Source: an uncultured Desulfobacteraceae bacterium
GTDB taxonomy: Bacteria > Desulfobacterota > Desulfobacteria > Desulfobacterales > UBA5852
Assembly (NCBI GenBank): GCA_913060875.1
Contig: CAJXSL010000003.1
Coordinates: 273,045-337,044 of the forward strand
DNA: 64,000 bases
Direction: 5' to 3'
Shown here: positions 1 to 64,000 of the stretch, piece by piece
Position numbering within the stretch: the first letter of the stretch is position 1
Layout of the letters: each line of letters opens with the position of its first letter
Notes under the pieces: generated by a model
The model's database searches: none
Seen by the model: the letters and a program-made list of their open reading frames with translations, nothing else
Told to the model about the DNA's origin: nothing
Made by a program: the position numbers and the translations under genes

Positions 1-1
1 C

Positions 2-508
2 ATTTCCGGTGCGATTCTGCATATCGTGAACGATGCCATCATGACCCTATGCGTGTTTCTTTCCGCGGCCGCCATCATTTCCAAAGTGGGCAGTGACGCC
101 ATTGACGACATGCAGGGGCTGTTCAAGAAAATGCCTGTGACCATGGGGGTTTTCGTGGTGGCGGGCTTGTCCATTATCGGTGTGCCGCCCACCTGCGGAT
201 TTTTCAGTAAATGGTATCTGATTTCAGGCGCTGTGGCCGCCGGCCAGTATGGATTTATGGCCGCGCTTTTGCTCAGCAGTCTGATCAATCTTGTGTTGTT
301 TTTCCGTATATTTGAAATTGCCTATTTCGAACCCTTCCATGACCACCATGGGGACCATGGCCATTTTGTTTCCGCGGTTCAGGAAGCCCCTTTCGAAATG
401 CTTGTGACACTGGTCGTGACCGCTGTTCTTCTGTTTGCGCTGGGGATCTATGCCGGAGATATCGTCAGCCAGATTATTGATCATGCCATTCCGGTGGGGA
501 TCACCTGA
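2..508 (+). CDS. Proton-conducting antiporter subunit (NuoM/MrpD-like), 5' end outside window
   Basis: This is the C-terminal part of a polytopic inner-membrane protein of the proton-translocating transporter family (NuoL/M/N and MrpA/D). The open frame runs in from the window edge, so the start is not here. The first residues (GAILHIVNDAIM) match the family stretch usually seen as HIxNHAxxK. The later LSIIGVPPTCGFFSKWYL matches the conserved loop with a GxPPxxGFxSKW pattern. A histidine-rich stretch (HDHHGDHGH) lies before the last helix. The stop is 3 nt before the next antiporter gene, so the two are co-transcribed. It should move H+ or Na+ as one channel of a multi-subunit complex. Family certain, exact complex not. 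Confidence 0.85.
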   Translation: MSGAILHIVNDAIMTLCVFLSAAAIISKVGSDAIDDMQGLFKKMPVTMGVFVVAGLSIIGVPPTCGFFSKWYLISGAVAAGQYGFMAALLLSSLINLVLFFRIFEIAYFEPFHDHHGDHGHFVSAVQEAPFEMLVTLVVTAVLLFALGIYAGDIVSQIIDHAIPVGIT

Positions 509-511
509 CCC

Positions 512-1990
512 ATGGACACCTTGATTTCGGTCAAACCGCTTATTGCCGTTCTTGTCTCGCTGCTTGCGATACCGCTGATCGGGTTCAGCCGTTCGCCCAA
601 TGTGCGTGAAGGCTGGACTTTTCTGGCGGCGGTGATCAAATTTGCTCTTGTGGCTTCCATGCTGCCGGCTGTTTTGCATGGTAAGGAGATTATCTGCCAG
701 GTTGTCGAGGTTTTGCCGGGGTTGAGTCTGGCCTTCCGTGTGGATGCCTTCGGGATGCTTTTCGCACTGGTGGCTTCCTTTCTGTGGATTATCACGTCCG
801 CCTACTCCATCGGCTATATGCGGGGGCTGGACGAACATGCCCAGACCCGTTATTTTTGTTTTTTCGCCGTTTCCCTGAGTGCGGCCATCGGGGTGGCGTT
901 TTCAGCCAACCTGCTGACCATGTATCTGTTTTACGAGATGCTCTCGCTGGCCACCTATCCTCTGGTCACCCACCATCAGGATGAGGAAGCCCGGACTTCC
1001 GGTCGGAAATATCTGCTGTATACGGTGGGTGCCTCCATCGGCTTGGTGCTGCCGGCCATGCTGGTGACCTATCATTTCACAGGCAACCTGGACTTCAGCC
1101 CCCAGGGGGTTCTGGCGGGAACCGCCTCCCGTGGCACGGTGGCCCTCCTCCTGTTCATGTTTGTCTTTGGATTTGCCAAAGCGGCTGTCATGCCGCTGCA
1201 TTCATGGCTGCCGGCGGCCATGGTGGCACCGACGCCGGTCAGCGCCCTGTTGCACGCGGTGGCGGTGGTCAAGGTCGGGGTGTTCAGCATCGTTCGTGTC
1301 ATCACCGGTATTTTCGGTACCGACATGCTACAGGCCTTCGATCTGAGCACACCTTTATTGTTCGTGGCCTCCACCACCATACTGGTGGGGTCTTTTATTG
1401 CCCTGTCCCAGGACAATCTCAAACGGATGCTGGCGTTTTCCACCATTGCGCAGCTTTCCTATATCGTTCTGGGTGCGGCCATGCTGTCGCCCAAAGGGGT
1501 TACCGGCGGCATGGTCCATATCGCCATGCACGCTTTCGGCAAAATCACCCTCTTTTTCTGCGCCGGGGCCATTTTCGTCGCCACGGGCAAAAAGAACATC
1601 AGCGAAATGACGGGCATCGGACGTCGGATGCCCGTGACCATGACGGCCTTTTTCATCGGGGCCCTCAGTATCATCGGGATGCCGCCCTGCGGCGGATTCC
1701 TGAGCAAATGGACATTGGTGCTGGGCGCGCTGGAGGCCGACCAGATCGCAATCCTGGCGGTTTTGCTTTTCAGTTCATTGCTGAATGCCGCTTATTTCAT
1801 GCCGGTGGTCTACCGGGCGTTTTTCTGCCCGCCGGAGGACGCGCTTTTCGAAGCCCGGGTCCAGGAGGCCCCGCTTTTCTGTGTGGTCCCGCTGGCCATC
1901 ACCGCCGTGATATCCCTGGTGCTGCTGGTCTACCCGCAACCGTTCATGCAACTGGCCGTCATGTCGGCGGCGAAAGTCACCGGATTGTAA
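512..1990 (+). CDS. Proton-conducting antiporter subunit (NuoN/MrpD-like)
   Basis: A 492-residue polytopic membrane protein of the NuoL/M/N-MrpD family, full length for the family (about 480-500). Visible marks are YEMLSLATYPLV in the middle helices (the conserved Glu of the proton channel), LHSWLPAAMVAPTPVSALLH (the HxWLPxAxxxAPxPVSALLH signature), a Lys-containing helix (VVKVGVF), HAFGKITLFF, and IGMPPCGGFLSKW near the end. It sits in an operon with at least two other antiporter-like subunits, so a complex I-like or Mrp-like cation/proton antiporter is likely. The ATG is 3 nt after the preceding stop. The ion specificity cannot be read from sequence. Confidence 0.9.
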   Translation: MDTLISVKPLIAVLVSLLAIPLIGFSRSPNVREGWTFLAAVIKFALVASMLPAVLHGKEIICQVVEVLPGLSLAFRVDAFGMLFALVASFLWIITSAYSIGYMRGLDEHAQTRYFCFFAVSLSAAIGVAFSANLLTMYLFYEMLSLATYPLVTHHQDEEARTSGRKYLLYTVGASIGLVLPAMLVTYHFTGNLDFSPQGVLAGTASRGTVALLLFMFVFGFAKAAVMPLHSWLPAAMVAPTPVSALLHAVAVVKVGVFSIVRVITGIFGTDMLQAFDLSTPLLFVASTTILVGSFIALSQDNLKRMLAFSTIAQLSYIVLGAAMLSPKGVTGGMVHIAMHAFGKITLFFCAGAIFVATGKKNISEMTGIGRRMPVTMTAFFIGALSIIGMPPCGGFLSKWTLVLGALEADQIAILAVLLFSSLLNAAYFMPVVYRAFFCPPEDALFEARVQEAPLFCVVPLAITAVISLVLLVYPQPFMQLAVMSAAKVTGL

Positions 1991-1993
1991 GTC

Positions 1994-2122
1994 ATGCACG
2001 AAGACCATGAAGAACTGATGGAACTGAAACACGACCCCGTCCCGGGCTACCGGCCGATTTTCTTTGTGGCCATTACGGTTGGCCTGGTTTATCTGGGCGT
2101 TATTTTTTTCAACACCCTGTAG
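1994..2122 (+). CDS. Small single-helix membrane protein of the antiporter operon
   Basis: A 42-codon reading frame lies in the gap after the NuoN-like gene. Its ATG is 3 nt after the previous stop. The product begins with an acidic, His-rich segment (MHEDHEELMELKHD) and ends with one hydrophobic helix (about residues 21-41, IFFVAITVGLVYLGVIFF). This is the shape of a small accessory subunit. Same-strand placement inside the operon and a clear single membrane span support it being real. No family is recognised. It may be an assembly or stabilising subunit of the antiporter complex, which is inference. Confidence 0.65.
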   Translation: MHEDHEELMELKHDPVPGYRPIFFVAITVGLVYLGVIFFNTL

Positions 2123-2197
2123 TACGGCAGGTATCGGTGCGGGCCGTTAGGCCCGTCGCTGTTGTTTTCCCAAAAGGCCTGCCCGGAGGTTCTATAT

Positions 2198-2458
2198 ATG
2201 CACCCAAAGTCGCCGGATGAAAAAACCTATCTGTTCGACAAGCCCAAAAACGTCAAACGGGTGTTCCTTTTTTTCTATTCCGCGCTCGTTTTGCTTCTGA
2301 TCGCCGAGTTTTTTGTGCATAAACACCCCCATTTTCCGTGGGAGGGATGGTGGGGGTTTTATGCGGTCTACGGTTTCGTGGCCTGTGTATTGCTGGTGCT
2401 GGTGGCCAAGTATATCCTGCGGCCCCTGGTCAAACGCGGGGAGGATTATTATGATTAG
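2198..2458 (+). CDS. Small two-helix membrane protein of the antiporter operon
   Basis: An 86-residue protein with two predicted membrane spans (about residues 22-38 and 52-72) and a charged C-terminus (VKRGEDYYD). The ATG at 2198 was chosen because GGAGGT lies 7 nt upstream; a longer frame from 2162 has no ribosome-binding site. Its end overlaps the next gene by 8 nt (ATGATTAG), which indicates translational coupling. I do not recognise the family, but position and coupling make it a subunit or assembly factor of the same cation/proton antiporter. Confidence 0.75.
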   Translation: MHPKSPDEKTYLFDKPKNVKRVFLFFYSALVLLLIAEFFVHKHPHFPWEGWWGFYAVYGFVACVLLVLVAKYILRPLVKRGEDYYD

Positions 2459-4226
2459 CTCCCTGCCACCGGCAGCGCCCTTCATGCTCGGCGCCCTGCT
2501 CCTGCCGTTTTTGCGAGGGCACGTGCGGCGTGCGGTGATGCTGGCGCTCCCCGTGCTGGCCTTTATCAACCTGATCCATCTGCCCACCGGAGACAGCTGG
2601 ACCCTGTCGTTTTTAGGGCAGGAGTTGGTGCTGGCGCGGATCGATCGTCTGTCCCTGGTGTTCGGCTATATTTTTATCCTGATTGGCTTGATCACCACTA
2701 TTTATGCCCTGCATGTGGAAGAGACCGTACAGAACGTATCCGGCATGCTCTATACCGGCAGCGCGCTCGGGGTCGTTTTTGCCGGCGACTTTTTCACTTT
2801 TTTCATATTCTGGGAACTGCTCACGGTTTTCTGTGTCCAGCTGATCTGGGCCCGCCGCACCCGCCAATCCATGGGGGCCGGGTTTCGCTATCTCATGTTT
2901 CATGTGGCCGGCGGGTTGATTCTTCTGGCCGGGATCGTCCTGCGGGTGCACCATACCGGTTCCATTGAATTCGGTTTGATTGGTCTGGATGGACCAGGAT
3001 CACACCTCATATTTCTAGGACTTGGGATCAATTGCGCCTGGCCGCTGCTCCATACCTGGCTGTCGGACGCCTACCCTGAAGCCACCATCACCGGCACGAT
3101 TTTTTTGAGCGCGTTTACCACCAAAACGGCCGTGTATGCCCTGGCCCGGGCTTATCCGGGCACCGAGGCCCTGATCTGGATCGGGGCCGCCATGGCGGGT
3201 TTTCCGATTTTCTTTGCGGTGATTGAAAACGACCTGCGGCGGGTTCTGGCCTACAGCCTGATCAACCAGGTGGGCTTCATGGTCTGCGGTATCGGTATCG
3301 GCACCCAACTGGCCATCAACGGCGCCGTGGCCCATGCCTTTAACGATATTCTGTTTAAGGGTTTGCTGTTCATGACCATGGGGGCCGTCATGTACCGCAC
3401 GGGGAAGATCAACGCCACGGATATCGGGGGGCTCTACCGTACCATGCCCCTGACGTGCATTTTCTGTATCGTCGGGGCGGCTTCGATATCCGCGTTTCCG
3501 CTGTTCAGCGGATTTGTCAGCAAGTCCATGGTGATGGACGCGGCCGGCAGCGGACACATGCGATGGATCTGGTTTATTTTGCTGTTTGCTTCGGCGGGTG
3601 TGTTTCACCATGCCGGCATCAAGATTCCCTATTTCGCTTTCTTCTCCCACGACTCCGGGCTGCGGCCCAAGGAAGCGCCCCCGCATATGCTGCTGGCTAT
3701 GGGGATAACGGCGTTTCTTTGTATTTTTATCGGGTCCTTCCCGCAGTATTTGTACAGCATGCTGCCCTATCAGCCGGTGGGGTACGAACCCTACACCGTA
3801 CCGCATGTGGTGGCCCAGCTGCAGATCCTGTTTTTTTCGGCGTTGGCCTTTGCCCTGCTGCTGCTGTCCGGCATCTACCCGGCCGAGATCCGCTGTGTCA
3901 ATTTGGATGCGGACTGGTTTTATCGCAAAGGGGCGCGTCTTTTCTACGGGGCGATGGACAGATGCTTCAATCGCCTGAACCAGGTGTGTGACCAATGGCT
4001 GGCCCGGGGATTGACCGGTGCCGTCAATCGGTTTTGCCGCAATGCCCCGGCGCGCGTCAGCAGCTGGTTCTTGCTGCCGTTCCATCGCCTGGTCAAAGCG
4101 GGGGATGGCAATCCCCGTAGCTTGGGCCAGTCGATTCAGGAGGCGTTTGACAAGGGCGTAATCCCGGTGGGTTTGAGTGCGGCCGTCTCCGGACTCTTTT
4201 TGGTGCTGCTTTTTTTCCTAAAATAA
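2451..4226 (+). CDS. Long MrpD/NuoL-like antiporter subunit
   Basis: A 591-residue polytopic protein, the third antiporter-like subunit in the cluster. Family marks include FWELLTVFCVQLIW (channel Glu), LLHTWLSDAYPEATITGTIFLSAFTTKTAVYAL (shortened here to LHTWLSDAYPEATITG plus TTKTAVYAL), HAFNDILFKGLLFM and FPLFSGFVSKSMVM. After the usual core there is an extra tail of roughly 120 residues with a soluble segment (NRFCRNAPARVSSW) and a last hydrophobic helix, like NuoL-type extensions. The start at 2451 overlaps the preceding stop, with GGGGAGG upstream. It is the last gene of the operon in this window. Confidence 0.85.
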   Translation: MISSLPPAAPFMLGALLLPFLRGHVRRAVMLALPVLAFINLIHLPTGDSWTLSFLGQELVLARIDRLSLVFGYIFILIGLITTIYALHVEETVQNVSGMLYTGSALGVVFAGDFFTFFIFWELLTVFCVQLIWARRTRQSMGAGFRYLMFHVAGGLILLAGIVLRVHHTGSIEFGLIGLDGPGSHLIFLGLGINCAWPLLHTWLSDAYPEATITGTIFLSAFTTKTAVYALARAYPGTEALIWIGAAMAGFPIFFAVIENDLRRVLAYSLINQVGFMVCGIGIGTQLAINGAVAHAFNDILFKGLLFMTMGAVMYRTGKINATDIGGLYRTMPLTCIFCIVGAASISAFPLFSGFVSKSMVMDAAGSGHMRWIWFILLFASAGVFHHAGIKIPYFAFFSHDSGLRPKEAPPHMLLAMGITAFLCIFIGSFPQYLYSMLPYQPVGYEPYTVPHVVAQLQILFFSALAFALLLLSGIYPAEIRCVNLDADWFYRKGARLFYGAMDRCFNRLNQVCDQWLARGLTGAVNRFCRNAPARVSSWFLLPFHRLVKAGDGNPRSLGQSIQEAFDKGVIPVGLSAAVSGLFLVLLFFLK

Positions 4227-4275
4227 TCTGCTGCCGGTGACAGGCGTTGAGGCCTCGAGCCTTCAGAGGTGAAAC

Positions 4276-4755
4276 ATGCTTTCCTACGATGAAGTAAGAG
4301 ATATCATCATTTTGAGCAATTTGAGCGACGCGATGCTGGATACGGTGATACCCCACCTGGACATCCTGCAGTTTGAAGAAGACGATATCATTTTCCAGGA
4401 GGGCGATCCGGCGGAGCGCATGTATTTTCTCAAGCGGGGCAAAATCCTGCTTGAAAAACGGATTTCCGATAAAATTTCGTTCGCCATCGGCGCCGTGAAA
4501 CCGGGTTATTCGTTTGGATGGTCGGCGGTGATGGGCGGGGGCATGATGTACACGTCCACCACGCTTTGTGCGGAACCCTGCCAGGTATATTCCATAAGGT
4601 CGGAAAAAATTCGCAATTTGCTCAAGAGCGATTATGCGATGGCCTATCTGTTCCAGCAACGTCTTCTGTGGATTGTCAAAAGCCGGCTGGATCACCGTAC
4701 GAGCCAGTTTGTCACGGTTCTGCGCAACCACCCGGATATCGAAAGCCTGATATAA
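4276..4755 (+). CDS. Cyclic nucleotide-binding (CRP-like sensor) domain protein without DNA-binding domain
   Basis: A 159-residue single-domain protein. Residues about 12-130 form a cNMP-binding beta-roll: LDILQFEEDDIIFQEGDPAERMYFLKRGKI matches the start of CRP-type domains (pieces such as IIFQEGDPAERMYFLKRG are diagnostic). The later part (SFGWSAVMGGGMMYTST) corresponds to the phosphate-binding cassette but lacks the standard GELALxxxxPRxAT residues, so cAMP binding is doubtful. There is no helix-turn-helix at the C-terminus. AGAGGTG precedes the ATG. It lies 49 nt after the antiporter operon and may be read with it. It may act as a redox, nucleotide or protein-protein sensor module. Confidence 0.75.
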   Translation: MLSYDEVRDIIILSNLSDAMLDTVIPHLDILQFEEDDIIFQEGDPAERMYFLKRGKILLEKRISDKISFAIGAVKPGYSFGWSAVMGGGMMYTSTTLCAEPCQVYSIRSEKIRNLLKSDYAMAYLFQQRLLWIVKSRLDHRTSQFVTVLRNHPDIESLI

Positions 4756-4913
4756 GGCATCGGTCGCCCTGTGGGCGCTTTCGGGTTGCGTCGTTACGGC
4801 CGCTTCACTCGAGCCCATCCAATCGTTTCCTCCTGTCACGCCGGCGTGGCATCATCGATGTTCGCCATGGGGGCGTCCCCTTTGATGCCGGCATGGGAAG
4901 GCCAAATGCCCGG

Positions 4914-4942
4914 TTGACTTTTAGCAAGGGCTACCATAAGAC
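4914..4942 (+). promoter_or_regulatory. Candidate sigma-70 promoter for panC
   Basis: TTGACT (4914-4919) is followed after 17 nt by TAAGAC (4937-4942). The -35 is good and the -10 weak. It is the best candidate in the 253-nt gap between the cyclic-nucleotide protein gene and panC. The rest of the gap shows only a short GC hairpin near 4765. Confidence 0.4.
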
Positions 4943-5008
4943 ACGGTTTGTTTTAACGTTAGTTGGTATGGAGGCCAACCCATCGAAATTATTTCCACGA
5001 TTGAAGAA

Positions 5009-5833
5009 ATGCAGCATCGGTCACGAGCGTTGCGGCAGGCGGGCCGAACCCTGGCTTTCGTGCCCACCATGGGCTACCTGCACGATGGCCACCTGGCCCT
5101 GATGCGCGAGGGGCGTCGTCTGGCCGATGTCCTGGTGGCCAGTATTTACGTGAACCCCACCCAATTCGCTCCCGGCGAGGATTTTGAAGCCTATCCCCGC
5201 GACATGGCCAAGGATTGCCGTCTGGCCGAAACCATCCCGGTGGACATCCTTTTTACGCCTGACGACCGGGCGATTTATGCCGATGGATGTCAGACGTTTG
5301 TGACCCCTCAGGACCTTGCGCAACGGATGTGCGGGCTGTCGCGCCCGATTTTTTTCCGCGGTGTGGCCACCGTGGTGACCAAGCTATTTCATATCGTCGC
5401 GCCCCACGTGGCGCTTTTTGGCGAAAAGGATTTTCAGCAGTTGACCATCATCCGGCGGATGGTCAGGGATCTCAATTTTGCCGTTGACATCGTGGGGGTT
5501 CCGACGGTGCGCGAACCGGACGGGCTGGCCATGAGCTCGCGCAATGCCTATTTGAAACCCGACCAGCGCCAGGCGGCGCTGAGCCTGAGCCAATCCCTGC
5601 AGGAGGCCCGGAAGCAGGTCGCCAATGGCGAAACCCGTGCGGACCGGATTATTGCCGCAACCACAGCACGCATTGAGGCCCACCCTGAAACCGCTATCGA
5701 TTATATCGTGATCGTCGACCCCGACACCCTTGAGAACGTGAACGTGATCGACCGCCCCGTTCGCATGGCGCTGGCAGTCAAAGTTGGTACGACACGATTG
5801 ATCGACAATATGCCGCTGGATCCCAACACCTAA
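5009..5833 (+). CDS. panC: Pantothenate synthetase
   Basis: Joins pantoate and beta-alanine with ATP to make pantothenate, for coenzyme A, in the cytosol. The nucleotidyl-transferase signature [13 protein letters not shown] lies at residues 19-31, and [28 protein letters not shown] and the KMSKS-like MSSRNAYL follow in order (each quoted in part). From ATG 5009 the protein is 274 residues, about nine short of the family, and no Shine-Dalgarno sequence fits. The frame stays open upstream to a TAA at 4937, with no ATG, GTG or TTG. GGAGG at 4970-4974 sits 7 nt before an in-frame ATC at 4982, which would give an N-terminus aligned with E. coli PanC. The true start may therefore be ATC 4982. Confidence 0.93.
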
Positions 5834-5886
5834 TTAAATATGGATGCGTAAACAGCGACCTGTACGCATTGAGGAGATTAAATCAC

Positions 5887-7056
5887 ATGGGTAATGAACA
5901 GTTTTTTTTCACATCCGAATCTGTAACCGAAGGACATCCCGACAAAGTTGCGGACCAGATCTCGGACGCCATTCTGGACGCCATCATCGCAAAGGATAAA
6001 GGCTGCCGGGTGGCCTGCGAAACGCTGGTCACCACGGGCCTCGCCTTCGTGGCGGGCGAAATCACCACGGAATGCTATGTCGACATTCCCCACATTATTC
6101 GCGAGACCATCCGTGAGATCGGTTATTGTTCTTCCCAGATGGGTTTCGACTGCCAGACCTGCTCGGTGGTAACCAGTATCGACCATCAGTCACCGGACAT
6201 CGCCCAGGGGGTCAATGTGGGTGAGGGCCTGTTCAAGGACCAGGGGGCTGGCGACCAGGGGTTGATGTTCGGTTTTGCCACGGATGAAACACCGGAATTG
6301 ATGCCCATGCCCATCATGTATGCCCATAAATTGACCCAGCGGCTGGCCACGGTCCGCAAAAACGGCGCGATTGATTTTTTGCGGCCGGACGGTAAATCCC
6401 AGGTCACCATCGAATATGAAAACGGAACGCCCAAACGGGTGGATACCATCGTTGTGTCAAGTCAACACAAGCCCGACGTTACCCATGAAACCATCCGCGA
6501 GGCGGTTATCGAAGAGGTGATCAAAAAAGTCATTCCGTCGGATATGATCGACGGCGATACGAAATATTTTATCAATCCGACCGGAAAATTTGTCGTGGGC
6601 GGCCCCATGGGAGATTGCGGTCTGACCGGGCGCAAGATCATCGTCGATACCTATGGCGGCCAGGGCAGCCACGGGGGGGGCTGCTTTTCCGGCAAGGATC
6701 CTTCCAAAGTCGACCGCAGTGCTTCCTACATGGGACGCCATATCGCTAAAAATGTGGTGGCTGCCGGCCTGGCCAAAAAATGCGAGGTTCAGGTGGCCTA
6801 CGCCATCGGTGTGGCCGAACCGGTGTCCGTGATGGTGGACCTGATGGGCACCGGCGTGATGCCCAAAAAACGGGTCAAGGAGATCATCCGTGAAGTGTTC
6901 GATCTCCGGCCGGCGGCGATTATTGAATACCTGGATTTGCTGAACCCCATTTACCGACCCACGGCCGCTTATGGCCATTTTGGCCGTTCGGAAAAGACCT
7001 TCACCTGGGAAAGCACATCCCGTGTGGATGAAATTCGGAATTTGGCCGGTATTTAA
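5887..7056 (+). CDS. metK: S-adenosylmethionine synthetase
   Basis: Makes S-adenosylmethionine from methionine and ATP. The 389-residue protein has the N-terminal [12 protein letters not shown] (His17 and Asp19 bind ATP/Mg), [12 protein letters not shown], and the glycine-rich loop [15 protein letters not shown]. The usual GGGAFSGKDPTKVDRS has Ala where this protein has Cys. The ATG at 5887 is preceded by GAGGAG at 5871-5876; an upstream in-frame TTG is unnecessary. It is followed by ahcY on the same strand, so synthesis of SAM and removal of its product S-adenosylhomocysteine are encoded together. No SAM riboswitch of a class I know is evident in the short upstream gap. Confidence 0.97.
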
Positions 7057-7201
7057 CGGATGTTTTTAAAGAAAACGGCCCTTTGGGCCGAAATAGAGCT
7101 GACAAGGACCTTCGCGGGACCTATAGTCAGGGAAACAATGGTAAAATCCCGTGGCGGACAATCACGGGGACGAACATCATTATCGTAACAAGGAGTTTTA
7201 C
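7057..7201 (+). other. metK-ahcY spacer with hairpins
   Basis: The 145-nt spacer holds a GC hairpin CGGCCC-TTT-GGGCCG (7076-7090) without a following T-run on the plus strand. It also holds a second stem, CCCGTG (7148-7153) with CACGGG (7163-7168), just before the ahcY ribosome-binding site AAGGAG. A competing pairing GGGA (7131-7134) with TCCC (7147-7150) is possible. It may be a structured leader for ahcY. It does not carry the SAH-riboswitch core that I remember. Confidence 0.35.
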
Positions 7202-8656
7202 ATGACTGTTATTCGCATGAAAGATGCGCCTGGAGGGCTCATGGCGCTGGATCTTGCGTTGCCCCATAAAGTGGCCGACCTGTCCCTGGCGGAGTTCGGC
7301 AACAAGGAGATGAAGCTGGCCGAAAACGAAATGCCGGGACTTATGGCGGTGCGGGAAAAGTATGGTCCGGATCAACCCCTCAAGGGGCTGAAGGTTACCG
7401 GCAGCCTCCACATGACGATCCAGACGGCGATGCTGATCGAGACCCTCAAAGTTCTGGGGGCTGATATCCGTTGGGCCAGCTGCAATATTTTTTCCACCCA
7501 GGACCATGCGGCCGCGGCCATCGCCCAAAACGGATCGGCGGCCGTTTTTGCCTGGAAAGAAGAAACACTGGAAGAATACTGGTGGTGCACGGAAATGGCC
7601 TTGACCTGGCCGGACGGCAGTGGGCCGGATTTGATTGTCGACGACGGCGGGGACGCCACCCTGATGATCCACCAGGGGGTTCGGGTGGAGCAGAACCCCG
7701 AACTGCTGGAAAAAGATTACGACAATCCGGACATGCACTATCTCATGGCACGGCTCAAGGCGTCTTACGAAAGCGACCCTAAGCGCTGGAGCACCATCGC
7801 GGACAAGGTCCGGGGGGTTTCCGAAGAAACCACCACGGGTGTTCACCGTCTCTACCAGTTGGCCCGGGACGGAAAACTGCTGTTTCCTGCCATCAACGTC
7901 AACGATTCGGTGACCAAATCGAAATTTGACAATCTTTATGGCTGCCGCGAATCCCTTGCCGACGGCATCAAGCGGGCCACGGATATCATGATGGCGGGTA
8001 AAATCGTCGTGGTCTGCGGTTATGGCGATGTCGGCAAAGGCTGTGCCCGCTCCATGCGTGGATACGGTGCCCGCGTGCTGGTTACGGAAATCGACCCCAT
8101 TTGCGCGCTGCAGGCGGCCATGGAAGGCTTTGAAGTCGTGACCATGGAAGACGCCAGCCCCATGGGTGATATATTCGTTACGGCGACGGGCAATTATCTT
8201 GTGGTGACCGGGGCGCACATGGAGCAGATGAAAAACGAGGCCATCATCTGCAACATCGGGCATTTCGACAATGAAATCGATATGGGCTACCTGGAGAAGA
8301 ATCCGGTCTGCCAAAAGGAAACCATTAAGCCCCAGGTTGACAAGTGGACCTTGGCCTCCGGGCGTTCGATCATTGTTTTGGCCGAGGGACGCCTTGTGAA
8401 TTTGGGCTGTGCGACGGGACATCCCAGTTTCGTGATGAGCAACAGCTTTACCAACCAATGTCTGGCCCAGATTGAACTGGCGTCCGGCAAGCTGGAAAAA
8501 GAGGTGTATACGCTGCCCAAAAAATTGGATGAGGAGGTGGCCCGGCTGCATCTGGACCGGCTCGGTGTCCGTCTTTCTAAATTGACACAGGAACAGGCCG
8601 ACTATATCGGCGTCGAGGTGGCGGGGCCGTTCAAGCCGGATCATTATCGTTATTAG
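7202..8656 (+). CDS. ahcY: Adenosylhomocysteinase
   Basis: Hydrolyses S-adenosylhomocysteine to adenosine and homocysteine, using bound NAD. The 484-residue protein has the N-terminal [15 protein letters not shown], the substrate region [13 protein letters not shown], the NAD-binding Rossmann loop [11 protein letters not shown], and the conserved C-terminus FKPDHYRY. The ATG at 7202 has AAGGAG with good spacing; the longer frame from a GTG at 7151 has none. It is downstream of metK and completes the activated-methyl cycle, which fits the several methyltransferase genes elsewhere in the window. A strong terminator follows. Confidence 0.97.
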
Positions 8657-8738
8657 GACTGGGACGAGAAGGGGGGCATCGAACCAAGACGCCGTTTGGT
8701 TCTGAGCCCTTGCCGCCTTATTTAAGAAAAAGTAAATG

Positions 8739-8774
8739 ACCGGCAGGTTGCACGATTTGATCTGCCGGTTTTTT
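8739..8774 (+). terminator. Rho-independent terminator after ahcY
   Basis: Stem ACCGGCAG (8739-8746) pairs with CTGCCGGT (8762-8769), followed by a run of six T (8769-8774). It ends the metK-ahcY transcript ahead of the convergent nadK gene. Confidence 0.85.
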
Positions 8775-8810
8775 GTTGGGCGGGATCTGCGTGGTGCGGC
8801 AACGTGTGAA

Positions 8811-9671
8811 TCAGGCCCGGCCTCCGCTCCAGCTCAGTTTGGCTTTGAGAACGTCGAAGTATTCACCGTCGGGCACCTGGATCATATAGACCGGGTGAGG
8901 GCTTTTTTCGATCAGGACGGCATCGCCATGATGGATTTCCAGGCCGGCCTGGCCGTCCAGTGTGAGGGTCAATTGGGGCGATTGCTCCTCAGGTTTGATC
9001 AGAATGCGGGTGCTGTCCGGCACGACAAGGGGGCGGTTGGTTAAGGTAAACGGGCAAATCGGCGTCATGACGATGCCCGGCACCTGGGGGTGGACAACCG
9101 GACCGCCCGCCGCCAGGGAATAGGCGGTGGACCCGGTGGGGGTCGAAACGATCAGGCCGTCGGCCCGGAAAGTGGTCAGATAGTGATCGTTGATATAGGT
9201 GGGGATAAGGGCCAGGCGTGCCAGGGTGCCCGTATTCATGACCACATCGTTTAAAACCGTTTCGCGGTAGTGGGTTTGGCCGTCCCGGACGACGGTGGCA
9301 ACCAGTCGCATACGATGCTCAATTTGAAAATTGTTTGTCAAAACTGCTTCGGCGGCCGCAAACAGGTCGTCGGCAGCGATTTCCGCCAAAAAGCCAACTT
9401 CCCCGAACTTGACGCCCAGGATCGGTATGGGCGCATCACCAATCCAGCGGACCGCGCTTAGAAACGTACCATCGCCCCCAAGAACGAAAACACACGCCAA
9501 CCGGCGGGTGGCGGCGTTGTCATTGGTGGCGCTGCTGATGGCATCGGGGCGGATGCGGTTGACACCAACTCCGTGGTCCTTGAGCCAGGCCTCCAGACGA
9601 TCCGCCGTCTTCTGGGCTTCCGGTACCGTTTTGACGACTAGGGCAATCGGATCCACCGTATTGTCTCCCAT
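8811..9671 (-). CDS. nadK: NAD kinase
   Basis: Phosphorylates NAD to NADP with ATP or polyphosphate. The 286-residue protein has the catalytic GGDGTFLSA motif (about residues 64-72), the LNDVVMNTG motif, and the glycine/threonine-rich [19 protein letters not shown] of the conserved domain. The length is normal for the family. It is convergent with ahcY and divergent from the cupin gene. Two NAD salvage genes lie about 6 kb away, though not in the same operon. Confidence 0.95.
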
Positions 9672-10009
9672 ATATAATGTGGGTGTCTGCCGTTGAGATT
9701 AGTTGCCAGCCAGGCCGTTGGGCATGCCTTACTGCATTCGTACCCGGGGGTCAAGATGCCAGCACGTTTGTCAGCGGGGAAACAAAGCCCCCATTGTTTG
9801 TGGACGGCCTGGTCGGCCAAGGGCCTATAGGTTTGGCATGCCGGGCGGATATGCACATTTCGGAGCACCGTATTTTATCCTTCTGGGTGCTGAAATAGGG
9901 GGTGTTCTGTGATAAGCTTTTCCACCGTAATGCCCGCGGATGGAAAGGCGCCGCATCCCAACAGGGCTTGGCAAGCGCACTTCACCCCATAACCTTAGGA
10001 GAGGTAATT
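9672..10009. other. Divergent intergenic region nadK/cupin
   Basis: A 338-nt gap between divergent genes. Short overlapping frames occur in it, but none has a ribosome-binding site or a recognisable protein motif. No clear promoter hexamer pair, terminator or RNA fold stood out. It must contain the promoters of both flanking genes. Confidence 0.4.
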
Positions 10010-10420
10010 ATGGACGTCAAAAACTATAAAGATTGCGAAGAAAAGTTTATCGACCAATTTCCCTTCAAAGGGGTTATGCGGGATGTTATGGGAACCAGTA
10101 TCCGCTGGCTTTCCAGCTGTGGTGACGATGGCACTGGTCATCCCGAATATGGCTTGCGTTTTTTTACGATTCAGCCGGGCGGGCAGATTCCGATTCACAA
10201 TCATTTCTACCATCAGACCATGTACATCCTCAGCGGCCAGTTCGAATGCTGGCAGTTCGATACAGAAACCGAGGAAATCGTCGAACAGGTGGTGGTAGGT
10301 CCCGGGGATGTTGTCTATGTGCCCGGCATGGAAGCCCACGGGATGCGCAACCGGAGCGATACCGAGCCAGGAACCTTTCTTTGCTGCATTGCCAATGTGT
10401 ATGCGGACCGTAAACGCTAA
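10010..10420 (+). CDS. Single-domain cupin protein
   Basis: A 136-residue small beta-barrel protein. Cupin motif 1 is seen as GGQIPIHNHFYHQTMYILSG (two His, with Gln where the metal-binding Glu is usual). Motif 2 is PGDVVYVPGMEAHGMRN (His). A divalent metal site with three His is therefore plausible. The ATG at 10010 is preceded by AGGAGAGG; a longer frame from 9902 lacks a site. It stands alone between nadK and the first liv operon. Substrate unknown; it could be a small-molecule sensor, isomerase or dioxygenase-like enzyme. Confidence 0.8.
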   Translation: MDVKNYKDCEEKFIDQFPFKGVMRDVMGTSIRWLSSCGDDGTGHPEYGLRFFTIQPGGQIPIHNHFYHQTMYILSGQFECWQFDTETEEIVEQVVVGPGDVVYVPGMEAHGMRNRSDTEPGTFLCCIANVYADRKR

Positions 10421-10585
10421 ACCTCCTAATGCCAGGGGCGTCGCCGGTGATGCCAGGCGGGCAAGATGCATTGCGGTGCCGATTGATCCTGCCGAATGCC
10501 GGGTATCAGTGATTTAGACCTATAAGCCGGCACGGTCCGACGCTCGGCGGGCCGCCTTCAAATGGTGCCGGATGTAATTTCTATC

Positions 10586-10614
10586 TTGACGGGAGCTTGT
10601 CAGATGTCTATAAA
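10586..10614 (+). promoter_or_regulatory. Sigma-70 promoter of the first liv operon
   Basis: TTGACG (10586-10591), a 17-nt spacer, and TATAAA (10609-10614), giving a leader of about 50 nt before the livK ATG. Both hexamers have five of six consensus bases. Confidence 0.7.
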
Positions 10615-10672
10615 ATAGCGGATTCACAGGATGGTAAGCTCCCATTTTTGTTACTTTTTCAAGGAGGAAGGG

Positions 10673-11860
10673 ATGATGAGGAAACACTTCGGAAGATATT
10701 TTGCGCTGATCGCACTTTTTGCCCTGGCAGGTTTGATCCTTTTTGCCTGCGGCCAACAGCAGGAAAAATCCGCCGAGGCCACGAAAGAAGCTGCGCCGGT
10801 GGAAAAGGCAATTGAGCCTGTCAAATTGGGTGTTGCCGGTGCCCACAGTGGCGACCTGGCTTCTTACGGCATTCCGACCGTGCGTGCGGCCGAGCTCATC
10901 GTCAAAAAGCGCAATGCCATGAGCGGGGCTTGTGGCCGCCAGATCGAACTCCTGGTGGAAGACGACGTCTGTAAACCGGAAGTGGCTACCAATACGGCCA
11001 CCAAGCTGGTAACCGACGGCGCGAATGTCGTGGTCGGCCATATTTGCAGTGGCGCCACGAAAGCGGCTCTGGGGATTTACAAGGAGTCGGGCATCATCGC
11101 CATGAGTCCTTCCGCCACCAATCCGGCCTTGACCCAGAGCGGGGACTATCCGAACTTCTACCGGACCATTGCTTCCGACGATGCCCAGGCCCGCCTGGAA
11201 GTGGACTTTGCCCTGGATGTTTTGAAATTCAAGAAGATCGCGGTCTTGCATGACAAAGGCGACTATGGCAAGGGCCTGGCAGAGTTCGCCAAGGGTTTTC
11301 TGGAGAACGACAGCCGGGCGGAAGTGGTTCTTTACGAAGGCATTACGCCTGGTGCCGTGGATTACTCCGCCGTGGTTCAGAAAATCAAACGCTCCGAAGC
11401 CGAAGCGGTCATTTTCGGCGGTTATCATCCGGAAGCCTCCAAGCTTGTCCAGCAGATGCGCAACAAGGCCATGGATACAGTCTTTATCTCCGATGACGGG
11501 GTGAAAGACGATACCTTTATCAAGGTTGCCGGTGAGTTTGCCGAGGGCGTCTACGCCACCGGTCCGGTGGACACCTCCAGCAATCCCATTGCCATTGAGG
11601 CCGTGGAAATGCATAAAAAAGAATACGGTGAAGAGCCGGGCGCCTTTTTCCTGAACGCCTATGCGGCCACTTTGGCCCTCTTGAACGCGGTCGAAAAGAG
11701 CGGCTCCACCGATTACGATGTGTTGACCAAAACCCTGCAATCCGAATGGGTGGCTACACCGCTGGGCATCATCAAATTCGATGAAAAGGGTGATGCCATC
11801 GGCGTGGGTTTTGCGATGTACCAGGTCCAGAACGGTCAGTATGTGACCGTGGAATTCTAA
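10673..11860 (+). CDS. livK: Branched-chain amino acid ABC transporter substrate-binding lipoprotein (operon 1)
   Basis: Periplasmic binding protein of the LivJ/LivK type I fold that delivers amino acids to the LivHMGF permease. About 395 residues. The N-terminus has a basic start, a hydrophobic segment and a lipobox ending in LFAC (about residue 24), then a linker rich in Glu, Lys and Ala, so the protein is probably anchored as a lipoprotein. The mature part contains GVAGAHSGDLASYG, VVGHICSGATKAA and HDKGDYGKGLA, typical of the family. AAGGAGG at 10661-10667 serves ATG 10673 or ATG 10676. It is the first gene of livKHMGF and is separated from livH by a strong hairpin. Confidence 0.92.
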   Translation: MMRKHFGRYFALIALFALAGLILFACGQQQEKSAEATKEAAPVEKAIEPVKLGVAGAHSGDLASYGIPTVRAAELIVKKRNAMSGACGRQIELLVEDDVCKPEVATNTATKLVTDGANVVVGHICSGATKAALGIYKESGIIAMSPSATNPALTQSGDYPNFYRTIASDDAQARLEVDFALDVLKFKKIAVLHDKGDYGKGLAEFAKGFLENDSRAEVVLYEGITPGAVDYSAVVQKIKRSEAEAVIFGGYHPEASKLVQQMRNKAMDTVFISDDGVKDDTFIKVAGEFAEGVYATGPVDTSSNPIAIEAVEMHKKEYGEEPGAFFLNAYAATLALLNAVEKSGSTDYDVLTKTLQSEWVATPLGIIKFDEKGDAIGVGFAMYQVQNGQYVTVEF

Positions 11861-11877
11861 ACACAAGCAATGGCAGG

Positions 11878-11914
11878 CATCAGGGGTCGCGCCGCAGGGC
11901 GATGACCCCTGATG
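11878..11914 (+). promoter_or_regulatory. Intercistronic hairpin between livK and livH (operon 1)
   Basis: CATCAGGGGTC (11878-11888) pairs with GACCCCTGATG (11904-11914) around a 15-nt loop. There is no T-run after it, so it is not a simple terminator. Such hairpins after a binding-protein gene can protect the upstream mRNA or cut down read-through, so that binding protein exceeds permease. A matching hairpin is present in the second liv operon. Confidence 0.65.
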
Positions 11915-11987
11915 TGTTTATGGCAGATTATTTTTAGGGAAGACTATATAACCGCTTCAATGCGGACGGGGTTGGGAATCGTATCCG

Positions 11988-12890
11988 ATGGATTATTTTC
12001 TTGAACTGTTCCTCGGAGGTCTGACCCGTGGCAGCATCTATGCTCTGATCGCACTAGGGTATACGATGGTCTACGGGATTATTGAGCTCATCAATTTTGC
12101 CCATGGTGAAATATACATGATCGGCGCATTTACGGGCCTGATCGTCATCAGCGTATTGACCATGTTGGGCTGGAATTCCATCGCGATTATCATTCTGGCC
12201 GCATTGATCGCCATGCTGTATTCGGCGGCTTATGGTTTTACCATCGAAAAAATCGCCTATAAGCCCTTGCGCGGGTCCCAGCGGCTTTCAGCCCTCATCA
12301 GTGCCATCGGGATGTCCCTTTTTCTACAAAACTATGTTCTGCTGGCCCAGACCTCGAATTTCCTGCCCTACCCCAACCTGATCCCGACCTGGGATTTCTT
12401 AAAGCCCGTTGGACACATCGTCCGCTCCACCGAAATTGTCATTTATATCGCGGCCGCCCTGGTGATGGTAGCGTTGACCTACCTGATCAAGTTTACCCGG
12501 ATGGGCAAGGCCATGCGGGCGGTGGCCCAGGATCGCGATATGTCCATGCTGGTGGGGGTGGATGTCAACCGGGTTATTTCCTTTACGTTTATCATCGGGT
12601 CGTCCATTGCCGCCCTTGGAGGTGTGCTGGTGGCGTCGCACATCGGGCAGGTCAACTTTTACGTCGGCTTCATTGCCGGCATCAAGGCTTTCGTGGCCGC
12701 TGTTCTGGGGGGCATTGGCAGCATGCCCGGCGCCGTTCTGGGCAGTCTCGTGCTGGGATGGACGGAAAGCTTTTTCACGGGCTATATCTCCAGTGATTAT
12801 GAAGATGTCTTCGCCTTCGTTTTTCTGGTGCTCATCCTGATTTTTCGGCCGGCGGGTATCCTCGGCCGGTCGGATACCGACAAAGTATAA
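11988..12890 (+). CDS. livH: Branched-chain amino acid ABC transporter permease LivH (operon 1)
   Basis: A 300-residue inner-membrane permease with about eight helices. The opening GGLTRGSIYALIALGYTMVYGIIELINFAHGE is the LivH hallmark (seen in parts such as YALIALGYTMVYG and LINFAHGE). AAVLGGIGSMPGAVLG near the C-terminus is the loop that contacts the ATPases. It pairs with LivM. The spacer to livK (127 nt) carries the hairpin, and the operon continues with livM after 77 nt. Confidence 0.95.
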   Translation: MDYFLELFLGGLTRGSIYALIALGYTMVYGIIELINFAHGEIYMIGAFTGLIVISVLTMLGWNSIAIIILAALIAMLYSAAYGFTIEKIAYKPLRGSQRLSALISAIGMSLFLQNYVLLAQTSNFLPYPNLIPTWDFLKPVGHIVRSTEIVIYIAAALVMVALTYLIKFTRMGKAMRAVAQDRDMSMLVGVDVNRVISFTFIIGSSIAALGGVLVASHIGQVNFYVGFIAGIKAFVAAVLGGIGSMPGAVLGSLVLGWTESFFTGYISSDYEDVFAFVFLVLILIFRPAGILGRSDTDKV

Positions 12891-12967
12891 TCTCGATCAT
12901 CCCTCGCCGGCGGGAAACTGGGCAAACCATGCTGGCAGCCCGGCGGTAAAAGGTTACGCAGCGAATT

Positions 12968-14200
12968 ATGACGATATATCAAGAAATCAAGAAGTCCTTG
13001 CTGGTATCGCTTTGGTTTATGTTCCTCACCTTTCCCATCATGGTGATCAAAGTGAACACCATCGAGCAAACCATCGATTGGCACTGGTGGCGCTTGGCGG
13101 GTGTCGGCGTGGGGGTTTTTTTCCTGTCATTTCTCTGGCGCTATGCCATCGCACGTAAGGAAGCCGGTAAAAAGAAAGCGGAAATCAGCGGTGAGGAAAA
13201 AGTTGCCCTGATCCCCAGGCTTATGGGTAATCCGCGGTTTTATATACCGGGATTGATTGCCGCTTTGATTTTGGTGGTGGCGTTCCCCTTTGTTTTTTCC
13301 ATGTACCAGACCAACATTTTGATCACCGCGTTGATTTATGTCGTGGTGGGGTTGGGGCTGAACATCGTGGTCGGATTGGCAGGCCTGTTGGACCTGGGCT
13401 ATGTGGCTTTCTATGCGGTTGGCGCCTACAGCTATGCCCTGCTCAATTACCATTTTGGGGTGACCTTCTGGATGGCCCTGCCCATCGGTGCGCTGCTGGC
13501 CTTTATCTTCGGGATCATTCTTGGTTTTCCGGTACTGCGGTTGCGGGGCGACTACCTGGCCATCGTCACGCTGGGATTCGGCGAAATCATCCGCCTGGTA
13601 CTGGAAAACTGGAATGAATTTTCTTTCGGTCCCAGCGGCATTGCCAATATTCCCAAACCGAGCCTTTTCGGGCTCCAGCTATCCCTGCAGCAATCCTCCA
13701 TCTTCATCTATTTTCTGATGATCGGCCTGGCGCTGATGACCATATTCGTCGTCCGACGTCTCCAGGATTCGCGCATCGGGCGGGCCTGGATCGCTTTGCG
13801 GGAAGACGAAGTGGCCTGCCAGGCCATGGGCATCGATAAAACCCGCACCAAATTGTCCGCTTTTGCCCTCGGGGCCACCTGGGCCGGCATGGGCGGTGTC
13901 GTTTTTGCTGCCAAGACGACGTTCATCAACCCCACCAGTTTCACCATCTGGGAGTCCATCATCATCCTCTGCGTCGTGGTACTAGGGGGTATGGGCTCCA
14001 TCCTGGGAGTGATTGTCGGGGCGCTGATCCTGATCCTCCTTCCGGAATACCTGCGTGCTTTCTCCGAATACCGCATGTTGGTTTTCGGGGTGATACTCGT
14101 GCTGATGATGGTATTTCGGCCCGGCGGTATTATCAGCGGGGTGCGGCGCATCTATAAATTTGAAGGACAGAATACAATAGCGGAAAACAATAACGCATGA
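12968..14200 (+). CDS. livM: Branched-chain amino acid ABC transporter permease LivM (operon 1)
   Basis: A 410-residue permease partner of LivH. The first roughly 90 residues (two helices and a basic stretch KEAGKKKAEISGEEK) extend beyond the common LivM core, as in E. coli LivM. The core has GLGLNIVVGLAGLLDLGYVAFYAVGAY and LRGDYLAIVTLGFGEIIR (each seen in part), and GGMGSILGVIVGA as the ATPase contact loop. The stop overlaps the livG start (ATGA), showing coupled translation. Confidence 0.94.
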   Translation: MTIYQEIKKSLLVSLWFMFLTFPIMVIKVNTIEQTIDWHWWRLAGVGVGVFFLSFLWRYAIARKEAGKKKAEISGEEKVALIPRLMGNPRFYIPGLIAALILVVAFPFVFSMYQTNILITALIYVVVGLGLNIVVGLAGLLDLGYVAFYAVGAYSYALLNYHFGVTFWMALPIGALLAFIFGIILGFPVLRLRGDYLAIVTLGFGEIIRLVLENWNEFSFGPSGIANIPKPSLFGLQLSLQQSSIFIYFLMIGLALMTIFVVRRLQDSRIGRAWIALREDEVACQAMGIDKTRTKLSAFALGATWAGMGGVVFAAKTTFINPTSFTIWESIIILCVVVLGGMGSILGVIVGALILILLPEYLRAFSEYRMLVFGVILVLMMVFRPGGIISGVRRIYKFEGQNTIAENNNA

Positions 14201-14985
14201 AACCGGTTTTAGATGTCAACCAGCTGACCATGGATTTCGGGGGGCTACGGGCCCTCGATCATATCGATCTTCAAGTGAAACCCGGTGAGATTGTTGCCCT
14301 GATCGGACCCAACGGGGCGGGCAAGACCACCTTTTTCAACTGTATTACCGGGATCTATTCCCCGACCAAGGGCGATATGCTCCTGACACGACCGGAGGGA
14401 GATTCCTCCCGGTTGAACGGACTCAAGCCCAATCGGGTGACCGAGCGCGGTATGGCCCGTACTTTCCAGAATATCCGCTTGTTTCAGAACATGACGGTGT
14501 TGGAGAATGTCATGATCGGGCGCCACTGCCGGCTGCGTTCAGGGATACCGGGGGCTATTTTACGACCGCCGGCCAATCGTCGGGAAGAAAAACAGGTGGT
14601 GGACGACAGCTATCGTATGCTGGAGAAAATCGGCCTGGCCCGCTATGTCAACGAGTTTGCCAAAAACCTGCCCTATGGTGCGCAACGGCGACTTGAAATT
14701 GCCCGGGCCCTGGCAACCGAACCTTTCCTGCTGCTGCTCGATGAACCGGCGGCCGGGATGAATGCCCAGGAAACTAAAGAACTTGATGATCTGATCATTC
14801 GCCTGCGCGCGGAAATGGGGGTTTCGATTCTTCTGATCGAACACGACATGAAGCTTGTCATGAGTTTATCCGACCGGATCTACGTGGTCGATTATGGCAA
14901 AAAAATTGCCGAGGGAAACCCAGAGGAGATTAAAAGCAATCCGGCCGTGATCAAGGCTTACCTCGGAGAAGATATCGATGCTTAA
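14197..14985 (+). CDS. livG: Branched-chain amino acid ABC transporter ATP-binding protein LivG (operon 1)
   Basis: A 262-residue ATPase. Walker A is GPNGAGKTT, the LivG-type insert GMARTFQNIRLFQNMTVLENVMIG follows (partly quoted), the signature region is LPYGAQRRLEIARALA, and Walker B is LLLLDEPAAGMN with the H-loop IEHDM. LivG usually carries this PYGxQRRLE signature instead of LSGGQ. It forms the LivG/LivF heterodimer that drives LivH/LivM. The start overlaps livM by 4 nt and the end overlaps livF by 8 nt. Confidence 0.96.
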   Translation: MKPVLDVNQLTMDFGGLRALDHIDLQVKPGEIVALIGPNGAGKTTFFNCITGIYSPTKGDMLLTRPEGDSSRLNGLKPNRVTERGMARTFQNIRLFQNMTVLENVMIGRHCRLRSGIPGAILRPPANRREEKQVVDDSYRMLEKIGLARYVNEFAKNLPYGAQRRLEIARALATEPFLLLLDEPAAGMNAQETKELDDLIIRLRAEMGVSILLIEHDMKLVMSLSDRIYVVDYGKKIAEGNPEEIKSNPAVIKAYLGEDIDA

Positions 14986-15685
14986 GCTCCAGAACATTGA
15001 AACCTTTTATGGCAACATTCAGGCCCTGAAATCCATCAGCATGGACATCGCCGAGGGGGAAATCGTGACCCTCATCGGTGCCAATGGTGCCGGTAAATCG
15101 ACGACCCTCATGTCCATTAGCGGCGTCGTGCCACCACGTGCGGGCGAGATTCTCTTTCAGGATCAGCCCATCCACGGGCTGCCCCCCAACACCATCGTTT
15201 CCATGGGCATTTCCCAGGTGCCGGAGGGGCGACGGATTTTTCCCTATTTGACCGTGCTCGAGAATCTGGATATGGGGGCCTTTCTGCGTGATGACAAGGA
15301 CGAGATAAAAAACGATATCGCGTATATATTTGAACTTTTTCCGATTTTAGCCGAGCGCCGCAACCAGCCCGGCGGCACTCTCAGTGGCGGGGAGCAGCAG
15401 ATGCTGGCCATATCCCGGGCGCTGATGGCCAGGCCGCGCCTGTTGTTGCTGGACGAACCGTCTCTGGGACTGGCGCCTCTGGTGGTCAAGCGGATTTTCG
15501 ATATCGTCCGCAAGATCAACACCGAAAACAACACCACGGTTTTTCTGGTGGAGCAAAACGCCAACCTGGCACTCAAGACGGCGCATCGCGGCTACGTAAT
15601 GGAAAACGGCCGCATCATCATGGCGGATGCCGCCGATAAGCTGCTGGCCAATGAGGATGTGCGGAAGGCCTATCTCGGCATTTAA
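14978..15685 (+). CDS. livF: Branched-chain amino acid ABC transporter ATP-binding protein LivF (operon 1)
   Basis: A 235-residue ATPase, partner of LivG. Walker A is GANGAGKST, the LivF-typical QVPEGRRIFPYLTVLENLDMG follows, the signature is LSGGEQQMLAISRALM, Walker B is LLLLDEPSLGL, and the protein ends with RKAYLGI. It overlaps livG by 8 nt and is the last gene of the operon. The 59-nt gap to the convergent nicotinate phosphoribosyltransferase gene has no clear terminator. Confidence 0.96.
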   Translation: MLKLQNIETFYGNIQALKSISMDIAEGEIVTLIGANGAGKSTTLMSISGVVPPRAGEILFQDQPIHGLPPNTIVSMGISQVPEGRRIFPYLTVLENLDMGAFLRDDKDEIKNDIAYIFELFPILAERRNQPGGTLSGGEQQMLAISRALMARPRLLLLDEPSLGLAPLVVKRIFDIVRKINTENNTTVFLVEQNANLALKTAHRGYVMENGRIIMADAADKLLANEDVRKAYLGI

Positions 15686-15744
15686 TGGCCGTCCCTCTCG
15701 TTTTCAATCCTCGAGAAATCCAACGATACCGTCGGCTGCCACCA

Positions 15745-17070
15745 TCATGCCTGAAGGGCTTGAAGCCGGGTACTGGTATGAACAGGGTAGGCGATATATT
15801 CGTGAATGGTTTTATAGCGCGGATCGAGAAGCGCAAATTGCCTGTCAAAGTTTTTGCGAATATCGTCTAAAGCGGTGGGCGGGTTGAGTCGCCGCCCTCC
15901 GGCCATAACCGGTTCGATGAGGGGTTCGGCATTGTCGACGGTCTCCTCCCGACAGGCGATAATGTCTTCCCGGTACAATCCTGCGGCGTTACGACAGCGA
16001 AAAATTTGTTTCTTTCCAGCCAGGGTGACCTTGCCCGGGCTCAGTTTGCGGATATCCCGCGGTCCCAATCGAACCAGCTTATAGACGATATCCAGGTACG
16101 GCGCATCGGCTGAAACCCCCACACGGGTGCCGACACCGAAAGCATCGATGGGCGCGCCGGCCCTGAGGGTTGCATCGATTTTCTCTTCGTCAAAGCTGCT
16201 GCTGGCGTAGATTTTCATGTCCGGCAGCCCGGCCTGGTCCAGGATCCGGCGAACCTCCCGGCTCAAGGCCACCATGTCCCCGCTGTCCAGACGTACGCCG
16301 ATCGCGGTATGCCCGCGGGCCTGCATTTCCAGCGCCACGGTTGCCGCGTTACGGGCGCCGGCCAGGGTATCATAAGTATCGATCAGAAAGATCGTGTGAT
16401 GGGGGAAGGTGGCGGCATAGGCCCGGAATGCCGCCAGTTCGGACGGAAAAGCGGTTACGAAGGCGTGGGCCATGGTGCCGGACACGGGAATCCCGAAGCG
16501 TTGACCGGCCCGCAAATTGCTGGTTCCTCCGAAACCGGCAATGTAAGTACTGCGCGCGACCTGATCGCCGGCATCCGCCCCGTGGGTGCGCCGCAGGGCG
16601 AAATCGACCAGTGGTCGGCCCCCGGCGGCGTGGATACAGCGGGCAGCCTTGGTGGCGATAAGGGTTGCAATGCCGATGGTGTTCAGGACAAGGGTTTCGA
16701 TCAACTGCGCCTCGATGATGGGGGCCGTGATCTCAAGAAGGGGCTCTTCCGGAAAAAAGAGGGTGCCTTCCGGCAGGGCATGCACATCGCCGGTAAACCG
16801 CAGCCGTTGGAGGGCATCGAGAAAACCGGGTTCAAAAAGTTGCAGGCTCTGCAGGTAGGTGAGATCTCCATCCTGGAACCGATAGGATTCCAGCTCCTGG
16901 AGGAGCGTTTCCAGACCGGCAGCGACGAAGTAATTGCGTTTTTTTTCCGGGTTCCGGGCGAAGACGGAAAAAGTGGCCCGGTCCCGGATGTCATATCGCC
17001 AATATCCGGCGGCCATGGTGATTTCATAAAGGTCTGTCAAAAGAGGACCGGCGAGCGAAGATGGGGTCAT
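15745..17070 (-). CDS. pncB: Nicotinate phosphoribosyltransferase
   Basis: Makes nicotinate mononucleotide from nicotinate and PRPP, in the Preiss-Handler NAD salvage route. The 441-residue protein opens with LLTDLYEITMAAGYW, typical of the long PncB type. It has FALRRTHGADAG, GFGGTSNLRAGQRFGIPVSGTMAHAF (in part), and the phosphate-binding region GVRLDSGDM. Length is normal. It lies 39 nt downstream of the nicotinamidase-like gene on the same strand, so nicotinamide to nicotinate to NaMN is encoded as a pair. Confidence 0.93.
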   Translation of the reverse strand: MTPSSLAGPLLTDLYEITMAAGYWRYDIRDRATFSVFARNPEKKRNYFVAAGLETLLQELESYRFQDGDLTYLQSLQLFEPGFLDALQRLRFTGDVHALPEGTLFFPEEPLLEITAPIIEAQLIETLVLNTIGIATLIATKAARCIHAAGGRPLVDFALRRTHGADAGDQVARSTYIAGFGGTSNLRAGQRFGIPVSGTMAHAFVTAFPSELAAFRAYAATFPHHTIFLIDTYDTLAGARNAATVALEMQARGHTAIGVRLDSGDMVALSREVRRILDQAGLPDMKIYASSSFDEEKIDATLRAGAPIDAFGVGTRVGVSADAPYLDIVYKLVRLGPRDIRKLSPGKVTLAGKKQIFRCRNAAGLYREDIIACREETVDNAEPLIEPVMAGGRRLNPPTALDDIRKNFDRQFALLDPRYKTIHEYIAYPVHTSTRLQALQA

Positions 17071-17109
17071 GGCATATTTATCCTGAGCGCATGCGTTGCC
17101 GCGTGCATT

Positions 17110-18138
17110 CTAGTTTCCAAAAGCCGGCCATTCATGCATGGGAACCGTCGATTGCACCAGGTGCATGCCGGCGTCGGCAAATTTGCGGAAGGCCTGGTCC
17201 GCCTGTTCCGTATAGTCCATCACATCGGGGATCACGACTGGCGTCGTACAGTCCTCCAGCAGATAGACTTTTTCTGCCAGCGGTTGTCCCGTGGCCCGGA
17301 TTTCATTCAACAGATCTTCAATGGTCCAGGCGACACAGTGACTTTTGGCCTGACCGGCGATGATGACCGCATCGAAATTCAGCAGCTTCCGTATGAATTT
17401 GAGGTTTTTGGCGTCAACAGGCTCGCCTGCCGGGCCGGTGGTCACTTCGGGCCGCAGCACCGAGTAGTTTTCTGTCAGGGGATTTTGCCCCTTGACCTGA
17501 AAATCCGGCTGACTGAGACGACAGATGCCGTGGAAGAAAACCGCTTCTTCAACAGCCGATACCAAGGCGTGGCCGATGCCGCCGAGCATGGCATGATAGG
17601 GCCAGATGGTCAGTTCATATTTACCGCGGGACTGCAGCTCCCTGGCATAGTGTTCGATATGCCGTTGCCCCTCTTCCGCGGTAAGATTCAATCCGGGGGC
17701 CAGTGCGGCGTTGAACCGCCACACCCCTTTTTTTAAATCCTGCAGAGAAATGGTGGTATAGGGCTCCGGGTGATCGCCGACCTCGTTTACCAGAAAGAGG
17801 CTGTGAAATATCTGACCGGCTTGGTGGGTGTCCATGGTGGGGCAGATTTCGGTGATGCCATTGAGGTTTCGGTAGATAAACTCGCACAATCGCCGATTGT
17901 CATCCACGGCGCCCGTGCCGCTGCGCCCACCGACATAAAGCTCAAAACCGGGCTGGCAGAAGGTGTTTTGGATATCGACAAGCAATAAAGAGACCCGCAA
18001 GGCGTCCTGCGCGGCGGACGGGATTTGGTGTCGGCGTCGCCAGTCCCGAGCTTCATTAGCACGTTGCTGATAGGGGACCTGCCAGATGGTTGGCACCGTT
18101 GCGGGGTCAAAGAAGGGCGGAATGGGAAGCATGCTCAT
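17110..18138 (-). CDS. Nicotinamidase-like isochorismatase-family hydrolase
   Basis: A 342-residue cysteine hydrolase, longer than E. coli PncA (about 215). The catalytic triad can be read as Asp in LLVDIQNTF, the Lys/His-rich region THQAGQIFHS with metal-type residues, and the nucleophile in AGQAKSHCVAWT. Neighbouring pncB makes nicotinamide deamidation the best reading. About 45 extra N-terminal residues and an internal insert around residues 110-210 set it apart from standard PncA. Another amidase of the isochorismatase superfamily cannot be excluded. The start could be codon 1 or codon 3 (both Met). Confidence 0.8.
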   Translation of the reverse strand: MSMLPIPPFFDPATVPTIWQVPYQQRANEARDWRRRHQIPSAAQDALRVSLLLVDIQNTFCQPGFELYVGGRSGTGAVDDNRRLCEFIYRNLNGITEICPTMDTHQAGQIFHSLFLVNEVGDHPEPYTTISLQDLKKGVWRFNAALAPGLNLTAEEGQRHIEHYARELQSRGKYELTIWPYHAMLGGIGHALVSAVEEAVFFHGICRLSQPDFQVKGQNPLTENYSVLRPEVTTGPAGEPVDAKNLKFIRKLLNFDAVIIAGQAKSHCVAWTIEDLLNEIRATGQPLAEKVYLLEDCTTPVVIPDVMDYTEQADQAFRKFADAGMHLVQSTVPMHEWPAFGN

Positions 18139-18352
18139 GACCTTATCTGTTCTTTTGTACTGGATGAAAATGAATAATTTTATGTGGTTACCAGCGCAAG
18201 ACTATTATGGTGAATAACCAACAGCCTGTCAACGCGATAGCGAGCAAACTGGCCAAACCGCGGTCGTTTTCTTTTTGACATCACCGAAGGCACCCCTTAC
18301 CATAGAAAACTTTGCGGCATTTCGGCACCCGGGTTCATTCGGAAAGGGTTGC

Positions 18353-18934
18353 ATGGATTTCATCAATATTTTCGCCCTCGCAGTCGCCCTGGCCATGGAT
18401 GCTTTCGCTGTGGCCATCGCCACCGGTGTACGCTTGAAGCGGGTGTCATTGCGTCAGTTTTTCCGCCTTGCCTGGCATTTCGGTCTTTTTCAGGCGCTGA
18501 TGCCGATAATCGGTTGGGCGGCCGGTCTGACGGTACGTGACCAGATCGAACGCTTCGACCACTGGATTGCCTTCGGCCTTCTGACGTTTGTGGGGGTCAA
18601 TATGATCCGGGAGGCGTGCAAGCTGGAAGAAGACGCCAAAGAAAAGCATGATCCCACCAGGGGTTTGACCCTGGTGATGCTTTCCGTAGCCACCAGCATC
18701 GATGCCTTGGCCGTGGGGTTAACCATTTCCATGCTGCAGGTTTCCATCTGGCTGCCGGCCATCATCATCGGCTTGGTGGCGGGCGCCTTTACCGTGGTGG
18801 GGCTGCATCTGGGAAAGTCGGTGGGGTCAGCGGAGCGGCTGAGCCCGGTGGCCGGGGTACTGGGTGGCGTGGTGCTATTGGGTATCGGGGTCAAGATCCT
18901 GATCGAGCACAAGGCGCTGGCCTTTCTATTCTGA
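18353..18934 (+). CDS. mntP: Manganese efflux pump MntP-like
   Basis: A 193-residue protein with six membrane helices that exports Mn(II). Two repeats each carry the family motif: ALAVALAMDAFAVAIATG near residue 8 and SVATSIDALAVGLTIS near residue 115, with the conserved Asp that binds metal. The ATG at 18353 is preceded by GGAAAGGG and gives the usual MDFIN-type start; a longer frame from 18275 is not needed. I looked for a yybP-ykoY manganese riboswitch upstream and did not see one. A shared hairpin lies downstream toward putA. Confidence 0.92.
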   Translation: MDFINIFALAVALAMDAFAVAIATGVRLKRVSLRQFFRLAWHFGLFQALMPIIGWAAGLTVRDQIERFDHWIAFGLLTFVGVNMIREACKLEEDAKEKHDPTRGLTLVMLSVATSIDALAVGLTISMLQVSIWLPAIIIGLVAGAFTVVGLHLGKSVGSAERLSPVAGVLGGVVLLGIGVKILIEHKALAFLF

Positions 18935-18955
18935 TCCCACGGCAGTTCCCTCCAC

Positions 18956-18997
18956 AAAAAAACTGACCCGCCCCTGCATCGGCAGGCGGCGGGTCAG
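18956..18997 (-). terminator. Rho-independent terminator of putA
   Basis: Stem CTGACCCGC (18963-18971) pairs with GCGGGTCAG (18989-18997). On the minus strand it is followed by seven T (plus-strand A-run 18956-18962). It ends the putA transcript between the convergent mntP and putA genes. Confidence 0.85.
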
Positions 18998-19029
18998 CCG
19001 CTTATGGTTCTATTCTGTTGATTGCGGTG

Positions 19030-22000
19030 TTACAATTCCGACCGGTCTCCCAAATTCCCGTAGCGATGATAGGTGTCACAGATACTCTGGTTTTGACAGT
19101 AATGGAGCAGTTCGATTCTACCTTCCATGAGCACGGGTGACCGGGCAATGTAATAGCCTTTTTGGGCGGCGGCCGCCAAAACCGCTGCGGGCACCCGGTC
19201 AGGGGCCGCATAGCGGATGCGCTGGACGACGGCCATGGAGGCCGTCAGTTCTTCATCGGACTGGCGGCGAATCAGTGCGCCGAGGGTGATCTGGCGGCCT
19301 TCAACGGTGGATAGGAACCCGGTTACCGCATTGTCCAAATCGGTGGGTATACTGACAACAGGAACGTTACCGGCAATCCGGGCGGCAGCCAAGCGGGCCA
19401 GTGCATCAAAGAGGCTGTCGTCGGGATGCAGCCGGATAGCCACCGTGCCCAGAGGCTGGTAGCGGTGGATATTGTCCTGGCCCCGCAGGTGGAAATAATC
19501 TTTCTCCCTGCCAAATTCCTGCTCGGCATGGTAGAGATAGCTTTTAATGGCCCGGATGGTTTTGGTCAGATCATCCTGGAATTCACCCAGGTGGCCCCAT
19601 AAAAGTTTGCGGCGCCATTCCAGGGCCATGCGAAGCAGGGCATGTTCCTGTTCGAGGGGGCCGACAGCGGGAAACCCGTTTTCCTCGAAACACATGAACT
19701 GGCTGACGTAATTGGGGCCGCCCGCCTTGATGGCCGGTCCCAGGGCGGATTTACCCATGCCGCCGAAAGGCTGGCGCAGCGTAATCGCCCCGGTGGTGCC
19801 GCGGTTGATGTAGAGGTTGCCGGCCCGGATTTTTTCTTTCCAGATGGCCTGCTCCCGCGGGTCGAGACTTTCGATGCCGGAGGTGAGCCCGAAGCCGGTC
19901 ATGTTCACCAGCTCGATGGCCGCGTCCAGATTGTCCGTTGGCATTACCCCCAGCAGTGCGCCGAAAAATTCAGTGTTGTGGGTGAAGGATCCGGGTTGGA
20001 CACCGTATTTGATGCCCGGGGTCCACATATGGGGATTGTTGTCGACCATCTCAGGTGGCAGGGCCCAGCTTTCCCCGGGTTCCAGGGATGTCATGGCTTT
20101 TTTCAGATCACCCTTGGGGGGATGGATCAGGGCGCCCATTTTGTTGGTGAAATTCCAGGCCGAACCCACTTTGAAACTGCGGGCGGCATCCGCCAGCTGG
20201 CGTTTGAAATTTTCGTCGTCGTAAATCTCCCGCTCCAGGATCAGCAGGGAGGTGGCCGAGCATTTTTGACCGCTGTTGCCGAAGGCCGAGTAAATCACAT
20301 TCTTGATGGCCTGGTCCCGATCGGCCATGGCGGTGACGATGGTGGCGTTTTTCCCACCGGTTTCCGCGGAAAGGTGAATCGTCGGTTTTTGACTCAGCAT
20401 GGCCATGCCGGTTTCGGTCCCGCCGGTCAGAATCACGAAGTCCACGTCGTCATGGCCGATCAGGTGCGCGCCGGTGCTGCCGCCGGAGCAAGGCAGAAAC
20501 TGGAGCGTATTGCGGGATATGCCGGCGCGCCAGATGGCCTGGCAGAGGGTCCAGGCCACGAGGACGGCATCCGAAGCCGGTTTGAAAATGACCGTGTTGC
20601 CGGCGGCCAGCGACGCCATGATCCCTCCACAGGGGATGGCAATCGGAAAATTCCAGGGCGAAATGACCGCCCCCACGCCTTTGCCCGTTGCCCGGATGTT
20701 TTCCAGACCAGTAAACGTTCGGGTCGAATAGGGGTAATATTCTGCGAAATCAATGGCTTCCGACACTTCCACATCCGCTTCGGTAAACACCTTGCCGGTA
20801 TTGGCCGCTGCCGCGCCGATGAGATCACCGCGGGCATGCCGCAATTCCATGGCGACCCTTGCGAGGGCCTGGTGGCGTTCGGCCGCTGAAAGACGGCGCC
20901 AGCCGTCCGGATCTTTTTGGGCCACAGCCACGGCCCGGTCAGCATCCTCGGTCGTGGCCAGGCGATAGCTGGCTACCGTGACCTCGACGGGCATCTGGTT
21001 GGGATCCAGGCAGGTTCGCGTGTCGCGATCTTCCAGGATTTCCTCGTTGCCGATCACCAGGGGAATCTGGATGGGCGCGTCTTCGGCTGTTTTTTGCCAT
21101 TTTTCCCGGATGGCTTCCGCCCATTGACGATTGGCGGCCAGGGACCAGTCCGTGTCCGGTTCGTTGTTGAATTCCCTTTCGTAGCAGGTTCCCATCTTAT
21201 CCGGGAAAACTTCCTGATTGCGGTCCTGAATCCGGTTGGGCGTGCTGGGGGCCTGGTCCCGATGAACGCAGGCGGCCTCGAACTGTTTCTGGAGGAAACA
21301 CCATTCTTCCGATCCTGTTTTCAGGTCGGGGGAGTAGCGCAGGAAATTCTCTTCACCGGTGTTTTCGTCCAGGCGGCGCACGAGATAGGCGATGGCGTTG
21401 ATGAATTCCTCCCGTGCGGCCACGGGTGCGTAGAGCAGTACCTCACCGGTCATCTCCGAGATGGCGCGCCGGACGTGGTTGGCCATGCCCTCCAGCATTT
21501 CAAAGGAGAAGCCGTCCGTCACCTGGTTGCGTTCGGCCAGCTTGTAGGCATAGGCCAGTTCAAAAAGGTTATGGGAAGCAATGCCCAAATGAACGGCCTG
21601 CATGTTGTCCGGCTGCATACCGAAGTGCACCATACGTTTGTAGTTGGCATCCACATCCCGCTTATTGTCATAGGTGGCCAGGGGCCAGTTGAACAGGGCC
21701 GATTCCACCAGCTCCATTTCCAGGTTGGCCCCCTTCACGATACGAATTTTGATGGGCGCGCCGCCGTTGGCGACGCGTTCGCGGGCCCACGTGGTCAGGG
21801 TCTGCTGGATGGCAAAGGAATCGGGCAGATAGGCCTGCAGGACGATGCCGGCACCATGGTGTTTGAATTCATCCTGGTCCAGGGTACGGGTGAAGGCGGC
21901 GGTCGTGATGTCGAGATCACGGTATTCTTCCATGTCAAGATTCACGAATTTGGGCACCCGCTGACCGTCGGGGCGCTCGAACTCATGGGCAGCCGCCGTC

Positions 22001-22632
22001 CGGTAGAGCTTGGCCAGGCGCTCCATGAGGACACTGACCGTATGTTCGAAAGCCAGGGACTGAATCTGGGAATAGATGGTCGAAATCTTGACCGAGATGT
22101 ATTCGATGCTCGGGTTCTTTAAATCGTCAATATAGGTTTGCAGACGATGACGGGCTTCTTCCTCACCGAGCACGGCCTCCCCGAGGTGGTTGATGTTCAT
22201 GCGGATGCCCTGGCTTTTACGTTTCTGCAGATGCCCCAGAAGCACATCCGATTCCCCGGGAATAATGGCCCGATTGCTGTCGGCCCGCATTTTTTCAATC
22301 ATTTTGGGTACGGATATGCCCGGAATCAGGCGTCCGACATTGAGAAACAGGTGCATCAGGATTTTTTCAGTGGGTGAGAAAAACCCGGGGATGCCGCGGC
22401 GTTTGAGAAGGCTGGTCACCTGGTCCGCCACCCGGCGGTAGTTTTCGCTGCGGAAGCTTTGATCGATCATCTGGGTCAGGGTAATCTTGTCTTCCGGGTG
22501 GGTCAGCAGGTGCTTGATCTGCTTCTGGGACTGTTTTTCTTCGCTTTTCAACAAGGCATCGGCCCGATTTTGCCAAGCCTCGGCAAGTTTGATGGCCTCA
22601 TTTTGCAGGGAGTCGTCCATGGCCGTTTTCAT
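19030..22632 (-). CDS. putA: Bifunctional proline dehydrogenase / P5C dehydrogenase
   Basis: A 1200-residue enzyme that oxidises proline to glutamate in two steps. The N-terminal half holds the FAD-dependent proline dehydrogenase barrel (YISVKISTIYSQIQ, KFVNLDMEEYRDLD, IRIVKGANLEMELVES, FEMLEGM). The middle is an aldehyde dehydrogenase with SPWNFPIAIPCGG, TGGTETGM, Glu in LSAETGGKNATIV and the catalytic Cys in GNSGQKCSA. The last roughly 200 residues form the extra ALDH-like C-terminal domain of long PutA proteins, ending HRYGNLG. There is no ribbon-helix-helix DNA-binding domain, so regulation must be external. A FadR-type palindrome sits 56 nt upstream. AGGAAAGGAAG precedes the ATG. Confidence 0.95.
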   Translation of the reverse strand: MKTAMDDSLQNEAIKLAEAWQNRADALLKSEEKQSQKQIKHLLTHPEDKITLTQMIDQSFRSENYRRVADQVTSLLKRRGIPGFFSPTEKILMHLFLNVGRLIPGISVPKMIEKMRADSNRAIIPGESDVLLGHLQKRKSQGIRMNINHLGEAVLGEEEARHRLQTYIDDLKNPSIEYISVKISTIYSQIQSLAFEHTVSVLMERLAKLYRTAAAHEFERPDGQRVPKFVNLDMEEYRDLDITTAAFTRTLDQDEFKHHGAGIVLQAYLPDSFAIQQTLTTWARERVANGGAPIKIRIVKGANLEMELVESALFNWPLATYDNKRDVDANYKRMVHFGMQPDNMQAVHLGIASHNLFELAYAYKLAERNQVTDGFSFEMLEGMANHVRRAISEMTGEVLLYAPVAAREEFINAIAYLVRRLDENTGEENFLRYSPDLKTGSEEWCFLQKQFEAACVHRDQAPSTPNRIQDRNQEVFPDKMGTCYEREFNNEPDTDWSLAANRQWAEAIREKWQKTAEDAPIQIPLVIGNEEILEDRDTRTCLDPNQMPVEVTVASYRLATTEDADRAVAVAQKDPDGWRRLSAAERHQALARVAMELRHARGDLIGAAAANTGKVFTEADVEVSEAIDFAEYYPYSTRTFTGLENIRATGKGVGAVISPWNFPIAIPCGGIMASLAAGNTVIFKPASDAVLVAWTLCQAIWRAGISRNTLQFLPCSGGSTGAHLIGHDDVDFVILTGGTETGMAMLSQKPTIHLSAETGGKNATIVTAMADRDQAIKNVIYSAFGNSGQKCSATSLLILEREIYDDENFKRQLADAARSFKVGSAWNFTNKMGALIHPPKGDLKKAMTSLEPGESWALPPEMVDNNPHMWTPGIKYGVQPGSFTHNTEFFGALLGVMPTDNLDAAIELVNMTGFGLTSGIESLDPREQAIWKEKIRAGNLYINRGTTGAITLRQPFGGMGKSALGPAIKAGGPNYVSQFMCFEENGFPAVGPLEQEHALLRMALEWRRKLLWGHLGEFQDDLTKTIRAIKSYLYHAEQEFGREKDYFHLRGQDNIHRYQPLGTVAIRLHPDDSLFDALARLAAARIAGNVPVVSIPTDLDNAVTGFLSTVEGRQITLGALIRRQSDEELTASMAVVQRIRYAAPDRVPAAVLAAAAQKGYYIARSPVLMEGRIELLHYCQNQSICDTYHRYGNLGDRSEL

Positions 22633-22662
22633 GGTGTCTTCCTTTCCTCAACAAATAATTCT

Positions 22663-22702
22663 TTTATAGTGGCTCCGATGAGATTGTAATGGTTTAACCA
22701 TT
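22663..22702 (-). promoter_or_regulatory. putA promoter with FadR/GntR-type operator
   Basis: AATGGTTTAACCATT (22688-22702) is an inverted repeat of 7-nt arms around one base and contains TGGT-N3-ACCA, the core known from FadR-subfamily GntR regulators. On the minus strand the candidate -35 TTACAA (22689-22684) overlaps it, and the -10 TATAAA (22668-22663) lies 15 nt on. Binding there would block RNA polymerase. A FadR-type GntR gene is encoded about 5 kb upstream on the same strand. Confidence 0.65.
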
Positions 22703-22828
22703 TATATGCATTAACATGCGAGCCTGCCAGTACTGCTTCTATTTGTCACCTCAAAACGGTAACGTCGCGGCCGGGCCGCTGGTTTTCCAAATCGGTGCTG
22801 AGCGTTTCGCCCTAAGCGCTATTGACGT

Positions 22829-23542
22829 TTAGTGCTTGCCTCCCAAATAGGCGTTTTGCACTTCAGCGTTAGAGAGCAGGTTTTCGGCCGTGTCCTCCAG
22901 AACAATGTTGCCCACTTCCATAACATAGCCGCGATGGGCCAGCTTCAGTGCGGCCCGTGCGTTTTGTTCCACCAGAACCACGGTCACGCCGGCCTGGTTG
23001 ATTTCGCGAATGGTGTCGAAGATGGCTTTCACCAGAATGGGCGCCAGGCCTAGACTGGGTTCGTCCAGTAAAAGAATTTTGGGCGTTGCCATGAGGGCGC
23101 GAGCGATGGCCAGCATTTGCTGTTCGCCGCCGCTGAGGGTGCCGGCCAGTTGTCCCGATCGTTCCTGAAGGCGGGGGAACAGATCGAAAATCCATTTCAG
23201 GTTTTTGCGGTTGCGTTCCGGGTCATTGGATGTGTAGGCGCCCAGGTTGAGATTCTCCTGCACCGTCAATGTGCCGAAAACGCGTCGTCCCTCGGGCACC
23301 TGGGCAACGCCACGGGTGACAATCCCATGGGCCGGCAGCTTATGAATGGCCTCCCCTTCAAACTGAATCGCGCCTTGCGAGGCTTTTGCCAGGCCGCTGA
23401 TGGCCATCAGGGTCGTGGACTTGCCGGCACCGTTGGCGCCCAAAATCGTGACGATTTCTCCCTTCTTTACATTAAGGGTAATGCCGTGCAGCGCCTCAAC
23501 GTTGCCGTACTTCACGTGCAGATTTTCCACATTCAGAATCAT
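22829..23542 (-). CDS. livF: Branched-chain amino acid ABC transporter ATP-binding protein LivF (operon 2)
   Basis: A 237-residue ATPase. Walker A is GANGAGKST, QVPEGRRVFGTLTVQENLNLG is the LivF marker, the signature is LSGGEQQMLAIARALM, Walker B is ILLLDEPSLGL, and the end is QNAYLGGKH. It starts 3 nt after livG and is the last liv gene before putA. It is paralogous to the livF of operon 1, but the two are clearly diverged, so they are not a recent duplication. Confidence 0.96.
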   Translation of the reverse strand: MILNVENLHVKYGNVEALHGITLNVKKGEIVTILGANGAGKSTTLMAISGLAKASQGAIQFEGEAIHKLPAHGIVTRGVAQVPEGRRVFGTLTVQENLNLGAYTSNDPERNRKNLKWIFDLFPRLQERSGQLAGTLSGGEQQMLAIARALMATPKILLLDEPSLGLAPILVKAIFDTIREINQAGVTVVLVEQNARAALKLAHRGYVMEVGNIVLEDTAENLLSNAEVQNAYLGGKH

Positions 23543-23545
23543 GGG

Positions 23546-24313
23546 CTATTCCTCGTCGGTTCCCAGATAGGCTTCGATCACTTTCGGGTCGTTCTGGATG
23601 GCCTGGGGCGTGCCCTCGGCGATTTTCGCCCCGTTTTCGATCACCACAAGGTGTTCGCAGGCTTCCATCACAAGGCTCATATCGTGTTCGATCAGCAATA
23701 CCGTGATACCCCGGTCGCGAATTTTGCGAATGGTTTCGATAAGGGCGGCGGTTTCCTGGTTGTTCATGCCGCCGGCGGGTTCGTCCAGAATAATAAACCG
23801 GGGCTGGGTGGCGAGCGCCCTTGCTATCTCGAGCAGGCGCTGGTTGCCGTAGGAAAGGTTTTCGGCCAACTGCTCGGCATCGTCGTGCAGCCCCACAAAT
23901 TGCAGTTCCTGCAACGCCGTCTCCAGGGCTTGGCGTTCCTCCCGGCGCTGGGCCGGGGGCCGGAACATACCGGCCAGCGAGCCGGCTTTCATGCGGCAGT
24001 GGCATCCGGCCAGGACATTTTCTATGGCGCTGAGTTTCTGAAACAGGCGGATGGTCTGGAACGTCCGGGAAATGCCCAGGGAGACAATTTGGTGGGTGGG
24101 GAGGTTTTTGATGGAGCGGTCTTCAAACACGACCTCCCCTTCATCCGGTCGGTAATTGCCGGTGATCAGGTTGAAGACCGTGGTTTTACCGGCCCCGTTC
24201 GGCCCGATCAGGCCCACAATGGAGCCGGTTTCCACATCGAAGCTGACATGATCCACGGCCACCAGGCCGCCGAAGCGTTTGGTCAGGTTTTTCAGGCTCA
24301 GCAAGGTGCTCAT
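23546..24313 (-). CDS. livG: Branched-chain amino acid ABC transporter ATP-binding protein LivG (operon 2)
   Basis: A 255-residue ATPase. Walker A is GPNGAGKTT, the LivG marker is GISRTFQTIRLFQKLSAIENVL (in part), the signature region is LSYGNQRLLEIARALA, and Walker B is FIILDEPAGGMN with IEHDMSLVM. It overlaps the livM stop by 4 nt (ATGA), so translation is coupled. It works with LivF to power LivHM. Confidence 0.96.
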   Translation of the reverse strand: MSTLLSLKNLTKRFGGLVAVDHVSFDVETGSIVGLIGPNGAGKTTVFNLITGNYRPDEGEVVFEDRSIKNLPTHQIVSLGISRTFQTIRLFQKLSAIENVLAGCHCRMKAGSLAGMFRPPAQRREERQALETALQELQFVGLHDDAEQLAENLSYGNQRLLEIARALATQPRFIILDEPAGGMNNQETAALIETIRKIRDRGITVLLIEHDMSLVMEACEHLVVIENGAKIAEGTPQAIQNDPKVIEAYLGTDEE

Positions 24314-25269
24314 ACACTTCCCTCCCGACCCAGCACTTTGGCGATGGGGTATTTACGCGGTAGTGGCGGCAGGATGCCCTCAGTCCGGAAAATCATCATA
24401 ACGACCATGAAAGCGCCGAAGATCAGCATGCGGGCGGTGGCAAACTGCCGGAAAATCTCGGGCAGTCCCAGCACCAGAAAGGATCCCAGGATGACCCCCG
24501 GTATGCTGCCGCGGCCGCCCAGCAGAACAATCATGAACAGGACCACCGATTCCCAAAAGTTGAAGGATTCCGGTGCAATGATGGTCATTTTGGCGGCAAA
24601 GATATTGCCCACCATGCCGGCCCAGAAGGCGCCAATCACAAAGGCGATCAACTTGTAATGGGCGGTGTTGATGCCGCTGCCTTCGGCGGCTACGTCATCC
24701 TCGCGCAGATAATTCAGGGCCCGCCCGAAGCGGGATTTCTCCAGGCGGTCAAACAGGAAGATGGTCACGGCGGCAAACCCCCAGATGAGGTAGAAGAACT
24801 CCCAGGGTTTGTTGATCTTCCACCCGAGTAGCACGGGACGTGAAATACCGAAGATCCCATTGCTGCCGCCGGTGATGCCAAACACATTGTTGACCAGGGC
24901 AATGCGAATGATTTCCACGAGTCCGATGGTGACGATCAGGAGATAGTCCCCGCGGAGATGGATAATTGGACGGGCTACCACCAGGGCGGCCAGTCCGGCC
25001 ACCAGTCCGCTGACCGGCAGCAGCCAGAGGATCGGGATATGATAGGTGGTGTTGATAATGGCCGTGGTGTAGGCACCCAGGGCATAAAAGGCGGCATGCC
25101 CCATGTGGAACAGCCCGGCGTGCCCCAAAATGATGTTTAGGCTTAAGGCCAGAATAGTGTAGAGCCCGACGTTGTTCAGGACATCCACCCAATAGGCATT
25201 CAGAAAAGACGGGGACAACAGGAGGATCACTCCGAAAGCCACATAAATGACGATGCGTTTGTTTTTCAT
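24310..25269 (-). CDS. livM: Branched-chain amino acid ABC transporter permease LivM (operon 2)
   Basis: A 319-residue permease with LALSLNIILGHAGLFHMGHAAFYALGAY and LRGDYLLIVTIGLVEIIR (seen in part), and GGRGSIPGVILGSF as the coupling loop. The ATG at 25269 was chosen because it overlaps the livH stop (ATGA); a longer frame to 25338 lies inside livH. It lacks the N-terminal extension seen in the LivM of operon 1. Confidence 0.95.
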   Translation of the reverse strand: MKNKRIVIYVAFGVILLLSPSFLNAYWVDVLNNVGLYTILALSLNIILGHAGLFHMGHAAFYALGAYTTAIINTTYHIPILWLLPVSGLVAGLAALVVARPIIHLRGDYLLIVTIGLVEIIRIALVNNVFGITGGSNGIFGISRPVLLGWKINKPWEFFYLIWGFAAVTIFLFDRLEKSRFGRALNYLREDDVAAEGSGINTAHYKLIAFVIGAFWAGMVGNIFAAKMTIIAPESFNFWESVVLFMIVLLGGRGSIPGVILGSFLVLGLPEIFRQFATARMLIFGAFMVVMMIFRTEGILPPLPRKYPIAKVLGREGSV

Positions 25270-26171
25270 ATTTTTTCCGCGACCCGTTCCCCCAATAGAC
25301 CGGTGGGGCGAACGATGAGAATGAGAATCAGCACGCAAAAGGCAATGGCGTCTTTCCAGGCAATGGAAATGTAAGCCGCCCCCATGGCCTCGATGACCCC
25401 CAGCAGCAGCCCCCCGACCATGGCGCCGGGTATATTGCCGATGCCGCCCAGGATAGCGGCGGTAAAGGCTTTAAGCCCGTAAAGCCATCCCATGGTAAAA
25501 TTGATCTGGCCGTAGTAGAGGCCAACCATCAGGCCGGCAGCACCACCGAGGGCCGGGCCGATGAGAAAAACGATCATGATGACGCGGTCCACATTGATGC
25601 CCATCAGTTTGGCGGCCCCCTGGTCGATGGCCGCCGCCCGGATAGCCGTTCCGATTTTGGTACGCTGGATGAAGAGGTAGAGGCCGATCATCATGACGAT
25701 TGAGGTCAACAGGATCAGCAGACGAATCAAGGGGATATCCAGTCCAAAAACATGGATGGCCGTTCGCGGCAGGATGTCGTGGGGGTAGACTTTGTAACGG
25801 GCGCCGTAGATCAGCATGACGGCATTCTGGAAAAAAATGGAGGCGCCCAGGGCTGAGACCACAGCTGAAAGCCGGTGCGATGTTCGCAAAGGGCGGTAGG
25901 CCACGCGTTCCAGGGCGGCCCCTACGATAGCCACCAGGCCCATGACCATCAAGGCCAGGACGATGACGACCCCGAAAGGCCCCAGATAGTTGGTCAGGCC
26001 CAAGGTGGTGAGCAAAGTCAGGCCGAGGTAGGCGCCGATTGTAAACAGATCGCCATGGGCGAAATTGATGAGTTTGAGGACTCCGTAGACCATAGTGTAG
26101 CCGAGAGCGATCAGGGCGTAAATGCCCCCAACCGCCAGTCCGTTGGTCAGCTGCTGGATAAAGAGCTCCAT
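25266..26171 (-). CDS. livH: Branched-chain amino acid ABC transporter permease LivH (operon 2)
   Basis: A 301-residue permease: QQLTNGLAVGGIYALIALGY, then YGVLKLINFAHGDLFTIGAY, and AAILGGIGNIPGAMVGG near the end. It pairs with LivM. Between livK and this gene lie 139 nt with a strong hairpin, the same arrangement as in operon 1. Confidence 0.95.
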   Translation of the reverse strand: MELFIQQLTNGLAVGGIYALIALGYTMVYGVLKLINFAHGDLFTIGAYLGLTLLTTLGLTNYLGPFGVVIVLALMVMGLVAIVGAALERVAYRPLRTSHRLSAVVSALGASIFFQNAVMLIYGARYKVYPHDILPRTAIHVFGLDIPLIRLLILLTSIVMMIGLYLFIQRTKIGTAIRAAAIDQGAAKLMGINVDRVIMIVFLIGPALGGAAGLMVGLYYGQINFTMGWLYGLKAFTAAILGGIGNIPGAMVGGLLLGVIEAMGAAYISIAWKDAIAFCVLILILIVRPTGLLGERVAEKI

Positions 26172-26250
26172 CCGGCTCTCCGTTTCGATGGGGAATTACA
26201 AAAAAGGCACCGATCGACAACCAAGGCGACGTGCGCCTCTATCGCAAGGT

Positions 26251-26276
26251 GGGGCCGCCCGGAGACGGGCGGCCCC
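26251..26276 (-). promoter_or_regulatory. Intercistronic hairpin between livK and livH (operon 2)
   Basis: GGGGCCGCCC (26251-26260) and GGGCGGCCCC (26267-26276) form a perfect 10-bp stem with a 6-nt loop. No T-run follows on the minus strand. It should slow exonucleases coming from the livHMGF side or cut read-through, raising binding protein over permease. Confidence 0.7.
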
Positions 26277-26310
26277 AATTTTAACACGTCACCTGGCGAA
26301 ACGCCGGTGG

Positions 26311-27426
26311 CTACTGCATGATGAACTTGCCGTTGTTGTCCACTTTGTAGACCCGGTAAAGGTCGCCGACCCGGTCACCCTTGTCGTTGAATGAAATCTG
26401 ACCGGTGAGGCCGGGGAAATTGTCCATCTTGGTTTTCAGGTATGCTACCAGCTTGTCCTGTTCCGTGGAGCCAGTGGCTTTGATGGCTTCGGCCACAACG
26501 CGCAGGCCGTCGCCGGACAGGACCGCCCATACGGAGCCTGGCTCGGCATTGTATTTTTTCTTGTAGGCGGTCATGAAGGCTTTGGCTTCCTGAGAATCCA
26601 GATCCTGGGGAACCGGCGGGCTGAGGAACATGAAGCCGGCCGCGGCATCGTTGCCGGCAATTTTCACCAGGTCGGGATTGTTGGTGGCATCGCCGCCCAG
26701 GAAGGGCACATTCCAGTTCATTTCCATTTTCTGGCGCAGCAGCAGGCCAGCTTCGCCATAATATCCGGTAAAGAAGACGACATCCGGTTTGGCGGCTTTC
26801 ATTTTGGTCAGGATGGCGGAGTAGTCGTTTTCCTTGGGGGTCAGGGCATCGTAGAAGACGATGTTGGCGCCGTCTTTTTCCAGCAGGGCTTTGGCTTCGT
26901 CGGCCAGGCCTTTGGCATAGCTGGAGTTGTCGTGCAGGATGGCAATGCTCTTGTAGCCGCCGCTTTTCAGGGTCTTGAAGGCCACCAGCCCCTGCTCGTC
27001 GTCTCGCGGGCAGGTGCGCATGAAATACTTGAGGCCTTTTTCCGACAGGCGGATCGCCGTGGATCCGTTGGCCACCTGGATGAGGCCGGCTTCATCGTAA
27101 ATACCCTGAGAAGCTTCCGTCACGGCGGAGCCATAGGTGCCGATGACCGCCACGATGCCTTGGGTGGAAAGACGCTGGGCCGCCAGGGCCGCTGTACGGG
27201 GATCGCCCCCGTCGTCTTCGGTAAGAATTTCGATTTTTTGGCCGTTGATCCCGCCGGCCGCATTGATTTCTTCGGCCAGTAATTCGACGATTTGCTGCAT
27301 ATCCTGGCCTTCACTGGCCCAGGCCCCGGTAATGGGCGCCATCAGTCCGATCTTGATCGTGCCGGCCGAGACGGCCGTACCTGCCATCAGGCAGAGAATG
27401 AGCGCGAAAAATAAAACCTTTTTCAT
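26311..27426 (-). CDS. livK: Branched-chain amino acid-type ABC transporter substrate-binding protein (operon 2)
   Basis: A 371-residue periplasmic binding protein of the LivK family. The N-terminus is a classic cleavable signal peptide (MKKVLFFALILCLMAGTAVS, cut near AVSA-G). No lipobox Cys is seen, unlike the lipoprotein of operon 1. Family segments include IKIGLMAPITGAWASEGQ, AAGGINGQKIEILTEDDGGD (partly quoted), HDNSSYAKGLADEAK and FFTGYYGEAGLLLRQ. AAAGGAGG precedes the ATG. It lies between the GntR regulator and the permease genes. The real ligand could be leucine-type amino acids or proline/glutamate, given the link with putA. Confidence 0.93.
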   Translation of the reverse strand: MKKVLFFALILCLMAGTAVSAGTIKIGLMAPITGAWASEGQDMQQIVELLAEEINAAGGINGQKIEILTEDDGGDPRTAALAAQRLSTQGIVAVIGTYGSAVTEASQGIYDEAGLIQVANGSTAIRLSEKGLKYFMRTCPRDDEQGLVAFKTLKSGGYKSIAILHDNSSYAKGLADEAKALLEKDGANIVFYDALTPKENDYSAILTKMKAAKPDVVFFTGYYGEAGLLLRQKMEMNWNVPFLGGDATNNPDLVKIAGNDAAAGFMFLSPPVPQDLDSQEAKAFMTAYKKKYNAEPGSVWAVLSGDGLRVVAEAIKATGSTEQDKLVAYLKTKMDNFPGLTGQISFNDKGDRVGDLYRVYKVDNNGKFIMQ

Positions 27427-27489
27427 GCGAGCCTCCTTTGAGAATGGTTGGTGTGCTGGTTAATAGCGTGTTTACGGCTAAACGGTGTG

Positions 27490-27519
27490 CTCTTAACAAA
27501 GAACGCGAAACACTGTCAA
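27490..27519 (-). promoter_or_regulatory. Promoter of liv operon 2
   Basis: On the minus strand a perfect -35 TTGACA (27519-27514) is followed after 18 nt by TAAGAG (27495-27490), a weak -10. Just downstream, GTTTA-CGGC-TAAAC (27470-27483) is an inverted repeat that could be an operator for the adjacent GntR protein. Confidence 0.5.
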
Positions 27520-27540
27520 TGCGGCGGCTGGGATCATCAT

Positions 27541-28281
27541 TCAAGGACTTTCCGCTGCCACGCTGCGCTCTTTTTCTTTTTCGATCATATATTCCCCGAA
27601 CCGCCTTACATGCCGGCGGGCCCTGGCACTGGCCTGCTCCGCATCCCCTGTCTTGATCAAGGCCACAATACGGCAGAGGTCGTCCAGGTTTTCCTGGAGC
27701 CGGGTTTGGGTCCAGGGTAGAAATTGTTCATAATACCGTTGGATATTGTCATGGACCATCTGGTGAATGACGATATACATGGGATTGCCGGTGATCCCAG
27801 CCAGGGCCTGGTGGATCCGACCGTCGATTTCCACGAATTGCCGCCACTCGGAAACCCCCTTGGCCACATAATGGCGCGCTTTTTCCAGCAAGACTTCCAG
27901 TTTGGCAATATCCCGCTCTGTGGCACGCTGGGAAGCGGTCGCGGCGACGTTGCCCTCGACGCCTTCCCGGAATTCGGCCAGGTGGCGCAACGATATCTGT
28001 TGAAACCGCACCAGCAGGTCGAGACTGTCGCAAACCTGTTCCATGGGGGCCGCCTTGACCACAGAGCCACCCCCCACCCCCAGCTTGATTTCGATCAGGC
28101 CTTTTTGCTCCAGCACCCGCAACGCTTCCCGTAGGGTGCCGCGGCTGGTCTGAAAAAGATCTTTCATCTCTCTTTCAGATGGCAGCATGTCCCCTGGCTG
28201 CAACTTGCCGTCTATGATAGCCTCTTCGATCTGGTCGACGACATCCTGAAAAATGCGATTTTGTTTGGCGGCTCGAAACAT
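27541..28281 (-). CDS. GntR-family (FadR subfamily) transcriptional regulator
   Basis: A 246-residue regulator. The N-terminal winged helix contains GDMLPSEREMKDLFQTSRGTLREALRVLEQKGLI (in part), the GntR signature. The helical FCD effector domain follows, with the metal-type residues in EFREGVEGNVA, the DGRIHQALAGITGN stretch and the terminal HVRRFGEYM. FCD proteins sense small carboxylates or amino acids. The gene is read in the same direction as livKHMGF and putA. A near-match to the putA operator lies in its own promoter, so it probably regulates itself and the amino-acid catabolic genes. The effector is unknown. Confidence 0.9.
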   Translation of the reverse strand: MFRAAKQNRIFQDVVDQIEEAIIDGKLQPGDMLPSEREMKDLFQTSRGTLREALRVLEQKGLIEIKLGVGGGSVVKAAPMEQVCDSLDLLVRFQQISLRHLAEFREGVEGNVAATASQRATERDIAKLEVLLEKARHYVAKGVSEWRQFVEIDGRIHQALAGITGNPMYIVIHQMVHDNIQRYYEQFLPWTQTRLQENLDDLCRIVALIKTGDAEQASARARRHVRRFGEYMIEKEKERSVAAESP

Positions 28282-28304
28282 GCGTGTGTCTACGATGGTT
28301 GTAT

Positions 28305-28319
28305 AATGGTTCGACCTTT
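28305..28319 (-). promoter_or_regulatory. Candidate autoregulatory operator of the GntR gene
   Basis: AATGGTTCGACCTTT matches 12 of 15 positions of the putA operator AATGGTTTAACCATT. It keeps TGGT-N3-ACC and loses symmetry at the right end. It lies 24-38 nt upstream of the regulator's start codon, where binding would repress transcription. Confidence 0.45.
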
Positions 28320-28436
28320 AGTAGTGGCTTTTGAATTTTCTGTCAACATTAAAAAAAGGATGGGGTTTCAAAGCCTAAATGGCCTTCAGTTTTGGTGGAT
28401 TTTCCGTACGGGCGGGAGGATTATAAGCAAGGTATA

Positions 28437-28778
28437 TCAGCAGGTCAGATGAAAGCCGGCCGCTGTTCGGTGGGAGGCTTGCAGGGCATTGAAACGGGCG
28501 GCCGCCCTATCGGTACGGTCCGCTACCAGATCGATGCCGCGTGCCTTCAGGGCGGAAGTCAGCCCGGGTTCCGGCACCAATCGTCCATAGACACCGGTGC
28601 CGATCACGATGATTTCGGGTTGGGCGGCTAGCAGGGGGGCGAGGTCCGCGAGCGTAAGCCGGTGGCCGTGTTGACGCCACCAGTTGTCGGCGACACGGCC
28701 GTCCGGATAAATAAGGATGTCGGTGGTGTATTTTTCCCCGCTGACCTGGATCGACCCAAATGAACTGGTGCTAATCAT
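28437..28778 (-). CDS. Mth938-like (DUF498/AAMDC family) protein
   Basis: A 113-residue protein of the small alpha/beta family typified by archaeal Mth938 and mitochondrial NDUFAF3. Visible markers are FGSIQVSGEKYTTDILIYPDGRV near the start (in part), EIIVIGTGVYGRL in the middle, and ARFNALQASHRTAAGFHLTC at the end. The ATG at 28778 has GAGAGGAG upstream and overlaps the stop of the D-glutamate cyclase-like gene by 8 nt. Biochemical function of the family is unsettled; coupling suggests it works with that neighbour. Confidence 0.82.
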   Translation of the reverse strand: MISTSSFGSIQVSGEKYTTDILIYPDGRVADNWWRQHGHRLTLADLAPLLAAQPEIIVIGTGVYGRLVPEPGLTSALKARGIDLVADRTDRAAARFNALQASHRTAAGFHLTC

Positions 28779-29646
28779 GGGGATCTCTCCTCTCAAGAGG
28801 CGAAAGGTTGTCGGCCATGTCGATAGCCAAGGCGTCCCGCAATTGGTGAATAATTTGGTGGCCGACATCCATGGGAAAACCGTCTTCCGTGGCGGTTGCT
28901 TTGGCCGTAACGCCATCCAGACCGCCATTGGACATAAGGTACGACAAAACCTCGCGAGGTTTGATAGCGGCGAGAAGATCCTGACCCAACAGCCGGCTCA
29001 ATTCGGCCATGACACCATAGACGCCCCAGTTGGATACCGTGGCGATCACGAGCTCGTCGCATGTTGTGACGGCGGGTGTAATGGGCAAATCGGTCAGCAG
29101 ATGGTTGACGTTGCCCATGCCGATTTCATTCCCGCCATCCCCAAAGGCTATCGTCGGGCAATTGCCGAGGTCGAAAAAGAGGTCGAATTTGGCGGTGAAA
29201 GCGCTGATATCATGTCCGTGCATGCTGTAATAGCGGCCTGAAGCGGTGACGCCGGGCCTTTCGATAGACATGATCAGGGCCGGCTGCAGCTTGGCAAGCC
29301 CTTCTTTGACCACCGGCTTGCTTGCCTGCCAATCCAGTATCGGAATTTCATAAACAGTGAAACGTCCGTCAAGAACGCGTGAAAGGGGAGGACCGCATAC
29401 AAAGACCGGGCGATAGCCCAGTTCCTGCAGTACGTCATACATGGCGATGGCCCCGATGGGACCGTCCGTTTCAAAAGTGCCTTTCACCGGAAATCCGGTT
29501 CCGATGAGAACGGTGCCCGGATTGTCCCGGATCAGTCGGGCCGCCCTCCGGCAATAGCCTCGGAGAATGGCTTCTGAAAGGCGCACCATACCCCGTGTAT
29601 TGAATTGGAGTATGATTTTTTCGATGTGATGGGAAAACGCATCCAT
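28771..29646 (-). CDS. D-glutamate cyclase-like (DUF4392) protein
   Basis: A 291-residue protein resembling the C-terminal domain of D-glutamate cyclase (DGLUCY, DUF4392), which converts D-glutamate to 5-oxoproline. Family-like segments are VLIGTGFPVKGTFETDGPIGA (in part), ALIMSIERPGVTASGRYYSM, and CPTIAFGDGGNEIGMGN, a glycine/acid-rich loop that probably holds the active site. The start could be codon 1 or the Met at codon 20. Downstream genes for a Mth938-like protein, a GntR regulator, a liv transporter and PutA all relate to glutamate-family metabolism, which agrees with this reading. Confidence 0.75.
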   Translation of the reverse strand: MDAFSHHIEKIILQFNTRGMVRLSEAILRGYCRRAARLIRDNPGTVLIGTGFPVKGTFETDGPIGAIAMYDVLQELGYRPVFVCGPPLSRVLDGRFTVYEIPILDWQASKPVVKEGLAKLQPALIMSIERPGVTASGRYYSMHGHDISAFTAKFDLFFDLGNCPTIAFGDGGNEIGMGNVNHLLTDLPITPAVTTCDELVIATVSNWGVYGVMAELSRLLGQDLLAAIKPREVLSYLMSNGGLDGVTAKATATEDGFPMDVGHQIIHQLRDALAIDMADNLSPLERRDPHD

Positions 29647-29769
29647 TCCCGGGTTGTCCTCTGCGGCTGGCTGAAAAATTGTTACGGGAGAACCGAATCC
29701 TTCCCGGGACGCATGGTTTTCTTTTTAGAACAATGGCGATACAGGGTGGTGAAACTACCGTTATCCTTA

Positions 29770-30072
29770 TCAGGGTTGCGGCGGAACTCCCAAAACATAC
29801 GCTTCATACTGGGTCGGCCCCTCCTGATACATCTCCAGCATGGTTTCGAATTCCTTGCGGCGCGGATTGCCCTTCCAGGCCAGCCAGCTTTCCATGTTCT
29901 GCCACGTGCCGATGACCAACACGTTCTGGGGATCCTCGTGGGACACCAAAGTCTCCCCGGAAACATAGCCGGCCTGGGTCATGGCACCGGAGCGAAAATC
30001 CCGGAGCAGGGCATTGATTTCTTTGACTTTGCCCGATTTAAAGCGTCTCTTGATGAAGATTTTGACCAGCAT
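29770..30072 (-). CDS. Antibiotic biosynthesis monooxygenase (ABM) domain protein
   Basis: A 100-residue dimeric ferredoxin-like-fold protein: MLVKIFIKRRFKSGKVKEINALLRDF (in part) is the first strand and helix, GYVSGETLVSHEDPQNVLVIGTWQNMESW (in part) is the core, and WKGNPRRKEFETMLEMY follows. This order is typical of ABM-fold quinone monooxygenases and heme-degrading relatives, though many members only bind small ligands. It stands alone downstream of the HDAC-like gene, about 195 nt apart. Substrate unknown. Confidence 0.8.
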   Translation of the reverse strand: MLVKIFIKRRFKSGKVKEINALLRDFRSGAMTQAGYVSGETLVSHEDPQNVLVIGTWQNMESWLAWKGNPRRKEFETMLEMYQEGPTQYEAYVLGVPPQP

Positions 30073-30267
30073 GGCAGTCCTCCTTTTCCGTAAGGGTGCC
30101 GAGGTCCAGTAGCGGAGGGGTCAAGATCACGATGAGCGAGAGCAGGCAGGCGGGGGCGGCACCGTGATTTCGATATGACGTTAAGATAATGCCTTATGGG
30201 AGACTTAGCAAAGGTGGCTAGCAGGCGTCAACCGGAGGATTGCATCATGCGGTACGAAGTCGCACCA

Positions 30268-31287
30268 TCACCGGCCCATGGCGTGCAACCGCCGGGGCAG
30301 CACCCATTCTAAAAAATCCACGTAGACCTCCCAGGCGGCATGACCATATCCTCCGGACATCAATCCCGCCTGGGGGATGCGGCGTGCATCGAGAAAGCGG
30401 TAGATCAACTGGTTGCGGGCCAGCATTTCCGCCCGCGTGAGGCGCAGACCCTGGGTCGACGGCAATTCGTCCTTTTCATATGGGTCGGCACCGGACACCA
30501 CCACGGCCAGGTCCGGCTTGGCCATGCCCTCCAGTTGCCCGAGGCCTTCCAGCAGGCGGTCGTTGTAGGCATGTTCCTCACCGGGGGCGATGGGGATGTC
30601 GATATCGCTGGGAATAAAAGAGGGGTTGGGCTGACCGGCGGCATCCACCGGGGTTTCATCCAGGGGCCAGCCCCGGGCCATGTGGACACTCAGGGTGCGG
30701 ATCGTGTCGTCGCCCCGGGTCAGGGCGGCCGTACCATCCCCCTTATGGGCGTCGACATCGATCACCCAGGCGGTCTGGATGCACTTTTCCGCCTGCAGTT
30801 TACGCAGGCAGATGACGATGTCGTTCAGCAGGCAGAAACCTTTGCCGTAATCGTGCTGGGCATGGTGCATTCCCCCGCCAAAATAAAAACAAAACCCGGT
30901 TTCCAGGGCCAGGCGATAGCATTGGGCAGTGCCGGCCACGCGCCGAAGAATGCGGTCGAAGAGGTGGGCCAAGGGTTGCGAGGCCTCTTTGGGGTTGTAG
31001 CGGTAGTAGCGACCCTGATCGTCGATCAGCTCGTAGGTGCGGATGATTTCCCTCTCGAGAGCGTCGGCAAGCAGGCGATCCACATAGCCGCGGCTGTGCA
31101 CCCGCGCGAGATCTCCCCGGGTAAGGTTTTCCGTGATCTGCGTCTGATGCCATTTTTCGACCTGAGGTGCCAGTTCAGGGTTCTGGACGAGGGCCTCAAA
31201 GGTTTTGGTCACCTTGCTGTCCAGAATGGGAATCTGAATGCCGAATTCAAAAAATCCCATACGGTCGTTTGGGTCGTAAAGAATCAT
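30268..31287 (-). CDS. Histone deacetylase-superfamily hydrolase
   Basis: A 339-residue zinc amidohydrolase of the arginase/deacetylase fold. The general-base pair is in FGGGMHHAQHDYGKGFC, the zinc ligands Asp and His are in VIDVDAHKGDGTAAL, and the third is in VVVSGADPYEKDEL; SGGYG is near the end. The usual HHGDG is HKGDG here. Bacterial members cleave acetylpolyamines or acyl-lysines, or are deacetylases of acetoin-type systems. The ATG at 31287 overlaps the stop of the acetoacetate decarboxylase-like gene (ATGA), so the two are translated together. Confidence 0.88.
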   Translation of the reverse strand: MILYDPNDRMGFFEFGIQIPILDSKVTKTFEALVQNPELAPQVEKWHQTQITENLTRGDLARVHSRGYVDRLLADALEREIIRTYELIDDQGRYYRYNPKEASQPLAHLFDRILRRVAGTAQCYRLALETGFCFYFGGGMHHAQHDYGKGFCLLNDIVICLRKLQAEKCIQTAWVIDVDAHKGDGTAALTRGDDTIRTLSVHMARGWPLDETPVDAAGQPNPSFIPSDIDIPIAPGEEHAYNDRLLEGLGQLEGMAKPDLAVVVSGADPYEKDELPSTQGLRLTRAEMLARNQLIYRFLDARRIPQAGLMSGGYGHAAWEVYVDFLEWVLPRRLHAMGR

Positions 31288-32093
31288 GGCCGATAGTCCC
31301 TGCCCTGAGGAAATACGAGAGGAGCGCCGGCGTTCAGACGGGATTGGAAACGGGTGCTGACCCATATGGCCAATGGACGGGCACCGTCCAGCGCCAACCG
31401 GCGGAGACGCGCTGCCATGGGATGGGGGGATGCGCCCAGTGTTAGACGCACATTGCCGGGACCATGCAGCCGGCCAGCGCCCCGGGTCTGAATGATGGTG
31501 CGTCGGTCCTGATCCCCCCCACACTCGAAAGTGACCAGGTCCAGTGCCGGACTCGGCAGGCCGAATCCCAGTTTCCCGCAGAAGGTCAGGATGGTGTCGT
31601 GTTGTCCGGGATCATGCACGCAGCCGTGCAATTGTTTTTTTTGCAGCGAGACATCGATGGGCGTTACAAATTTGGGATAACCCCACAGCTCCCGCCCGGC
31701 CGCATAGGCCCTTTCGGTGGTTACGGGGAGATCCACGATGTGGAAGCCCACCCGGCGCGTATACGCGCTGCGCAACAAATCGATGGCCGGACATGGCGGT
31801 ATCGGCCCTTTTTGCCAGAGAACCGGGACCGCCAGCCCCACTTCGTTATAGGTGCCAATGCTAGTGGCACGGTATTCGAAAAAGGCCAGGCCCACGATGG
31901 CATGGGAGCCCCATGTCAGTGCCGGGAGGATGCGTTCGTTGGGCAGAATCGTTTCGACAGACTTGCGATTACATTTGAAAAACGCCAGCACCGTGGTGCT
32001 GTCAAAGTACAAGATCGGCAGTGCCACATCGCCCTGACGGGTGGCGTGGACCGAACGCGGGACACAGAAAAATGGGTCGCGATACAGATTCAT
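31284..32093 (-). CDS. Acetoacetate decarboxylase-family protein
   Basis: A 269-residue protein of the ADC fold. The catalytic Schiff-base Lys is recognisable in GRELWGYPKFVTPI. LTWGSHAIVGLAFFEYRATSIGTYNEVGLAVPV (in part) matches the first strands of the beta cone. Many members of this superfamily act as aldolase/dehydratases on longer keto acids, so acetoacetate is not assured. Translationally coupled to the HDAC-like gene; a joint task, such as removing an acyl group and processing a beta-keto acid, is only an inference. Confidence 0.8.
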   Translation of the reverse strand: MNLYRDPFFCVPRSVHATRQGDVALPILYFDSTTVLAFFKCNRKSVETILPNERILPALTWGSHAIVGLAFFEYRATSIGTYNEVGLAVPVLWQKGPIPPCPAIDLLRSAYTRRVGFHIVDLPVTTERAYAAGRELWGYPKFVTPIDVSLQKKQLHGCVHDPGQHDTILTFCGKLGFGLPSPALDLVTFECGGDQDRRTIIQTRGAGRLHGPGNVRLTLGASPHPMAARLRRLALDGARPLAIWVSTRFQSRLNAGAPLVFPQGRDYRP

Positions 32094-32161
32094 TGCAGGT
32101 CAATCCTTTTCGGCTGGATCGGAATATCGGGTGGACGACCACACTTAAATCTATTTCAAAA

Positions 32162-32190
32162 AATCTAAACACCTGTGTTGTTTGTTGCAA
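32162..32190 (-). promoter_or_regulatory. Candidate promoter for the ADC-HDAC pair
   Basis: On the minus strand TTGCAA (32190-32185), 17 nt, then TAGATT (32167-32162); both hexamers match four of six consensus bases. AAAAGGAT precedes the ADC-like ATG about 70 nt further on. Confidence 0.4.
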
Positions 32191-32196
32191 CCTGTT

Positions 32197-33372
32197 TCAG
32201 GTTTCTACCATCCGGCGACGGCCTATCCGTGGCAGCAGCAGCCAGACACCCAGCAGGACACCTCCGGCGCCGGTGCCCAACAGACCGATCATTTGAATTT
32301 TGTCGGGCCAGTCCAGGGAGATCAGCCACATGGCAAAAGCGCCCAGCATGAAATAGATAAAAATGAGCAGTGATGAGGCGGCCCCCGCATGCCGATCGAC
32401 CTGTTCCAAGACCAGATTGTTGCTGGGCGGGCGGCTGAGGCCGAAACAAAAAGAGATCATCGTCATGGGCAGCGCCAGACCCCAGGGATCCGGCACCCAG
32501 CGCACCAGCATGAGCAGCCCGCCGATAAGCACCCCGGCAAACCCAACGGTCATGAGCCGGCGCGATCCGATAAGGTCCAGCAGCCGTGAACAGGCCAACG
32601 ATCCGGCCATGATGGCGGCGGCGTTTAGCGCAAAGAAGTAACCAAAAGTTTGTTCCGACAGCCCCATCCGGGTGATGTAGATATGGGCCGAGCCACCGAT
32701 AAAGGCGAAGTGCGGCAGCACGATAACAGATACCAGAAGGGCGTAGCCCAGATACCGCCGGTTATGGAAGAGCCCCAGGTAAATACCGGCGGTTTGTAGG
32801 GCACTCATGGTTTGCGGTTTTTTCAGGGTCTCCGGCATTCGCCAGACACCGAGCCAGGCTATCATGGCGACAGTGGCCTGGGACACGAAGATCCATCGCC
32901 AGGAGAACCAGGTCAGGATCCAACCCCCGAAAACCGGCGCCAGCATAGGCGCCAGGGCCATGATGACGCCGATATAGGCCAGGATCCGCTCCCGGTCGCG
33001 TCCGTCATAGATGTCCTTGCTGATGGCCAGGGCCAGGGTGGCGGCCGAAGCGGCCCCGGCGGCTTGCAGCACCCGGAAGACGATCATACTGATGACGCTG
33101 CCGGCCAGAGCGCAGAGGAGGCTGGCCAGGATAAAGAGACCGATGCCGGCCAGCAGAAGGGGGCGTCGTCCGTAACGATCCGAGAGCGGACCGTAAAATA
33201 ACAGAAAGAAGCAGTAGCTGATGAAAAAAAAGACCAGCGTCAGGTTGACCAGGGCCAGGGGTTGTTGCCATATTTTAACAAGCAGCGGAATGGCCGGGAG
33301 ATACATATCCGTGGACAAAGGCGGAAAGGCCGACAGCAGGGCCAGCAGGAGCAACATGCGGGTTTTGTTCAT
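32197..33372 (-). CDS. Bcr/CflA-type MFS multidrug exporter
   Basis: A 391-residue inner-membrane protein with twelve helices. The start LLALLSAFPPLSTDMYLPAIP is the Bcr/CflA hallmark (in part), and YGPLSDRYGRRPLLLAGIGLF contains the MFS motif A. FRVLQAAGAASAATLALAI and LSRPPSNNLVLEQVDRHAGAASSL (in part) are also family-typical. It exports drugs or small metabolites (bicyclomycin, cysteine and dipeptides are known cases) using the proton gradient. It is divergent from the GNAT gene. Substrate unknown. Confidence 0.92.
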   Translation of the reverse strand: MNKTRMLLLLALLSAFPPLSTDMYLPAIPLLVKIWQQPLALVNLTLVFFFISYCFFLLFYGPLSDRYGRRPLLLAGIGLFILASLLCALAGSVISMIVFRVLQAAGAASAATLALAISKDIYDGRDRERILAYIGVIMALAPMLAPVFGGWILTWFSWRWIFVSQATVAMIAWLGVWRMPETLKKPQTMSALQTAGIYLGLFHNRRYLGYALLVSVIVLPHFAFIGGSAHIYITRMGLSEQTFGYFFALNAAAIMAGSLACSRLLDLIGSRRLMTVGFAGVLIGGLLMLVRWVPDPWGLALPMTMISFCFGLSRPPSNNLVLEQVDRHAGAASSLLIFIYFMLGAFAMWLISLDWPDKIQMIGLLGTGAGGVLLGVWLLLPRIGRRRMVET

Positions 33373-33500
33373 GGTCCATTCGCAAAGATAAAAAGGTTAG
33401 CCGCCTTGCGGCGGGAATAAATTGGCGCTACAGATCAATGGCAAATGGTGGTGGATAACAGAACCGGCCGGCAACATCAAACCAAACGTTCAGGACAGGC

Positions 33501-34058
33501 ATGCCAAACGATTCCATTCAAATTATTGAGGCCGATTATCGCGACGAAGCGCACCGGGAGGCCATCCCTTATTTGTTGAATGCATATGCCCGGGATTTGC
33601 TGGGGTTTCGCAAACCCCTGGACGATACCGTTTTGCAGCATCTCGTCAGCGGACTGGCCCAATTTCCCACCGCCCTGGTGCTGCTGGCCCGCACCGAGGG
33701 CCGCTATGTGGGAATGGCCATCTGCTTCCTGGGATTCTCCACCTTCAGTGCCCGGCCCCTCATCAACATCCACGATTTCATGGTGCTCCCGGACTACCAG
33801 AAACGCGGCATCGGCAATGCCCTTCTCCAGGAAGTGGAACGGATTGCCCGGGAGCGGGGCTGCTGTAAAATCACGCTGGAAGTGCAGATGAAGAACACGG
33901 CGGCCCGGCGGATCTACCAGTCCTTCGGTTTCAAGGCGTCCTTTCTGGACCCGGAAGCCGGCGAGCAGCTGTCTCTGACCAAAACATTGTCACCACCGGA
34001 AGATGCCGCCTCCGGAAATGGGGATGGTCGCGGCGTCATCCAACCTTCCGAGGCATGA
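33501..34058 (+). CDS. GNAT-family N-acetyltransferase
   Basis: A 185-residue acetyl-CoA-dependent transferase. Motif A is DFMVLPDYQKRGIGNALLQEVE, with the QKRGIG pyrophosphate-binding loop; motif B is NTAARRIYQSFGF. These are canonical. The last roughly 25 residues (SPPEDAASGNGDGRG) look disordered. It is the first gene of a plus-strand GNAT-AraC-LysE group. The acceptor substrate cannot be told; a link to the exporter gene downstream (amino acid or amine) is inference. Confidence 0.9.
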   Translation: MPNDSIQIIEADYRDEAHREAIPYLLNAYARDLLGFRKPLDDTVLQHLVSGLAQFPTALVLLARTEGRYVGMAICFLGFSTFSARPLINIHDFMVLPDYQKRGIGNALLQEVERIARERGCCKITLEVQMKNTAARRIYQSFGFKASFLDPEAGEQLSLTKTLSPPEDAASGNGDGRGVIQPSEA

Positions 34059-34065
34059 GCCGGCC

Positions 34066-34872
34066 GTGAATCGGGAAAACTTTTTCATAGACGAGCGTTT
34101 GCCCTTTGCCGAAGGCCGCTTTACGCAGGACAGCCGACGGTTGTTCAAACCGCATATGCATCGGCGTTTCAGCATCGGCGCCGTCGATACCGGTGAAGTG
34201 ATTTTCCAGGTGGAGGATCAGGCGATATGCCTTCGTCCCGGTGCATTGGCCCTCATCAATCCGGAAACCCTCCACAGCTGCAACCCCTCAAGCGCAAGGG
34301 CCCGGAGCTATTTCATGCTTTACCTGAAGACGGACTGGTGCCTTCAGGTTCAACAATCCCTCTGGGAAACGGAGGTTTTTCTTCCGGTGGACACCAGCCT
34401 CGTGGAAGATGAGGGCCTTCATCGCCGGTTTTTGGACACCATGGCCGGCCTGATGGGAGATACCCACTTGATGGCCAAAGAGCAGCTTCTGGCGGACATG
34501 GCTGCCGCCCTGTTCCAGCGGTGCTGCCAGACCGGCAGGGCGGCGGCCGCATCCGCGCCGCATATCGCACACCTCAAGCACTGCCTGGCCGGCGACCTGG
34601 AGGAAGACCTGACCCTTGCTGAACTGGCCGGGTACCTGGCTGCCAACCCATACACCCTGCTGCGTCAGTTCAAACAGGCCACCGGGATCACGCCCCACGC
34701 CTACCGGATGAACTGCCGCATCGAGCGAGCCCGCACCTTGTTGCAAAAAGGTATGGAGATCAGCGAGGTGGCCCTGGCCTGCGGGTTTTTTGACCAGAGC
34801 CATTTCCACCGCCATTTCAAGACCATGACCACGGTGACACCCCGCGAATACCAGCTCAATTTTGTACAATAA
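34066..34872 (+). CDS. AraC-family transcriptional regulator
   Basis: About 268 residues. The N-terminal cupin-like effector domain shows FKPHMHRRFSIGAVDTGEV and LRPGALALINPETLHSCNP. The C-terminal double helix-turn-helix contains LAGYLAANPYTLLRQFKQATGITPHAYRMNCRIERAR (in part) and ISEVALACGFFDQSHFHRHFK, the AraC signature. I chose GTG 34066, 8 nt after the GNAT stop, because the family's effector domain begins about there. In-frame ATGs at 34003 and 34024 would overlap the GNAT gene. It sits directly upstream of a LysE-type exporter and probably controls it, as AraC-LysE neighbours commonly do. Confidence 0.88.
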   Translation: MNRENFFIDERLPFAEGRFTQDSRRLFKPHMHRRFSIGAVDTGEVIFQVEDQAICLRPGALALINPETLHSCNPSSARARSYFMLYLKTDWCLQVQQSLWETEVFLPVDTSLVEDEGLHRRFLDTMAGLMGDTHLMAKEQLLADMAAALFQRCCQTGRAAAASAPHIAHLKHCLAGDLEEDLTLAELAGYLAANPYTLLRQFKQATGITPHAYRMNCRIERARTLLQKGMEISEVALACGFFDQSHFHRHFKTMTTVTPREYQLNFVQ

Positions 34873-34919
34873 TTGTTTGCTTTCAGGGCCTATACTCCAT
34901 CCCCGTGAAAGGGGGACCC

Positions 34920-35528
34920 ATGGAGTTTATACTGATTGCGTCGGCCCATTTCCTGGCCCTGCTCAGCCCGGGCCCGGATTTTTTCCTCATCCTGCAGGCG
35001 ACCCTGCGGTTGCCCCTGCGCTATGCTTTTATGGTCTGCGCGGGCATCGCTGCGGCCAACGGGATCTACCTGGCCGTTGCCGTTCTGGGGTTGGAGACCG
35101 TGCGGGAGATGAATACGTTGATGATGGTGCTCAAATGGCTGGGCGGCGGCTATCTTACCTATGTGGGCCTTATGCTGTTGCGCGCCCCCCGGCGTTCTCT
35201 GGATACCGGGGCCCCGGTGAACGCCTTGCATGCGCCGGCATTGGGCCGGCAGTTTGTGGTGGGATTCCTGTCGGCCATTTTCAATCCCAAAAACGCCATC
35301 TTCTACCTGTCTTTGTTTACGGCCATGGTTTCGGCAGAAACCCCATTGGGGACGCGCATCCTCTATGCCCTGTGGATGGTGACAGTGGTCCTCGTCTGGG
35401 ATGCGGGGGTGGCGATAGCCTTCGGACAGGTGCGGGTGAAACGGATGCTGGGGCAATGGGTATTCCGTATCGAAAAAGTGTCCGGTTTGTTATTGGCGGT
35501 TTTTGGGATTCTCCTGGCGGTGGATTGA
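34920..35528 (+). CDS. LysE/RhtB-family amino acid exporter
   Basis: A 202-residue membrane protein with six predicted helices. HFLALLSPGPDFFLILQATL near the N-terminus is the diagnostic LysE/RhtB motif (SPGPD), and FLSAIFNPKNAIFYLSLF contains the second conserved NPK motif. The ATG at 34920 is used; the frame extends to a GTG at 34905 without improvement. It exports an amino acid (lysine, threonine or homoserine type) and follows its probable AraC regulator by 47 nt. Confidence 0.92.
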   Translation: MEFILIASAHFLALLSPGPDFFLILQATLRLPLRYAFMVCAGIAAANGIYLAVAVLGLETVREMNTLMMVLKWLGGGYLTYVGLMLLRAPRRSLDTGAPVNALHAPALGRQFVVGFLSAIFNPKNAIFYLSLFTAMVSAETPLGTRILYALWMVTVVLVWDAGVAIAFGQVRVKRMLGQWVFRIEKVSGLLLAVFGILLAVD

Positions 35529-35781
35529 ACGGCACGAGGCGAGTAGGACAACAATGACCGCGAGAATGTTCGCCCGATAACTACCGGATTAACCCTTGGA
35601 ATAATGTTATGTTGCACCCGAGGGGTTGAACCTTGACTGGATTAGGGGGTACCCATGGATAGGCGAATGACGAGAGGGTGTTCAGATTGAAAAGACCTTC
35701 GATCCGGGAACGGTTGCCTTCACCATTAAGGCCCGCCGGTGAAACCATTTCGCCAATGGCACTATAAAGCGCGCCCGTGAT
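35529..35781. other. Intergenic gap lysE / epimerase (convergent)
   Basis: A 253-nt gap between convergent genes. I saw no strong terminator hairpin, no RNA gene and no credible small gene. A short open stretch near 35690-35740 has no start. Confidence 0.3.
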
Positions 35782-36735
35782 TTAAACGGCGGCCCTTTTT
35801 ACGGTTCGTGCAAAATCGGCAAAGGCCATGCGGGTATCGTACTGGTAAGCAAAGCTTGTTTCGCTGACAAGCTTGTCTGAAGAGACGATCCAGGGATAGC
35901 GCATGATATTCAGCGCCGGGCTGGGGAACTCGGTCAGCCAGGTCATACGCAGGCGCCACGCTATATGGTTGATCGGGGCCATGACCGCCGCTGGCAGCGG
36001 GCAGTAGATATTGCCCAGCATCCGCACCATTTCAGCCATTGCCAGCGTGCCTTCCCCCGCCACGTTGTAGACCCCACCTGCCACCTGCTTTTCCAGGCAC
36101 AACAGAATGATGCGCACAAGGTCGTCTTCATGGACGAACTGCATGGGGGATGACGGACTGGGGCAGAGCACCACTTTCTTTTTCAGGTGAGTGGCCAAAG
36201 GGTTGGCAAAACCCGGCCCCACTACAAAGCAGGGCCGCAGAATCGTTATGGCCAGGGAGGGGGTATTCCCCATGACTTCCTGGAAGATGAATTCGATCTC
36301 TTTTTTGTTTTTGCTGTAGGTGAAATCGTCATTGCCCCGCAAGGGGCTGTCCTCGGTCAGGGGGATGGGGTTGTCCGGGTGAAAGCCATAGGCCGTGGCC
36401 GAACTGGTGTAGAGGAGATGGTCCACGCCGGTATCACGGCAGGCCGCAATGACATTGCGGGTGCCGCTGACGTTGATGTCCTCCATCAGGGCCCGGTCGT
36501 GGATGGGGGGCAACACATAGGCGGCATGGATGACCGTGTCGATCCCATGGCGGCGGAACAGATCCGCCATGGGCGTGCGGACATCGTGCTGATGAAAGAT
36601 CAGGCCGTTCAGCGGGGTCCGGGGCGGTTGGATGTCGATGCCCACAAGCGTCGCCACATCTGCATGCTGGGCCAGCGCCTTGGCAATTTTTCCGCCGATG
36701 TAACCGGACACACCGGTGATTAATACATTTTTCAT
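35782..36735 (-). CDS. NAD-dependent epimerase / 3beta-hydroxysteroid dehydrogenase-like extended SDR
   Basis: A 317-residue extended short-chain dehydrogenase. The NAD-binding VLITGVSGYIGGKIAKAL is at the start; DVRTPMADLFRRHGIDTVIHAAYV shows Asp for NAD preference; the catalytic YSKNK (Tyr and Lys) follows. VVGPGFANPLATHL and FVHEDDLVRIILLCLE are typical of the extended family. It is the last gene of the TetR operon, 69 nt after the SDR gene. In a beta-oxidation setting it may oxidise a hydroxyl on an alicyclic or steroid-like ring, but a sugar epimerase role cannot be excluded. Confidence 0.82.
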   Translation of the reverse strand: MKNVLITGVSGYIGGKIAKALAQHADVATLVGIDIQPPRTPLNGLIFHQHDVRTPMADLFRRHGIDTVIHAAYVLPPIHDRALMEDINVSGTRNVIAACRDTGVDHLLYTSSATAYGFHPDNPIPLTEDSPLRGNDDFTYSKNKKEIEFIFQEVMGNTPSLAITILRPCFVVGPGFANPLATHLKKKVVLCPSPSSPMQFVHEDDLVRIILLCLEKQVAGGVYNVAGEGTLAMAEMVRMLGNIYCPLPAAVMAPINHIAWRLRMTWLTEFPSPALNIMRYPWIVSSDKLVSETSFAYQYDTRMAFADFARTVKRAAV

Positions 36736-36804
36736 GGTCCCCCTATTTGCTGTGATCGAGTGGTTTTTTGCCGTCCGGGTAAACGACCCGACGGCCCGGT
36801 GGCG

Positions 36805-37590
36805 CTACGCGTTGCCATTGCCGAACGCCAGGGTTTTTACCAGGAAGCGCCGGGCAAAGGGCAGCGCCCACATGCCGAACATCAGCATCCGGATGGTGGC
36901 GCCCACCTTCCAGTGCAGTTTCCGGCCATGGGCCGCCCGCCAGACCGCATCCGCTACGGTTTTGGGCCCCACGTGGACTCCCATGCGGCGCACGCTGGTG
37001 GCCTGGACGCCGGCGTCCGTGATCATGGGCGTGGCCACATAGGGCACCATGATGTCGCAGACCCCGATGTCCAGGGGTTCGAATTCGATATCCAGGGCTT
37101 CGGTAAGCCCCCGCACCGCGAACTTGGTGGCGGAATAGACGGCCAGTTCCGGCCCGCCGTAGACCGCCGAGGCCGAGGACATGTTGATGATCCTGGCTCC
37201 GGGGGTTTTTTTAAGCAGCGGCAGCCCGGCCTGAATGCCGTGCAGCACACCGTTCAGATTAACGGCCACGGTCCGGGTCTGTTCTTCGATGGGGATGGAC
37301 CGATGGGGCCCCATGCGAAGGATACCGGCACAGTTGAACAGGACGTCCATGCGGCCGCCGGTGTGGCGGCTGAAAGTCTCCACGGCGGCCAGAAGGCTCT
37401 CCGGACAGGCCACGTCGGTCTCCAGGCAGCAGGCCTGATCGATGCCGAGTTCCCGGTGGAGAGCTGTCAGGGCTCGTTTGTTGATATCGCTTAGCCCCAC
37501 AAACCAACCCCGCCGGCTGAATAGGCGGGCGGCGGCCTCACCGATACCCGAGGCCGCTCCCGTGATAAAGATGCTCTTTTGCGTGGTCAT
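36805..37590 (-). CDS. Short-chain dehydrogenase/reductase
   Basis: A 261-residue classical SDR. TGAASGIGEAAARLF is the coenzyme loop, LFNCAGI the structural NAG region, INMSSASAVYGGPELAVYSATKFAV (in part) holds the catalytic Ser and YxxxK, and VPYVATPMITDAG follows. A tail of about 60 residues contains a hydrophobic segment (MLMFGMWALPFARRFL), suggesting membrane attachment. It is 6 nt from the thiolase gene, so it most likely acts as the 3-hydroxyacyl-CoA dehydrogenase or a ring alcohol dehydrogenase of this pathway. Confidence 0.85.
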   Translation of the reverse strand: MTTQKSIFITGAASGIGEAAARLFSRRGWFVGLSDINKRALTALHRELGIDQACCLETDVACPESLLAAVETFSRHTGGRMDVLFNCAGILRMGPHRSIPIEEQTRTVAVNLNGVLHGIQAGLPLLKKTPGARIINMSSASAVYGGPELAVYSATKFAVRGLTEALDIEFEPLDIGVCDIMVPYVATPMITDAGVQATSVRRMGVHVGPKTVADAVWRAAHGRKLHWKVGATIRMLMFGMWALPFARRFLVKTLAFGNGNA

Positions 37591-37596
37591 GGGCGT

Positions 37597-38835
37597 CTAC
37601 ACTTTTTCGAGGATATGAATGCACATGGCGGCCTCTTCCACGCCGATATTGCCGCCGCCGTTTTCAGCCAGCCCCAGCCGGGCGCCTTCGACCTGACGCG
37701 GGCCGGCCTCACCGCGCAACTGAACCCCGATTTCATAGATCTGGGCCAGGCCGGAGGCGCCGATGGGATGGCCGCGGCATTCCAGCCCGCCACTGGTGTT
37801 GACCGGCTGCTGGCCGCCCAGCTTGGTGGCCCCCGATTCAGCCCAGGGGCCGCCTTCTCCCACGGGGCAGAAGCCCATGGCCTCGGTCTGGTGCAGCTCA
37901 CCATAAGACGTGGCGTCGTGCAGTTCGGCCAGACTGATGTCCCGGGGCCCCACCCCGGCGATGTCGTACGCCTGTTTCGACAGGCGCTCGCCGATGTCGA
38001 CACCGTCCAGGTCCCGGTCGGTTCCGGAGCCCAGCACCGAAGCGCGGATTTTGATGGGCCGTGCGGCGGCAAGTTTTTTCAGGTAGGCTTCGGAACAGAC
38101 GATGGCCGCCGCGGCCCCGTCGCCCACCGGCGCGCACATGGAGCGGGTCAGGGGGTAGGCAATGGGTTTGTCGGCCAGCACCTCGTCCACGGTCATGTCC
38201 TGCTGATACTGGGCCATGGGATTGAGGGAGCCGTGCCAGTGGTTCTTGGCGCAAATGGCGGCCAGTTGGCGCTGGGTGCTGCCGAAGCGGTCCATATGCC
38301 ACTTGGCCCCCATGGCGTAGGCATCCATAAAGATGCTGCGCCCGTCGCCGGGAGGGGCCTGGTCCGGAGGGATTTCCACGCTGAAGGTCTTGTTGAGTTC
38401 CATCATCATGTTGATGTGGCTCTCGAAATTGTCCACATCCATGCAGGTGGCGTAGGCCGTCAGGGACTTCACTTTATCCGGGTCGGTAATCTTTTCGGAA
38501 CCCACTGCCAGGGCCAGGTCGACCATGCCCGCCCGGACACTTGTGTAGGCCAGATGCAGGGCTGTGGACGCCCCGGCACAGGCATTCTCCACGTTGGTCA
38601 CCGGGATGCCGTCGATCCCCATGGATCGGAGGGCCACCTGCCCGCGTATGGAATGCTGGTTGGCGAACATGCCCCAGAAGGTGTTGGAAAAATAAGCCGC
38701 CTGCAACGCCGTCTTGTCGAGACCGGCATCCTTCAACGCCAGGTTCGTCACCTCATGGGCCATGTCCCGGACGGTACGGTCCGGGTATTTGTTGAATCGG
38801 ATCATGCCGAGTCCGATAATGAAGACATCTGTCAT
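37597..38835 (-). CDS. SCP-x-like thiolase (acyl-CoA C-acetyltransferase)
   Basis: A 412-residue thiolase that cleaves 3-ketoacyl-CoA. The acyl-accepting Cys is in NVENACAGASTALH, the active-site His in ECRGHPIGASGLAQ, and HDATSYGELHQTEAMGF is the SCP-x/lipid-transfer type marker. The ending LAENGGGNIGVEEAAMC lacks the second Cys of classical CxGGGQG thiolases. SCP-x thiolases shorten branched or steroid side chains in other organisms, and this operon also encodes an SCP2 carrier. The ATG at 38835 has GAAAGGA upstream; the frame extends to 38859 without a site. Confidence 0.9.
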   Translation of the reverse strand: MTDVFIIGLGMIRFNKYPDRTVRDMAHEVTNLALKDAGLDKTALQAAYFSNTFWGMFANQHSIRGQVALRSMGIDGIPVTNVENACAGASTALHLAYTSVRAGMVDLALAVGSEKITDPDKVKSLTAYATCMDVDNFESHINMMMELNKTFSVEIPPDQAPPGDGRSIFMDAYAMGAKWHMDRFGSTQRQLAAICAKNHWHGSLNPMAQYQQDMTVDEVLADKPIAYPLTRSMCAPVGDGAAAAIVCSEAYLKKLAAARPIKIRASVLGSGTDRDLDGVDIGERLSKQAYDIAGVGPRDISLAELHDATSYGELHQTEAMGFCPVGEGGPWAESGATKLGGQQPVNTSGGLECRGHPIGASGLAQIYEIGVQLRGEAGPRQVEGARLGLAENGGGNIGVEEAAMCIHILEKV

Positions 38836-38863
38836 GGATTCGTTTTCCTTTCTGTCCACGTGT

Positions 38864-40087
38864 TCAAAGATGATGGGCCCCGGTGATCATCAGGCTGTCA
38901 TTGGCCCCGTCCTCGATCATGCCGGCCCGGGCGTCCCGGAAGAACTTCTCCACCGGATATTCCCGCGCCAGGCCGTTGCCGCCGAAGATCTGGATGGCCT
39001 CGCTGGCCACCTCATAGGCGGTCTGGGTGCAGAAGACTTTGGAGGCGATGGAATATTCTACGTTGGGCGGGGTGTTGTTGTAATTGTAGATCATGGCCGC
39101 CCGGGAGAGCGCTCGGGCGGCTTCGATCTTGGTGAACATGTTGAACAGTTTGTGCTTGATCATCTGGTGCTCGAAGAGGGGTTGGCCGCCCTGGACCCGC
39201 TGTTTGGCATATTGGAGGGCCTCTTCATAGGCGGCCCGGGCCACACCGGTAAACATGGCCCCCATGGCCGCGTTGGCCGTGGACAGGGTGATGTCGAGCA
39301 TGGCGCCGTAGCTTTCCTGATCCACCAGCATGTATTCCCTGGGCACGCGCACCTTGTCGAAGAAGATCTCCCCCTGGTTCAGGGCCCGCTGGCCCATCTT
39401 GTCCAGAGGTCGGCCTCTGCGCACGCCGGGCAGATCCAGCGGCACGATGCAGATGCCGCCCCCGGCCATCCCCATGGATGGATCGATGGTGAGGTAGGCC
39501 AGGGCGTGGGTGGCGATGGTGCCGTTGGAGACCCAGGCCGATTTCTGCCCTTCGATGATGTAGGCGTCGCCGTCCAGCCGGGCGGTGAGCTGGCCCGAGA
39601 TTTCCGGATCTTCGAACTGGGGGGTAAAAGGGCAGAGGGTGTCGGTGCCGTGTTCCGGCTCGGTAATGGCCCAGCAGCCGATGATGGAGGCGTCTTCGTT
39701 TTCGCAGAAAGGGGTGATGATCTCATCGGCCAGTTTGTCGTTGGGCACCATGGTGGCGAAAAAGGCGGGAAAACAGGACACGCCGATGCCGACGGCAAAG
39801 TCCACGCTGCCCCAGGCCAACTCTTCCAGGACGATGTGGGTTTCCAGGGGGTCGGTTCCAAGTCCGCCCCAGGTATCCGGTACGAAGATGGTATGGTAGC
39901 CGAGCTCGTAGCCCTTTTTGAAGGCGTTTCGAAATGTATCGCTGTTCATCACGTCGGCCGGGTCGTGGAGTTTGTCCAGTTCCAGGCTGGCCGGCCGCAG
40001 GACCTCTTTGGCAAACCGGTGGGTTTCATCCTTGATGGCGATCTGCTCGTCGGTCAGATCGATATTGAGATCGGTATAAAGTGCCAT
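38864..40087 (-). CDS. Acyl-CoA dehydrogenase
   Basis: A 407-residue FAD enzyme that introduces a trans-2 double bond in acyl-CoA. CWAITEPEHGTD is the first family signature, IEGQKSAWVSNGTIATHALAY the flavin-contact region (in part), QIFGGNGLAREYPVEKFFRDARAGMIEDGAND the C-terminal signature with the catalytic Glu (in part). Electrons would go to an electron-transfer flavoprotein, not encoded in this window. Between the ligase (15 nt) and thiolase (28 nt) genes, so part of the same pathway. Confidence 0.92.
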   Translation of the reverse strand: MALYTDLNIDLTDEQIAIKDETHRFAKEVLRPASLELDKLHDPADVMNSDTFRNAFKKGYELGYHTIFVPDTWGGLGTDPLETHIVLEELAWGSVDFAVGIGVSCFPAFFATMVPNDKLADEIITPFCENEDASIIGCWAITEPEHGTDTLCPFTPQFEDPEISGQLTARLDGDAYIIEGQKSAWVSNGTIATHALAYLTIDPSMGMAGGGICIVPLDLPGVRRGRPLDKMGQRALNQGEIFFDKVRVPREYMLVDQESYGAMLDITLSTANAAMGAMFTGVARAAYEEALQYAKQRVQGGQPLFEHQMIKHKLFNMFTKIEAARALSRAAMIYNYNNTPPNVEYSIASKVFCTQTAYEVASEAIQIFGGNGLAREYPVEKFFRDARAGMIEDGANDSLMITGAHHL

Positions 40088-40102
40088 GCCGTTTCTCCTT
40101 AA

Positions 40103-41713
40103 TTAGTAGTCGTCGCTTCGATAGACATTTTTGGCTTCAGGGGCGAACTGCTCCCGGAGCACCCGATCCAGGGCCTTTTCGGAAATGGTCTTGGGGATGG
40201 CCTCCACCACCTGCAGGTAGGAGGGTACGAAGTTGGGCTCCAGATCCCGGCGGCATTTTGCAACCATGGTCTTCGGGTCGATGGCCTGGCCGTCAAAGGG
40301 GGCCAGGGCCGCCACCAGGTCACTCTCGCCGGGGGCCCCGGAGGCCGCTGGAATGCCGTAGACGCAGACTTCGCTTACTTCAGGGCAGGCGCCGATTACC
40401 CGCTCGATGTGATCGGGCTGGATAAAATCCCCGGACCGGCGCAATTCGCTGCCTTTGCGGTGGTCGAAATAATACCAGCCGGCATCGTCCCGGTGCACGA
40501 TGTCGCCGGTGCGCAGCCATCCGCCGCGGGTTTTCTCCTCCGAAGCCTCGGGTTTGCCAAGATAGTCCACCTTGGTTTCCCCCTTGGTCATCCGCACGAT
40601 CAGTTCGCCGCGATCGCCATGGGGCACTTCGGTGTCGGCGTCGTCCACCACCTTGAATTCCATCATGCCCGGGAGGGGCTTGCCGAATGAGCCGACCGGA
40701 CCTTTGCCCGGCGGCTTGTAGGCAAAACCACCTTCGACCGCACCGTACCATTCCAGGATTTTAAGGTTGAAACGCTCCTCGAAGGCTTCCCAGATGGCGG
40801 CCGGGGTTCCGGCGCTGATGACGGTTTTGACCGGGTTGTCCCGGTCGTTGTCCCGGGGCGGTTCGTTGAAGATGCCGCTCATCATACCCCCCAGGAGCGA
40901 AAAGGAGGTGCAGCCGTATTGGCGGCAGATATCCCAGATGCGGCTCTTGGTGAACCGGGCACTGAACACGGCCTTGGTCCCGGTGCCGATGGCCGGAAAG
41001 AGCGTCACGGCCTGGGCGTTGCCGTGGGTCAGGGACAAACCGGAATAAAGCACGTCGCTGGGTTTGTACTTCCACACCAGCCGGGTCACGATGTTGAAGA
41101 TCCCGAAGCGATTGTTGCGGATCATGACGCCCTTGGGATCCCCGGTGGTGCCGGAGGTGTAAATGATCTGCATGGGGTGGCGCACCTCCATGATGCGTTG
41201 GTCCACGCGCTCCCAGCGGTCCTTTTCGAGGGTTTCGTTCAGGGTCGGGTAGTCCGGCGACACGGCGATTTCTTGCTCGGGACGGTAGGCCACAAATACG
41301 TGGCGAACATTGGGCACCTGGTCGGCAATTTCCTGCAGAAAGGGCAGGTTTTCTCCGGAGACGATGATCGCCTTGGCCTTGGAGTTTTCCAGCAGGAAGC
41401 GCAGCCGGTCCCCGCGGCTGCGGGGATCGATGGGTACCATGATGGCGCCCACTACCGGGCCGGCCAGCATGCTGTAGACAAATTCGGGATGGTTGCGCAT
41501 GAAAACGGCATAGGTATCGCCCTTGCCGATGTCGTTTTGCAGAAAAAGCCGGGCCATTTTGTTGGCGTTTTCATACAGCGCCCGATAGGTGAGGATGTCC
41601 TCCCCGGCGGCCCCGTTTTCGAACACCAGGACTTCCTTGTCCGGCTTGGCGTCGGCCTTCATTTCCAGGAAATGGGAGACGATGGCCTGATTGAGATGGG
41701 CTTTGGAGCTCAT
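40103..41713 (-). CDS. AMP-forming acyl-CoA ligase (CaiC-like)
   Basis: A 536-residue ANL-superfamily ligase. The ATP loop is IIYTSGTTGDPKGVMI, WYGAVEGGFAYKPPG lies at the acyl site, GWLRTGDIVHRDDAGWYYFDHR holds the hinge Asp (in part), and PKTISEKALDRVLRE carries the catalytic Lys. The SEK replaces the common SGK. Substrate residues do not let me name the acid; the resemblance is to carnitine/crotonobetaine and medium- to long-chain or alicyclic acid ligases. The ATG at 41713 has AAAGGGAG. It starts the pathway by activating a carboxylic acid. The gap of 108 nt upstream is the widest in the operon. Confidence 0.9.
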   Translation of the reverse strand: MSSKAHLNQAIVSHFLEMKADAKPDKEVLVFENGAAGEDILTYRALYENANKMARLFLQNDIGKGDTYAVFMRNHPEFVYSMLAGPVVGAIMVPIDPRSRGDRLRFLLENSKAKAIIVSGENLPFLQEIADQVPNVRHVFVAYRPEQEIAVSPDYPTLNETLEKDRWERVDQRIMEVRHPMQIIYTSGTTGDPKGVMIRNNRFGIFNIVTRLVWKYKPSDVLYSGLSLTHGNAQAVTLFPAIGTGTKAVFSARFTKSRIWDICRQYGCTSFSLLGGMMSGIFNEPPRDNDRDNPVKTVISAGTPAAIWEAFEERFNLKILEWYGAVEGGFAYKPPGKGPVGSFGKPLPGMMEFKVVDDADTEVPHGDRGELIVRMTKGETKVDYLGKPEASEEKTRGGWLRTGDIVHRDDAGWYYFDHRKGSELRRSGDFIQPDHIERVIGACPEVSEVCVYGIPAASGAPGESDLVAALAPFDGQAIDPKTMVAKCRRDLEPNFVPSYLQVVEAIPKTISEKALDRVLREQFAPEAKNVYRSDDY

Positions 41714-41821
41714 GGTAACTCCCTTTACTAAGCAATGGTGAAGGTTTTCGAAACGATACCGTCCGCTTGGGCAGGTCGTGACCGTTGGCGACAGACGCCC
41801 GGGCAACGACCGGCAGCGGGG

Positions 41822-42472
41822 TCATTCTTCGACGGCACCGATAAAGCCCCGGTTGAACGGCGGGAACTCCTTGTCGAAAATCTCGTCCCAGTGATCTTTG
41901 GTCCAGAACTCGTGCCGGTCGAAATAGGGGTTCTTTTTGGCGACACTCACGGATACGCACACGCACAGGTCCACATCCTCGATCATCTCCAAGGCCAGAG
42001 CGCTGAATCCCAGGGTGGAGAAGATCCGGCAGTGCAGCCCCAGGCGGTGGGCCATGCTGGCGGCCGCATTGGCGGCCATGTTCATGTTGATGTTTTTGAA
42101 CATGCAGCTGGGACCGTTGGCCGTGAGGGACTCCACTTCTTCGGCGGCGTTCATTTCGGCGCAGGTGCGGTAGCCGCAGGCCCCGCAATTGTAGTTGAAG
42201 TCGGATTTGCGTTTGTCGCCGATGAGCAGCAGCGAGCAGGGCTCTTTCATCAATTGGACCAGGTGGCGGCCGTCCCGGGCGGCCAGGGGCGACATGTCGC
42301 CCAGGGAAAAACAATACTCGGCGATCTGCTCCAGATCCTCGCCGTCGATGGCCCGCATCCGGATCGTGTTGCGATCGTTGAAGCGGAAACTGTTGTGGGC
42401 GGCCACGGCCATGAGTTCCACCGAACGGGCCAGCCCGTTGCTGATGAGATCCGGCATTTCGATAATGGGCAT
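41822..42472 (-). CDS. Ferredoxin-domain DUF2148 protein A
   Basis: A 216-residue protein of the DUF2148 (COG4739) family. The N-terminal half is a helical/alpha-beta domain. The Cys motif FNYNCGACGYRTCAEMN (C-x2-C-x4-C) and a distal Cys in GPSCMFKN form a probable [4Fe-4S] site. A cysteine-rich strand VDLCVCVSVSVAKKNPYFDR follows, then a Trp-rich C-terminus. Twelve nt separate it from a paralogue with the same motif, so the pair probably forms a heterodimer. Function unknown. In this operon an electron-transfer or metal-centred step beside the flavin dehydrogenase is conceivable. Confidence 0.8.
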   Translation of the reverse strand: MPIIEMPDLISNGLARSVELMAVAAHNSFRFNDRNTIRMRAIDGEDLEQIAEYCFSLGDMSPLAARDGRHLVQLMKEPCSLLLIGDKRKSDFNYNCGACGYRTCAEMNAAEEVESLTANGPSCMFKNINMNMAANAAASMAHRLGLHCRIFSTLGFSALALEMIEDVDLCVCVSVSVAKKNPYFDRHEFWTKDHWDEIFDKEFPPFNRGFIGAVEE

Positions 42473-42484
42473 GGTTGACCTCCT

Positions 42485-43156
42485 CTAGCTGTAGATGGAA
42501 CGGAACTGCGGCCAGAGCCGGTTGATCATCCGGTCGTTCATGGTCCGCTGGTTGATGTCGGCATAGCGCTTGGGGACATCCCGGAAGGGGCTCTTCTCGG
42601 TGATGGAGATGGCCACGGCCAGGGCGAAGCCGGTGTCACGGGGCAGGATGCCCATGCGCATGGCAGCGGCGCCGGCCGACCAGTAGACCCCGTAGTCGAT
42701 GCCCAGGTTGCGGGCCTGGGAAACCATGCCGTCGATGGCATAGGCGATGTTGTTGGCCCTGAAGATGCAAAGGCATCCGGTGAAGGCCACATCCGGATCG
42801 GGTGGCAGCTTGTCCTCCTCCTTGAGGTATTCACAGACCAGCTTGCCGCACATGTTGCAGTTGATGTCGGCCGGATCGGTCAGGCTGCGCAGGGAGGTGG
42901 AAATCAGAACCGCGTCGGCATCCCGAAGCATGGCGGCATCGCGTTTGAAAAACTGCCAGCTTTTCTTGATATCCGCCATGCGTTCCACCTCCTGGCACAG
43001 GTCCTCGATGTCGCAGTCATCGTCCAGGACGTGGATGGTGCACTCCCCGACCCCGCCCACCCGCGGCGAAGTGGTACCCGAGGCCAGGATCAGCCGGGCC
43101 GCCAGGCGGACGGCTTCTTTGCGGTCGGTCTCGTATTGTTTCATGCTGCGTTCCAT
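42485..43156 (-). CDS. Ferredoxin-domain DUF2148 protein B
   Basis: A 223-residue paralogue of the downstream gene. It has INCNMCGKLVCEYL (C-x2-C-x4-C) and a distal TGCLCIFRANNIAYAIDGM, again a likely [4Fe-4S] cluster. The C-terminal part (GILPRDTGFALAVAISITEKSPFRDV) aligns in layout with the strand of protein A ending in KNPYFDR. The N-terminus (ILASGTTSPRVGGVGECTIHV) differs from protein A, which suggests divided roles. It starts 17 nt after the SCP2 gene. No reaction is established for the family as far as I know. Confidence 0.8.
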   Translation of the reverse strand: MERSMKQYETDRKEAVRLAARLILASGTTSPRVGGVGECTIHVLDDDCDIEDLCQEVERMADIKKSWQFFKRDAAMLRDADAVLISTSLRSLTDPADINCNMCGKLVCEYLKEEDKLPPDPDVAFTGCLCIFRANNIAYAIDGMVSQARNLGIDYGVYWSAGAAAMRMGILPRDTGFALAVAISITEKSPFRDVPKRYADINQRTMNDRMINRLWPQFRSIYS

Positions 43157-43173
43157 GGTGTCCTCCTCTCGGG

Positions 43174-43581
43174 TCAGGCGATGGGAAGGCCGTGGGATTG
43201 GGCCCAGTCCGGATAGGCGGCATAGGCGGGTTTGAGCAGGGGCAGCAGTTTGAGCACTTTGGGCATGGGGCCCTTGGCTTTGATGAGCCCCTTGGCCAGG
43301 GCGATGGGCATGGAAATCTGCTGGAGCCAGAACTTGTGGCAGGTGTCGCCGCTCAATGTCATCTCCACGGTGGGCTTGATGTCCTGTTTGCCCCAGAGGA
43401 CCTCGCCGCCGGAGCCGTGGTCCGGCGTCACCCAGAGTTCGGCGTTGGGCTCGGTGATGTTGAACTTGATGATGATGTCGGCTTTGACGAACTTGGGACC
43501 GAAATCGGGATCGCCCAAAAGCTTTTCGAACAATCCCCCCAAAATTTCCTGCATCTTCTCCGTGGTTTCAAAAACCGGCAT
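43174..43581 (-). CDS. SCP2 sterol/lipid carrier domain protein
   Basis: A 135-residue single SCP2 domain. Helix 1 (EKMQEILGGLFEKLL), the beta sheet (IIIKFNITEPNAELWVT, KPTVEMTLSGDTCHKFWLQQ in part) and the helical end around a lipid tunnel match the family. SCP2 proteins carry acyl-CoA, sterols or other lipids. It follows tetR by 19 nt and precedes the DUF2148 pair, so the pathway substrate is probably a poorly soluble lipid or acyl-CoA. Confidence 0.88.
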   Translation of the reverse strand: MPVFETTEKMQEILGGLFEKLLGDPDFGPKFVKADIIIKFNITEPNAELWVTPDHGSGGEVLWGKQDIKPTVEMTLSGDTCHKFWLQQISMPIALAKGLIKAKGPMPKVLKLLPLLKPAYAAYPDWAQSHGLPIA

Positions 43582-43600
43582 GGGTGCCTCCTCTTTAGGT

Positions 43601-44212
43601 TCAGGGTTGCGTGAGATAGGGCCGCATCAGTCCTTCGATGGCCTGCCGGAAGGACGTCAGGGCCCAGTCGGTGGTGTGGGATTCCGGGTCCAGGTACCAG
43701 CGGGTGGCCGTGCCCTGGTAAATGGCGGATATCGTCCGGGCCGTGGCCTCGGGATTCAGTTGCTTAAAGTGCCCCTTTGCCAATCCTTTCCGCAGGGCAC
43801 CTTCAAGCAGGACGACCCAGTTGTCGATCCAATCATGGAAGATCCGGCGGTAGTCCTCGTCATGGGCGGCCAGGGACATGACGTCGAAAAGCAGGGGGTA
43901 GCCGATGTTGAGATCGGGATCGTCCAGGTTATAGAGCCAGTCGAAGGAGAGCAGCTGCCCCATGGGGTCGTCGACCGCCTGCATGGTTTCCTGGCTGCGG
44001 TGGAAGATGCGGTCAAAAAAGGCCTTGAAAGCTGCTTTGAAGAGGTCGTTTTTGGATTTGAAGTAATGGGCCAGGCCGCCCTTGGAGAGCCCGGCCGCTT
44101 TGCAGATGTCATCCATGGTGACATTGGCATGGCCGTTGGCGGCAATGGTTTGCAGGGCGGCATCGAGAATCTGTGTCTTGCGGATGGCTTCCAACTCCGG
44201 GATGGCAGGCAT
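43601..44212 (-). CDS. TetR-family regulator of the acyl-CoA operon
   Basis: A 203-residue repressor. The N-terminal helix-turn-helix (VTMDDICKAAGLSKGGLAHYFKSKNDLFKAAF, in part) is standard. The ligand domain contains a hydrophobic core (FDWLYNLDDPDLNIGYPLLFDV). It is the first gene after a strong promoter with two palindromes at 44352-44387, so it most likely represses its own operon and is released by an acyl-CoA or related pathway compound. The ligand is an inference. Confidence 0.92.
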   Translation of the reverse strand: MPAIPELEAIRKTQILDAALQTIAANGHANVTMDDICKAAGLSKGGLAHYFKSKNDLFKAAFKAFFDRIFHRSQETMQAVDDPMGQLLSFDWLYNLDDPDLNIGYPLLFDVMSLAAHDEDYRRIFHDWIDNWVVLLEGALRKGLAKGHFKQLNPEATARTISAIYQGTATRWYLDPESHTTDWALTSFRQAIEGLMRPYLTQP

Positions 44213-44351
44213 GGTTGGTCCGTCCTTTCGCCACGAGGTGTTTTCGTGCGGCGGTGCGGTTGCGTCGGGTGTGACCTTCCTGTCGTTACCACCGGTGACC
44301 GGCGACTGCCTTGAGGACCATAAGCCCTAAGGGGTGGCAAGGTGGAAACCG

Positions 44352-44387
44352 ACCGGACGTCCGGTAAACCGACTGTCTGGTCGGTTT
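44352..44387 (-). promoter_or_regulatory. Double palindromic operator upstream of tetR operon
   Basis: Site 1 is AAACCGAC (44366-44373) with GTCGGTTT (44380-44387) around 6 nt. Site 2 is the perfect palindrome ACCGGACGTCCGGT (44352-44365). They abut, lie just downstream of the -10, and are the right size for two TetR dimers. Confidence 0.7.
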
Positions 44388-44389
44388 TT

Positions 44390-44418
44390 CATATAGCGCC
44401 CATTCTTTGGAACGTCAA
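44390..44418 (-). promoter_or_regulatory. Promoter of the TetR-SCP2-DUF2148-beta-oxidation operon
   Basis: On the minus strand TTGACG (44418-44413), a 17-nt spacer, and TATATG (44395-44390). The operators begin immediately after the -10, so a bound repressor blocks initiation. Confidence 0.75.
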
Positions 44419-44656
44419 GAAAAATATTGGCATCATATTTTATTTGAATACAATTTAGTTTACGGGTGCAATTCGGGTGGAATGGGGAGGAGCTTCTCCT
44501 GCCCTGCCCGGCGGTGTTTGTCAACGTTGCCGGAGGTCTGGATTTTCCCTCGAACATGTGTTGCAACTGGTGGCCGACAGGCCGCTGCCGGTATGGGCGC
44601 CAGCTGAGCAGGGCCACCGGCAATGACGGGAAGTTACAAGGGTTGTTTGGAAAACC
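44419..44656. other. Gap upstream of the TetR operon promoter
   Basis: About 240 nt between the promoter and the next minus-strand gene. The first part is AT-rich, which fits an upstream activating region; the rest shows no RNA gene, terminator or convincing small gene. Short overlapping frames here lack ribosome-binding sites. Confidence 0.3.
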
Positions 44657-45238
44657 CTATCCTGGATCGGTCGCCTTGGCCGGCATCCGGTAGACGTAGA
44701 TGGGATCGTTGGTGAGGCTGTTGCCGGGGCGCAGAATGTGTGCCGGGGCGAGCCCCGGCAGAGGGAAATTGCAGGAGACGACCATCGCGCCCGGCTTGAG
44801 CTCGCGCTGTATTTTGCGGGCCAGACGGTTCATCACGTCCGGGAACAGGTAGCAAAAGACGACATCGGCGCTGGACAGGTCGACGTTCCAGAAGTTTTTC
44901 AGGCGAACCCTGACGCGTGAACGCCCCAGGCATAGCAGGCGGGCCTTGAGGAAGGCCAGGGGGTTGAGTTCGTAGCCCTCGGCCCGCACCGGACAGCGGC
45001 GGCAGGCAGCGCGCAGCACCCGGCCGTCGCCGCAGCCGAGATCCACCAGGCGCTGTCCCGGCTGAAGATCCACCGCGTCCAGGAAAGCCTTAACCCGCCG
45101 CCGGGCCGTGGATACATAAAGGGCGCCGCGGGTTGCCGGCAGCACCAGGGCAATGCTGAATCCGTAAATCGCTTTGGCGGCAAACAGGGCGCCGGTGATA
45201 CCGATGAAAAGCCAGATGCCGAAGGGGATGCTGCTCAT
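44657..45238 (-). CDS. Membrane-anchored class I SAM methyltransferase (FAM173-like)
   Basis: A 193-residue protein with one N-terminal membrane helix (about residues 8-34) and a Rossmann methyltransferase domain: RLVDLGCGDGRVLRAACRR is motif I. The layout of one anchor helix followed by a DLGxGDGR domain resembles the FAM173/ATPSCKMT group, which methylates the c subunit of ATP synthase in mitochondria. The bacterial target here is unknown. It starts 1 nt after the stop of rlmI and is co-transcribed with it. Confidence 0.78.
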   Translation of the reverse strand: MSSIPFGIWLFIGITGALFAAKAIYGFSIALVLPATRGALYVSTARRRVKAFLDAVDLQPGQRLVDLGCGDGRVLRAACRRCPVRAEGYELNPLAFLKARLLCLGRSRVRVRLKNFWNVDLSSADVVFCYLFPDVMNRLARKIQRELKPGAMVVSCNFPLPGLAPAHILRPGNSLTNDPIYVYRMPAKATDPG

Positions 45239-45239
45239 T

Positions 45240-46427
45240 TTACCAGACGCGGCAAAGCAGGCCTTTGAGATAATGACCTTCCGGAAAATTGAGGGATGTC
45301 GGGTGGTCCGCGGCCTGGCTCATACGCTGGATGATCTGGGTGTCCCGTCCGGCATCCAGGGCGGCATCCGAAACGATTTTCTGGAAGAGGCTGGGCTCCA
45401 TGAGGCCCGAGCAGGAAAAGGTGAATACATATCCACCGGAACGGAGCAGCTTGATGGCCAGCAGGTTGATGTCCTTGTAGCCGCGGCTGGCCCGCTCCAA
45501 CTGCTGCCGGGAATCGGCAAATTTAGGGGGATCGAGGACGATGACATCGAACTGGCGGGCGGCGTCACGAAAAGAGCGCAGCTGCTTGAAGACATCGGCC
45601 TGGAGATAGGTCACCCGTTCGGAGTCCAGGTCGTTGAGGGCCATGTTCTCGCGGGCCAGGTCCAGGGCGCCGGCCGAAATATCGACATTGGTGACGGTTC
45701 GGGCGCCGGCGGCCATGGCCGCCACACCGAATCCGCCGGTGTAACAAAAGCAGTTCAGCACATCGCGGTCGGAGGCATAGTGGCCCACTTGCCGGCGATT
45801 GTCCCGCTGATCCAGATAAAAGCCGGTCTTGTGCCCATTGCGGACATCCACCAGATAGCGGAAGTCGCCCTCCTGGATGGCGATCCTGTCCGGCGGCGCC
45901 TTGCCGGCCAGGGGCCCGACGCTGTGCGTCAGCCCCTCCTTGCCGAGCACCGGGCTGTCGGAACGTTCGAAGATACCGTCCGCGATAATCAGATCCTGCA
46001 ATTCTTCGACGATGACCGGCTTCCAGGCGTGCACCCCGACCGTCAGGAACTGACAAACCAGAAAGCGGTCGTACTGGTCGATGATCAAACCCGGCAGGCC
46101 GTCTGATTCGGCATTGACCAATCGTAACGCATTGAGGCGGCCCCCTTTTTTCAAATCGTGGCGGTTGGCGATGGCCCGTTTGAGCCGATGGCGGAAAAAA
46201 GCCCGGTCCACAGGTTCATTCGGGTCGAAGGTCCATATCCGGACCGCAATCTGCGACGTGGGAGAGTAGGCACCCCGCCCCAGCCAGCTTCCCCGGGTGT
46301 CGACCACATCGACAGTGTCTCCGGCTGCGGCATGGCCTTTCTTTTTGGCCAGGGCGCCGCTGAATATCCAGGGATGTTTGCGCTTCAGAGATTTGTCGCG
46401 TTTGGGTTTGATGATCACAAAAGCCAT
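45240..46427 (-). CDS. rlmI: Class I rRNA methyltransferase RlmI-like (23S rRNA m5C)
   Basis: A 395-residue cytosolic enzyme that makes 5-methylcytosine in 23S rRNA (m5C1962 in E. coli). The N-terminal PUA domain begins KPKRDKSLKRKHPWIFSGAL; the EEHE-type linker has GFYLDQRDNRR; the Rossmann domain has LNCFCYTGGFGVAAMAAGA (motif I), VIVLDPPKFADSR (motif IV) and TFSCSGLM with the catalytic Cys. Length is normal. It is read with the small membrane methyltransferase. A long-palindrome repeat lies 57 nt from its start on the upstream side. Confidence 0.93.
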   Translation of the reverse strand: MAFVIIKPKRDKSLKRKHPWIFSGALAKKKGHAAAGDTVDVVDTRGSWLGRGAYSPTSQIAVRIWTFDPNEPVDRAFFRHRLKRAIANRHDLKKGGRLNALRLVNAESDGLPGLIIDQYDRFLVCQFLTVGVHAWKPVIVEELQDLIIADGIFERSDSPVLGKEGLTHSVGPLAGKAPPDRIAIQEGDFRYLVDVRNGHKTGFYLDQRDNRRQVGHYASDRDVLNCFCYTGGFGVAAMAAGARTVTNVDISAGALDLARENMALNDLDSERVTYLQADVFKQLRSFRDAARQFDVIVLDPPKFADSRQQLERASRGYKDINLLAIKLLRSGGYVFTFSCSGLMEPSLFQKIVSDAALDAGRDTQIIQRMSQAADHPTSLNFPEGHYLKGLLCRVW

Positions 46428-46483
46428 TAGGGCATCACCATCCTGTGATAAAGGTTGTTGATCAATCGGAGGCCGTTTTTACC

Positions 46484-46629
46484 TATTGCCCATCCATAAA
46501 AGGCATCTTTCGGCCCCTGGCGGCGTTTTCGCTCGTTTTCAATCCTCGAAATAGCGGGCTATTCCTCCGGTTGAAAACGCGCTCAGGCCTTGCCAGGAAC
46601 CAAAATCTACCATTTATGGACGGACACTA
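46484..46629. repeat. Long-palindrome dispersed repeat, copy A (MITE/REPIN-like)
   Basis: A 146-bp near-perfect palindrome: left and right arms of about 72 nt pair over almost their whole length around AATAGC-GG-GCTATT (centre near 46556). Its ends are TATTGCCCATCCATAAA and the complement TAGTGTCCGTCCATAAA. A second, longer copy is at 61258-61470 with the same termini and inner blocks. No transposase is present, so it would be non-autonomous. It lies between rlmI and a methyltransferase gene. Confidence 0.75.
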
Positions 46630-46729
46630 CCTATAAAACATCACCACGCTTGTCCATCCCGGAAATTTGGGGATGCCGATATGGTTCCGGGGAATGGACA
46701 AGTTTCACAATATCGTGTCGCACCTGTTG

Positions 46730-47347
46730 TTAGCGGCCTGACACCCTGTAAGCCAGTACGCGTGCCTGCAGGGTGGAGTCCGCATCGGGCCAGGACCGGT
46801 ATGGGGGCGACCATGCTAGTTTTTGCCATTGGGCTTCCTTCTCCAGTCGACGGATCAGGGAAAGAAAGGCCTTTTCGAATGTGCCGTCCCACTTGAGGCT
46901 GAAAATGATCCAACCGCCGGGTTTAACGATGCGGCCCAGTTCGACCATGGTCTCGGGGGGCGCGTGCCCCGGCGTAAACACGCCGGCGGCCAGTACGGCA
47001 TCGAAGCAATGGTCCGGCATTCCCAGGGGGCGGCCCAGCATCATCCGGCACAAGCATTGGTAGACACCCTTGCCGGACGCCTGAACCAGCATGCCATGGG
47101 AACAGTCCAGCCCGGTCAGACATCGGAATCCCCGAAGATACAGTTCCTCTCCCAGCAGCCCCGTGCCGGCGCCGACATCGAGCAGATGAAGATTCCCATG
47201 GGGTAAAAATCGGCGGGCGGCTGCGGCAATCGCATGGGGCGTGGCGCAGCCCATCCGGCGGACATCCCGGTCGTAATCCGCCGACCAGGCATCATAGCCC
47301 CGGACCAGGGTCTCGTGGTCCGTATTGTTGAAGAGGAGGTGCTGCAT
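46730..47347 (-). CDS. Class I SAM-dependent methyltransferase (METTL27/WBSCR27-like)
   Basis: A 205-residue Rossmann methyltransferase. Motif I is LHLLDVGAGTGLLGEELY, and GLDCSHGMLVQA, FDAVLAAGVFTPGHAPPETMVELGRIVKPGGWIIFSL (in part) follow. The N-terminal RGYDAWSADYDRDVRRMG and the GxHxP-like GHAPPE stretch resemble the METTL27/WBSCR27 group. Small-molecule or protein acceptor unknown. It stands alone between the repeat and a long gap. Confidence 0.85.
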   Translation of the reverse strand: MQHLLFNNTDHETLVRGYDAWSADYDRDVRRMGCATPHAIAAAARRFLPHGNLHLLDVGAGTGLLGEELYLRGFRCLTGLDCSHGMLVQASGKGVYQCLCRMMLGRPLGMPDHCFDAVLAAGVFTPGHAPPETMVELGRIVKPGGWIIFSLKWDGTFEKAFLSLIRRLEKEAQWQKLAWSPPYRSWPDADSTLQARVLAYRVSGR

Positions 47348-47913
47348 CGCAGGACGGCCTCATGTTCGTCAGGGATGGGTTCAGATCATCGTCAGCAGAA
47401 TCAACGTAGGCCTGAAACGCATTTTCGTCAGATTCTCAATGACAGTCAGGTTCCGGCGGCGACGTGGCGGATAATGTACCAGGCTGGTCTTGATGGCGCG
47501 CGTGGTTGGGCACCCGTACCGGCTCTTGTGAGAGTGACGGCAGTATAGCACATAATCCATGCACCGAAAAGGCGTTGGCGGACGCAGCCCGGGAAAGACT
47601 GCCGATGGCCTTGGACGGATGATAACGCTTTGAGCTGAGCGCCGTTTTCATAAGAGGTTTCGCTTGACAGGTCGAAGGCCCTGTGGCAGCTATTAATATG
47701 TATCGTAATGCCCACGAAAATAGGACATTCCAGCGATATCTCCTTCTTAACCGGCAATCTTCAGGCTGTCAGCGGCGGTGCATCTGATTTTCTCTTCCTT
47801 TGCTGGAGTTTCCTTCGCGTACTTCCATTGAACTCGCCCGCCAGCGGGAACTGTTCTCCGGCCACTGATTATCGTCAATCCTGATCCATTGCGCCCGGGA
47901 AAGGAGGAGACCC
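47348..47913. other. 566-nt intergenic region between methyltransferase and UspA genes
   Basis: It contains a good -35-like TTGACA (47664-47669), but the nearest AT-rich -10-like stretch (TATTAATATG, 47691-47700) is too far away for a clear sigma-70 promoter. No RNA gene, terminator or credible coding frame was found. It is the divergent control region for the flanking genes. Confidence 0.35.
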
Positions 47914-48381
47914 ATGGATGCCCAGAGAATTCTGCTGCCGTACAATTTCTCGCAAAACGATCAGAAAGCACTGGCCTTCGTCATACGGACCTTTGGACCG
48001 CTGGAGAATTCCGAACTGACCATTTTTCATGCCTTCACCCCCATTTCCGAGATCGAGGCCTCCGATCACCAATCCGCCACCGCCAAACTGAAGCGCCGCC
48101 TTTCGTATCTCACCCAGGAGCTGACGGAGCGCGAAATGGCGCTCCAGGAGGTTCGTCAGTACTTGATCAGTAAAGGTTTTCACCGGGACAAGGTTCGCTA
48201 TATCTTCAAATCACGCAAAAGCGAAATATCCGCGGCCATTATCGAACAGACCAAAGAAGAAGACTACGATGTCATCGTGCTGAACCATAAGCCGGGCAAA
48301 GTGACGCGTTTTTTTACCGGCACGGTATTCAGCAAGGTCGTCACCGCCCTGCGGGATATCACCGTCTGTATCGTGTCGTGA
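47914..48381 (+). CDS. Universal stress protein-like (UspA fold) protein
   Basis: A 155-residue protein. RILLPYNFSQNDQKALAFV is the opening strand and helix; the end DYDVIVLNHKPGKVTRFFTGTVFSKVVTALRDITVCIVS (in part) matches the nucleotide-site region of UspA, with GKVTRFFTGTVF in place of the usual GxxGxxxxxxGS. ATP binding is therefore uncertain. GGAGGAG precedes the ATG. It is 64 nt ahead of a GAF-domain gene on the same strand. Confidence 0.82.
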   Translation: MDAQRILLPYNFSQNDQKALAFVIRTFGPLENSELTIFHAFTPISEIEASDHQSATAKLKRRLSYLTQELTEREMALQEVRQYLISKGFHRDKVRYIFKSRKSEISAAIIEQTKEEDYDVIVLNHKPGKVTRFFTGTVFSKVVTALRDITVCIVS

Positions 48382-48445
48382 AACCAGCGGTGAAGTTACT
48401 AGCCCCAGCTGAATGCTATAAGACGAGTCGATGAGGAGGGATCCC

Positions 48446-49000
48446 ATGCATACGGAAGACAGAATCAACATCGAAATCTTCAAGGTTGTCACCCGGGCGA
48501 TCGCTGAATCCAATAATCTTGAAATCATGGCCAAGCACCTGGCCCAACTGCTGGTGGGGGCCCTGGAAATCAAGGGGTCTACCATTTTTGCCACCAATGT
48601 GGAAACCAAAGAGCTCGAGGTGCTGGGCAGTTTCGGCCTCAGCATCCGCTACATGAACAAGGGCCCGATCTACATCAGCCGCAGCATCAAAAGCGTCGAG
48701 AAGCATAAGGCCGTGGTGGTCAAGGACGTTAAAGATTCCAATATGCTGCAATATGCTTCGGATGCCATCCAGGAAGGCATCGGGGCGATCGTTTCCGTGC
48801 CGATTGCCTTCAGCGGCCGGGAGATCGGCGTGTTGCGGCTTTACCACCATGATACCTGGGATATTTCGGAGCGGGATCTCGATTCCCTGTTTGTTCTGGC
48901 GGAAATCATCGGCCTGGCCATGATGTACGCGCGCATGAACGTCGCCATCTCCGAGGTCAAGAATATTGTCGGTGATGTGCACGAAGCCTGGCTGGAATGA
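48446..49000 (+). CDS. Stand-alone GAF-domain sensor protein
   Basis: A 184-residue cytosolic protein made of one GAF domain. GSTIFATNVETKELEVLGSFGLSI is the early part (seen in pieces), DAIQEGIGAIVSVPIAFSGREIGVLRLYHH the core (in part), and DLDSLFVLAEIIGLAMMYARM the closing helix. No kinase, cyclase or DNA-binding domain follows. The ATG at 48446 has GAGGAGGGA upstream. Probably co-transcribed with the UspA-like gene as a stress-sensing pair. A terminator follows. Confidence 0.85.
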   Translation: MHTEDRINIEIFKVVTRAIAESNNLEIMAKHLAQLLVGALEIKGSTIFATNVETKELEVLGSFGLSIRYMNKGPIYISRSIKSVEKHKAVVVKDVKDSNMLQYASDAIQEGIGAIVSVPIAFSGREIGVLRLYHHDTWDISERDLDSLFVLAEIIGLAMMYARMNVAISEVKNIVGDVHEAWLE

Positions 49001-49073
49001 CGGTTTTGCCGCTCGCGCAATGTCGGGGTGATTGTGACGCGATCATGATCGCCTGAGATGCGACAGGCTTATG

Positions 49074-49107
49074 AACGCCGGACCCTTGAGGGGTTCCGGC
49101 GTTTTTT
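49074..49107 (+). terminator. Rho-independent terminator after the UspA-GAF genes
   Basis: AACGCCGGA (49074-49082) pairs with TCCGGCGTT (49095-49103) and is followed by T's (49102-49107). Convergent with the minus-strand gene ending at 49128. Confidence 0.85.
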
Positions 49108-49127
49108 ATGGATGGTGCGATGCGGTA

Positions 49128-49748
49128 TCATGGGGCTGGCGGGGCAAGCCGGTGGATATCGCGGCGGTGGATTCCGTAAAACATCACCATGGCGGCAATG
49201 GCACCCAGGCCGTCGGCCAGCATGTCTTTCTGGGCATCCCAGACATCGCCCTGGGAGCCCAGTACGGCGGCACCGGCGGTGGGGTCGGCGGAAACGGCGT
49301 AGAGCCATTCAAAAATTTCATAGACGCCGGCCACAGCCAGAATAAAACAGATCGGGAACATGAAGAGGACGAAACGGGAGGCCACCAGACGCTTGCGCAG
49401 CATTAGTTCGGCCAGGGGGTAGGCATAAAACCCCACGGTAAAATGGGCCATGCGGTCATAATGGTTGCGTTCGAAGCCGAAAAACGACGTTACCCAGTCG
49501 AAGGGCACCCGCTCGAAGGTGAAATGGCCGCCGATGGTATGGAGCACCACCAGGCAGGCCATCAGCAGATAGGCGGTATTGGAAAAGGCGAACCACGGCC
49601 GGCTGACAACCAAGGCGGCAACGATAAGTACGATGGGAAGATTTTCGGCAAACCATACCGCCCGGTCGTAAGGATTGATTGCCAGCAGGGAAAACAACAC
49701 CAGATAGAAAATGAGAAGCAGCAGGGGTACGCGTTGCGACATGGTCAT
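49128..49748 (-). CDS. DUF2238 (YjdF-like) integral membrane protein
   Basis: About 206 residues with five or six helices. ERNHYDRMAHFTVGFYAYPLAEL and GSQGDVWDAQKDMLADGLGA are the conserved blocks of the YjdF family, with His and acidic residues inside or near the membrane. Function of the family is unknown. The first ATG (49748) overlaps the cyclase stop (ATGA); the next ATG at 49742 is also possible. Co-translated with the cyclase-family gene. Confidence 0.85.
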   Translation of the reverse strand: MTMSQRVPLLLLIFYLVLFSLLAINPYDRAVWFAENLPIVLIVAALVVSRPWFAFSNTAYLLMACLVVLHTIGGHFTFERVPFDWVTSFFGFERNHYDRMAHFTVGFYAYPLAELMLRKRLVASRFVLFMFPICFILAVAGVYEIFEWLYAVSADPTAGAAVLGSQGDVWDAQKDMLADGLGAIAAMVMFYGIHRRDIHRLAPPAP

Positions 49749-50401
49749 ATCCTTTTCCCAGATGATGTTATCGCCATTACCCTTGTGGGAGCGCCGTCCG
49801 ACCCGGTCAAATGGAGGGGCAGACAACACAATTGGCCGAAGCGGCCCGTCGGCAGACGATCGAGATGGGCCAGGTTTTCGATGACCAAAAGATCATTTCC
49901 CAATAGGATGTGGTGCACGGGGAATTCGGTGGTGTCCGCCGCATCCACGGAGAGGGTATCCATGCCGATGCCTTTGAGATCGAATGCGGTCAGGTGTTCG
50001 GCGGCATCGGGGGAGAGCGACGGATATCCCTGATCATAGTCGGGTGTTCCCCAGTGGCGCCCCCACCCAGTGCGCAGCAGCACGAAGTCGCTGATGGCGA
50101 AATCCTTTTCAAAGGTGTGCAGGAATTCCCATTCGATCCGACCGGGACCGGCTGCGGTGGTATCGATGCATAATCCGTTTCCCATAAAGCCGTCGGGCGG
50201 GAATTGGTCCAATGTTTTGCCGCGGGGCAAAAGGTGGGCCGGTGCATCCATGTGGGTTCCGGTGTGGGAACACAAGGTCAGTTGCCGCTCCCGAAAGCCG
50301 TCTTTTTCAAAAGTGGCAATGGTGCGGATTTCCGGTGCCGGGGTTCCCGGATAGACCGGCATGTCGGGTGTCAAGGGGTAGGTCAAATCAATAACCTGCA
50401 T
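49745..50401 (-). CDS. Cyclase-family metal hydrolase (kynurenine formamidase-like)
   Basis: A 218-residue hydrolase. SHTGTHMDAPAHLLPRGKT carries the family motif HxGTHxDxPxH that binds Zn or Mn, and DAADTTEFPVHHILLGNDLLVIENL (in part) is the C-terminal active-site part. It may cleave an amide, lactone or cyclic compound; N-formylkynurenine is one option but no tryptophan degradation gene is nearby. The ATG at 50401 has GAGGAA upstream; the open frame to 50503 is not supported. Confidence 0.85.
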   Translation of the reverse strand: MQVIDLTYPLTPDMPVYPGTPAPEIRTIATFEKDGFRERQLTLCSHTGTHMDAPAHLLPRGKTLDQFPPDGFMGNGLCIDTTAAGPGRIEWEFLHTFEKDFAISDFVLLRTGWGRHWGTPDYDQGYPSLSPDAAEHLTAFDLKGIGMDTLSVDAADTTEFPVHHILLGNDLLVIENLAHLDRLPTGRFGQLCCLPLHLTGSDGAPTRVMAITSSGKRI

Positions 50402-50445
50402 GGTGAAGTTCCTCGTGTTGCTGGATGGCCCTGGCGCCGTGGTGT

Positions 50446-51255
50446 TTATCCGGCGGGATTTTTGGCATTTTCCCCGGACAGGAACTGGTTGATGGCCTCC
50501 CAATAGCGCGGGGCCAGCTGAACATCATTGTGGCCGACACCTTCGATGGTGACGGTTTCGACCGGCCCTCCCCAAAGCTCGGCCAGTCGGTTGGACCGCT
50601 TGTTGGGAATGATCGTGTCCTCCCGGCCGATCAAAAACAGGGCCGGTATTTTAATGGCCGGCGCCAGGGCGGCGGAATCGAAGGGGTGCTTCAGGAGCAG
50701 CCGAACCGGCAGGAGGGGATAGTGGTGGCGGGCCACGTTCAAGAGGCTGTCAAAGGGCGTCACCAGGATCACTCCGCGCACCGGGCGTTGCGAGGCCACG
50801 TACACCGCCACGCCCGACCCGAGGCTGCGTCCCATGAGGACAATGTGATCCATGGGAATGCTGTCCCGGGCGGCGAGCGTGTCCAGGATATGGAGGGCAT
50901 CCCGGCAGAGGGTTTTCTGGGACGGTTTGCCCTGGCTGTCCCCGTAGCCCCGATAATTCATGAACAGATAGGCACCGGCCTGCAGGCGCGCCAGATCCCA
51001 GAGATTGCCGGAGACCTCCTCGGCATTGCCCCCGTAGTAAACGACCAATGGGCGGGTTTTCGATACGGCTCCGGGGATATGCCAGCCGTGCAGCGTTTTG
51101 CCCTCGTGATTCACGCTGAAGGCATGGGCGGCAAATTGCTCCCGGTGCGGGGACGGCGTGGGTTGGGGGAAAAAAATCAAGGCGTCCTGGAAGACATAGA
51201 GCAGCGCGACGCCGATGATGACGAGGGGGATCAGGACTTTCATGGTTTCGATCAT
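50446..51255 (-). CDS. Membrane-anchored alpha/beta hydrolase (BEM46/ABHD13-like)
   Basis: A 269-residue hydrolase with an N-terminal membrane helix (about residues 5-22). GGNAEEVSGNLWDL gives the oxyanion-hole region, FMNYRGYGDSQGKPS and the nucleophile elbow GRSLGSGVAVY (Ser) follow, then Asp in IGREDTIIP and His in GVGHNDVQL. Similar proteins are found with broad lipase/esterase or thioesterase-like functions. It sits 44 nt upstream of the cyclase gene, in the same direction as the acyl-CoA synthetase pair. Confidence 0.87.
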   Translation of the reverse strand: MIETMKVLIPLVIIGVALLYVFQDALIFFPQPTPSPHREQFAAHAFSVNHEGKTLHGWHIPGAVSKTRPLVVYYGGNAEEVSGNLWDLARLQAGAYLFMNYRGYGDSQGKPSQKTLCRDALHILDTLAARDSIPMDHIVLMGRSLGSGVAVYVASQRPVRGVILVTPFDSLLNVARHHYPLLPVRLLLKHPFDSAALAPAIKIPALFLIGREDTIIPNKRSNRLAELWGGPVETVTIEGVGHNDVQLAPRYWEAINQFLSGENAKNPAG

Positions 51256-51265
51256 GGCACCGATC

Positions 51266-51940
51266 CTAAGATTTGGCCCGTAACATGAGCTTGGCATCCA
51301 GGATCATCCATCCTTGCGTTGTCCAGACGATGGGATTCAGATCCAGCTGGTCGAAGGCCGGTCCCAGGGCATCCACCAACCGGCTAACGGTGACCAGCAG
51401 CCCGGCCAGGCCGGCCGCATCCAGACCCAGTCCGCGAAATCCCTGGAAAACAGGGTAAATTTTCAGTTCTGCCAGCATGCGGCCGGCTTCGTCATGGTCG
51501 AGGGGGGCCAGGCGAAAGGCGACATCCTGGTGGATTTCGGTCAGGATCCCCCCGGCGCCCACCATAACGGCCGGCCCGAGGCCCGGATCGACGATTCCCC
51601 CGGCAATCATTTCCGGGCCCTCAAAAGACACCATCTGTTCGATCAGGGTGCACGCCCCGGGAAAGGTTGCGTGCAGGTTCTGAAGGGCCGACACGAGTTC
51701 TTCGGGCCCCAGATTCAGATAGACGCCCTGAAGGTCGGTCTTGTGGACGATATCCGGGGAGCAGACTTTGGCCACAAACGGTCCGGCAAAGCCGGGTGCC
51801 ACGCTGATTTCCCCAGGCGGCAGGCGGCGCCCCGGGGGCACCCGCAGCCTCAGTTCGGCGAGGAGGCACTTGACCTCGTATTCGTCCGGGCGCCCGGCTT
51901 CTGTCAGCCCGGCATGCCATTTATCCAGGATGGCGTTCAT
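51266..51940 (-). CDS. ADP-forming acyl-CoA synthetase, beta (ATP-grasp) subunit
   Basis: A 224-residue ATP-grasp protein. AGPFVAKVCSPDIVHKTDLQGVYLNL (in part) has the ATP-contacting Lys and the conserved HKTDxGGV-type loop; GPAVMVGAGGILTEIHQDVAFRLAPL (in part) and LDLNPI complete the fold. Together with the upstream alpha subunit it interconverts acyl-CoA plus ADP with acid plus ATP. The split into two overlapping genes (ATGA) is typical of archaeal and anaerobic forms. It can recover ATP from acyl-CoA, useful in fermentation or beta-oxidation. Confidence 0.88.
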   Translation of the reverse strand: MNAILDKWHAGLTEAGRPDEYEVKCLLAELRLRVPPGRRLPPGEISVAPGFAGPFVAKVCSPDIVHKTDLQGVYLNLGPEELVSALQNLHATFPGACTLIEQMVSFEGPEMIAGGIVDPGLGPAVMVGAGGILTEIHQDVAFRLAPLDHDEAGRMLAELKIYPVFQGFRGLGLDAAGLAGLLVTVSRLVDALGPAFDQLDLNPIVWTTQGWMILDAKLMLRAKS

Positions 51941-53346
51941 GGGCGGCCCTCCAGCGCGGCCAGGATACGGGCCCGCTCCACCAGGAAGCGTGCCGCCCGG
52001 ACCGCCCGGCTTATGGACGGGAAGCCCACGACGCCGGCGTCGTGGAAGCGTCTCAGATAGAGATCGGTGAACGGACCGTATTGGGTGAAGGTGATCACCG
52101 GTTTAGGGCTTTTCCGGGCCCGGTCGGCGATCTCCCGGATCAAGCTGTCCGAGATGGCCGGCGGGGCAAAAAAGGCGGTGCAGATGACGATGTCGACCCC
52201 GTCGTCCAACAGCAACGCGTCGAGGCTGCGGCCAAACATGGCATCATCGGCACTGGCCGTCAAGTCCACGGGATTTTCGCAGGCGGCAAACGGAAAGGTG
52301 GCGTCGCGGATACGGCGCACGGTTTCCGGTTGCAGCCGGGCCATGGTGAGCGGGGTTCCGCGATGGTCGGCCTCGACATAATCGGCGCACATGACTCCGA
52401 ACCCGCCGGCCGGCGTCAGCACGGCCACCCGTGGGCCCGGTGCCGGCGGCAACATGGACAGGCTTTTGGAGGCATCGCACAGTTCCTCGTCATCCATGAC
52501 CCGCTGGATGCCGTATTGCCGCAAGGCGCCGCTCACCACGGCATCCATGCCGGCCAGGCGCCCGGTATGGCTGCTGACCGCACGGGCGCCGGAAGGGGTG
52601 CGGCCGGCTTTCAACACGATGACCGGTTTGTGCGGGGTTACCTGGCGGGCGCGGTCCAGAAACCGTCGGCCGTGTTCGATGCTTTCGAGATAGAAGGCCA
52701 GGCAGGCCGTGTCCGGGTCACGGCCAAAGTAATCGAGAAAATCGAGTTCGTCGAGATCACATTTATTGCCCAGACCTACAAAAGCCCGCATGCCGTAGCC
52801 GGTATTGCTGGCCAGTCCGAGCGCTTCCACCCCGACCGATCCGCTCTGGGTGATAAAGGCGACGCCGCCGCCCCGGCTCAGGGCCTTGTCCCCGTGCTCA
52901 ACGAAGATGGTGTCCAGGCGTTCGGCGGGGATAAAGATGCCCAGGGAATTGGGCCCCAGGATCCGGCTAGCGGAATGCGCCACAACCCGTTTCAAGCGGG
53001 CTTCGAGCCGGGCGCCCCCGGTTCCGGTTTCGCCGAACCCGCCGGCCACGATAATCAGGAAGGGGATCCCCCTGGCGGCACAGGCTTCAGTAGCGCTAAC
53101 GGCCGCCGCGGCCCCGGTGGCCACGATGGCCACGTCGATGCCGTCGGGCAGGGCGGTTACCTCGGAAAAGGCGGCATACCCCATGATATGGGTTTCCCGG
53201 GGGTGGACCGGATACAGTTTGCGCAGGGAGGGCATCAACCGTTCGAAGATGATGCCGCCGATATTGCCCGGCCGGTTGCTGGCCCCGATAACCGCAATGG
53301 CTTTGGGGTTGAAAAGCCGTTGGAGTTCAGGTGGATCAGCGGTCAT
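51937..53346 (-). CDS. ADP-forming acyl-CoA synthetase, alpha (CoA-binding) subunit
   Basis: A 469-residue protein. The CoA-binding Rossmann domain starts with KAIAVIGASNRPGNIG; the ligase domains show GPNSLGIF, ITQSGSVGVEALGLAS and the phospho-accepting His in AVSSHTGRLAGMDAVV. Its overlap with the ATP-grasp subunit indicates a stoichiometric complex. Substrate range (acetyl, propionyl, branched or aryl acyl) is not evident. No other acyl-CoA genes are adjacent, but the beta-oxidation operon lies about 8 kb away. Confidence 0.9.
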   Translation of the reverse strand: MTADPPELQRLFNPKAIAVIGASNRPGNIGGIIFERLMPSLRKLYPVHPRETHIMGYAAFSEVTALPDGIDVAIVATGAAAAVSATEACAARGIPFLIIVAGGFGETGTGGARLEARLKRVVAHSASRILGPNSLGIFIPAERLDTIFVEHGDKALSRGGGVAFITQSGSVGVEALGLASNTGYGMRAFVGLGNKCDLDELDFLDYFGRDPDTACLAFYLESIEHGRRFLDRARQVTPHKPVIVLKAGRTPSGARAVSSHTGRLAGMDAVVSGALRQYGIQRVMDDEELCDASKSLSMLPPAPGPRVAVLTPAGGFGVMCADYVEADHRGTPLTMARLQPETVRRIRDATFPFAACENPVDLTASADDAMFGRSLDALLLDDGVDIVICTAFFAPPAISDSLIREIADRARKSPKPVITFTQYGPFTDLYLRRFHDAGVVGFPSISRAVRAARFLVERARILAALEGRP

Positions 53347-53553
53347 TGGCAGTATTGTCCTTCGGCGTTGCCGCCGGATTCAGCCACGGCCGGATATCCT
53401 CAAGGGACAGGTGGTTCCCGATATTCCGGCCGTAACAGGCGGTATGGATCGCCAGGTCGGAGCCCTGGAAATCAGTCCCCTATATGGGCTGACGCTGTTG
53501 CGCCATGGTTAAGGCGCATGATTGCCGTTTCGGCGCTGGACCCTTGCGGTTTT
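53347..53553. other. Short gap with orphan reading frame
   Basis: The 207-nt gap upstream of the acyl-CoA synthetase alpha gene carries one minus-strand frame from ATG 53506 to TGA 53336. It has an in-frame TAG at codon 9 and overlaps the downstream start by 11 nt. No family match and no ribosome-binding site. No promoter was identified. Confidence 0.25.
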
Positions 53554-54045
53554 TCAAGATTCCTTGAGGGCGCGGGCAAATGCGGCTGGTGCATAACCGA
53601 CAATCGGCCGGCCGTTGATAACGGTTACGGGAACGCCGCCCCGGGGATTGTAGCGTCTGAGACGCCGGGCGGCCGCCCGGTCTTTTTCGATATCATATTC
53701 CGTGAACGCAACGCCACGGGAACGGAAATAATTTTTGGTGTCCCGGCAATAGCGGCACCAGCTCGTGGTGTAAATGTCAACGTCGGCCGTTTGTCGGCGG
53801 GATTCCGGTGGAGATGAGACCGTGGGCGGTGCCGGGTCGTCTTCATCACCCGCTGCCGGCGGCGGATTGCCGGTAACGGCCTCGCGGGTTTCGATGCTGC
53901 CCGTGACATTGTCGGTGTCCGGCGCCTGGTCGGTATAATGCACCACCCCGTTTTCATCGACCCATTTGTAGATGGTGCCCGCCCAGGCCGATACGGCGGC
54001 CAACAGAATCAGAAGGATTAGGTGGCACCCGATGGCGCGTTTCAT
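53554..54045 (-). CDS. Exported DUF4124-glutaredoxin fusion protein
   Basis: A 163-residue protein. A signal peptide (about residues 1-22, ILLAAVSAWAG) is followed by a DUF4124 segment (TIYKWVDENGVVHYTDQAP), a Pro/Asp-rich linker, then a glutaredoxin domain. That domain has YTTSWCRYCRDTKNYF (CxxC as C-R-Y-C) and GGVPVTVINGRPIVGY (cis-Pro region). It is probably a periplasmic thiol/disulfide protein. The ATG at 54043-54045 overlaps the stop of the thioesterase gene. Confidence 0.85.
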   Translation of the reverse strand: MKRAIGCHLILLILLAAVSAWAGTIYKWVDENGVVHYTDQAPDTDNVTGSIETREAVTGNPPPAAGDEDDPAPPTVSSPPESRRQTADVDIYTTSWCRYCRDTKNYFRSRGVAFTEYDIEKDRAAARRLRRYNPRGGVPVTVINGRPIVGYAPAAFARALKES

Positions 54046-54503
54046 GGGGATAATCCTCCGGAAGGATTCTGGGATGGCGTGCGGTCCAATATGGCCATGG
54101 TGATGCGGGCCGTGCAGACGAGACGCTCCTCCTGGTCGTCCTGGATATGGATCTGCCAGACATGGGTGGAACTGCCGATGTGCAGCGGCGCTACGGTGCC
54201 GGTGACATAACCATTCCGCACCGCACGCACGTGGTTGGCATTGATTTCCAGGCCCACGGCCATTTTGCGGTCGGGATCGATGCAATGATGCGCTGCGACG
54301 CTGCCCAGGGTTTCGGCCAGCACAACCGAGGCGCCCCCGTGGAGAATGCGTGCCGGTTGGACGGTGCGGCTGTCCACCGGCATCCGGGCCGTGATGGTGT
54401 CGTCGCCGATGTGGGTGTATTCGATGCCGATATGCGCGACAAGTGTATTGGCCGATCTGGCGTTCAGAGATTCAACGGTTGCCGGTGAGAACCAGATGCC
54501 CAT
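54042..54503 (-). CDS. PaaI/YdiI-type hotdog thioesterase
   Basis: A 153-residue hotdog-fold acyl-CoA thioesterase. ILHGGASVVLAETLGSVAA carries the HGGxxxxLAExxGS motif with the catalytic Glu, and VGLEINANHVRAVRNGYVTGTVAPLHIGSSTHVWQI (in part) is the rest of the sheet. It may hydrolyse aromatic or short acyl-CoA. Translationally coupled to the glutaredoxin fusion gene (ATGA), for no evident reason. Confidence 0.9.
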   Translation of the reverse strand: MGIWFSPATVESLNARSANTLVAHIGIEYTHIGDDTITARMPVDSRTVQPARILHGGASVVLAETLGSVAAHHCIDPDRKMAVGLEINANHVRAVRNGYVTGTVAPLHIGSSTHVWQIHIQDDQEERLVCTARITMAILDRTPSQNPSGGLSP

Positions 54504-54614
54504 GGCGTTTGTTTACCTTTCTGATGCTGATGGTGGCTTTGCAGACTCCGTACCAAGCGTTTTTCCGAGGTGCGCGTCGTTCCAACCCAAACGTGCCGGA
54601 TGGGGTTTGCAGGT

Positions 54615-55838
54615 CTAATCAATCCATTTGATTTCGCGCGCGGTTTTCTTTCCGATGACCGTATAGTTCAGATTGGGCGGCATTTGGGATTCCGTTTTCG
54701 ACAGGGGGATCCGGCTGCCCATGATCTCCGCCACCTGCTGGGGATAGAGCGGCTGGCGATCCGGGTTGGCGTATCCTCCGGGAAAAGAGGGCTGCCGGGT
54801 GGCCATATCGTATTTATCCCGGGCGCCGACAGTGTGAAGGATTTCATGGGCGATCACCACCTGGTTTTTGGACTCCTGGCGGGCATCGGCATAGGCATGG
54901 ACCACACCGAACAATCCCTTGCGAATCCCCAGGGAGTTTTCCAGAGGGTTGGGTACACGGGCATCGTGATAAATCACAAAAATTTTAATATCCGGTGAGG
55001 GGCCCTCGCTAAAGGTGTCGTTTTGATGCACCCACAGGCGCATTTTCAGGCTCCACCAGATAACGGCAAGAGGGTTGCGCCCCTGGGGTGGCGCAGGTGG
55101 CATTTCCGCCACGGCCGGCGCCAGCCGGATGGTGAAAGGCTCTGCCAGGGGGAGGCCATGGGCTTCCGCTTCCTGAACAAAAAATTCGCCCAAATCAAAA
55201 AAGGTATCTTCATCCAACAGTTGGATATAATTGTCAATGTGGTTTTTCTGATCCCCGTTGATGGGGTAGATGCCGACCCACAGGGGCTCATCCCAGTCTG
55301 TGGTCCAGCGGCCGGTCATGAACGTATTCATGCCCACGATGAACAAGACCAGCAATAGGATGCTGATGCGGGCGGTTTTCCAGATATTGCGGGACGACCC
55401 GGAAGCGCTGTCGGACGACGACACAGGTACTGTGACCTTGGCAATCGGGGCCTGACGGGGCTTTTCCTCCGGTTCGATCAGGAATTCGCCGCACTGAATG
55501 CACGTGGTGGAACGGCTTTGTTCAAAGCCGCAATTCGGGCATTTGACCATGGCGGCGCCAGGTCTGGTCGCAGCGGGTGCCGCCGTAGAGGTGTCTCCGG
55601 TATGGTCGGGCTTACCGACCGGCTCGAGTTCGAAAACGACACCGCAGGAGGCGGCGGCCTTCTGGTATTTTCGGGCGGTCACCTCGTCGACGTTTTTCCG
55701 CAGGGTCACTGTCTGGCCGGAGAAGAGGGTGTCGGCGGTTTGGGGTTTCAGCTTAAAAATTGTGGCCAGTTTTTCTTTGGCTTCGTTAATGTCGTACTCG
55801 GGAGAAAACTCTCCGTGGAAAACAACGTTATACAGCAT
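54615..55838 (-). CDS. Zinc-ribbon, membrane-anchored metzincin-like protein
   Basis: A 407-residue protein with four parts. (1) An N-terminal domain (NVVFHGEFSPEYD..., with KLKPQTADTLFSGQTVTLRK) like the small domain found before membrane segments in several proteobacterial proteins. (2) A zinc ribbon at about residues 98-118 (CPNC and CIQC pairs). (3) One membrane helix at about 155-175. (4) A large periplasmic domain with VVIAHEILHTVGARDKYD near residue 327, fitting the metzincin consensus HExxHxxGxxD, followed by EIMGS as a possible Met-turn. It is probably a metalloprotease. The start is ATG 55838; GTG 55844 is possible. Confidence 0.75.
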   Translation of the reverse strand: MLYNVVFHGEFSPEYDINEAKEKLATIFKLKPQTADTLFSGQTVTLRKNVDEVTARKYQKAAASCGVVFELEPVGKPDHTGDTSTAAPAATRPGAAMVKCPNCGFEQSRSTTCIQCGEFLIEPEEKPRQAPIAKVTVPVSSSDSASGSSRNIWKTARISILLLVLFIVGMNTFMTGRWTTDWDEPLWVGIYPINGDQKNHIDNYIQLLDEDTFFDLGEFFVQEAEAHGLPLAEPFTIRLAPAVAEMPPAPPQGRNPLAVIWWSLKMRLWVHQNDTFSEGPSPDIKIFVIYHDARVPNPLENSLGIRKGLFGVVHAYADARQESKNQVVIAHEILHTVGARDKYDMATRQPSFPGGYANPDRQPLYPQQVAEIMGSRIPLSKTESQMPPNLNYTVIGKKTAREIKWID

Positions 55839-56085
55839 GGTCACATCGTCCTCATCGCTTCGGCATGATTTACCCCAGCATTATCGGCAATTTATGCCCA
55901 AGACTTGAGCGTGGTGGTCATTCTTTGGTTGCGCGTTGGCCGTTAAATCCCAACCCGACCGGTTTTAACAATGCAATGTGGCAAAAATTGGTAATTAATT
56001 TAAAAGCATACCAAAAGGAATCCAGAGAGGCAAGTACGCTTGGTCCGCGCTCTGCCGGTCGGTTTGGCGAGGATCGTCCGGGACA
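55839..56085. other. Gap between metzincin-like and methyltransferase genes
   Basis: 247 nt, partly AT-rich (around 55970-56010). It should hold the promoter of the metzincin-like gene on the minus strand. No clear hexamers, terminator or small gene were seen. Confidence 0.3.
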
Positions 56086-56745
56086 CTAAACGACATGAGG
56101 TTTTGGCCGCATTCGAATCACCAGGATGGCAACTTTGTGGTCGGCGGAGCGGAGGATATTGCGGGTAATATCGATATAAAAATCCGACTGCATCATGTTC
56201 AGGAACACGCGGTTGGTCTGGCGGATTTCACTGGCCATAAGAATTTCCCCCTCCGGTTTGATCAGTGATCGAAACAGGGCGCTCAGTGCGGAGAAATCCT
56301 TTTCGTTGTAAATCAATTCCGAGCCTATAATGCGGTCGAATCGGTTTGTAAGTTCAGGCCGCATCCAGTCGAGGTGCAAAATATCGTCGGGTTGGCAGGC
56401 GTTGAGGTGAGCATTGGCATGGATGAAATCAATGGCGTGGGGGTCGTATTCCGTAATCGTGATTTTGTGCCCAAAGGCGGCCGCGGCAAGGCCCACCACG
56501 CCGAGACCGGCGCCGAGTTCCAACCAGCGCATGCCATTTTGGGGGGGGGTTGCCGCCACGCGGTGGGCCAGAACGAGAGATGCGTCCCAGATTTTGGTCC
56601 AATGGGGGAACTGATTGAAAAGGTCCTCGGGATCAAGGAACGGCTCCAGGCTGATGGGCACCAGGAAGCGAAAAGGGCGTTGGCCGATGACCGATTCCCT
56701 CGTTTCGGTTTGGTATTGCTGGTGGAAGGTGCTTATGGAAAACAT
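56086..56745 (-). CDS. Class I SAM-dependent methyltransferase (METTL21/PrmA-like)
   Basis: A 219-residue methyltransferase. FPHWTKIWDASLVLAHRVA is the N-terminal substrate loop seen in lysine methyltransferases of the METTL21 group, MRWLELGAGLGVVGLAAAAFG is motif I (in part), and IIGSELIYNEKDFSAL follows. A protein lysine is the likely acceptor, by resemblance only. It starts 95 nt downstream of the TetR gene's end on the same strand. Confidence 0.82.
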   Translation of the reverse strand: MFSISTFHQQYQTETRESVIGQRPFRFLVPISLEPFLDPEDLFNQFPHWTKIWDASLVLAHRVAATPPQNGMRWLELGAGLGVVGLAAAAFGHKITITEYDPHAIDFIHANAHLNACQPDDILHLDWMRPELTNRFDRIIGSELIYNEKDFSALSALFRSLIKPEGEILMASEIRQTNRVFLNMMQSDFYIDITRNILRSADHKVAILVIRMRPKPHVV

Positions 56746-56840
56746 GGCTGCCGGTCTCCTCTATGGTTGGCGGGAATTTGTCCTGGGCCCGGCTACCATG
56801 CCTGCCTCTATTACCACAAGCGAAAAGACGCTTTTTAAAA

Positions 56841-57560
56841 TCATTCTTTGGGTGGATGGTCCGTTGAAGGCGCGGGTGTTGCCAGACCGGCTTCGATCAT
56901 CGCCACGAAGCATGCGAAAAGGTGGTTGCGGTCCGTGCCGAAGGCCTTTTCGAAATGGGTTTTCCGTATCCGCAGAACCTGCATGACGCCGAAGATCTGT
57001 CCCCAAAGAATCAACATGAGCTGACGCGGCGTCAAGGGCGTATGGATGCTGCCGTTCGCCATGCCATCAGCAATGGTGCCGGTAACCAACGCCATTATCG
57101 TTTCGGAGGCCTGTTGACAGGCGGCCTGATATTCACCGGAAGCGCGAGTATCATCAGAGCCCTTCAGGTAGTTAAAATGCCGGGCTTCGTAGTCCATAAT
57201 CAGGCCCAGGTCATCGGGCCGCTCCACGGCAAAATCGAAAAAAGCACGGGCCAGCCCCCGCAGGGTGCCTTCGGAGGCAGCGGCTTCCTGCAACCCCGTG
57301 AGCAGAATGTTCAGGGCACGCTGCGCCACGGCCAGATACAGGTCTTCTTTGTCCCGAAAATAAAGATAGAGGGTCCGCCGGTTGTATCCTGCCGCTTCCG
57401 CCACGGTCGACAGCGTCGTGCCGTCAAATCCGCGCCGGTGAAATACCTTCTTGGCGATATTGATAATGCGCTCTTTGCGTTGGTTTTTTTCCCAAGCTTT
57501 GCGATCGTTGACTTCCAATCTTAACACCCCTGCGGATATTCCTTCGAAGAGAATTGACAT
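56841..57560 (-). CDS. TetR-family regulator upstream of the PLP decarboxylase genes
   Basis: A 239-residue repressor. The HTH region is RRGFDGTTLSTVAEAAGYNRRTLYLYFRDKEDLYLAVAQ (in part). The ligand domain contains DLGLIMDYEARHFNYLKG. It is divergent from the decarboxylase-transporter genes, with a palindrome between them at 57581-57594, so it may control them. The start at 57560 gives an unusually long N-terminal tail (about 25 residues); a shorter start is possible but no better ATG is available. Confidence 0.88.
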   Translation of the reverse strand: MSILFEGISAGVLRLEVNDRKAWEKNQRKERIINIAKKVFHRRGFDGTTLSTVAEAAGYNRRTLYLYFRDKEDLYLAVAQRALNILLTGLQEAAASEGTLRGLARAFFDFAVERPDDLGLIMDYEARHFNYLKGSDDTRASGEYQAACQQASETIMALVTGTIADGMANGSIHTPLTPRQLMLILWGQIFGVMQVLRIRKTHFEKAFGTDRNHLFACFVAMIEAGLATPAPSTDHPPKE

Positions 57561-57580
57561 CCTGGAGGATGCAATGATAT

Positions 57581-57594
57581 TTCACATGTGTGAA
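57581..57594. promoter_or_regulatory. Candidate TetR operator
   Basis: TTCACATGTGTGAA has 6-nt inverted arms (TTCACA/TGTGAA) around two bases and lies 21 nt upstream of the tetR start, in the divergent region facing the PLP decarboxylase gene. Confidence 0.5.
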
Positions 57595-57848
57595 TTAAAT
57601 TTCATTCGCATGTATACACCTTCTTTTCTCAAGAGGTCAAGACCAGCCGAGGGGCCACGATTGTGAGCCGATAAGCGCCTTTGGGTTGTCATTGGCCAAT
57701 TTTTTAGACGGATTGGCCGGCAACCCTAATGATTCCCTTTCAGGACGGCCCGTTGTCACCTGTTATAACCTGTTTTTGCGAAAGGAAGGACGCGCTATAA
57801 CCCTAACCGAAGCCGTATCCTCTGTGGATAGCTTAAAAGGATGAGACC

Positions 57849-59285
57849 ATGAAGCCGTTATCAAAATCAGGCATGACCCGGGAAGACGTGTTCTCCCATC
57901 TGGAGGCTTTCCGTCGGGAGGACGTCAAATGGCAGGATGGACGGGTGTTCGGTTATGTCTTTGATCCGGGCCGGGAAGTCCAGGCCGTGGCCCAAGAGGC
58001 CTATACGATGTTTTTGTCGGAAAACGGTCTGGATTTTTCGGTTTTTCAAAGCCTGTTGAAACTCGAAAAAGCATTGGCCGCCATCGGACGCCGTCATCTG
58101 CGGGGCGATAACCAAGTCGTGGGCAATTTTACATCGGGTGGCACGGAGAGCATCATCCTGGCCGTCAAGGCCGCCCGGGATTACTATCGGGCCAAGCGCC
58201 CGGATATCCAAGCGCCCGAAATGATTCTCCCCACAACGGCCCATGCCGCCTTCCATAAAGCCGGAGCCTACCTCGACGTCAAGGTGGTTTCCGTACCCGT
58301 GAACGGGGAAACTTTTCGGGCCGATCCGGCGGCCATGGCGGCCGCCATCACACCGAATACCATCATGCTGGCGGGGTCGGCACCGTCTTATTCCCACGGG
58401 GTTGTCGACCCGATAGCCGACCTGGGGCGTATTGCCCAGGAAAATGATCTCTGGCTCCATAGCGATGCCTGCATGGGCGGTTTCCTGCTGCCCTATTTTC
58501 GGCGCCTGGGGGTCGTGGTGCCGGCGTTCGATTTTCAGGTGCCGGGGGTCTCCTCCATCTCCATGGATCTGCACAAATATGCCTACACCCCCAAAGGGGC
58601 CTCCCTGGTCATGTACCGCCACAAAGACCTGCGCAAACACCAACTGTTTGCCTGTTCCCACTGGATCGGGTACACGATTGTCAACAACGCGATTCAGAGC
58701 AGTAAATCGGGCGGACCCATGGCCGCGGCCTGGGCCGTACTGAATTATATCGGTGACGACGGCTATCTCGAAATTGCGCGCCGGAAGCTCGAAGCAACCC
58801 GCAAAATCGCTGCCGGCATCGAGGCCATGGAAGGGTTGCGTTTGCTGACACGGCCGGACATGTGCCTGGTTTCGTTTACGGTGGAGCAGGGGTCGGTCTT
58901 TCAACTGGTCGACACCATGAACGCCCGGGGCTGGTATATTCAACCGGCCCTTTCCTACGACAATTCGCCGGCGCACATCCATCTGTCCATCAATGCCTCC
59001 AATGTGGGACGGGAAGACGCCCTGCTGGCGGATTTGGAAAAATGTGTGGCGACCGCCCGAACTTTGCCGCCGGGGGATCTGGTCAAGCTGGTGCAGGGCG
59101 GTTTGGACGATATGGATCTGGCGCATTTGTCCGACAAGGAGATGGCGGACATGCTGACCCTGGCCGGTATCTCGGAAGACGGCATGCCGGAGCGTATGGC
59201 GGACATCAACGGCGTGCTCGATGCCCTGCCGGCGGCCGCCCGCGAGCAGCTCCTGATCGCGTACGTCAACGATTTGTTTGTCTGA
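57849..59285 (+). CDS. PLP-dependent group II decarboxylase / sphingosine-1-phosphate lyase-like enzyme
   Basis: A 478-residue fold-type I PLP enzyme. NFTSGGTESIILAVKAARDYY binds the cofactor phosphate, LWLHSDACMGGF has the Asp that pairs with the pyridine nitrogen, and SMDLHKYAYTPKGAS has the Schiff-base Lys (about residue 243). The sequence resembles sphingosine-1-phosphate lyase and the MfnA/GadA type decarboxylases. In a bacterium with a GltS-type transporter 84 nt downstream, an amino acid decarboxylase is the better guess. The C-terminal 80 residues form an extra helical part (LSDKEMADMLTLAG). AAAAGGATG precedes the ATG. Confidence 0.85.
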   Translation: MKPLSKSGMTREDVFSHLEAFRREDVKWQDGRVFGYVFDPGREVQAVAQEAYTMFLSENGLDFSVFQSLLKLEKALAAIGRRHLRGDNQVVGNFTSGGTESIILAVKAARDYYRAKRPDIQAPEMILPTTAHAAFHKAGAYLDVKVVSVPVNGETFRADPAAMAAAITPNTIMLAGSAPSYSHGVVDPIADLGRIAQENDLWLHSDACMGGFLLPYFRRLGVVVPAFDFQVPGVSSISMDLHKYAYTPKGASLVMYRHKDLRKHQLFACSHWIGYTIVNNAIQSSKSGGPMAAAWAVLNYIGDDGYLEIARRKLEATRKIAAGIEAMEGLRLLTRPDMCLVSFTVEQGSVFQLVDTMNARGWYIQPALSYDNSPAHIHLSINASNVGREDALLADLEKCVATARTLPPGDLVKLVQGGLDDMDLAHLSDKEMADMLTLAGISEDGMPERMADINGVLDALPAAAREQLLIAYVNDLFV

Positions 59286-59369
59286 AACCAGAGCGTAGCG
59301 CCCCTGTGACCCTCAAAGGGGCCCGTGAACACCCCCTGCCCGGCAGGCCGTTCAGGTAAGGAGAAGGAC

Positions 59370-60740
59370 ATGCCGCCCCCCTACCCCTTTAGTTTCATGC
59401 TGGTTTTTGCATTTCTTTCCGCGATGTTGTTGGCCGGCGTGGCGTTGCGCGCGCGGGTTGGTTGCCTGCAGAAATTTCTTTTTCCCAGTTGCCTCATCGG
59501 CGGGGTTCTTGGGCTGGTTTGCCTGCACAGCGGCATGCTGAAAATCGACATCCAAACCGTGGAGGCAATGGCCTATCATTTTTTTAACATTTCTTTCATA
59601 TCCGTAGGGTTGACCCCGGACGAAAAATTGCCCGGCAGCGACCGGAGGGGGCAGAAATTGAGGGGCGCCGGGTGGATGGCCCTGATGCAGGGCATGACGT
59701 TTCCCCTCCAGGCGGTACTGAGTGGCCTGATCGTGATGCTGTTGGGCCTGGCGGGAAGGGAGCTGTTCCCAACCTTTGGATTTCTGGTGCCCCTGGGATT
59801 CAACGAAGGGCCGGGCCAGGCCCTTTCCATTGGGAAAGTGTGGGAATCGCTGGGTTTCGCGCATGCCGCCACCATCGGGCTGACATTTGCGGCGGCGGGC
59901 TATTTTTGTAGTTTCTTTGTGGGCGTGCCCCTGGTGAACCGGGGCATCCGCAGGGGGCAGACCGCCTATGGCCCTCAGCAGCTGCCACGGGATTTCATCA
60001 CCGGCATCCTGCCCCGGCAGGCGACCCATGCCTCGGCCGGCCGGCTGACATTGCACAGCGGCAATGCCGACACGTTGGCGTTTCAGATGGCTCTGGCCGG
60101 CATTGTCTACGGTATTACCTATGGTCTGGTGCGGTTTTTGGGCGCGCTGATGCCGCCGGATGCCGCCGCCATTTTATGGGGCTTTTTCTTTTTCTTCGGT
60201 CTGGGCGTTGCTCTGATGATCAAGACAGGCATGCAGATGCTGGGTGTGGCCCATCTGGTCGACAGCGGTATTCAGCGCCGGATCACGGGCTGGTCGGTGG
60301 ATTATTTGATTGTTGCAACGGTTGCGGCCATTCAGTTAAAGATCATATGGCAGTATTGGATGCCCATAAGCGTAATCGCGCTGGCCAACGGCATTATGAC
60401 GACGCTTTTGGTGGTTTGGTGCGGCCGGCGCCTGGATGCCTTTGCCCTGGAGCGGACGGTTGCCATTTACGGCACGGTCACCGGGACGGTGTCCTGCGGT
60501 CTGCTGCTGCTGCGCATCAGTGATCCGGAATTCCGTACGCCGGTGGCAATGGAAATCGCGCTGATGAATGTCATGGTGCTGCCGATCGTGGGCGGCTGCA
60601 CACTTCTGGTCAACGCGCCTTTGTGGTGGGGGTGGAGCCTCGGCTTGACGATCGCGGTTTTTGCCGCCATTTTTGGCGTATCTTTGAGCTTGTTGTGCCT
60701 GTTGGGCTATTTCGGCGGCCAACACAAGGCGGACGCTTGA
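59370..60740 (+). CDS. GltS-type sodium/glutamate symporter-like transporter
   Basis: A 456-residue polytopic membrane protein with about twelve helices. PLGFNEGPGQALSIGK is the first pore motif and YGTVTGTVSCGLLLLRISDPEFRTPVA (in part) is the second, both close to GltS. This implies sodium-coupled uptake of glutamate or a related amino acid. The ATG at 59370 has AAGGAG directly upstream; the frame back to 59325 is unneeded. It lies 84 nt after the PLP decarboxylase gene and may bring in its substrate. Confidence 0.88.
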   Translation: MPPPYPFSFMLVFAFLSAMLLAGVALRARVGCLQKFLFPSCLIGGVLGLVCLHSGMLKIDIQTVEAMAYHFFNISFISVGLTPDEKLPGSDRRGQKLRGAGWMALMQGMTFPLQAVLSGLIVMLLGLAGRELFPTFGFLVPLGFNEGPGQALSIGKVWESLGFAHAATIGLTFAAAGYFCSFFVGVPLVNRGIRRGQTAYGPQQLPRDFITGILPRQATHASAGRLTLHSGNADTLAFQMALAGIVYGITYGLVRFLGALMPPDAAAILWGFFFFFGLGVALMIKTGMQMLGVAHLVDSGIQRRITGWSVDYLIVATVAAIQLKIIWQYWMPISVIALANGIMTTLLVVWCGRRLDAFALERTVAIYGTVTGTVSCGLLLLRISDPEFRTPVAMEIALMNVMVLPIVGGCTLLVNAPLWWGWSLGLTIAVFAAIFGVSLSLLCLLGYFGGQHKADA

Positions 60741-60753
60741 AAGGAGTAGACCT

Positions 60754-61257
60754 ATGGTCAGGATTATTGTCAGGGGAGGCGTAACAACAGTCGTTGTGTT
60801 GATGTTGGCAATTCTGCTGGCCTGTGCCCGGAGTGTGCCGGAAGTGCGCCATGTCGTGGTCAATGCCGAATTTACGCTTTTGATTGCCAGTGATGCCAGC
60901 CAATTCAAAGACGCCGTTCGCAGTCGCGTGTTTGACCATTATAAGACGTACAGTAATGTTGAGGTGGTAAATATCGGTCGCCTGAAAACCCTCCAGGCGG
61001 ATGATTTCGATGCCGTGCTGATCATCGATACATGTCTGGGGTGGTCCCGCTTCAACCCCTCCATGAAAGCCTTTCTGGACAGTGCCGGGGATCCCGATCG
61101 CGTGGTGCTGGTCCTGACCGTCGATGATACCGATTGGGATTTCACCTATCAGGGGGTTGATGCCATAACGGCGGCTTCCCGAATGGAAGACGAATCTCGA
61201 TTGGCGGAAAATCTGATCCGCCAACTGGACAACATTTTACAGGCGAAAACCCCTTAG
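60754..61257 (+). CDS. Small lipoprotein of unknown function
   Basis: A 167-residue protein. The signal sequence ends in the lipobox AILLACARS, so Cys at about residue 24 would be lipid-modified. The rest has a Rossmann/flavodoxin-like order of strands and helices (FTLLIASDASQFKDAV, VEVVNIGRLKTLQADDFDAVLIIDTCLGW in part, VVLVLTVDDTDWD). I do not recognise a family. It follows the GltS-like gene by 13 nt and ends exactly where copy B of the dispersed repeat begins. Confidence 0.72.
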   Translation: MVRIIVRGGVTTVVVLMLAILLACARSVPEVRHVVVNAEFTLLIASDASQFKDAVRSRVFDHYKTYSNVEVVNIGRLKTLQADDFDAVLIIDTCLGWSRFNPSMKAFLDSAGDPDRVVLVLTVDDTDWDFTYQGVDAITAASRMEDESRLAENLIRQLDNILQAKTP

Positions 61258-61470
61258 TAGTGCCCATCCATAAATGGCATCTTTTGGTCCCGAGCGGCGT
61301 TTTTGCTCTTTTGAAATCCTCGCAATAGTCCACTATTCCTGCAGTTTCCACCCACCGCAGAAAATAGGTCAGACGGGAAGTCCCGTCTAGCGGGATCATA
61401 TCCCGCGAAGCGGGAAAAATCGCTCAGACCTTGCTTGGAACCAAAATCTACCATCTCTGGACGAACACAA
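61258..61470. repeat. Long-palindrome dispersed repeat, copy B with extra hairpins
   Basis: 213 bp, starting directly after the lipoprotein stop. It shares with copy A the terminus TGCCCATCCATAAA, the blocks AATCCTCG and CTATTCCT, and the right part TTGGAACC / GGAACCAAAATCTACCAT. Compared with copy A it has about 67 nt extra in the right half, made of small palindromes (AGACGGGA-AG-TCCCGTCT and GCGGGAT-CAT-ATCCCGC). This is what a nested or expanded hairpin would look like. Confidence 0.7.
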
Positions 61471-61609
61471 AGTGGTGTCCGTCCACTGCGCCGCGCCGCA
61501 AACCATTGCATCCCCATGTAACCTTTTCCGCCTTGCAGGGTCTGAAGGGTAAACGGCTATTGATAAAGGTCGTTTTAATCGAATCCAGACGAATTGATGG
61601 GGGAAAATC

Positions 61610-61807
61610 ATGACCATGGAACATATTATTCGCGCCATTGCCGGCACTTTCATTCTTTTGTCTCTCGGTCTGGGGTATCTGATGAGCCCCTACTGGTTCC
61701 TCTTTACAGGCTTTGTGGGCTTGAATCTGCTCCAATCCGCTTTCACCGGATGGTGCCCCATGGAAACCTTTCTCGGAAAACTGGGTGTCGTACGCGTCAA
61801 CCACTGA
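61610..61807 (+). CDS. DUF2892 (YgaP-type) small membrane protein
   Basis: A 65-residue membrane protein with two helices (residues about 8-20 and 25-42). IIRAIAGTFILLSLGLGYLMSPYWFLFTGFVGLNLLQSAFTGWCPMETFL (in part) is the DUF2892 pattern, with GWCPM near the end, as in the membrane part of YgaP rhodanese. GATGGGGG precedes the ATG. It may pass sulfur or thiol species through the membrane; unproven. Confidence 0.85.
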   Translation: MTMEHIIRAIAGTFILLSLGLGYLMSPYWFLFTGFVGLNLLQSAFTGWCPMETFLGKLGVVRVNH

Positions 61808-61832
61808 AGTTGGACGCTGGTCCGTTTTCGAC

Positions 61833-61861
61833 TTGCACCCCCTTTGGGATTTCGCTATCCT
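61833..61861 (+). promoter_or_regulatory. Candidate promoter of the UPF0173 gene
   Basis: TTGCAC (61833-61838), 17-nt spacer, TATCCT (61856-61861). Each hexamer matches four of six consensus bases. The hydrolase ATG is 127 nt downstream with AAGGAGG. Confidence 0.4.
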
Positions 61862-61987
61862 CCCATCACAATTATGGGGCCGATGCGCCTGAAACGCCAA
61901 GGCCCCTTCCTCCATTAACGCTCCAATCCGATAATGTCATACCGTCAAGATGGTATCCACTGCATTTTCCTGTGAAGGAGGTTTGCC

Positions 61988-62671
61988 ATGCGTATCAATG
62001 TTACCTGGTTAAGTCATTCCTGCCTGCTCATCGATACCGGTGATGCCAAACTTCTGGTGGATCCGTTTATCACCGGCAACCCACTGGCGCCTGTCACCCC
62101 GGATGAGATCCAGGCCGATTACATCCTGGTGTCACACGGCCACGGCGATCACGTGGGGGATACGGTGGCCATTGCCCGGCGCACGGGGGCCACCGTCATT
62201 TCCAATTTTGAAATCCACAACTGGCTATTGGCGCAAGGCGTCGAAAAGGCCCATCCCCAGCACATTGGCGGCGGTTTCGATTATCCCTGGGGGCGCGTCA
62301 AGCTGACCATCGCCCACCACGGTTCGGCCCTGCCCGATGGCTCCTACGGCGGGAATCCCTGCGGGTTTCTTTTTTATATCCAGGGGAAGAAAATTTACCA
62401 TGCCTGCGATACCGGTTTGTTCTACGATATGAAGCTCATCGGTGAAGAGGGTGTCGACCTGGCCGTACTGCCCATCGGCGATAATTTCACCATGGGCCCC
62501 GATGACAGCCTGCGGGCGGTCAAGCTGATTGCGCCCACCCGCGTGCTGCCGATCCACTACGATACGTTTGATGTCATTCAGCAGGACCCCATCGCCTGGA
62601 AAGAGCGGGTGGAACAGGAAACCCCGGCGAAAGTGTCCGTACTGAAACCGGGAGAAACGCTGTCACTCTGA
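61988..62671 (+). CDS. UPF0173-type metallo-beta-lactamase-fold hydrolase
   Basis: A 227-residue protein of the UPF0173 group. NVTWLSHSCLLIDTGDAKLLVDPF is the opening, VSHGHGDHVGDTVAIA the metal-binding HxHxDH motif, TIAHHGSALPDGSYGGNPCGF and YHACDTGLFYDM the later metal ligands, and LPIHYDTF the end. The fold binds two metals and hydrolyses an ester, phosphodiester or lactone; the substrate is unknown. AAGGAGG lies before the ATG. Confidence 0.92.
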   Translation: MRINVTWLSHSCLLIDTGDAKLLVDPFITGNPLAPVTPDEIQADYILVSHGHGDHVGDTVAIARRTGATVISNFEIHNWLLAQGVEKAHPQHIGGGFDYPWGRVKLTIAHHGSALPDGSYGGNPCGFLFYIQGKKIYHACDTGLFYDMKLIGEEGVDLAVLPIGDNFTMGPDDSLRAVKLIAPTRVLPIHYDTFDVIQQDPIAWKERVEQETPAKVSVLKPGETLSL

Positions 62672-62694
62672 TACCGGGGATGCGGCTTCACCCG

Positions 62695-63100
62695 AAGCGC
62701 TCCGTCGCCCCTGCCGATGGTCGGTTGGAATGGCCTTGGCACCACTTTCAGTGGTTCAAACCGGGGTGGCCGCTGTTCCCAGAAGCTTTTGTCCGAATGC
62801 AAGACCCATATGGCCGTCGTCCACCAGGAGGACGGTTCCTCCTCCTGACCGGACAATTTCAGTTTGGGATTTTGCCGGCGCCTTGGTCTTCTTTTGCGCC
62901 GGCAGGTAAATAGGAAAGTTGCCCCCGCGCATATTCTCCCGCTTTGAACGCGGATGTGGCCGCTGCGATTGCGCAGAATCCGCATACGAAGGCCAGCCCC
63001 TGACCGGCACGTTGCCCGAACCTGTCTCCGAAATCTTGACCTATAGCCCCGGCGCGAGATCCGTCGGACGATCCTCCTCATGAAGATCCAGGGTTTGACA
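62695..63100 (-). pseudogene. Decayed remnant of a hybrid histidine kinase (HATPase plus receiver domain)
   Basis: Minus-strand fragments in different frames fit the join of a histidine-kinase ATPase domain and a receiver domain. In order: LHEEDRPTDLAPGL, a stop, VKISETGSGN (G1-box-like DTGxGM) at 63090-63021; NRSGHIRVQSGR and GATF in another frame; then YLPAQKKTKAPAKSQTEIVR and GTVLLVDD (62920-62816); then ESGAKAI, in frame but after a stop (62750-62725). The G1 to G2 segment is deleted. Frameshifts and stops make it a pseudogene; the N-terminal part is absent. Confidence 0.75.
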
Positions 63101-63426
63101 GGGTGGTGTCCCGGGTTTTTGTGAAACGGCACGAAACTCGCAGCATGATCTGGCGAAGGCCTAAAGAACCGATGGTCATGGGCGAAATGGGCGGTGCGTC
63201 TGCCGCCGCGCATTGACGCTCATTATTGAGGTGCCTGCGGGGGATGCTTGCCTTTAGGCATGGAATCCACTATTAGGGTCGCACTTAAAATGTGCGCGGC
63301 GTTGGTTTCGGGCCGCCGATGTGGGTGGGCTTTTGGGGCACCCCCATAAAGCGTCAACCGTTGCGTCGCCGGCGACATGCCAATCACCGGGGGCGCACAA
63401 TTTAACCTTTACGTGTATGGAAAAAA
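63101..63426. other. Gap between kinase remnant and fabH
   Basis: About 326 nt without a credible gene. No RNA gene or terminator recognised. It may include older decayed sequence from the kinase gene and the fabH promoter. Confidence 0.3.
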
Positions 63427-63442
63427 CGGTCGGTCGACCGTC
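63427..63442 (+). promoter_or_regulatory. Inverted repeat before the fabH ribosome-binding site
   Basis: ACGGTCG (63427-63433) and CGACCGT (63436-63442) are perfect inverted arms around two bases, ending 12 nt before the fabH ATG and next to AAGGA. It could be an operator or a hairpin hiding the translation start. Confidence 0.4.
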
Positions 63443-63454
63443 AAGGAACAACCC

Positions 63455-64000
63455 ATGAATGAACATCACACCACCAAAGCGGCGATTACCGGTATCCACG
63501 CCTGGGTACCGGACCATATCCTGACCAATGCGGAATTATCCACCATGGTGGATACCAGTGATGAGTGGATCACGACCCGCACAGGGATCAACGAGCGTCG
63601 GATTCTAAAAGGTGAGGACCAAGGTACCTCGGTGATCGGTATTGCGGCGGTCAGAGGCCTTCTGGAAAAAACCGGCACCGATCCGAAGACGGTCGATTTG
63701 TTGATTTGTGCCACAACCACTCCGGACATGCAATTTCCCGCCACCGGCAATATCATCGCCAATGCCGTGGGAGCGGCCAATGCCTTCAGCTTCGATCTGC
63801 AGGCCGGTTGTTCCGGCTTCATCTTTGGCCTCAGTACGGGGGCCCAGTTTATCGAAACGGGCCGCTGCCGGAAGGTCGTCGTCGTGGGTGCCGACAAAAT
63901 GTCGTCCATTGTCGATTATGAAGATCGCACCACCTGCATCATTTTCGGTGACGGCGGCGGTGCCGTTCTGCTGGAGCCGGCACGCGACGGGATGGGCATT
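63455..64000 (+). CDS. fabH: Beta-ketoacyl-ACP synthase III (FabH), 3' end outside window
   Basis: The first 182 codons of a KAS III, which condenses acetyl-CoA with malonyl-ACP to start fatty acid synthesis. ITGIHAWVPDHILTNAELS is the usual start, SDEWITTRTGINERRI the CoA-binding loop with Arg and Trp, LICATTTPDMQFPATG follows, and the catalytic Cys is in DLQAGCSGFIFGL. The frame is open to the window end; the His and Asn of the triad are outside. AAGGA precedes ATG 63455. Confidence 0.93.
   Translation, partial: MNEHHTTKAAITGIHAWVPDHILTNAELSTMVDTSDEWITTRTGINERRILKGEDQGTSVIGIAAVRGLLEKTGTDPKTVDLLICATTTPDMQFPATGNIIANAVGAANAFSFDLQAGCSGFIFGLSTGAQFIETGRCRKVVVVGADKMSSIVDYEDRTTCIIFGDGGGAVLLEPARDGMGI

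Follow-up and report, generated by a model that had tools for sequence, protein, structure and literature searches.

Nine genes on the minus strand of the window (the whole 64,000-nucleotide stretch analysed, from an uncultured Desulfobacteraceae bacterium) are best read as a module that would activate a bulky or branched acid anaerobically and cleave it by beta-oxidation-type chemistry. Its core genes are kept together in records well beyond the Desulfobacterales, and its pair of DUF2148 proteins is replaced in sister operons by other modules of predicted related fold.

Layout and conservation of the operon

An ORF check of the window placed the nine open reading frames at 35782-44212, separated by short gaps. 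Their Pfam names follow in the order TetR, SCP2, DUF2148 (twice), AMP-binding ligase, acyl-CoA dehydrogenase, thiolase, SDR and NAD-dependent epimerase/dehydratase type, much as the first-pass annotation had claimed. The absence of an enoyl-CoA hydratase, which it had also pointed out, was borne out, none of the nine proteins matching such a profile at E ≤ 0.001 (Pfam). The features are as follows:

44368..44385, no strand: palindromic putative operator ACCGAC-N6-GTCGGT, ACCGACTGTCTGGTCGGT, upstream of tetR
43601..44212, minus: TetR-family regulator, first gene (PF00440, 56.8 bits)
43174..43581, minus: SCP2-domain protein, probable hydrophobic acyl carrier (PF02036, weak, 25.6 bits, cut-off 21.3)
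42485..43156, minus: DUF2148-B, putative Fe-S protein, predicted nitroreductase fold (PF09918)
42767..42859, minus: DUF2148-B cysteine motif C95, C98, C103, C125, probable [4Fe-4S] site (numbering from codon 43141)
41822..42472, minus: DUF2148-A, putative Fe-S protein, predicted nitroreductase fold (PF09918, over cut-off)
42104..42187, minus: DUF2148-A cysteine motif C96, C99, C104, C123, probable [4Fe-4S] site
40103..41713, minus: AMP-forming acyl-CoA ligase (PF00501, 212 bits)
38864..40087, minus: acyl-CoA dehydrogenase with I-E-D-G active-site motif (Pfam, three PDB alignments)
37597..38835, minus: SCP-x-type thiolase without fused SCP2 domain (best PDB match SCP2-thiolase type 1, E 7.5e-62)
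36805..37590, minus: short-chain dehydrogenase, accessory (NF006123, 304 bits, cut-off 261)
35782..36735, minus: extended SDR of epimerase/3beta-HSD type, accessory (PF01370, 100.6 bits; PF01073, 55.4 bits)

The start of DUF2148-B is either 43156 or 43144; in the searches the protein was started at 43141, omitting the first codon of the version from 43144.

Scanning 84,980 species genomes left 80 loci, 59 of them with a close DUF2148-A (61-91% identity). The order SCP2, DUF2148-B, DUF2148-A was found in all 59, and DUF2148-A is followed by the ligase in 57, then by the acyl-CoA dehydrogenase in 53 and the thiolase in 48. Missing core genes are explained by contig ends with one exception, the thiolase of L056, where the close DUF2148 pair occurs without it. 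DUF2148 proteins found outside the operon, in archaea and other bacteria, share the domain and the cysteine motif with the window pair, which is a divergent paralog pair inside an acyl-CoA operon, unlike the 21 distant loci (0 of 21 with SCP2, acyl-CoA dehydrogenase or thiolase in the surrounding DNA examined).

The first-pass annotation had named conservation of the whole set across Desulfobacterales as a check on its idea. Conservation holds for the core, SCP2, DUF2148-B, DUF2148-A, ligase, acyl-CoA dehydrogenase and thiolase being kept together across the close loci, and for part of the loci as regards the rest. A tetR like that of the window precedes SCP2 in 32 of the 51 close loci that have 1.5 kb or more of upstream sequence; after the thiolase, among the 30 close loci with 3.5 kb of sequence, an SDR is present in 24 (14 at 45% identity or more) and an epimerase-type, 3beta-HSD-like gene in 14. 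These three genes are the variable part of the operon. The core is kept not just within Desulfobacterales but under names from several phyla, most of the records being metagenome bins in which mis-binning is possible. Desulfosarcina widdelii PP31 (L070) has the operon in a complete genome. The Myxococcota label, which rests on records titled 'Deltaproteobacteria bacterium', was not counted as a phylum. Close to home the distribution is patchy, as DUF2148-A had no match in a sample of four other genomes of the genus and one of the family.

No paper on DUF2148, COG4739 or the operon gene combinations was found in the open-access library searched. An article on Desulfosarcina widdelii and limonene deals with another pathway and contains neither the word sterol nor the word nitroreductase (PMC12583861).

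The DUF2148 pair and its replacement in sister operons

Both proteins of the window pair fall in PF09918 (73.8 and 68.0 bits, cut-off 25), a domain still 'uncharacterized' in Pfam; DUF2148-A also scored 20.8 bits against PF04060, below the cut-off of 23. Each motif cysteine is present in 60/60 DUF2148-B sequences and in 59/59 DUF2148-A sequences, window included (L060, with an internal stop, was excluded from the latter). AlphaFold2 models, which carry no cofactor, were obtained with a pLDDT of 85.4 for DUF2148-B and 87.4 for DUF2148-A, and a pTM of 0.82 for both. Their best structural matches had a Z of 12.4 (rmsd 2.6, 132 residues) and 11.2 (rmsd 2.7, 130 residues) respectively, and for each model 50 of the 50 matches listed have the nitroreductase fold, to which the IYD and FbiB structures among them also belong. 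The two proteins are predicted to adopt a nitroreductase fold into which a [4Fe-4S] loop is inserted.

Direct sequence evidence for this link is weak. The window pair gave no match to the nitroreductase family PF00881 at E ≤ 0.001, and DUF2148-B none at E ≤ 1; at this last threshold 3 of 72 DUF2148 proteins matched (best 0.016), which is little better than the result for an unrelated family, matched by 14 (best 0.048). Aligning DUF2148 with nitroreductases by hhalign yielded a probability of 13.6% (P 0.002) with a smaller set, and comparing a broad DUF2148 profile with the nitroreductase domains of sister operons yielded 48% (P 1.8e-4) over 34 columns, which fall at the A-R-x-A-P segment. A first DUF2148 profile search of PDB sequences returned no nitroreductase, and a second ranked one first, with an E of 0.13. 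R-R-S-x-R, the FMN-phosphate motif of nitroreductases, is invariant in 17 nitroreductase domains and was not found in the N-termini of DUF2148-A and DUF2148-B, so that flavin binding is not assured. The pair thus resembles the PF00881 family by its predicted fold, an A-x-x-A-P segment and a comparable place in sister operons, but differs from it by lacking both a PF00881 match over cut-off and R-R-S-x-R. It differs as well from the nitroreductase fusions, in which a ferredoxin is N-terminal within one protein, whereas here the cysteine loop lies inside the fold and there are two paralogs.

The sister operons were surveyed through the thiolase. In 291 genomes of the order, 45 copies of at least 74% identity were found (up to 6 candidates scored per genome, partial matches and those below 74% being excluded), 40 of which had a readable neighbourhood. 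A module lies near 39 of these 40: the close DUF2148 pair in 17 cases, a distant pair in 12 and a ferredoxin-nitroreductase fusion in 10, L147 being the copy with none. We conclude that a distant DUF2148 pair or a ferredoxin-nitroreductase fusion stands in for the close pair in sister operons. One close-pair locus, L084, also has the fusion. The 59 close loci and the 291 genomes of the order overlap in part, and the two counts are therefore not independent. DUF2148 pairs or nitroreductase matches also adjoin second-tier operons (thiolase at 55-62% identity: the second copy in L133, L144, L164 and L170, and L165, L166, L168, L169 and L171), which were kept out of the module counts; L163 and L167, of the same tier, have neither nearby.

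Gene trees were built after dropping five near-duplicate loci, and L055 and L109 were dropped from the DUF2148 tree. In the quick ligase tree, close-pair operons make up one side of a branch with an SH-aLRT of 99. The three module types required 3 type changes on the ligase tree, 4 on the dehydrogenase tree and 6 on the thiolase tree, compared to a mean of 20.2 on the latter with shuffled labels. All three trees cluster by module type far above shuffled labels, and starred branches in these quick trees lower the number of changes required. The difference between the ligase and thiolase trees is therefore modest: the ligase appears to follow module type somewhat more strictly than the thiolase does.

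CoA enzymes, accessory dehydrogenases and regulator

The P-loop of the ligase (T186 to G191) and its C-terminal lysine K513 were each found in 79/79 tblastn matches at 45% identity or more. In the acyl-CoA dehydrogenase, E392, D393 and G394 are conserved in 84/84 matches, giving a loop I-E-D-G where three PDB relatives have I-Y-E-G. The column of the canonical catalytic Glu is occupied by Asp in all 84, meaning that a carboxylate is retained. The relocated Glu of isovaleryl-CoA dehydrogenase is absent from the window enzyme, as judged by eye in the three PDB alignments. According to PMC11659651, the catalytic Glu is usually preceded by a Tyr, and this residue changes for alpha-substituted substrates. 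The window enzyme has its N-terminal, middle and C-terminal Pfam domains in common with glutaryl-CoA and cyclohexanecarboxyl-CoA dehydrogenases, but carries Glu-Asp in place of their loop Tyr-Glu (84/84).

The thiolase has 412 amino acids and thiolase-type domains only, SCP2 being a separate gene; eukaryotic SCP-x carries a fused C-terminal SCP2 domain. Its catalytic residues align with those of PDB relatives and are conserved (C86 in 90/90 matches, H306 in 87/87, H356 in 86/87). The Cys and His positions are those of its best PDB matches, type-1 SCP2-thiolase and the BbsB thiolase, but it reads HDA-T where SCP2-thiolase has HDC-F and BbsB HDA-F, and no DUF35-type partner is encoded among the nine genes of the window. 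A further likeness, an acyl-CoA dehydrogenase with a lipid-transfer-type thiolase fold, is to the mycobacterial cholesterol side-chain (igr) operon, which has a MaoC-type hydratase and a DUF35 partner. Neither is among the nine window proteins, in which MaoC-type hydratases were looked for, whereas the paired Fe-S proteins are an addition. As to the epimerase-type protein, no NCBIfam model exceeded its cut-off, and its score of 55 bits for 3Beta_HSD against 101 for Epimerase makes '3beta-HSD' a loose label.

The exact palindrome upstream of tetR is present as a single copy in the 5.88 Mb genome; in the window, with up to one mismatch allowed, chance would give 0.08 sites. Similar palindromes precede tetR in 21 of 36 related loci, compared to 11/720 and 0/720 control segments (two spacings). 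The controls were cut from these very loci, in their downstream and mostly coding parts, and the pattern had first been spotted in the loci where it was then counted; the other 15 tetR-bearing loci show none. With one mismatch allowed, the genome has 20 sites per strand, exact site included, against 23 for a control pattern. This is background, and no wider regulon is therefore claimed. A scan of 34500-46000 revealed no minus-strand terminator-like site between the nine genes and one inside the acyl-CoA dehydrogenase gene. Over both strands it gave 16 terminator-like sites for 11.3 expected, and 4 promoter-like sites for 3.6 expected, which is chance level. The single promoter supposed by the first-pass annotation is suggested only indirectly, by the palindrome upstream of tetR.

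Proposed pathway, alternatives and neighbouring genes

Taken as a whole, the explanation that we favour, with a confidence slightly above an even chance, is a module that is induced by its substrate, has spread horizontally and serves the anaerobic breakdown of one class of carboxylic acids, which are hydrophobic and probably branched or cyclic. In the pathway that we infer, the ligase would convert the acid into its CoA ester, and SCP2 would hold those intermediates that are hydrophobic. The altered catalytic loop notwithstanding, the acyl-CoA dehydrogenase would introduce a double bond, to which a hydratase from elsewhere in the genome would add water. Oxidation of the resulting alcohol would fall to the SDR, the epimerase-like enzyme or both, and the SCP-x-type thiolase would cleave the chain. 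DUF2148-A and DUF2148-B may form a heterodimer on the nitroreductase fold, with one [4Fe-4S] cluster per subunit, and be the module's own redox enzyme; their most likely job would be to donate electrons to a CoA-ester intermediate, or to accept them from it, in a substrate-specific manner, a job that would fall to a single ferredoxin-nitroreductase fusion in sister operons. TetR bound to the palindrome at 44368-44385 would repress the operon, until released by a CoA ester of the pathway.

An ordinary fatty-acid beta-oxidation operon, in which the Fe-S proteins just carry the electrons of the acyl-CoA dehydrogenase, seems rather unlikely. The enzymes do belong to beta-oxidation families, and a dedicated acceptor would be sensible, since no electron-transfer flavoprotein recurs in the family recurrence count over 62 loci. 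Such an operon fits poorly, however, with the patchy occurrence of DUF2148-A and with a dehydrogenase loop that departs from that of the PDB relatives in every match. Moreover, the 15 ECH-family matches of the genome are all off the window's contig, so that general beta-oxidation is encoded elsewhere. It is highly improbable that the DUF2148 pair is itself an Fe-S (de)hydratase replacing the missing enoyl-CoA hydratase: it is favoured by a tblastn search with an ECH query from the same genome, in which just two loci out of 120 (L144 and L165, both outside the close-pair group) gave matches above 50 bits, but the predicted fold and the ferredoxin-nitroreductase stand-in point to redox chemistry.

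SCP2, the SCP-x thiolase and the 3beta-HSD-like enzyme had led the first-pass annotation to a sterol-like, branched or alicyclic substrate. The 3Beta_HSD profile match, and matches to the models for the steroid-CoA ligase CasI (162 bits, cut-off 900) and for the sterol demethylase SdmB (58 bits, cut-off 600), lean towards a sterol. The sterol argument is weak, because the 3beta-HSD-like gene on which it leaned is found in only 14 of 30 close loci; its product also fits the Epimerase profile better, and no steroid-pathway model exceeded its cut-off among the matches listed for the nine proteins, at most 25 per protein. In our view it is very unlikely that the operon breaks down sterols, bile acids or other steroid side chains, and what stands of the special-substrate claim is a non-linear or bulky compound, plausible from SCP2, the SCP-x-type thiolase and the changed dehydrogenase active site. 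The steps of the pathway are reversible in principle, and a biosynthetic operon can be imagined in which the thiolase condenses, the SDR reduces and the dehydrogenase acts as an enoyl reductase fed by DUF2148-A/B, to make an unusual lipid. The epimerase-like protein matches OleD weakly (48 bits, cut-off 580), and L056 has a ketoacyl-synthase-III-type gene just upstream, beside a gene of equal length. We hold this quite unlikely, as the patchy distribution and the single local palindrome suit an inducible catabolic set and, once antisense ORFs are set aside, gene families other than the nine kinds reach at most 4 of the 62 loci.

With the breakdown module as the preferred reading, a tentative extension, to which we give clearly less than an even chance, is that paired DUF2148 proteins are unrecognised heterodimeric, [4Fe-4S]-inserted oxidoreductases of nitroreductase fold acting directly on CoA esters, within undescribed, interchangeable bulky-acid pathways exchanged between phyla together with a substrate-choosing ligase. 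The tie of the pair to a fixed set of CoA enzymes, its predicted fold and its natural stand-in give DUF2148 a testable role. If true, the operon would mark anaerobes able to attack a class of acids beyond ordinary beta-oxidation, and a type of redox enzyme would be added to anaerobic carbon metabolism.

Neither typed nor recurring neighbour genes included a transporter or hydratase pointing to the substrate. Thirty extra genes typed in a sample of loci, many of them unrelated, include ribonucleotide reductase, FapA, Na/Pi transport and alanine dehydrogenase; they vary between loci, and no substrate is read from them. Four loci offer leads: L053 has a flavodoxin-plus-ferredoxin protein, L078 a zinc-type dehydrogenase, L084 both a second ligase and the ferredoxin-nitroreductase, and L090 a second acyl-CoA dehydrogenase upstream.

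Conservation of the operon core

Nine minus-strand genes are present at 35782-44212, as given in the first-pass annotation, and profiles confirmed their families: tetR, SCP2, DUF2148-B, DUF2148-A, ligase, acyl-CoA dehydrogenase, thiolase, SDR and an epimerase-like gene. The last one had been labelled 3beta-HSD-like, but the Epimerase profile fits it better than 3Beta_HSD. The SCP-x-like label of the thiolase holds for sequence likeness (best PDB match, SCP2-thiolase type 1), but not for domain content, as a fused SCP2 domain is absent; its Cys and His residues are kept in nearly all hits compared. The absence of a hydratase noted earlier was confirmed by a profile search among the nine operon proteins, and the 15 ECH-family matches of the same genome all lie outside the window's contig.

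When 84,980 species genomes were scanned with the DUF2148-A alignment, 116 relatives came up. Among the best 80 of these 116, which were kept, 59 were 61-91% identical to the window protein and the other 21 at most 33%, leaving a clean gap between close and distant forms. In all 59 close loci, spread across several phylum names, SCP2, DUF2148-B and DUF2148-A are consecutive. They are followed by the ligase (57/59), the acyl-CoA dehydrogenase (53/59) and the thiolase (48/59), with other genes interposed in a few loci (e.g. L078 and L084). All missing core genes fall at contig ends, except the thiolase of one locus, L056. SCP2, dehydrogenase and thiolase were found in none of the 21 distant loci, within the locus sequence examined. 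Where flanking sequence was sufficient, tetR was present in 32 of 51 close loci and an SDR in 24 of 30 (14 of them at 45% identity or more); the epimerase-like gene was likewise present in 14 of these 30. Raw counts above 80 bits, ignoring contig ends, were 37 for tetR, 26 for the SDR and 22 for the epimerase-like gene, out of 59.

The proposal of an undescribed system partly holds up: the core is conserved and widespread, and no description of it was found in the searchable open-access literature, but the reasons first advanced hold up less well. For a sterol substrate, support does not go beyond family resemblance. The acyl-CoA dehydrogenase has Glu-Asp at the site of Tyr-Glu in three PDB relatives, and this pair is present in 84 of 84 hits. 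According to a passage of PMC11659651, the Tyr position is altered in enzymes for alpha-substituted substrates; the Glu-Asp loop fits a non-linear substrate, without demonstrating one.

Probable exchange of the redox module

A thiolase search in 291 genomes of the window's own order yielded 45 copies (at least 74% identity over at least 399 residues), 5 of which were truncated by contig ends. Beside the 40 readable copies we found the close DUF2148 pair in 17 cases and a distant pair (24-32% identity, ~260-290 aa where read) in 12, preceded by the ligase in all 11 operons where a ligase is visible. In 10 others the operon contains a ferredoxin-nitroreductase fusion and no DUF2148 match; in one of these (L162) the fusion is the first gene that can be read, nothing upstream of it being visible. 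The last copy (L147) has no module, a short dehydrogenase match alone. None of the 40 neighbourhoods had both kinds within one operon; in L133 a nitroreductase match lies at the locus edge, past the epimerase-like gene. Outside this sample, L084 has the DUF2148 pair and the fusion together. As 39 of the 40 copies stand by a module of one kind, the operon apparently needs a redox protein of nitroreductase fold, in a form that may be exchanged.

Several arrangements were seen besides. In L084, a close-pair operon, an insertion upstream of the thiolase (13693-17496) comprises a further ligase, the ferredoxin-nitroreductase and two proteins that match no Pfam family. In L133 (G207:C109, 2395-18693) two different operons of the family adjoin, each with a distant pair. 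Between thiolase and SDR (15388-16631), the closest relative, L053, has two inserted genes: one encodes a flavodoxin-plus-4Fe-4S protein, the other a 130 aa product with no match in Pfam. Two weak matches to nitroreductase adjoin each other in the window's own genome, in open frames of 595 aa (G000:C1:501189-502445).

Quick trees, with SH-aLRT support only, placed the close-pair ligases on one side of a branch (support 99). The ligase tree required 3 changes among the three module types, the dehydrogenase tree 4 and the thiolase tree 6. This ligase-thiolase contrast is modest, because all three trees cluster by module type far beyond shuffled labels, and the extra changes forced by starred branches are fewer. 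We read these trees as suggesting that ligase and redox module are swapped as a unit and the thiolase shared more freely, in which case the redox module would act at a substrate-specific step.

Record names of the close loci include Thermodesulfobacteriota, Spirochaetota, Bacillota, Acidobacteriota and Chloroflexota, among others, and phylum labels on a quick tree of DUF2148-A and -B (55 rows) needed 13 changes against a minimum of 6. DUF2148-A matches (E ≤ 0.001) occurred in 65 of the 291 genomes, the close form in 21 including the window's own; the 4 other genomes of its genus gave no match of either form. Because of these mixed phyla and this patchy presence, we read the operon as a gene set that moves between lineages. 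One genome of the genus (G181, locus L146) has the ferredoxin-nitroreductase version in place of the DUF2148 version. In L060 (4015-4662) the DUF2148-A frame contains one TGA, at a conserved arginine position and not at a cysteine; it may be a broken gene or a sequence error.

Predicted fold of the DUF2148 proteins

The main addition made here concerns the previously uncharacterised DUF2148 proteins (PF09918), for which it offers a likely fold and also a natural substitute. AlphaFold2 models of DUF2148-A and -B were confident, with the main helices and strands in the same order. Foldseek with the DUF2148-A model gave nitroreductase-fold entries among the first 50 matches listed, and a second structural aligner gave this fold in 50 of the 50 matches listed for each protein. 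From these models, a nitroreductase fold is likely.

Sequence comparisons point weakly in the same direction. DUF2148 against the nitroreductase domains of sister operons gave P 1.8e-4 (probability 48%, 34 columns), and a smaller profile comparison P 0.002 (13.6%). A nitroreductase came first in a PDB sequence search, at a non-significant E of 0.13; none was found with an earlier, narrower profile. PF00881 matched 3 of 72 DUF2148 proteins, which is noise level. Filing DUF2148 under PF00881, the nitroreductase family, was rejected since the R-R-S-x-R motif is absent from both proteins.

Four cysteines, in the loop preceding the long central helix, are invariant among the sequences compared. Of the 72 DUF2148 proteins, 20 gave a match to the Fe-S profile PF04060 at E ≤ 1, the strongest at 2.6e-6. 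We infer an Fe-S cluster, and a role in redox chemistry is probable.

Regulation and flanking genes

Pfam searches identified the following neighbours:
34003-35528, + strand: AraC-type regulator, then LysE-type exporter, convergent on the operon end
44657-47347, - strand: upstream of the operon, three genes of methyltransferase type, of which the second combines PUA-like and SAM-methyltransferase domains

Upstream of tetR lies a palindrome (44368-44385), a putative operator, whose pattern has no other exact match in the genome; this observation is separate from the locus counts that follow. The form with a 6-nt spacer (up to 2 mismatches) was found in 19 of 36 related tetR loci against 11 of 720 control segments, and that with a 2-nt spacer (up to 1 mismatch) in 12 of 36 against 0 of 720; 21 loci had either form and 15 neither, counts that are descriptive and no independent test, since the pattern was first spotted in these same loci. 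The simplest reading is that TetR acts locally.
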